Virus record (IMG/VR): IMGVR_UViG_3300044638_001495
Span: 1-21,005 of that record
DNA from: a virus
Strand: one strand, 5' to 3'
DNA: 21,005 bases
Below the pieces are notes generated by a model. It was not told where the DNA came from, did not search any database, and worked only from the letters and a program-made list of their open reading frames with translations. Positions within the stretch are counted from its first letter, which is position 1, and each line of letters begins with the position of its first letter. The position numbers and the translations under genes were made by a program. Positions 1 through 21,005 of this stretch are shown piece after piece.

Positions 1-227
1 ATTGACGATGGTGTTTCGACGCATCTCATCTTCTTCTGCAAAGTTGGTTGGCTTACCGTCGAGAGCAAATAGCTCCTTGAAGTGTACGATAAAATACCTA
101 CGCTGCTTATGAAGAATGTGGCATGATTGATAAAGAGTTTGATCCTTACGAGAAGCAACACCAATGCGAGTGAGGGTTTCCTTGATCTTCAGGAAATCCT
201 CAGGGTTCTTCAGTCTTACTTCTACCA
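1..227 (-). CDS. regA: RegA translational repressor (3' part outside window)
   Basis: Reading the minus strand from the ATG at 227 gives 75 residues that run off the window edge. The N-terminus (MVEVRLKNPEDFLKIKETL, then TRIGVAS, LYQSCHILHK, YFIVHFKELF and EEDEMRRNTI) matches phage T4 RegA, as I know it, almost block for block. RegA binds the start regions of early phage mRNAs and blocks their translation; in T4 the targets include the clamp and clamp-loader messages and its own mRNA. The start overlaps the end of gp62 by 28 nt, and the order gp45-gp44-gp62-regA is the T4 order, so DNA polymerase gp43 is expected just beyond the edge. No strong Shine-Dalgarno precedes the ATG. The family is near certain; only the C-terminal part is unseen. 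Confidence 0.95.
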
Positions 228-649
228 TTTCTGCTATATCTATCATCAGCTCCACCCTTCTTAGTCCTATCATGGATTACGGCGAGCTGGTTGGCAGTTA
301 GGACAGTAAGATAGTCCTTAGCTCGATTGTAATTGCACTCATAGTATTCCATGACGGCTTTAATATCGTTGTCATCAGAAGGCTTTGGCCACTTGCTTGA
401 TTTGCGGCGTCTAGACCTCACTGTATTTATGAGATAGTCATGTTGTAACAGGTTATCTAGATGCCCACGCTGGTTCATCTCGTTAGCATAGAGTACCGTA
501 TCGATATGAAAGGACAAAGCCTTGTTCACCAGAAAGGGAACATAGGTCTTGTCCGCTACATCATTAGTCTCGCCTCTGAAGTAATCGTGCTTGGACTCAG
601 CAACGGCTTTGACGATATCAAAGACGCCGAGCTTTGCATCTTCGCTCAT
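200..649 (-). CDS. 62: DNA polymerase clamp loader small subunit (gp62-like)
   Basis: A protein of 149 residues that partners the gp44 ATPase in the clamp loader and helps place the sliding clamp on primer-template DNA. It shows the phage clamp-loader A pattern: FDIVKAVAESKHDYF near the N-terminus, YVPFLVNKALSFHIDTVLYANEMN, HLDNLLQHDYLIN, a basic RSRRRKSSKWPKP segment, and DIKAVMEYYECNYNRAKDYL. It is shorter than T4 gp62 (about 187 residues), as in other distant T4 relatives. I chose the ATG at 649, whose ATGA overlaps the gp44 stop (646-649) and implies translational coupling; a GTG two codons upstream at 655 is the alternative. Coupling would help set the gp44:gp62 ratio, which is 4:1 in T4. 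Confidence 0.9.
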   Translation of the reverse strand: MSEDAKLGVFDIVKAVAESKHDYFRGETNDVADKTYVPFLVNKALSFHIDTVLYANEMNQRGHLDNLLQHDYLINTVRSRRRKSSKWPKPSDDNDIKAVMEYYECNYNRAKDYLTVLTANQLAVIHDRTKKGGADDRYSRNGRSKTEEP

Positions 650-1590
650 TTCCACTCACAATCCATCATGATCTGCGTCAGGCAGGCTGCAAGATTGATT
701 TCAGGATTCACAACAAAGGCAGACTTGTATTGGTAATCAGCTAGAATCAAAACCAGATTAGGAATGCTGCCCGGCTTCATGTAGTCATACGCACTATCAT
801 AAAGCTGACGATAGACAGTATTCTGATCAAGCGTAGCGTTCTGCCCAACCCACTGACGCATCGAAGTGAAGTCCTTTTCTCGCAGCATCTTCACCAGAGC
901 CTGAAGGTCGGTATCGGTGATGTTAGCGAGAACACCAGCGTCAATCGTACCCTTAGTAGAGTACCGCTGAAGCTCGTTAAGAACCCTGCGCCAGTCAGGG
1001 AAATACTTCTTGATAACCTCTGCAACGATCTTCTTATCGAATTCGATATTCTCTGTCGTCAGAATGTTGCAGGCGCGCGACATAAACTGCGCTGCAATGA
1101 CGGGCTTATCCTTACCGCCGATCTTGAAATCGATAGTCGAGCATCTGGAGTGCAGAGGCGCGATGATCTTATTCTTGAAATTGCATGTCAGAATAAAGCC
1201 GCAGTTGTGCGAATACTGCTCCATAAAATTTCGAAGAGCAGGCTGAGTGTGATGAGACAGATAATCAGCCTCATCGAGGATCACATACTTGCGCCCACCC
1301 CAGAGCGAGACTGTCGATGCATACCCAAGAATGCGAGTCCGAAGGGTATCAATGTTACCGTCCATCGAGCCGTTGATAATGATATAGTCGGCACCGATTT
1401 CTTGAAACATTGCTTTGGCTACGGTAGTCTTACCGATGCCAGCCGGACCAGAGAGAAGAAGGTTCGGCACAGTCTTGTCGTCTACAAACTTCTGAAATGT
1501 AGCCTTCAATTCGTCAGGAAGGATACACTCAGAAATAGTCTGAGGTCGATACTTCTCGACCCAAAGAAATTCACTGTCGGTCATCTCCAT
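646..1590 (-). CDS. 44: Clamp loader ATPase subunit (gp44-like)
   Basis: An AAA+ ATPase of about 314 residues that, with gp62, opens the sliding clamp and loads it onto DNA. Numbered from the ATG at 1590, it has the WVEKYRP opening typical of clamp loaders (10-16), Walker A GPAGIGKT (48-55), Walker B VILDEAD (103-109), sensor TCNF (135-138) and the SRC arginine finger (148-150). T4 gp44 is 319 residues. Upstream in frame there is a run of Met codons beginning at 1611. The ATG at 1590 is preferred because a GAGG lies 6 nt before it and the result fits the family length. It overlaps the end of the small gene upstream and the start of gp62, so this is one translationally coupled replication operon. 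Confidence 0.95.
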   Translation of the reverse strand: MEMTDSEFLWVEKYRPQTISECILPDELKATFQKFVDDKTVPNLLLSGPAGIGKTTVAKAMFQEIGADYIIINGSMDGNIDTLRTRILGYASTVSLWGGRKYVILDEADYLSHHTQPALRNFMEQYSHNCGFILTCNFKNKIIAPLHSRCSTIDFKIGGKDKPVIAAQFMSRACNILTTENIEFDKKIVAEVIKKYFPDWRRVLNELQRYSTKGTIDAGVLANITDTDLQALVKMLREKDFTSMRQWVGQNATLDQNTVYRQLYDSAYDYMKPGSIPNLVLILADYQYKSAFVVNPEINLAACLTQIMMDCEWK

Positions 1591-1810
1591 GTTCATCCTC
1601 ATCATCATCATTTAATGTATCGGTGGCAAGACTATCGGCGATGTTATAAAATATCATCGCCGCTTGATCAGTACCTAAACTTTTCACATAACCCTTGGTA
1701 ACCACTGCTGCCAGGGCCGCAAGTACTTCAAGCTCGTGACCTTGATTATGGGCTGACTCCACTAGTTTGTGGAGCCAGATCATAAGAGTGGTTGTAGAAA
1801 CCTCGTTCAC
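1571..1810 (-). CDS. Small protein of unknown function between clamp and clamp loader
   Basis: I do not recognise this protein. It has about 79 residues, mostly predicted helical (MIWLHKLVESAHNQG, LEVLAALAAVVTKGYVKSL, AAMIFYNIADSLA), and ends in an acidic, disordered tail (DDDEDEHGDD). It fills the whole space between gp45 and gp44 and overlaps both, which argues for a real gene. T4 has no gene at this place. The start is uncertain: a GTG at 1810 overlaps the gp45 stop as GTGA (1807-1810), a GTG at 1828 gives 85 residues, and the first ATG at 1783 gives 70. None has a good Shine-Dalgarno, so coupling to gp45 is the best guess. By position it could be a replisome accessory factor, but nothing in the sequence shows this. 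Confidence 0.65.
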   Translation of the reverse strand: MNEVSTTTLMIWLHKLVESAHNQGHELEVLAALAAVVTKGYVKSLGTDQAAMIFYNIADSLATDTLNDDDEDEHGDDRQ

Positions 1811-2460
1811 TTCTTCGGAGTCGAACACGCGACCCAGTATTCAATGTCACCAGACTTGGACTTGAAGTGAGCCATACCATTAGTCACACTCACATCATAG
1901 TCGCGCGGCAGAAGCTTGAGGTTTTCAATTGCAAACACTGCCTTGTAGTCATTCGAAGCATCACCGACCTCATATTCAGTATTGTCGGAGATGTCCTCGA
2001 GGACATTGGTGCCAGAGAGATACGACTTACCGTTCTTGCCATAGAGAAGAACGTTCGGCAGCCCAAGCCCGGCAGTCAGCTTTAGCACCCAATTGAGAGC
2101 TTCATTGCTGATGGTGAACGTGGCATCAACACTCGGAAGCTTCGGGTCCTTTACAGGCGGGTGCGTGACAGTTGCGATACCGCCGTGAAGGACCCGCGTG
2201 GCTGCACGCGAATTGCTTACGACAGTATGCTTATCCGTAAATTCAAGATTCGGACTGTCATAGGCCGTAAGCACCATGATAAACTTTGTCAGGTCATTGA
2301 TCGCACATTCGATCGGGAATGTCTCTTTGACGTTAGCCGAAGCCAAGATGGTGCTCTTGGAATGGATCGTTCGAAGATTATTACCCGGGCGAATGAGAAG
2401 CGATGGGTTGATGGCTGCAAAGTTCTTCAGGATTTCGATAGTTTCATTTGAAAGTTGCAT
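1807..2460 (-). CDS. 45: DNA polymerase sliding clamp (gp45-like)
   Basis: A protein of 217 residues (T4 gp45: 228), the trimeric ring that tethers the phage polymerase to DNA. In T4 it also activates late transcription together with gp55 and gp33. The N-terminus MQLSNETIEILKNFAAINPSLL aligns with T4 gp45 (MKLSKDTTALLKNFATINSG), followed by IECAINDLTKFIMVL and a C-terminal IEYWVACSTPKK strand. The ATG at 2460 is chosen: it matches the T4 start and has GGAG 6 nt upstream. A GTG at 2472 would add four residues, and its GTGGAG contains that Shine-Dalgarno. The gene has its own sigma70-like promoter (2489-2517) and begins the gp45-small ORF-gp44-gp62-regA operon. Confidence 0.93.
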   Translation of the reverse strand: MQLSNETIEILKNFAAINPSLLIRPGNNLRTIHSKSTILASANVKETFPIECAINDLTKFIMVLTAYDSPNLEFTDKHTVVSNSRAATRVLHGGIATVTHPPVKDPKLPSVDATFTISNEALNWVLKLTAGLGLPNVLLYGKNGKSYLSGTNVLEDISDNTEYEVGDASNDYKAVFAIENLKLLPRDYDVSVTNGMAHFKSKSGDIEYWVACSTPKK

Positions 2461-2488
2461 GATATACTCCACTGTTTAGAACATGACG

Positions 2489-2517
2489 ATTATACACTAA
2501 TGCTTTGAAGGTATCAA
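2489..2517 (-). promoter_or_regulatory. Sigma70-like promoter for gp45 operon
   Basis: -35 TTGATA (2512-2517), a 17-nt spacer and -10 TATAAT (2489-2494) on the minus strand. The -35 box overlaps the glycosyltransferase stop codon. The start site should fall near 2482, leaving a leader of about 22 nt that keeps the GGAG before the gp45 ATG. No experimental support; the call rests on hexamers and spacing. Confidence 0.75.
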
Positions 2518-3386
2518 CCCTTAAAAGCATTAGCGAGCTTCTTAGCCTTACCAAGAGCTTCAACATCGGCAGTGGCAGATGCACCGATCTGTGCAAGATC
2601 GATAAGGCTACCACCGAACGTGTAGGTGCCAGTGTGATTCAGACGCATCCACGGGCAGAGCCAAGTCTTCAGTCCAGCACGTGCTGCATACTGACAGAAC
2701 ATGTAGTCCTCAGAGAGATACCGCTTGGTAGCGGGGTCGATCACCGTATCAAAGAACGCCATAATCTCGCGGCTGCCGTCAAAGTGTTCGGTGCGAACAT
2801 GATCGGGGCGATACATCAGTTCCGGGTAAGCAGCCTGATACTTGACAAGCGTCTCTCTCGGAATCATCATGAAGCCAGTGCCACCCTCAAGAACTTCCAC
2901 AGGCTCATCTAGACGGATCGAAGTCGTTTGCTGCGTCGGGTTGAACACATAGTCGCCAACATAGGCTTCAAGCATGTTCGCGTCCTTATCAGCGAACCCC
3001 TTATCAACGGCACGCTTGATCTTCTCCCATGAGATACACTTCTTGGGGTATGGTGCGCAAACGATATCTTTACCAGGTTGATTGGCGATCACTGACAGTG
3101 CGATTACATCACTCGCATCAAATCCAATGTCGGAGTCAATGAACATAAGATGCGAATAACCGCTACGCAGGAAGTCATCGACAAGATAGTTACGCGCGCG
3201 AGTAATCAGGCTTTCATTGAAAAGATAGTAAAACTCAATGTTCATTCCGTACTCAGCACCGAGGCGCGCAAGATCGGACGTACCCTTTGCAAACTGCCCA
3301 GTGCATTGTCCACCATACATTGGCGTGGCAACAAAAATCTTATTCTTACGCAGGTCTTCAATGGAGACATTAATTTCGATAGCCAT
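2514..3386 (-). CDS. Glycosyltransferase, GT-A fold (GT2-like)
   Basis: A protein of 290 residues. It starts with a Rossmann-like strand (KIFVATPMYGG, about 15-25), has the metal and nucleotide-sugar DxD motif in FIDSDIGF (about 82-89), an LEGGTGFMMIPRE segment typical of GT2 acceptor loops (about 165-177), and a late SEDYMFCQYAARAG motif that supplies the catalytic acid in this fold. No membrane segment or signal peptide is evident, so it acts in the cytoplasm. Donor and acceptor are unknown: it could glycosylate modified phage DNA, a virion protein or a lipid-linked sugar. It is isolated between a terminator and the gp45 promoter. The ATG at 3386 has AAAGGGG upstream. The GDP-sugar genes and the cytosine methyltransferase elsewhere in the window are possible partners (inference). 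Confidence 0.8.
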   Translation of the reverse strand: MAIEINVSIEDLRKNKIFVATPMYGGQCTGQFAKGTSDLARLGAEYGMNIEFYYLFNESLITRARNYLVDDFLRSGYSHLMFIDSDIGFDASDVIALSVIANQPGKDIVCAPYPKKCISWEKIKRAVDKGFADKDANMLEAYVGDYVFNPTQQTTSIRLDEPVEVLEGGTGFMMIPRETLVKYQAAYPELMYRPDHVRTEHFDGSREIMAFFDTVIDPATKRYLSEDYMFCQYAARAGLKTWLCPWMRLNHTGTYTFGGSLIDLAQIGASATADVEALGKAKKLANAFKG

Positions 3387-3426
3387 GGTACCCCTTTCAT
3401 ACCAAACATATAGAAATATGTAGGGC

Positions 3427-3466
3427 GTAAAAATACAAATAGGGCCGAAGCCGGAGCTTCGACCCT
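3427..3466 (-). terminator. Intrinsic terminator after the HTH gene
   Basis: On the minus strand an 11-bp stem (3441-3451 paired with 3456-3466, one G-T wobble) closes a 4-nt TCCG loop, followed by a T-rich stretch (ATTTGTATTTTT, 3429-3440). It lies 19 nt past the HTH gene stop and separates the CobT/CobS/HTH unit from the glycosyltransferase. Confidence 0.9.
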
Positions 3467-3484
3467 ACGTAGCCACTAAAGTTA

Positions 3485-3739
3485 TTAGACCGAAGCAAGG
3501 GCCCGATAGCCTGCAGCGATAACCTCGCGCCGCGGCGCACCGAGGCGATACATCGTCACCTCGTGGTTGTTACCCAGCGTCTTGCGGTTAGCATAGACGG
3601 CGTAACCCTTGAAGCGCAGGTCAGACGCCGTGGCGCTCAGGTTCTGAATACCGAAGCGGCTACGAGCCTGACCCTCGGTGATGTCACGACCGGACATCAG
3701 GTAGTTAAGCAGTCGTTCAGTCTTGGTAGTCTTAGCCAT
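3485..3739 (-). CDS. Small winged helix-turn-helix protein
   Basis: A protein of 84 residues. The pattern TKTERLLNYLMSGRDITEGQARSRFGIQNLSATASDLRFKGYAVYANRK fits a winged helix: a first helix, a turn, a second helix (TEGQARSRFG), a recognition helix (LSATASDLRFKG) and a wing (YAVYANRKTLGNNHEVTMYRLG). It is probably DNA-binding. It is the last gene of the unit that encodes the CobT-like and CobS/MoxR-like proteins, 45 nt downstream of the latter, and a strong terminator follows. The ATG at 3739 is chosen over one at 3757 because AAAGG lies 10 nt upstream and MAKTTKTERLL is a natural domain start. It may regulate this unit or guide its partners to DNA; neither is shown by the sequence. Confidence 0.75.
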   Translation of the reverse strand: MAKTTKTERLLNYLMSGRDITEGQARSRFGIQNLSATASDLRFKGYAVYANRKTLGNNHEVTMYRLGAPRREVIAAGYRALASV

Positions 3740-3784
3740 TGTATATAAACCTTTCATGTTGGTTGTGTTGTATAAAATGCCCCA

Positions 3785-4939
3785 TTAGAACGGGATTTCA
3801 TCACCCATCGGTTCGGCAGGGGCCTCTGGAGCAGTCGGCTCCGGAGTCTTGGGCAGGGTCGGGTCGACCTTGCGATACAGATCGAGGAAGGACTTCTTAG
3901 TCTCCTCGTCAAAGCGATTGATGCACATTTCGATAGCCTTGGTGCGATCTTCAAAGAGCTTGTAGGCCTTGATAATGTGCGTCAGACGGCGCGTGGAGAT
4001 AACTTCATCGGCAGCACCCTCAGCAAAGGTGCGACGAATAACGTCAGCCCAGGCCACAAGATGTTCGATAAAACCATCATGCTCAGCCGTGCGATTCTCA
4101 AACTGAGCCTGAAGAATCTTAGTCTCAATCTTGGTATTCGGGTATTCTTGTTCGATGGTCACCGGGAAACGCTCAAGGAGCGCATCGTCAAGCATCGATG
4201 CTGCGACATAGCGACCGTCGTCAGAGCCACGACCCTTCGTGTTAGCAGTCACAAAGATGTTGAAGCCTTCGGCGGGATAGATGACCTCGCCAGTCTTCTT
4301 GACAAAGTAGGGCTTACCTTCAAGAATACCCTGAAGGCACATAACCTTGGTCGGGTCAGCGCGGTCAGCCTCGTCAAGCAGCATGATCGCACCCATCTCC
4401 ATTGCGCGAAGCACAGGACCCTTGAGGAACTTGGTCTCACCCTCAATCAGACGGAAGCCACCGATCAGGTCATCTTCATCAGTCTCGCGCGACATCTGAA
4501 TGCGGATCATCTGACGCTTCTGGCGCGCGCAAGCCTGCTCGACCATGAACGTCTTGCCGTTACCAGACAGACCAGAGATAAAGACCGGGAAGAAAGTGCG
4601 GCTAGAAATAATCTTCTCAACGCTCTTGAAGTCGCCAAACGGGACGTAGGTCTTGTCCTTCTCAGGAATCATCACGTAGTCATGTTCGGACATTGCGTTC
4701 GGGTCGAACTTCTTGTCCTTACGTTGAGTCATCGGAATAACCTGTGCTGCGTGGGCGATGGACGGGAGCTGATACTTGCCATGGGCAATTGAAGTAAGAG
4801 ACGAGAAAAAGCTGTGGCGCGGCTTCGCAATACCAAGCTCGTTAGCCAGCTCGATTAGAACCTTCTTAGCCACAACAGCTTGCTCGCCAAAGCGAGTCGC
4901 AGCAGTTTGCAGCAGCAGATTACGATTGTCGGTGTTCAT
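3785..4939 (-). CDS. MoxR/CobS-like AAA+ ATPase
   Basis: A protein of 384 residues. From the ATG at 4939 it has Walker A GLSGNGKT (123-130), Walker B IMLLDEAD (185-192), sensor-1 VTANT (230-234) and an LLERF arginine-finger region (254-258): the order found in MoxR and CobS ATPases. Phage versions are often annotated 'CobS' because they resemble the ATPase of aerobic cobaltochelatase. The upstream gene codes for a CobT-like metalloprotease/VWA protein, so the two probably work as an ATPase-adaptor pair that remodels a protein or complex. No chelatase large subunit (CobN) is present, so cobalamin synthesis is not supported. The start is set by GGAG 6 nt before the ATG; its own promoter lies at 4965-4993. 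The C-terminus is Pro/Glu/Ala-rich and probably disordered. Confidence 0.88.
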   Translation of the reverse strand: MNTDNRNLLLQTAATRFGEQAVVAKKVLIELANELGIAKPRHSFFSSLTSIAHGKYQLPSIAHAAQVIPMTQRKDKKFDPNAMSEHDYVMIPEKDKTYVPFGDFKSVEKIISSRTFFPVFISGLSGNGKTFMVEQACARQKRQMIRIQMSRETDEDDLIGGFRLIEGETKFLKGPVLRAMEMGAIMLLDEADRADPTKVMCLQGILEGKPYFVKKTGEVIYPAEGFNIFVTANTKGRGSDDGRYVAASMLDDALLERFPVTIEQEYPNTKIETKILQAQFENRTAEHDGFIEHLVAWADVIRRTFAEGAADEVISTRRLTHIIKAYKLFEDRTKAIEMCINRFDEETKKSFLDLYRKVDPTLPKTPEPTAPEAPAEPMGDEIPF

Positions 4940-4964
4940 CACGTTCTCCATTGTGTATGCGTGC

Positions 4965-4993
4965 ATTATATAAGGTAACTGGGTATCAGTCAA
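4965..4993 (-). promoter_or_regulatory. Sigma70-like promoter for the CobS-like ATPase
   Basis: -35 TTGACT (4988-4993), a 17-nt spacer and -10 TATAAT (4965-4970). The -35 box lies in the last codons of the upstream CobT-like gene and is part of the extended CCATTGAC motif also seen at three other promoters here. The predicted start near 4958 leaves a leader of about 19 nt that contains GGAG. Confidence 0.82.
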
Positions 4994-7112
4994 TGGCAAC
5001 TTTGGTCGCCTTGCCGGCAATCATATCGATGAAGCGAACCAGCATGGACCGGCTCATGGTCCGTCGGTTGCTTGCCTTAATGAAAGCCTTGGCAAGTCGA
5101 TTGGTAGTCACATTACCCTCGATATCGTCCAGGTTCATGTCCTCAACGTCCAAATGCTTGCCGCCCATGATGGCGAAGAATTCTTTCGCGCCAAGAACCT
5201 CGGAAAGAACAAGATGCTTCTCCTTACGAAGGCGAACAAGATCATCGGGTCGAAGATTGGTGATTTGATTGATATCGGATGCACTATGAATTAGACGAAA
5301 CACAGCCACGTTAATATTCTGCTCGGCGCGAAGATTCCGAAGCAGGAATGCCGTTTGCTCATGGTGCTGGTCGATATAAGATTGCCTCATCGTCCGCTTG
5401 TCGCGGAGAATCCTGGCACCATGCATACTACCTCGCCCATTCACATTAATACCATCAGACTCACCATCAGTCAGAAAGATAGAATGAACGACATCAAGCT
5501 TGCTGTCCTTTCGAAAATCACGAATGATGGCGTGCGAAAGAATGATGGTATCATTCAGAGGCGTCGAACCAAGCGAGAAAAAATTATGAAAGATATCGGT
5601 GTAGGAATAGTTACGATCCCAGCTGCTACGGCGAACACCAGTCGTATGACCGTATTCATGCATCAGCTTGGCCATATCGGCATATTCTCTACGCGACATA
5701 TTGCTGGTAAACAATTCAAGCAGACGAAAATTGCTGCCATGAATTTGAATGGTATTCTCTTCATTGCCGATATGAACATTGCGACCTTCGCGCATCCATT
5801 GCTTGCATACACCAGTGGTGAATGCATAGACCTTGTGCGCGATGCCAGTCTTTCGGCAGAATTCAACCAGCGAAAGAAGCTGCTGAATCGTACCATTCAT
5901 ATGGCCTTGCATCGAGCCAGAGAAGTCGATGAACATTACCATACCGTGGTTCTTACCGTTCGGGAGAACCGTAAGCCGCCGAAAGATATCCTCAGAATAC
6001 TTGTAAGAATGTACCTTGCTCGGGTTGATGATGCCAGTCTTAGCATCTTTGGCGCGAGCATAAGAGTCGGCAGCCTTCTTCATTTCGAATTCCTTGACCA
6101 TGTAAGACACGACCTTAGAATTGCGCGAAATGAATTCGCGGTACCGTTCAGTCGCACCAGACTGGGTCGACGGCGATGCGGCATTCATCGCACCCACAAG
6201 CGATTCAAGAATTTGCTTGTAGGGCACGATAAAGCTTCGATATTCATCACGAACCTCGGGCACATTGACATAACGCACGTCCTTGAGGAGGCGAGAGTCA
6301 ATATGCTTCTTGGTCAGATTGCTATTCATAGCATCTTGAGTAGTGGAGTCAAGGTCAGTGGTATTCAGCCCAGACTCACCCTTACCACCCTTGGTCTTGC
6401 TGTTACCATCACCATCTTCATAATCACCATCAAGGTCGATGTCCATATAATCACCGTCACCGTCGCCTTCAACAAGATCAAAGGCGCCGATGTCGCCTTC
6501 AATTGAAGCATGTTCATCACGGCGTTCTTTGGCAAACTGAAGAATTTCACGCGCCAGAGCAACCACATCTTCAAAGGTAGAAGTGGTTTCCATCTTCAGG
6601 ATAAACTTGCGCTCGTCATCGGCGAACGGAACATCGATGACCTGCCCAGCCTTGAAGTGGACATTCAGTCGGTCGATAAATGAACACTTGTTGATTGGGC
6701 GCGCCTTCAGACCAAAGAAATCTTCTTCAACAAGATACTTGGCTGCATGATCATAGTCAGCACGACCGCCAGGGAACTTACCCTTCATCTTGCGGTCAAT
6801 GCGCGCATCTTCTACAATATTAACATAGGACTTGAGGTACTTGTCCTCGTCCTTGACGACATTCATCCAGCCGCTCTCAGGCGTAAAGAGAGCATGACCA
6901 ACCTCATGCAGCGAGAGCATATGATAAACAGGCTCGTCCATATTCTTCCACATGGGAAGCGTAAGGAGTCGGCGCTTGAGGTCGAAGGATGCGGTCACCG
7001 TCGGCGAATGTTCGACGGTGATGTTTTCGGTGGCAAGGAGCCGGGCGAAACGATCAAGGCCCTTAGTCGCGGAGATAAGAGCCTTGATATTGGGGTCGGT
7101 TTGCTGCTTCAT
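4986..7112 (-). CDS. CobT-like protein: HExxH metallopeptidase-like and VWA domains
   Basis: A protein of 708 residues. The N-terminal part holds HEVGH (69-73) followed by NIVEDARID (98-106), where Glu101 is the likely third zinc ligand, as in gluzincin-type folds. A low-complexity acidic Asp/Gly tract follows (about 215-236). The C-terminal VWA domain has an intact MIDAS: DFSGS (396-400), STPLND with the Thr (516-521) and LTDGESDG (547-554). This matches the CobT-like partner of CobS/MoxR ATPases, and the next gene downstream is such an ATPase. Substrate and pathway are unknown. The ATG at 7112 has no Shine-Dalgarno and sits 6 nt after a perfect -10 box, so the mRNA is probably leaderless. 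There is no in-frame start upstream and the next Met is at residue 54. Confidence 0.87.
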   Translation of the reverse strand: MKQQTDPNIKALISATKGLDRFARLLATENITVEHSPTVTASFDLKRRLLTLPMWKNMDEPVYHMLSLHEVGHALFTPESGWMNVVKDEDKYLKSYVNIVEDARIDRKMKGKFPGGRADYDHAAKYLVEEDFFGLKARPINKCSFIDRLNVHFKAGQVIDVPFADDERKFILKMETTSTFEDVVALAREILQFAKERRDEHASIEGDIGAFDLVEGDGDGDYMDIDLDGDYEDGDGNSKTKGGKGESGLNTTDLDSTTQDAMNSNLTKKHIDSRLLKDVRYVNVPEVRDEYRSFIVPYKQILESLVGAMNAASPSTQSGATERYREFISRNSKVVSYMVKEFEMKKAADSYARAKDAKTGIINPSKVHSYKYSEDIFRRLTVLPNGKNHGMVMFIDFSGSMQGHMNGTIQQLLSLVEFCRKTGIAHKVYAFTTGVCKQWMREGRNVHIGNEENTIQIHGSNFRLLELFTSNMSRREYADMAKLMHEYGHTTGVRRSSWDRNYSYTDIFHNFFSLGSTPLNDTIILSHAIIRDFRKDSKLDVVHSIFLTDGESDGINVNGRGSMHGARILRDKRTMRQSYIDQHHEQTAFLLRNLRAEQNINVAVFRLIHSASDINQITNLRPDDLVRLRKEKHLVLSEVLGAKEFFAIMGGKHLDVEDMNLDDIEGNVTTNRLAKAFIKASNRRTMSRSMLVRFIDMIAGKATKVAID

Positions 7113-7118
7113 ACGGTC

Positions 7119-7147
7119 ATTATAGTGTATGCCTGACCGTATGTCAA
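7119..7147 (-). promoter_or_regulatory. Consensus sigma70 promoter, predicted leaderless start
   Basis: Perfect hexamers on the minus strand: TTGACA (7142-7147), a 17-nt spacer and TATAAT (7119-7124). Six nt (GACCGT) separate the -10 box from the ATG of the CobT-like gene at 7112, so the start site should coincide with the A of the ATG. The -35 is part of an extended CCATTGAC. Confidence 0.9.
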
Positions 7148-7171
7148 TGGTAAAACTTGGCTAATTAGGTC

Positions 7172-7858
7172 TCACTTGATGGCAATGAAACCAGTGAATG
7201 CGTGATTTTGCCAGAAAGAATCTACCTGCCTAAACCCGGCATCATCTACCATATCAAGCAGTTCTTGGCGCGTATTTGGCTTCATCATATGGCGAAGCGT
7301 GCGCTCCTTGTCCATAATGTCTTCCGTGCTAAAGGACTCGCGCTTAAAATCGTAATAGGTAAAGGTACGAATTTCGTGAATACGCGACGAAGATGCTACA
7401 GTCTTTTCTGCAAAGATAAATGCACCACCTTCATGCAAACCATCATAGATGCGCGCGATGATATCATGGCGATCACGCTGAGGCATGAATTGAAGCGTAA
7501 AGATAGATGTGACGAGAGAGCAGTTAAAATTGAAACTGAAGCTTCGCACATCACAAGTCTTATATGTAAGACGCTTGTTTAGTACTTCATCTCGCATATC
7601 TTCTTCAAAGCCAGCATAGAAATCTTCTTCGATTTCGACACCGATGTAGTTGGCGCGTGGGGCAAATGTGTTTTGCTTGATCATCGCCTTTAGCAGCTTA
7701 CCCGTCGAACACCCAATGTCAACCACGTTGGTATCATCTTCGACAAAGTACTGTGACATAGAAAGCACATCATTCCAAAGATCACCATAGTGGCGAATGG
7801 ACGCATTGATGTGATTGTCAAAGCCTTCGTTGCGGGTTGCGAATGTAAACTTTGTCAT
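7172..7858 (-). CDS. CmoA-like class I SAM-dependent methyltransferase
   Basis: A protein of 228 residues. Motif I is NVVDIGCSTGK (44-54), an acidic residue ends the second strand (YIGVEIEE, 71-78), then come CDVRS, SIFTLQFMPQRDRHDIIARI, GGAFIFAEK and a C-terminal YYDFKRE...DAGF...FTGFIAIK. These blocks follow E. coli CmoA, the enzyme that makes carboxy-SAM for wobble-uridine modification of tRNA. By an ungapped alignment to CmoA recalled from memory, the Arg that holds the carboxylate (Arg199) falls on Glu, so ordinary methyl transfer is as likely. No CmoB partner is in the window. The ATG at 7858 overlaps the cytosine methyltransferase stop as ATGA and has AAGGA upstream, so the two are translated together. 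The true substrate (tRNA, DNA base, sugar or small molecule) is unknown. Confidence 0.72.
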   Translation of the reverse strand: MTKFTFATRNEGFDNHINASIRHYGDLWNDVLSMSQYFVEDDTNVVDIGCSTGKLLKAMIKQNTFAPRANYIGVEIEEDFYAGFEEDMRDEVLNKRLTYKTCDVRSFSFNFNCSLVTSIFTLQFMPQRDRHDIIARIYDGLHEGGAFIFAEKTVASSSRIHEIRTFTYYDFKRESFSTEDIMDKERTLRHMMKPNTRQELLDMVDDAGFRQVDSFWQNHAFTGFIAIK

Positions 7859-9021
7859 GATGTAATTTCCTTCTTGTAAGGTACCAGAACATTCTGATAG
7901 ATGTTTGTTGCTAGAGCAGCCATCATCTTTGGCGCAACCATTCGCCCGATGCGCTCGGCTTGCTGATCAAAAGTACCACTCAGCTTGTAGTCGTCAGGCA
8001 GACCCATGACACGCTTTAGCTCGGGTACAGTTAGCTTGCGATTTCTTTCAAAGTGAAGCACACCAGAGACGCCGCGCTTCTGCCCAGCCTGCGTCACAGT
8101 CGGGCTTGGTAGATGTGGTGCGGGGCGAATCATATTGAACAGAGACGCCTTTGGGTTCACATCACGAAATTCTGGCATTGATGGCTTCGTATGCTTAGCT
8201 GGGTTAAGCGGCAGCATCTCGACCCACTTCTTCTGCCAGCAATTTTGCACATAATCCTCAAGCATCTTTTCTTGCTCAGGGTCATTAACAAGATTTTCAA
8301 ATGCCTCTGAGATTGAGATATGCTCAGGGCGCTGCTTGTTGACCTTGGGGAAAACTGTATCATGCGCGTTGAACATATGAATACCGACCTTGTCTGCAAC
8401 GTCATGTCGAATGCAAACAAAGAACGTGCGCTCGCGCGACTGAGGTGTGCCAAAGTCTGCTGCACTCAATACTTGATACGTGACAAAATAACCGGGCGAG
8501 ATTTGCTCAAAAGCATTTCTGAATTCGTTCAGCTTGCCGACAGCTTCGCCCATGGTGATGCCCTTTACGTTTTCGGCAACAATCACCTTGGGCTGAATCT
8601 GCCCGGCAATGCGAATGAACTCAAGAAACAGATCCTCGATGTTCTCGACCTTCTTACCATCGCTGTAAGTCTTTTCTTTGTTCCAGCCCTTCTCGCGCTT
8701 GCCGGCAACAGAGAACGCAGAACAAGGCGGCGAGCCATCTAGAATATCAAGCTCACCTGGCTTCAGCCCAGCAGCAGCCAGAAGGTCTGCGCCAGTGATA
8801 CCCTTGATATCACCAGGCACGATCTTGGTGTCGGGGAAATTCATCGAATACGTCTTGATAGCTTCTTCAACGAATTCATTGATGGCGATCACCTTACCAC
8901 CAGCGAGTCGATAGCCAGTGCTGGAACCACCACCGCCGGCAAAAGTCGAGACAACAGTAAATAGCTCGCGCGCCGAGCTATCTTTCACATCTTGAACTGT
9001 ATAAGGCTGATACTTCGGCAT
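7855..9021 (-). CDS. DNA (cytosine-5) methyltransferase
   Basis: A protein of 388 residues from the ATG at 9021. It has motif I STFAGGGGSSTG (25-36), the catalytic loop GSPPCSAFS with nucleophile Cys100, ENVKG (150-154), QSRER (194-198), a variable target-recognition region (about 215-320) and C-terminal motifs IX-X (RKLTVPELKRVMGLPDDY, then ERIGRMVAP). All catalytic motifs look intact. No restriction endonuclease is adjacent, so it is likely an orphan that protects phage DNA, or the first step of a cytosine modification. Upstream ATGs at 9054 and 9039 are rejected: the first overlaps the -10 box, while 9021 has AGGA 8 nt upstream. It is followed by a coupled CmoA-like enzyme. The recognition site cannot be told from sequence. 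Confidence 0.93.
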   Translation of the reverse strand: MPKYQPYTVQDVKDSSARELFTVVSTFAGGGGSSTGYRLAGGKVIAINEFVEEAIKTYSMNFPDTKIVPGDIKGITGADLLAAAGLKPGELDILDGSPPCSAFSVAGKREKGWNKEKTYSDGKKVENIEDLFLEFIRIAGQIQPKVIVAENVKGITMGEAVGKLNEFRNAFEQISPGYFVTYQVLSAADFGTPQSRERTFFVCIRHDVADKVGIHMFNAHDTVFPKVNKQRPEHISISEAFENLVNDPEQEKMLEDYVQNCWQKKWVEMLPLNPAKHTKPSMPEFRDVNPKASLFNMIRPAPHLPSPTVTQAGQKRGVSGVLHFERNRKLTVPELKRVMGLPDDYKLSGTFDQQAERIGRMVAPKMMAALATNIYQNVLVPYKKEITS

Positions 9022-9049
9022 ATTGTTATTCCTGTACATGTCATCGAAT

Positions 9050-9078
9050 ATCATATATTACTAATCCGATAATGTCAA
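9050..9078 (-). promoter_or_regulatory. Sigma70 promoter for the cytosine methyltransferase
   Basis: -35 TTGACA (9073-9078), a 17-nt spacer and -10 TATGAT (9050-9055), with the extended CCATTGAC motif. The predicted start near 9043 leaves about 22 nt of leader with AGGA before the ATG at 9021. This site rules out the longer ATG start at 9054. Confidence 0.88.
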
Positions 9079-9258
9079 TGGCTGTAATACTTCACTTTCC
9101 CATCCACGAGATGGGGAAATGTCTAATAGAATCAGACTGATATAGATACGGGCTAATCTTTGCGTCTTGAAAACCATCGAGTTACTACCCAACCAACCAA
9201 GGAAGATAATAGCGCGCTTATTATCAGTAGAACCATTATGCGACAGCTTGTCGATCAT
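9061..9258 (-). CDS. Doubtful small ORF (65 aa) between deformylase and methyltransferase
   Basis: An open frame from the ATG at 9258, overlapping the deformylase end by 23 nt and running to the promoter of the next gene. It fills the longest gap of the window. The only suggestive segment is KRAIIFLGWLGSN, which resembles the first strand and turn of some alpha/beta hydrolases, but at 65 residues it could be no more than a remnant. AGG lies only 3 nt before the ATG, too close for a good Shine-Dalgarno. It may be a decayed gene, a real small protein or chance. Confidence 0.22.
   Translation of the reverse strand: MIDKLSHNGSTDNKRAIIFLGWLGSNSMVFKTQRLARIYISLILLDISPSRGWESEVLQPLTLSD
9096..9119. 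other. Hairpin in the deformylase-methyltransferase gap
   Basis: An inverted repeat, 9096-9104 against 9110-9119, pairs three A-T, three G-C and three further pairs (GAT/ATC) around a 5-nt loop, with one bulged base. No T-run follows on either strand, so it is not a standard terminator. It lies about 18 nt upstream of the -35 box of the methyltransferase promoter and could stabilise the 3' end of the deformylase transcript. Confidence 0.45.
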
Positions 9259-9766
9259 TAGCCTTTCGAACTCTATCCATCTTTAGCTTTCTGCGCTTGG
9301 CTTGTTGTAGATGATAGAGATTTGCCCTGTCAGTAAAGAGAACACCATCAAGATGGTCGACTTCATGCTGAGCAACGCGGGCAGTCATGCCCTGAAAATT
9401 ATGCGTCTCGACATCACCATTTAGATTTGTGTATCTCATGCGAATGGTAGTTGGTCGCTTGATCTTTAGAAAGAGCCCAGGGAATGTAGAACACTGCTCC
9501 TCATAAACAGTATGATCATCACCAGTATTAACAATCTTAGGGTTGAATACTGGCATGATGCTATCAGGCTCGTCGGGGTTACCGAATACGAAGACGCGAG
9601 ACATGATACCCAGCTGAGGCGCAGACAACCCTAGAGTCTTAAGCTCACACATCTTATTTCGCAGAAGCTCATAAAGCGCCATAGGTGGGATTTCTGAATT
9701 TTCAAAATCATAATCTTCACTAGCAATTCTAAGCAGTGGGTTATTAGATTTTAGCAAGACCATCAT
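9236..9766 (-). CDS. def: Peptide deformylase
   Basis: A protein of 176 residues that removes the formyl group from the N-terminal Met of new proteins. Three motifs are visible: GLSAPQ (46-51), EQCSTFPG with metal ligand Cys92 (90-97), and QHEVDHLDG with ligands His134 and His138 and catalytic Glu135 (133-141). The second motif departs from the usual EGCLS: Gly is Gln and Leu-Ser is Ser-Thr. Phage deformylases are known from marine T4-like phages and may speed processing of phage or photosystem proteins. The gene starts inside the 3' end of the sugar epimerase gene (23-nt overlap) with AAGGA just upstream; two adjacent ATGs (9766 and 9763) are both possible. It is the last gene of the sugar cassette. 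Confidence 0.92.
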   Translation of the reverse strand: MMVLLKSNNPLLRIASEDYDFENSEIPPMALYELLRNKMCELKTLGLSAPQLGIMSRVFVFGNPDEPDSIMPVFNPKIVNTGDDHTVYEEQCSTFPGLFLKIKRPTTIRMRYTNLNGDVETHNFQGMTARVAQHEVDHLDGVLFTDRANLYHLQQAKRRKLKMDRVRKANDRQAVA

Positions 9767-10646
9767 TATATTCCTTCACAAGCTGCTCAATACCATCATC
9801 GAGACTTATCTTTTGTTTCCACTGTATATCATTTAGTAGTCTTGTGTCAAGCAGTTTTCTAGGCATACCGTCGGGCTTGGTAATATCAAACTTGTAATTA
9901 CCCTTCCACCCAACTACATTAGCAACTCTTGCAGCTAGTGCAAATATCTCAATGTCAACACCGCTACCAATATTAATTTCAGGCGCATCAATAGCAGTTG
10001 CGGCGACAATTGCATCAGCAGCATCAGCTGTGTGCAAAAATTCTCTGCGCGGCGTACCCGTACCCCAAATCTCAACCTCATCAAGTTGATTGCGCTTTGC
10101 ATCACAAAACTTCTTGACGAGAGATGCAAGCACATGACCACCTTCACCGAAAGTATCACCTGGGCCATAAAGATTGCACGGCATCATAGACTTATAATCA
10201 AAGCCCATTGCGCGTGCCATTCTGACAGCTTCTATAACATGCATCTTAGCCAATGCATACCCAAGATTTGTCGGCTCTAGTGAACCAGACCCAAGCATTT
10301 CTTCTCGCATCGGTTGCTGACATTCTCTTGGGTAAACACATGATGAAGAAATGTTATAGAGATGCTTTACACGATGTCTAGTGCATACATCAATTAGATT
10401 GATACCCATCTGAGTATTCTTAATCAGAAAGCTAAGAGGGTTCTCCATATTTTTCTTGATACCGCCAACAAGACCGGCACAATGAAAAACCCTATCTGGT
10501 TGTTCGTCGATGACAAATTCAATCTGATCAAGTTGTGTCATATCGCAGTAACCACCACCGATGGAAAGCACAGGACCATCTTGCTTTAGTCGCTCGGTAA
10601 GAGCGCGACCAAGCATACCAGTTCCACCAAATACGATAGTTTTCAT
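9744..10646 (-). CDS. GDP-4-keto-6-deoxyhexose epimerase/reductase (Fcl/ColC type)
   Basis: An SDR-family enzyme of 300 residues. It has the NADP-binding FGGTGMLG (6-13), catalytic SSS (100-102) with Cys103 next to it, Y130-x3-K134, and the GMER-like segments LEPTNLGYALAK, MMPCNLYGPGD, GGHV (candidate epimerase His) and GTGTPRREFLH. The family makes GDP-L-fucose from GDP-4-keto-6-deoxymannose, or, in the ColC branch, GDP-L-colitose from the 3-deoxy intermediate. Sequence alone does not split these. The coupled ColD-type dehydratase upstream (ATGA overlap, 10643-10646) favours the colitose branch. It would act in the cytoplasm with NADPH. Confidence 0.85.
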   Translation of the reverse strand: MKTIVFGGTGMLGRALTERLKQDGPVLSIGGGYCDMTQLDQIEFVIDEQPDRVFHCAGLVGGIKKNMENPLSFLIKNTQMGINLIDVCTRHRVKHLYNISSSCVYPRECQQPMREEMLGSGSLEPTNLGYALAKMHVIEAVRMARAMGFDYKSMMPCNLYGPGDTFGEGGHVLASLVKKFCDAKRNQLDEVEIWGTGTPRREFLHTADAADAIVAATAIDAPEINIGSGVDIEIFALAARVANVVGWKGNYKFDITKPDGMPRKLLDTRLLNDIQWKQKISLDDGIEQLVKEYNDGLAKI

Positions 10647-11812
10647 TCGCCTAATACCTCACCGATTACATGGCGTGCGCGTCTAATGTTGTCACCTAGA
10701 TCACGATGATCATTACCAAAGAAAAACCCGTTCTTGTCAAGATACTCTGCATTAGTTAGATCACCCGATATCTTGTGCGTAATCTTATTAATCACAGGCT
10801 GATTCAAAAAATTGCCCGTTACTATTGGGCGCGTCTCAATGTTCTCAGCCTTTAGCGCATCGATAATCTTCTTTCGCTTACCCTCATGCTTCTTCGGTAG
10901 TATGACGGCAAAACCAAACCAGCTAGAATGCATACCAGACTTTTCTGTTTGACGACCGAATTGAAGATCAGAAAATTCTTCTTGAAATGTCTCAGCATTG
11001 TCTCTGCGATATTCAATAAACTTATTCATCTTCTTAAGCTGCACAGAACCAATAGCACCACTCATCTCCAGAGGGCGCACACAATAACCTTCGGTTACAA
11101 ACTTAAAACTATCTTCAAATGGATCTCCAGACTTCTTGTAGAGAACATCAGTTCTGAGATCGCGCACCCACCCATGCGCCCTAATTGATCTCATGTAGTC
11201 GGCTAGCACGGCATTGTCGGTGACAATCATACCACCTTCCATGGTTTGCAGATGATGGCTAAAGAAGAATGAGAATGTACCACCCAGCCCATAGGTACCA
11301 GCATACTTACCGTTTAACGTTGCGCCATAGCTTTCGCAGTTATCTTCAATAAGAATCATCTTATTTGATGTGCAGATATCGCGCAGAATACTCAAGTCGG
11401 CAGGCATGCCTAGAAGATTAACAGCAAATATCGCGCGCGTGCGACTGGTTATGGCCTTGCGAACTTTGAATACGTCGATGTTGCAGTTAGAATCAACATC
11501 AACAAAGACAGGCACAAGACCCATTTGCGTCAGAGGGAAATACGTGGTGCTCCAGCTAACAGCGGGGACAATAACCTCGTCACCCGGTCTAAGATCAAAT
11601 GGACCCTGTATTAGTGCAGATACAAGAACAAGGTTTGCAGAGCTACCACTGTTTACCATCACGGCGTGGCTAGAGCCAACCTTCTTTGCAAACTCGTCCT
11701 CAAACTGTCGCACGCGCTCACCCATCGTGTAGCGCCCACTAGCCATAACCTTTAGAATGGCTAGCTTCTCACCCCAACCCCAGCTATCGCTTGCGAGAGA
11801 ATACTTCTTCAT
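10643..11812 (-). CDS. colD: ColD-type PLP-dependent GDP-4-keto-6-deoxymannose 3-dehydratase
   Basis: A protein of 389 residues in the DegT/DnrJ/EryC1/StrS fold. The position that holds the PLP lysine in aminotransferases is His186, in [11 protein letters not shown] (184-194); His at this place defines the 3-dehydratases ColD and RfbH. The PLP-ring Asp is D157 in [11 protein letters not shown]. Further blocks match ColD as I recall it: [10 protein letters not shown] (82-91), [31 protein letters not shown] and [10 protein letters not shown]. coli ColD is 388 residues with His188. The enzyme removes the C3 hydroxyl of GDP-4-keto-6-deoxy-D-mannose using PLP and glutamate. It is coupled by ATGA overlaps to GDP-mannose dehydratase upstream (11809-11812) and to the epimerase/reductase downstream; GAGG lies 7 nt before the ATG. 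Confidence 0.85.
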
Positions 11813-12816
11813 TTCATGTCCTCCATAACCATCTCTTGGATAAGTTCTTCAAAAGTCACTTTTGGTACCCACCCAAGCTTATTTTTAGCCTTATACGGCA
11901 TGCCATGTAAAAAATCAACTTCATTTGGTCTACGATATCTATTGTCCGTTTGAACCAATATCTTACCGGTATTACTGTCGGCACCAAACTCACCACTGCG
12001 AGTCTTGTGCCATTCAATCTTGATGCCAACATTCTCAAATGCAGTTTCTACAAGATATCGAACAGTAACAGTTCGACCAGTTGCAATTACATAATCATCA
12101 GGCTTTTGCTGTTGAACCATAAGCCACATTGCTTCAACATAGTCTTTAGCATGACCCCAATCACGTTTGGCTTCAAGATTACCTAATACTAGAGGTACAT
12201 CGCAACCCTTAACAATTCTAGCTACAGCCTTTGTGACCTTGCGAGTCACGAATGTCTCACCCCGACGAGGACTTTCGTGATTGAAAAGAATACCGCAAGA
12301 GATATGCATACCATATGATTTACGATAATTGTCGCATAGCCAATGTGCATATAGCTTTGCAGTGCCATATGGGCTACACGGTTGAAATGGTGAATTTTCA
12401 TCTTGCGGTCCAGGTGTAAACCCATACATCTCTGATGTACTAGCCTGATAGATGTGGCAGTTATCTGCGATACCAGCAGATCGCACAGCCTCAAGAATCT
12501 TAAGCATACCAAGCCCGTCAGCCATCATGGTATATTCAGGCATTTCAAAGCTGACCATGACATGCGACTGCGCAGCAAGATTGTAAATCTCATGCGGTCG
12601 TACCTTTGCGATAATTGCTGATATCGCAGAGCCATCTGTTACATCACCGTAATGCAACTTGATGTTGTTAAAGATATGATCAATTCTACCAGTGTTGAAA
12701 GACGATGACCGCCGAATAATACCGTGAACCTCATAACCCTTGCTGAGTAGTAACTCAGCCAGGTATGAACCATCTTGTCCAGTAATACCAGTTATCAATG
12801 CACGCTTCATGCGCAT
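11809..12816 (-). CDS. gmd: GDP-mannose 4,6-dehydratase
   Basis: A protein of 335 residues. The N-terminal [10 protein letters not shown] (10-19) binds NADP; then come [11 protein letters not shown] (35-45), STSEMYG (126-132, with catalytic Thr127 and Glu129), the active-site Y150-x3-K154 in [12 protein letters not shown], and the GMD signature [15 protein letters not shown] (about 179-193). It converts GDP-D-mannose to GDP-4-keto-6-deoxy-D-mannose, the entry step to GDP-fucose, GDP-perosamine and GDP-colitose. The ATG at 12816 is chosen because GGAG lies 9 nt upstream; the ATG at 12810 overlaps the gp46 stop as ATGA and is the alternative. It is the first gene of the inserted sugar cassette and depends on transcription through gp46, since no promoter is seen before it. 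Confidence 0.94.
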
Positions 12817-14534
12817 TCAGAAACACTCCCAGCAATACGTGAGAAGTTCTTGTGCTTCTCAAAACGAATGATATCTTTAAACTTGTCCTGCAATACTTCA
12901 CCCTTATGTGAAATGATGAAAGTATTTGTATTATCAATTGACTGTAGAAGCTTCATGAAATCATCGCAGCCGTTATTGTCAAGTGATGCATCAAACACCT
13001 CATCAAGCAGAAGCAGATTGGTGCTTGCACTATTCTTCATCTTTGCAATAGCGCGCCAGGTAAAGAGTAGCGCAAGATCGATACGCATCTTCTCGCCTTC
13101 ACTAAACGAGTCGTAGGTAAAATCGTCACGGTGACGTGACAGCAATCTTTCTTCAAAAGATTCATCAAGCTCAAACTTGACAAAGAAGTCCATCATAGCC
13201 AGATACTTGTTGACAAGCGAATTGATGATCGGAATATATTGCTTGATGATTCTAGACTTGATACCAGAGTCACGAAGAATGACAGTTGCAACCTCAAGCA
13301 ATTCTTTCTGCGTCATATGCTCAATTCGCCGATCATTTGTAGCCTTGAGCTTGAGGCGCAGGTCTTCAATACCATCAGTATCAACTACAGCCCTAGGCTT
13401 CATGAGGTCAGCAATCTGTCGCTGGAGGGTGCGTATCTCTCGATTGTCAGCAGCAATATCAGTATTGACGTGAGCAATTTGCTTGTTTAGACTTTGTATC
13501 TTTTCATTCTGGGTTTTCGCAGTGAGTAGAGTTTCACCCAAAGATGTGATATTACCAGACAGCTTATCAAGTGCCTGCTCTACTTCACCCGCAGTAGTTT
13601 TCTTGCTATTGATCTTCTCGACCTTTAGAGCTTCATCAATAGTCTGGCTACAAGTTGGGCAGCTATCATTAGTCTCGTAAAATTCAATCATCTTCAAAGC
13701 TTTGCTGCGCTTCTGTGAAAGAGACTTTTCAAGCTCGCGCAGCTTCGTCATCTTCTCGCGCAGCATAACCTCGTCGATCAAATCAACTTTTTCAAGATCA
13801 ATTTTAGCTTGCAGTGCATCGATCATCGCATTCAGAGTTTCAATTCTCTGATGCAGAGTTTCAATATTGGTTTGAATTCTTTCGATGGTATCAATCTTGA
13901 CTTGTTCGTCATACTCATCGCGCGACTTCTGAATTCGAATCATTTCTTCAATCGAAGAAATCTCACGATCTATCAATGCCAATTCACTCTTGTTTGTGCT
14001 AACCCGATCCTTAAGCAGCGATGACATGGTTGAAAACACGCGAATGTCAAGCAGGTCTTCGATGACTTCGCGCCTGACAGATGTCGGCAGCTGCATGAAT
14101 GGCACAAATGAAGATGAACCCAGAATCACAATCTGGGTGAATGACTTCATATTCATTCGAAGAATCGTGCGCTCAAGCATTTCTTGCTGATCGCGGCTAG
14201 CAGCCAGCTGATCCATCATCTTATCTGATTTGTATATCTCAAAGACAGCAGGCTTAATACCACGACGCACAAGATAGCTTTCGCCAGAAACCTCAAATTC
14301 AATCTCGACAACAGTATCACGACCGTTGATCGAATTGATTAGCTGATCCTTCTTAACCTTGCGAAAGGGCTTGCCATACAGACCAAAGCATAGTGCATCA
14401 AGTATGGTCGACTTACCAGCACCATTTGAACCGATGACAAGCGTGTTTTGATTTTTGTCAAGCGCGACCTCGGTAAAGACATTCCCTGTGGAGAGGAAAT
14501 TCTTCCATCGCACCTTTCTAAAATGTATTGCCAT
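12807..14534 (-). CDS. 46: Recombination nuclease subunit, Rad50/SbcC-like ATPase (gp46)
   Basis: A protein of 575 residues. Walker A GSNGAGKS (35-42) follows the N-terminal strand. Two long coiled-coil arms (about 175-280 and 305-420) flank the zinc hook CPTC (292-295). The ABC signature FSEGEK (477-482) and Walker [12 protein letters not shown] (506-516) close the C-terminal half of the nucleotide-binding domain. With gp47 it forms the Mre11-Rad50-type complex that trims DNA ends for recombination-dependent replication and helps degrade host DNA. It starts 1 nt after the gp47 stop with no clear Shine-Dalgarno, so it relies on coupling. Confidence 0.95.
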
Positions 14535-14535
14535 G

Positions 14536-15597
14536 CTAGTCAGCAGACTCCATCATAATTGCTTCACTGTAAAGACCACGCATTAGCTTTTCTAGATTAC
14601 CCTTATCAACACCAATCTCAAGGGCTTGAATATACTTAGACAGAATCGTTAGAGTATCTTCGGCTTCACTGAGCAAATCATCGTCGCTAATTGAATCCAT
14701 ATTTCTATGATCTTCAACAATCGACACATCTACTGGACCAGTAGAGTATAGCTTGCCCATGAATAGATCGAACAGATAAGGGTTAGTCTTACCCTGAACG
14801 ATCACCTTGACATACTTACCAGCTACGTCAGGTGCGCTATCAAGAACCTTCTCTGTGCTTTTACCCTCGTCGTCATACCAAACTTTCTTGAAGATAGTAT
14901 AGGGGTTCTGCACAAATTCAAATTCGCGCGTCTCTGTATCAAAGATATGAAACCCTCTCGGGTCATTACAATCTGACCAAATCATTTCATATGGCGCACC
15001 GAGATAATAGATGTTACCCTTTCTCGACATATGATGATAGTGACCCGAGCATACGATATCAAACTTATCAAACGTCGCAGGTTCAAAGCCTTCATGAGAA
15101 GGCATACCACGATACATGTCAAAGCCCTTAACTTCAAGATGACCCATGGCAATCTGCGCCTTAGTTGACTTCATAAGGTCTACGCTAGCCTGATAATTCT
15201 CTTGATTAATCCAAGGCAGAAACAGCATCTCGCACCCGTCGATAGTCACTTCGGCAGGGTCGGTGTACAGCTTGATGCCATCAATGCTAGCGAATAGCTC
15301 GCGCATAGCATTAATATCGTTAGTATTCTTATAGGGAATATCGTGATTACCAACCAGCACATGCACATCATAGCCTTGCAGCCGATTGATAAAACTCTCG
15401 CGCATCTTTCGTAGAGTGACGTAAGAAATAAATTTACGTCTATCTACAATATCCCCAAGATGAAGAATTGTTGTAATACCTCTCGCCTTTAGCGCCGGAA
15501 AGAAAATCTCATCATAAAATCTGATGAAATAATCAATGAAGTCCGAACTGTCGTTTCGGACGCCAAAGTGAGTATCTGTGATAATAGCAATTTTCAT
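14536..15597 (-). CDS. 47: Recombination nuclease subunit, Mre11/SbcD-like (gp47)
   Basis: A protein of 353 residues (T4 gp47: 339). The calcineurin-like phosphoesterase motifs are intact: DTHFG (8-12), GDIVDRR (48-54), GNHD (83-86), MGHLEV (151-156) and SGHYHH (184-189). It is the nuclease partner of gp46. The ATG at 15597 is the natural family start (MKIAIITDTHFG), yet no Shine-Dalgarno precedes it. A -10 box ends 6 nt upstream, so the mRNA from the local promoter is probably leaderless. Readthrough from gp55 is also possible. Confidence 0.95.
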   Translation of the reverse strand: MKIAIITDTHFGVRNDSSDFIDYFIRFYDEIFFPALKARGITTILHLGDIVDRRKFISYVTLRKMRESFINRLQGYDVHVLVGNHDIPYKNTNDINAMRELFASIDGIKLYTDPAEVTIDGCEMLFLPWINQENYQASVDLMKSTKAQIAMGHLEVKGFDMYRGMPSHEGFEPATFDKFDIVCSGHYHHMSRKGNIYYLGAPYEMIWSDCNDPRGFHIFDTETREFEFVQNPYTIFKKVWYDDEGKSTEKVLDSAPDVAGKYVKVIVQGKTNPYLFDLFMGKLYSTGPVDVSIVEDHRNMDSISDDDLLSEAEDTLTILSKYIQALEIGVDKGNLEKLMRGLYSEAIMMESAD

Positions 15598-15603
15598 ACA
15601 GTC

Positions 15604-15633
15604 ATCATATACTATTTGTTACGTCATTGTCAA
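15604..15633 (-). promoter_or_regulatory. Sigma70-like promoter for gp47, predicted leaderless start
   Basis: -35 TTGACA (15628-15633), an 18-nt spacer and -10 TATGAT (15604-15609), embedded in the last codons of gp55. Six nt (GACTGT) separate the -10 box from the gp47 ATG, nearly the same sequence (GACCGT) as before the CobT-like gene. It shares the extended CCATTGAC motif. Confidence 0.83.
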
Positions 15634-16168
15634 TGGCTTTCTTTCGCTTCTCTTTCTTGCTCTTTCGATTTTCATCGAAGCTGTTCATAAATCTTTCCAT
15701 TTGCTCTTGCGACCATTCGCCATAGCTAACATCATCGTTGAAGCGAGACCCTGACCTCTTGTCGGACTCTTGCACTTCGCTCGTTTCATCTAGAAGATTT
15801 GCTCTCTCGATGGCTACGTACTTTGTGTACAGATACTTCTTTTCTTTTTGAATTCTACGAAGAAAGGCGTAGTAAATGATCTGAGTGAAATACGCGAATG
15901 GGTTCTGCGACTTCGATGGGTCGAAGTTATCGATGTATTGCAGACAGTTTTCAATGCCATCTGAAATCATTTCATCTCTGAAAGTGTAATTAGAGAAGTT
16001 TGGCCTGTATGCAAGATGAGTCGCAATCTTCATAATGCACTCGCCAACGTATGTGGGTACTCGCGGCTTAGGTCTGCCGGCGAGGCTAGCATCTGCTACA
16101 GCTTTGCGATACTCAACCATGGCTGCGTATAAATCTGCGTTTTTTACGTAATGTTTTTTGCTTGACAT
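15605..16168 (-). CDS. 55: Late-transcription sigma factor (gp55-like)
   Basis: A protein of 187 residues (T4 gp55: 185), the phage sigma factor that directs host RNA polymerase to late promoters. The region YTFRDEMISDGIENCLQYIDNFDPSKSQNPFAYFTQIIYYAFLRRIQKEKK matches the sigma-2-like core of T4 gp55 ([38 protein letters not shown]). The C-terminus is Lys/Glu-rich and differs from T4, where it binds the clamp. AGGAG lies 8 nt before the ATG. The gene follows uvsW by 45 nt, and I see no good promoter of its own on this strand, so it is probably co-transcribed with uvsY and uvsW. The gp47 promoter lies in its last codons. Its likely target here is the CTAAATAGTA motif before the virion genes. 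Confidence 0.92.
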   Translation of the reverse strand: MSSKKHYVKNADLYAAMVEYRKAVADASLAGRPKPRVPTYVGECIMKIATHLAYRPNFSNYTFRDEMISDGIENCLQYIDNFDPSKSQNPFAYFTQIIYYAFLRRIQKEKKYLYTKYVAIERANLLDETSEVQESDKRSGSRFNDDVSYGEWSQEQMERFMNSFDENRKSKKEKRKKAIDNDVTNSI

Positions 16169-16189
16169 TTTGCGATCTCCTGGTATAAT
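16162..16189 (+). promoter_or_regulatory. Consensus promoter on the opposite strand, antisense to uvsW
   Basis: On the plus strand TTGACA (16162-16167), a 16-nt spacer and TATAAT (16184-16189) preceded by TGG, an extended -10. Both hexamers are perfect. It starts at the first codons of gp55 and would begin an RNA near 16196 that runs into the 3' end of uvsW as antisense. No plus-strand gene follows. Confidence 0.55.
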
Positions 16190-16213
16190 AGGTCTTGCCG
16201 TTTACGGAGTATA

Positions 16214-17659
16214 TTACTTTATAGTCTCTTTGAGCTTAATCGTATGCATCTCATACTTGAACCCTTCTTGATTATACATCTTGATGCGTTCGATCAGATG
16301 ATTCAGAGTGTAATTTCTTGAAGTCTTAGTTGACATGTCATCAGCGATGTCAAACAGAGTGCAAGAATCTTTTGTGTCACTCTTTCTAAGCCCACGACCG
16401 ATTGACTGAAGGGTTCTAACCCTACTCTTAGTAGGCGACGCAAAGATCACGTTATGAAGATTACGAATATTGATACCTGTGCTGAATGTGCCATACGATG
16501 CAACAATGATATTGTCATCGCCAGTTTCAGCTAGTGTACGAATATTATCACGATCTTCAGCTTCTGTGCCACCATGCACGAAAGAGACTTTCTTGTCAGT
16601 AGCTTTGGCGTTGATCATTTCATATAATACTTCGCCGTGTTTTTCTACGAGAGAATAGAGTATAAGTGTGTTACCCTTTAGTGATAAGGCTAGATTTCTA
16701 ATGAAACGATTGCGCGCATCGCTTGACACTATGCGATCAATTTCATCTTGATATGTTGCTTCACGCGACAGTGCTTGCTCATGCTTAAGCACAAGCACCT
16801 TGATCGCAAGGTCTGCGACATGGCCTGCGTCCATAAGATCCTTTGTCTTTACCAGACGCTCAACTTTACCAAACAGCCCTTCAAGCACAAGCTCATTGAC
16901 TTCTGCACCATCAAGCGTGCCAGTCATACCAAATCGATATTTGGTTGAAGGCATCTTCGTCATGATGTTGACAAGGCTCTTAGCTTTGAAGAGATGTGCT
17001 TCGTCGCCGATGACAGTATCAAACTGAGAGAAGAACTCTTCACCCATTTCATAAACAGACTGCCATGTTGATACAGTCACGCCATCAGAAGCGATCTTTT
17101 CTTGCCCACCTCTAATGCCGTGAATAGGACCAATGTACCCGTAATCTTGAAAGTCTTTCACCATCTGAATAACCAGAGATACTGTCGGGACCACAATCAG
17201 AGTGCGCCCACCAAACCACTGACTGATAAGATACGCAACCATTGACTTACCACTAGCCGTGGGTGAGATAAGAACAGCGCGCTTCATGCGAATGGCTAGA
17301 GCTAATGCTCTAATCTGATAGTCTCTAGGTTCTACAGGCAGTTTTAAATCTTTGATAAAGTCTTGTATCTCTATCAGTGAAACACCGTCTTCTGAGATAA
17401 GATCATCATCTAATGTGACATCATAACCTTCGTTCTCAAGAAACGATCTAACATTGTGTGCAAGCCCAGCATACATGCTGTAGTTTCTTGAATTGAATAG
17501 ACGAACTTTACCGTCCCATACTTTACTCTTAAATGCTGGCATAAATTTTGCACCAGGCACTTCAAATGTAAATTTTTCGGATATCTCGCGCGCGACAGAT
17601 TGGGAGCACTCAAAACGCATGAATGATTCATCAACCTTGCGTATGTGCACCTTTTCCAT
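16214..17659 (-). CDS. uvsW: UvsW-like recombination and R-loop helicase
   Basis: An SF2 helicase of 481 residues (T4 UvsW: about 500). It has an N-terminal DNA-binding part (FMPAFKSKVWDGKVRLFN, 39-56), the Q-motif-like PRDYQIRAL (111-119), Walker A SPTASGKS (132-139), DEAH box (219-222), TGTL (246-249) and the C-terminal QSIGRGLRK motif VI. UvsW unwinds branched DNA and R-loops and shifts T4 from origin- to recombination-dependent replication. The ATG overlaps the uvsY stop by one base (TAATG), with AGGA 8 nt upstream. Confidence 0.94.
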   Translation of the reverse strand: MEKVHIRKVDESFMRFECSQSVAREISEKFTFEVPGAKFMPAFKSKVWDGKVRLFNSRNYSMYAGLAHNVRSFLENEGYDVTLDDDLISEDGVSLIEIQDFIKDLKLPVEPRDYQIRALALAIRMKRAVLISPTASGKSMVAYLISQWFGGRTLIVVPTVSLVIQMVKDFQDYGYIGPIHGIRGGQEKIASDGVTVSTWQSVYEMGEEFFSQFDTVIGDEAHLFKAKSLVNIMTKMPSTKYRFGMTGTLDGAEVNELVLEGLFGKVERLVKTKDLMDAGHVADLAIKVLVLKHEQALSREATYQDEIDRIVSSDARNRFIRNLALSLKGNTLILYSLVEKHGEVLYEMINAKATDKKVSFVHGGTEAEDRDNIRTLAETGDDNIIVASYGTFSTGINIRNLHNVIFASPTKSRVRTLQSIGRGLRKSDTKDSCTLFDIADDMSTKTSRNYTLNHLIERIKMYNQEGFKYEMHTIKLKETIK

Positions 17660-18099
17660 TATTTCATTCCTACTGTTAGTCGCCGCCAGTCAATTACATT
17701 CTTGATCTGAAAGCCTCGATTGTTAATAGACTTCATAATTTCTTCTAGCACCAATACGCATTCTTGATGCATACTAAGTGTGCTTTCAAGCTTGATCATT
17801 GTTGGGTCATTTGTGATGCGATCTTCAACATCACCGCGCAAAACGCGCTCCATAAATTGCTCACGACCCAGCTTTGCTAGATCATCTTCTGTAGCTTTGC
17901 CAGTATAATATGCTGTCAGCAATCTAGTAAGTGTCTTTTTACTAGCAGTAAATTCACGAACCTTACCTCTCTCTTTTGAGAGTAAAGCAAGATACTTGCC
18001 ATGCAGCATAGGTACCTTGATGCTCTCAAGGTCCAAATTAAGATCATCCAGCTTGGTGTCACTGGACCACATTTCTAGTATGTCTTGCGTTGTCATCAT
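17659..18099 (-). CDS. uvsY: UvsY-like recombination mediator
   Basis: A protein of 146 residues (T4 UvsY: 137) that loads the UvsX recombinase onto single-stranded DNA covered by gp32. The match is mainly in plan: an N-terminal helix, a Lys/Arg-rich middle (KYLALLSKERGKVREFTASKKTLTRLLTAYYTGKA, like T4 KKVALKARLDYYSGRG), and a C-terminal MKSINNRGFQIKNVIDWRR that resembles T4 AIKSRGFAIKHIQDMR. Its place directly upstream of uvsW supports the call. Two adjacent ATGs (18099 and 18096) are possible; neither has a Shine-Dalgarno. A promoter -10 box ends 6 nt before 18099, which again suggests a leaderless mRNA. Confidence 0.87.
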   Translation of the reverse strand: MMTTQDILEMWSSDTKLDDLNLDLESIKVPMLHGKYLALLSKERGKVREFTASKKTLTRLLTAYYTGKATEDDLAKLGREQFMERVLRGDVEDRITNDPTMIKLESTLSMHQECVLVLEEIMKSINNRGFQIKNVIDWRRLTVGMK

Positions 18100-18105
18100 C
18101 TAGCC

Positions 18106-18134
18106 AACATAACAGGTTTTATCGCAAATGTAAA
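18106..18134 (-). promoter_or_regulatory. Sigma70-like promoter for uvsY-uvsW-gp55
   Basis: -35 TTTACA (18129-18134), a 17-nt spacer and a weaker -10 TATGTT (18106-18111). Six nt then lead to the uvsY ATG, the same geometry as at gp47 and the CobT-like gene. It lies in the short gap after the tail-tube-like gene. Confidence 0.6.
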
Positions 18135-18137
18135 GAA

Positions 18138-18680
18138 CTAAATGCGTTCTAATGTATATTTTCTATAAGAAAATGTAGCAGTTGCTTCTAGGTAATCAAC
18201 ATCATTTGCCATAGAATTGAATCTAAGTGCAGATAGTGATGTTGGCAATACATCAGAGAAGAATGCATTCAGTCCAGGATTTTTGTGACTTGTCAAAATC
18301 GTTAGTGTCGCATCTGATACTAGTGTCTGCATAGTACCAACATTAGCTTGTGTTGATATCGGTGATGATCTTGATAGGTCTCTAGTCTGTTGTAGAGACG
18401 TTGGGTGACCAAGACCTTCTAACCAGTTGACCATCTCAATATAGTTTTTCATATCTTCATCAACACGAAATGTAATAGTGAGAGGGTCATATACAAGCTT
18501 ATCACCAGGGCGTATTAGAGTACCAACTGGTGTGGGTGTATTGATTGGCGTCATGCTAATTGCTGGGATGTCTACCGATTGACAAAAATAATTGACCATC
18601 GGTAGACGCCTCAGCGTAAACTTGAACCCTAGTGGCGATAGGTAATTCAAGTTAGTTGGTTGCTCAACCAGTGCGTTCAT
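18138..18680 (-). CDS. Tail-tube-like virion structural protein
   Basis: A protein of 180 residues, beta-rich. It opens with NYLSPLGFKFTLRRLPMVNYFCQSVDIPAIS and continues with TPTPVGTLIRPGDKLVYDPLTITFRVDEDMKNYIEMVNWLEGLGHP, closing with VDYLEATATFSYRKYTLERI. This order of strands with a central 'DPLTITFxVDEDMxNYxE' block is typical of tail-tube-fold proteins of T4-like phages, such as gp19-like tube, initiator or baseplate-hub paralogs; which of these it is I cannot say. It lies directly after gp23, past a terminator, with its own CTAAATAGTA late-promoter candidate and GGAGG before the ATG, so late expression is likely. Confidence 0.6.
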   Translation of the reverse strand: MNALVEQPTNLNYLSPLGFKFTLRRLPMVNYFCQSVDIPAISMTPINTPTPVGTLIRPGDKLVYDPLTITFRVDEDMKNYIEMVNWLEGLGHPTSLQQTRDLSRSSPISTQANVGTMQTLVSDATLTILTSHKNPGLNAFFSDVLPTSLSALRFNSMANDVDYLEATATFSYRKYTLERI

Positions 18681-18695
18681 CGTTGCCCTCCGTGC

Positions 18696-18705
18696 TACTA
18701 TTTAG
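18696..18705 (-). promoter_or_regulatory. Candidate late promoter for the tail-tube-like gene
   Basis: CTAAATAGTA, identical over 10 nt to the motif before gp23. It resembles the T4 late -10 element TATAAATA recognised by gp55 and has no -35 box. It lies between the gp23 terminator and the Shine-Dalgarno of the next gene. Confidence 0.6.
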
Positions 18706-18709
18706 GCAC

Positions 18710-18739
18710 AAAAAACCCCGTGAGATTTCTCCCACGGGG
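18710..18739 (-). terminator. Intrinsic terminator after gp23
   Basis: A 10-bp GC-rich stem (18716-18725 with 18730-18739, one G-T wobble) is capped by a GAAA tetraloop and followed by six T on the minus strand (18710-18715). It lies 28 nt past the gp23 stop and would end the abundant capsid transcript. Confidence 0.95.
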
Positions 18740-18767
18740 CTCTTGTTACTTAGGCTGTCGCCTGATA

Positions 18768-20156
18768 TTACATCAGGTTGGTTACAGACACGAAGCGGTA
18801 GTAGATGTTTGCCTTCGCGTCGCCGAACGAACCGATCGAGCCGTCAGCATTCGTAGTAGCAAACGGGTTAGCCACAAGACCATAACGAGTCTTGAAGCCG
18901 ATCTTCGGCTGGAAGGTGTCCTGACCGATGGCGCGAACCATCTGGAGCGGAACATACGGGCAGTAGAAGAGACCAGCGTCGAAGGCAGAAGAACCCTTGT
19001 AGCCGAGTGTCAGGTACTGTTTGCCAGAAGCAGATGAGAAGTACGGGTCGATATAGACGCGGATGCGACCGTTGATCACGCCGGCAAAGGTGTTGCCTGT
19101 GTCATCAACCTGCAGGTTCGCTGAGAGAGCAGGCGTATAGTCAAGCACGCCGGCCATTGACAGAGCAGAAGCAACGTCTGATGAGCAGATCAGAACGTTA
19201 CCCTTACCGCGACGGGTTGCCTTCGCGATCTGGTTAGCTTCACGCTCGATCTGGAACAGCAGACCCTTAAACTTCTCAACCATCCAGCGGCCGTTTGAGT
19301 CAACGTCGAGGTTGAACGTACCAGTTGTCGTCACGTTCTCCTGAGCACCAGCTGTCGCGGTGTAGTTGATTGTACGAACAACTTCGCGGTTGATTTCAGC
19401 AAGAATCTCGGCTGACAGAATGTTGGCTAGCTCAGACTCGGCGTCCAGACCATGGATTGCCTTCAGGTCCTGAGCCAGTTCCATGGTGTACTCAGCCTTC
19501 AGCGCACGTGACACTGCTGTCACTGCAACCTTCTCGACCGAGAATGCCATCTGCTGGAATGCATTAGTAGAACCGTCGCCCAGTGCTTCTGCACGTGACG
19601 TTGACATACCAGTTGAAACGGTGTAGCCAGAAGCGCCAGCCTTTACGCGAGCCGTCGGGTCATTGCCGTCCTGCACGCGACCAGAAGCCGTGTTAGCAAC
19701 AACAAAGCGAGAAGCTGTGTTACCACCAGCAGAGGCAGAGAACGTTGTATTGGCCTCGTTGAACAGAGCCTCTGTACCCGTCTGCGACTCATAACGTGAG
19801 CGCAGAGCGAAGATCAGGCCTGTAGGACCAGTCATCGGCTGAACGCCGCAGATGTCATAGGCGATCAGGTTTGGCATCGAGCGACGAACCAGTGAGATAA
19901 GCACCGGGTCGAAGATGTCGATGTTGCCGGCGCTGGCAACTGAAGAAGAAGCGCCCATGGCGTTAGCAGGAGCCGCTTCACCAAGTAGTGAAGGTGAGCG
20001 ATACCCGCCTGAACCAATTGCCTGCTGACGTGAGTCATGCTCCTGGTTCTCAAGCAGCTGCGCTAGAACTGCGCGACGATGAGAGTCCTTAATTGAGGGG
20101 AGGTCACCGTGATCGATGACGGCTCCCCACTTCTGCATTAGTGCTTCAGTATTCAT
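18768..20156 (-). CDS. 23: Major capsid protein precursor (gp23-like)
   Basis: A protein of 462 residues (T4 gp23: 521), the HK97-fold subunit of the capsid lattice. The block LVRRSMPNLIAYDICGVQPMTGPTGLIFALRSRY (about 88-121) is the gp23 hallmark. LEDLKAIHGLD-like and RTINYTATAGAQ segments and a C-terminal YGLVANPF follow, in line with the family. L58-G59-E60 before Ala61 fits the T4 prohead protease rule (Leu/Ile-x-Glu), so removal of the first 60 residues is expected, close to the 65 removed in T4. Two Shine-Dalgarno-like runs (AAGGAGG and AAAGG) precede the ATG. A late-promoter candidate lies upstream and a strong terminator downstream, which fits very high late expression. Confidence 0.96.
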   Translation of the reverse strand: MNTEALMQKWGAVIDHGDLPSIKDSHRRAVLAQLLENQEHDSRQQAIGSGGYRSPSLLGEAAPANAMGASSSVASAGNIDIFDPVLISLVRRSMPNLIAYDICGVQPMTGPTGLIFALRSRYESQTGTEALFNEANTTFSASAGGNTASRFVVANTASGRVQDGNDPTARVKAGASGYTVSTGMSTSRAEALGDGSTNAFQQMAFSVEKVAVTAVSRALKAEYTMELAQDLKAIHGLDAESELANILSAEILAEINREVVRTINYTATAGAQENVTTTGTFNLDVDSNGRWMVEKFKGLLFQIEREANQIAKATRRGKGNVLICSSDVASALSMAGVLDYTPALSANLQVDDTGNTFAGVINGRIRVYIDPYFSSASGKQYLTLGYKGSSAFDAGLFYCPYVPLQMVRAIGQDTFQPKIGFKTRYGLVANPFATTNADGSIGSFGDAKANIYYRFVSVTNLM

Positions 20157-20189
20157 AGTAGTTACCTTTCCCTCCTTAGGAATAATTAT

Positions 20190-20208
20190 TACTATTTAGT
20201 TATTTATG
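20190..20208 (-). promoter_or_regulatory. Late promoter region for gp23
   Basis: Two overlapping candidates. CTAAATAGTA (20190-20199) is shared with the tail-tube-like gene. CATAAATA (20201-20208) is one base off the T4 late consensus TATAAATA and overlaps the gp22 stop. The shared motif is the better guess for this phage. A start near 20185 would give a leader of about 29 nt with both Shine-Dalgarno runs. Confidence 0.65.
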
Positions 20209-21005
20209 CCTTTTTGACGGTACGTGAGATTGCCGCAACATACTGAGCCATTGGACCAGTTGCCTTGTCATCTGTATTGTCAATCGGGTCGCTGTCAAGC
20301 ACACCCTCATTGAGAACTGACTTTACAGCAGCCTTACGGCCTGACGGGAAGTAACCTTCCTTAAGGTCTGAGAGCTTACCAGCAAAAGTCTCAACGTCAT
20401 CAAAATCAACTGACTCGGCAAGCTTACGAAGCTTGTCAGCTTGCACTTCAGTTAGGCCATCAGTGGCCTCGGAGATTAAAGCACCACGAATAAGCTGTTC
20501 ATTCTCAGCGCGAAGCTCGACTGAGGTTTCAATTTCGTTGTTTAGAGCAGCGGTCAGCTCCTCAACCTTAGCAGCTAGATCCTCAACCACATCTTCCTTG
20601 CCCTCAGGCACATCGATGTAATGCTCGGCAAACAGATTGCGCAGACCCGTCATGAATGAATCAACGATCTCTGAGCGCAGGCCAGTCTCAACGGCCAGAC
20701 GATTCTCGTCCATCCACTGCTCAACAACGTGGTCGAGGTAAGAATCAAGCTCCTCAACAATACCAGCTACCTGAGTCTCAACTGCCTCAGCAATCTCGGC
20801 CTCATGAATAGCAGCCATCTCTTCCAGCTTCTCGTTGATCTTCGTCACGAGGGCTGTCTCAAAAATGTCAGACACCTTTGTCTTGAACTCTTCAGAAACG
20901 TCTGCGCCCTCAAAGATTGCGCGAACGTCATCGGCTACATTTAGGTCTTCTGATGTAACGCGCGGCGGCTGAGCAATCTTTGAGTTACCCTGCATTGGGT
21001 ACTCA
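20204..21005 (-). CDS. 22: Prohead core scaffolding protein (gp22-like), open to window edge
   Basis: A highly charged, helical protein rich in Glu and Ala. It follows the plan of phage gp22: DDVRAIFEGADVSEEFKTKVSDIFETALVTKI, then LDSYLDHVVEQWMDENRLAVETGLRSEIVDSFMTGLRNLFAEHYIDVP, a coiled-coil (EDLAAKVEELTAALNNEIE), LRKLAESVDFDDVETFAGKLSDLKEGYFP, and the C-terminal YVAAISRTVKK. It forms the inner core on which gp23 assembles and is degraded by the prohead protease. An ATG at 20995 would give 263 residues (T4 gp22: 269), but the frame stays open through the last bases and only a weak GAG precedes this ATG. Relatives with long N-terminal extensions exist, so the gene may continue beyond the window. 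Confidence 0.88.
   Translation of the reverse strand, partial: EYPMQGNSKIAQPPRVTSEDLNVADDVRAIFEGADVSEEFKTKVSDIFETALVTKINEKLEEMAAIHEAEIAEAVETQVAGIVEELDSYLDHVVEQWMDENRLAVETGLRSEIVDSFMTGLRNLFAEHYIDVPEGKEDVVEDLAAKVEELTAALNNEIETSVELRAENEQLIRGALISEATDGLTEVQADKLRKLAESVDFDDVETFAGKLSDLKEGYFPSGRKAAVKSVLNEGVLDSDPIDNTDDKATGPMAQYVAAISRTVKKA

Follow-up and report, generated by a model that had tools for sequence, protein, structure and literature searches.

Organization of the locus

The window considered here is a whole virus record (G000) of 21,005 bases, which represents a fragment of a phage genome. The genes listed in Table 1, including those for the major capsid protein gp23, the late sigma factor gp55, and the sliding clamp gp45, are all encoded on the minus strand. 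Orthologues of the window's tail-tube-family gene are named "tail completion" or gp3 in cyanophage records, and the related record G008 carries a second phrog_45 gene 3' of the sheath gene, so that the window-type gene is not the sole member of this family. Three frames at 9744-12816, between gp46 and the early genes, resemble sugar-nucleotide genes by the look of their sequences (GDP-mannose dehydratase, aminotransferase, and epimerase types).

Table 1. Positions of genes, candidate boxes, and other features in the window (gp22 box: in a related contig)
Feature	Position	Strand	Basis or remark
gp45, sliding clamp	1807..2472	-	phrog_223 9.8e-56, PF09116
sigma70-like sites near early-type genes (ends of second box)	2489, 4965, 7119, 9050, 15604	-	11-12 matches of 12
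gp55, late sigma factor	15605..16168	-	phrog_234 1.8e-59
tail-tube-family gene, 180 residues	18138..18680	-	phrog_45 1.8e-35
10-mer CTAAATAGTA, two copies	18705-18696 and 20199-20190	-	window sequence search
C-type late promoter box of tail-tube-family gene, CTAAATAG	18698..18705	-	candidate, motif and conservation
terminator hairpin and T-run after gp23	18710..18742	-	fold -31.6 kcal/mol, z -4.95
gp23, major capsid protein	18768..20156	-	phrog_138 9.4e-163, PF07068 8.6e-145
C-type late promoter box of gp23, CTAAATAG	20192..20199 (core 20193-20199)	-	candidate, motif and conservation
second, A-type box CATAAATA	20201..20208	-	directly 5' of gp23 C-type box
gp22, head scaffold	20204..21005	-	phrog_237, matched from profile position 114; N-terminus cut by window end
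gp22 box TATAAATA	L003:1188-1195		outside the window; L003 is a contig near-identical to it

As the first-pass annotation had reported, the same 10-mer precedes gp23 and the tail-tube-family gene; it occurs exactly twice in the window, both times on the coding strand. That annotation took the whole 10-mer as the element. A promoter box of this kind is well supported, but ten bases are too many: the conserved part is [A/C]TAAATA, which at sites with C appears mostly as CTAAATAG. These are the window's only two copies of the core CTAAATA, and both precede virion genes; its reversed form is also found twice, on the other strand. From the end of the core, 36 nt separate the box from the gp23 start (20156) and 18 nt from the tail-tube-family start (18680). 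Upstream of gp23 the order is CATAAATA, one spacer base, and then CTAAATAG, which makes the C-type box the second of two; the first-pass annotation had overlooked CATAAATA, the truncation of gp22, and the gp22 box in L003. The box of the tail-tube-family gene begins 4 nt past the T-run of the gp23 terminator.

The repeat within the window

Taken within the window, the significance of the repeated 10-mer is modest. It could be imagined as chance, an AT-rich word that two upstream regions happen to have in common. With up to one mismatch allowed, CTAAATAGTA is matched twice, where shuffled sequence averages 0.94, and at least two matches occur in 29 of 100 shuffles. First-order Markov simulation of the gp23 and tail-tube-family upstream regions only yielded a common 10-mer in 43 of 5000 runs; when all 22 upstream regions of the window were simulated, some common 10-mer is to be expected, since it arose in 1207 of 2000. 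Such statistics are too weak to decide the matter, and the argument for a late promoter therefore needed evidence from outside the window. Raw frequency is of no help here: NCTAAATAG is matched 29 times in 19 records and its reversed control 51 times, and CTAAATA stands at 43 versus 46 in Aeromonas phage Aeh1 and at 31 versus 82 in T4. Without an excess in number, only placement before genes is informative.

The early-type genes were said to have sigma70-like boxes in place of the 10-mer. On the minus strand, five sites with 11 or 12 matches of 12 do lie near such genes, and a simple consensus scan listed no sigma70-like -35/-10 pair before gp23 or the tail-tube-family gene. The sites as a class are nevertheless not in excess, with 33 in positions 1500-21005 versus a shuffle mean of 31.6. 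One 12-of-12 site, TTGACA-16 nt-TATAAT at 16162-16189 on the plus strand, lies at the start of gp55 and opposes the direction of that gene.

Placement of the box in related genomes

The most extensive comparison is with G020 (contig L213), a sister genome of 155,201 bases whose tail-tube-family protein is 85% identical to that of the window, and which is apparently complete because its ends are identical over 123 bases. G020 represents an undescribed T4-like group; of the named gp23 proteins among the matches listed, that of Stenotrophomonas phage DLP6 comes closest to the window's, at 64.9%. A site was counted as placed when it was intergenic and lay 8-70 nt before a gene on the same strand, with gene starts taken from the author's own script. 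The genome-wide upstream count proposed by the first-pass annotation as a check shows a markedly uneven placement. In G020, 11 of 19 ATAAATA and 6 of 9 CTAAATA sites are so placed, as against none of 30 for GTAAATA and none of 30 for TTAAATA. Control words are nearly absent from such positions (ATAAATC, the reversed word, 0/23; ATAAATG 1/29; ATAAATT 0/57). Against a base rate of 1.55% for all positions on both strands, the binomial p is 8.6e-16 for the A form and 1.1e-9 for the C form, and under a looser rule that allows overlap with coding sequence, 8 of the 9 CTAAATA sites qualify. The 70-kb record G008 gives the same picture, with A at 7/10, C at 4/4, G at 0/12, and T at 1/12.

A head, tail, or connector annotation is found downstream of 9 of the 17 counted G020 sites; the other 8 precede genes without virion annotation, which counts against a promoter reading, as does the overlap of three of the nine CTAAATA sites with coding sequence. 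One CTAAATA inside coding sequence, 70 nt before the thymidylate synthase gene, is probably due to chance. Of the six C-type sites, three precede the portal gene, gp23 (assigned by 93.5% identity to the window protein), and the tail-tube-family gene. The other three lie before an unmatched ORF of 89 residues, the gene for a 1057-residue protein that contains a cytidyltransferase domain, and a 93-residue ORF whose family is unknown and which adjoins an ORF weakly matching a holin. At the eleven A-type sites, the genes that follow encode the scaffold gp22, the sheath, the neck adaptor, three baseplate proteins, and Hsp20; the remainder are a 67-residue ORF situated before the prohead genes and three unknown genes. 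The first-pass statement that the element differs from T4 TATAAATA is thus half true, since in this lineage the genes for gp22, sheath, baseplate, and neck are preceded by TATAAATA or ATAAATA. At any upstream site in G020, a G directly follows the box in 6 of 8 C-type cases versus 1 of 12 A-type cases (Fisher p 0.0044); outside the clade, this preference was not clear in the wider survey described below.

By the same rule, T4 has A 29, C 0, G 2, and T 5 (160,000 of 168,903 bases), whereas Aeh1 has 29 of 43 CTAAATA and 5 of 23 ATAAATA upstream and intergenic; the relative G013 has A 18 and C 1. By these counts the window's lineage stands between T4, which uses A, and Aeh1, which uses C. The wider survey counted upstream and intergenic sites in groups that partly overlap. 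In the order A/C/G/T, these numbered 9/12/0/1 in 8 clade loci, 25/5/0/1 in 20 loci with gp55 63-73% identical, and 84/12/2/7 in 50 loci with gp55 52-62% identical. In 79 loci found by gp23 (from the best 80 matches) the counts were 230/19/12/7, of 395/97/215/262 occurrences in all. Outside the window's clade the excess of C is small.

Conservation and exchange of A and C

Before the tail-tube-family gene, CCTAAATAG is present at the same place in all 24 loci with upstream sequence (of 25 viral contigs with a relative of this gene), although only 9 distinct 60-nt upstream sequences occur among the 24, so that these loci are not independent observations. CTAAATA likewise precedes gp23 in 17 of 18 clade loci, the exception being L222 of record G023, which has ATAAATAG. 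The clade records share ancestry, and none of the conservation counts therefore represents independent events. Even so, 24 of 24 loci conserved over different flanks, together with the way the box is placed in G020, G008, and Aeh1 while the controls stay clean, contradict a chance repeat and make it barely credible.

Two boxes lie before gp23, and it might be supposed that CATAAATA, one letter off the T4 box, is the true promoter and that CTAAATAG is an incidental neighbour, only A-type boxes being functional. Outside the clade, ATAAATA is indeed the usual gp23 box. Of 75 loci from the best 80 gp23 matches (five were omitted, their upstream side being unused), 45 have ATAAATA (39 as TATAAATA), 6 have GTAAATA, and none has TTAAATA; the single CTAAATA belongs to L003, the only contig of the window's clade among those 80 matches, and 25 of the 75 have none of these boxes in the 75 nt before the gene. 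Within the clade, four of ten records keep CATAAATA, four others lack it, G005 has CATAAATT, and G023 has its single ATAAATAG; the A-type box is thus lost or broken in five of the ten while CTAAATA stays. Moreover, the C form stands alone before the tail-tube-family gene and, in five records, before the portal gene, and CTAAATA counted by itself is enriched before genes. A promoter function confined to A-type boxes is accordingly quite improbable.

Comparison of orthologous promoters shows that A and C are alternatives at -12: for the most part each gene retains its letter, with an occasional swap. The gp23 box has C in the clade and A in G023 and G013; the neck gene box has A in G020, G022, G008, G010, and G013 and C in G023. 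The portal box has C in five clade records and in G010 and A in G013, and the tail-tube-family box has C in 11 of 11 clade records and A in G013. The boxes of gp22 (8 of 8 clade records) and sheath (5 of 5) are invariably A. As a point against the promoter reading, gp23 and the tail-tube-family gene both lack such a box in G010 and in DLP6.

Before the portal gene, the C-type box CTAAATAT occupies the loop of a hairpin that resembles a terminator and sits behind gp19, the tail tube gene linked to the sheath gene. This holds in 5 of 5 clade records (G020, where the region is L230:9941-10012, and G007, G008, G022, and G023). An RNA begun in that loop would lack the 5' arm of the hairpin and so would escape the terminator. 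Such a position suits a promoter more than it does a leader element, and it bears on the possibility that the box acts in the RNA, in a leader, in processing, or in translation, or that it is a -10 box for a host sigma factor and not a gp55 promoter. The box of the tail-tube-family gene does lie close to the ribosome-binding site, as an RNA element might. The same core, however, marks the late genes of T4 and Aeh1 by the same count, and the missing sigma70-like pair before either window gene speaks against a host sigma factor. Readings of this type therefore deserve little credence.

gp55 and the late transcription factors

The first-pass annotation saw the C-type box as in step with a diverged gp55. 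The window gp55 is only 32% identical to that of T4, yet the residues expected to matter have hardly changed. Seven residues of T4 gp55 have been described whose alanine changes impair function, and in the cryo-EM structure a gp55 pocket receives the flipped -12 base, which stacks on Y97 (PMC7892883). Six of the seven are identical in the window protein, the exception being F in place of H95. This F95 is shared with DLP6 and with every environmental relative aligned, including G013, which uses A; the G013 pocket equals that of the window except for K in place of R57, a position at which both R and K occur within the clade. With so similar a pocket in an A-using relative, nothing indicates that C at -12 was accompanied by a change in gp55, and the pocket residues were rejected as an explanation of that base. 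Aeh1 gp55 differs from the T4 pocket at L54, R57, and T99, whereas the window protein differs only at 95. Y97 is present in 25 of 25 gp55 proteins aligned, and a flipped C could stack on it as well.

The window encodes gp55 and gp45, and gp33 (PF16805) is found in the sisters G020 and G008. When G020, G008, G007, and G013 (three of these records being fragments) were searched for an additional sigma factor, phrog_234 and PF04542 each matched only at the gp55 gene. The C-terminus of clade gp55 is a basic tail with no stretch like LDFLYE, the hydrophobic end of T4 gp55 that forms its clamp-binding site; contact with the clamp may rest on gp33.

A probable T4-type late promoter with A or C at -12

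In T4, late promoters consist of an 8-bp box about one helical turn before the start, with no -35 box; they are recognized by gp55 and activated by the clamp gp45 with gp33 (PMC2988020, in the text available). Several of these features recur in the window's lineage. The core TAAATA, in the form [A/C]TAAATA, stands shortly before virion genes on the same strand, no -35 element was seen in the simple consensus scan, and gp55, gp45, and gp33 are encoded, gp33 being known from the sisters since the window is a fragment. It differs in having C at -12 in a share of its sites, where T4 has none. We consider it likely, with a probability of roughly 0.85, that both copies in the window are T4-type, gp55-dependent late promoters whose -12 base may be A or C. 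This is in line with the late promoter first proposed for the locus, which the comparative counts and conservation support, and CTAAATAG is very probably a late start signal for capsid and tail genes.

By analogy with T4, gp55 on the host RNA polymerase, aided by gp33 and the sliding clamp gp45, would open the DNA at [A/C]TAAATA, and late RNA would begin about 6 nt past the last base of the box. Under this rule, gp23 transcripts would start near 20187 and those of the tail-tube-family gene near 18693; the leaders would measure about 31 and 13 nt, respectively. In this lineage the -12 base is C at gp23, the tail-tube-family gene, and the portal gene, and A at some other late genes.

Aeh1 offers the closest parallel for the C form. 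CTAAATA was proposed as its late promoter in 2006, in a paper that noted a diverged gp55 in Aeh1 (PMC1524935), and is also given in PMC2988020; the element is thus of a kind already known. The accessible text of both papers also describes consensus variants at -13 and -12 of the T4-type box. Aeh1 and the window's lineage share a box of seven bases that has C at -12 and stands before late genes. Unlike in Aeh1, where C dominates, A and C are mixed, with A the more frequent (11 versus 6 in G020, 7 versus 4 in G008), and the gp55 pocket is not altered relative to A-using phages. Because C is mixed with A here and the pocket is like that of an A-using relative, -12 specificity now has close natural comparisons.

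In other phages the likeness is looser. The late promoter of cyanophage S-PM2, NATAAATA (PMC2984593, in the portion available), has the same core and a loose -13 base but A, not C, at -12. In Enterobacter phage EspM4VN, of the Ackermannviridae, CTAAATAcCcc is a regulatory motif at five places (PMC7283392); the seven-base word is the same, followed by cCcc instead of G, and the available part of that paper does not call it a late promoter. No late promoter letters were found in the accessible part of PMC3296691. Among the literature matches listed for CTAAATA or CTAAAT, PMC1524935 is the one paper on a T4-like late promoter, and no gene-by-gene mixture of A and C was found described in the matches listed, which leave out most subscription papers.

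That such a mixture occurs in an uncultured T4-like lineage has a practical side, in that searches for TATAAATA only will miss late genes of such phages. A further, rather unlikely refinement is that one gp55 reads A and C as a two-letter code, the letter setting strength or timing gene by gene. Here the letter would act with the G that follows the box at most G020 C-type sites, and the C form would mark the major capsid, portal, and tail-tube-family proteins. If so, the lineage would be a natural intermediate between the A promoter set of T4 and the C promoter set of Aeh1. In Aeh1 itself (L244), two CTAAATA boxes lie back to back on opposite strands at 122804-122817, forming a palindrome that is possibly a two-way late promoter.
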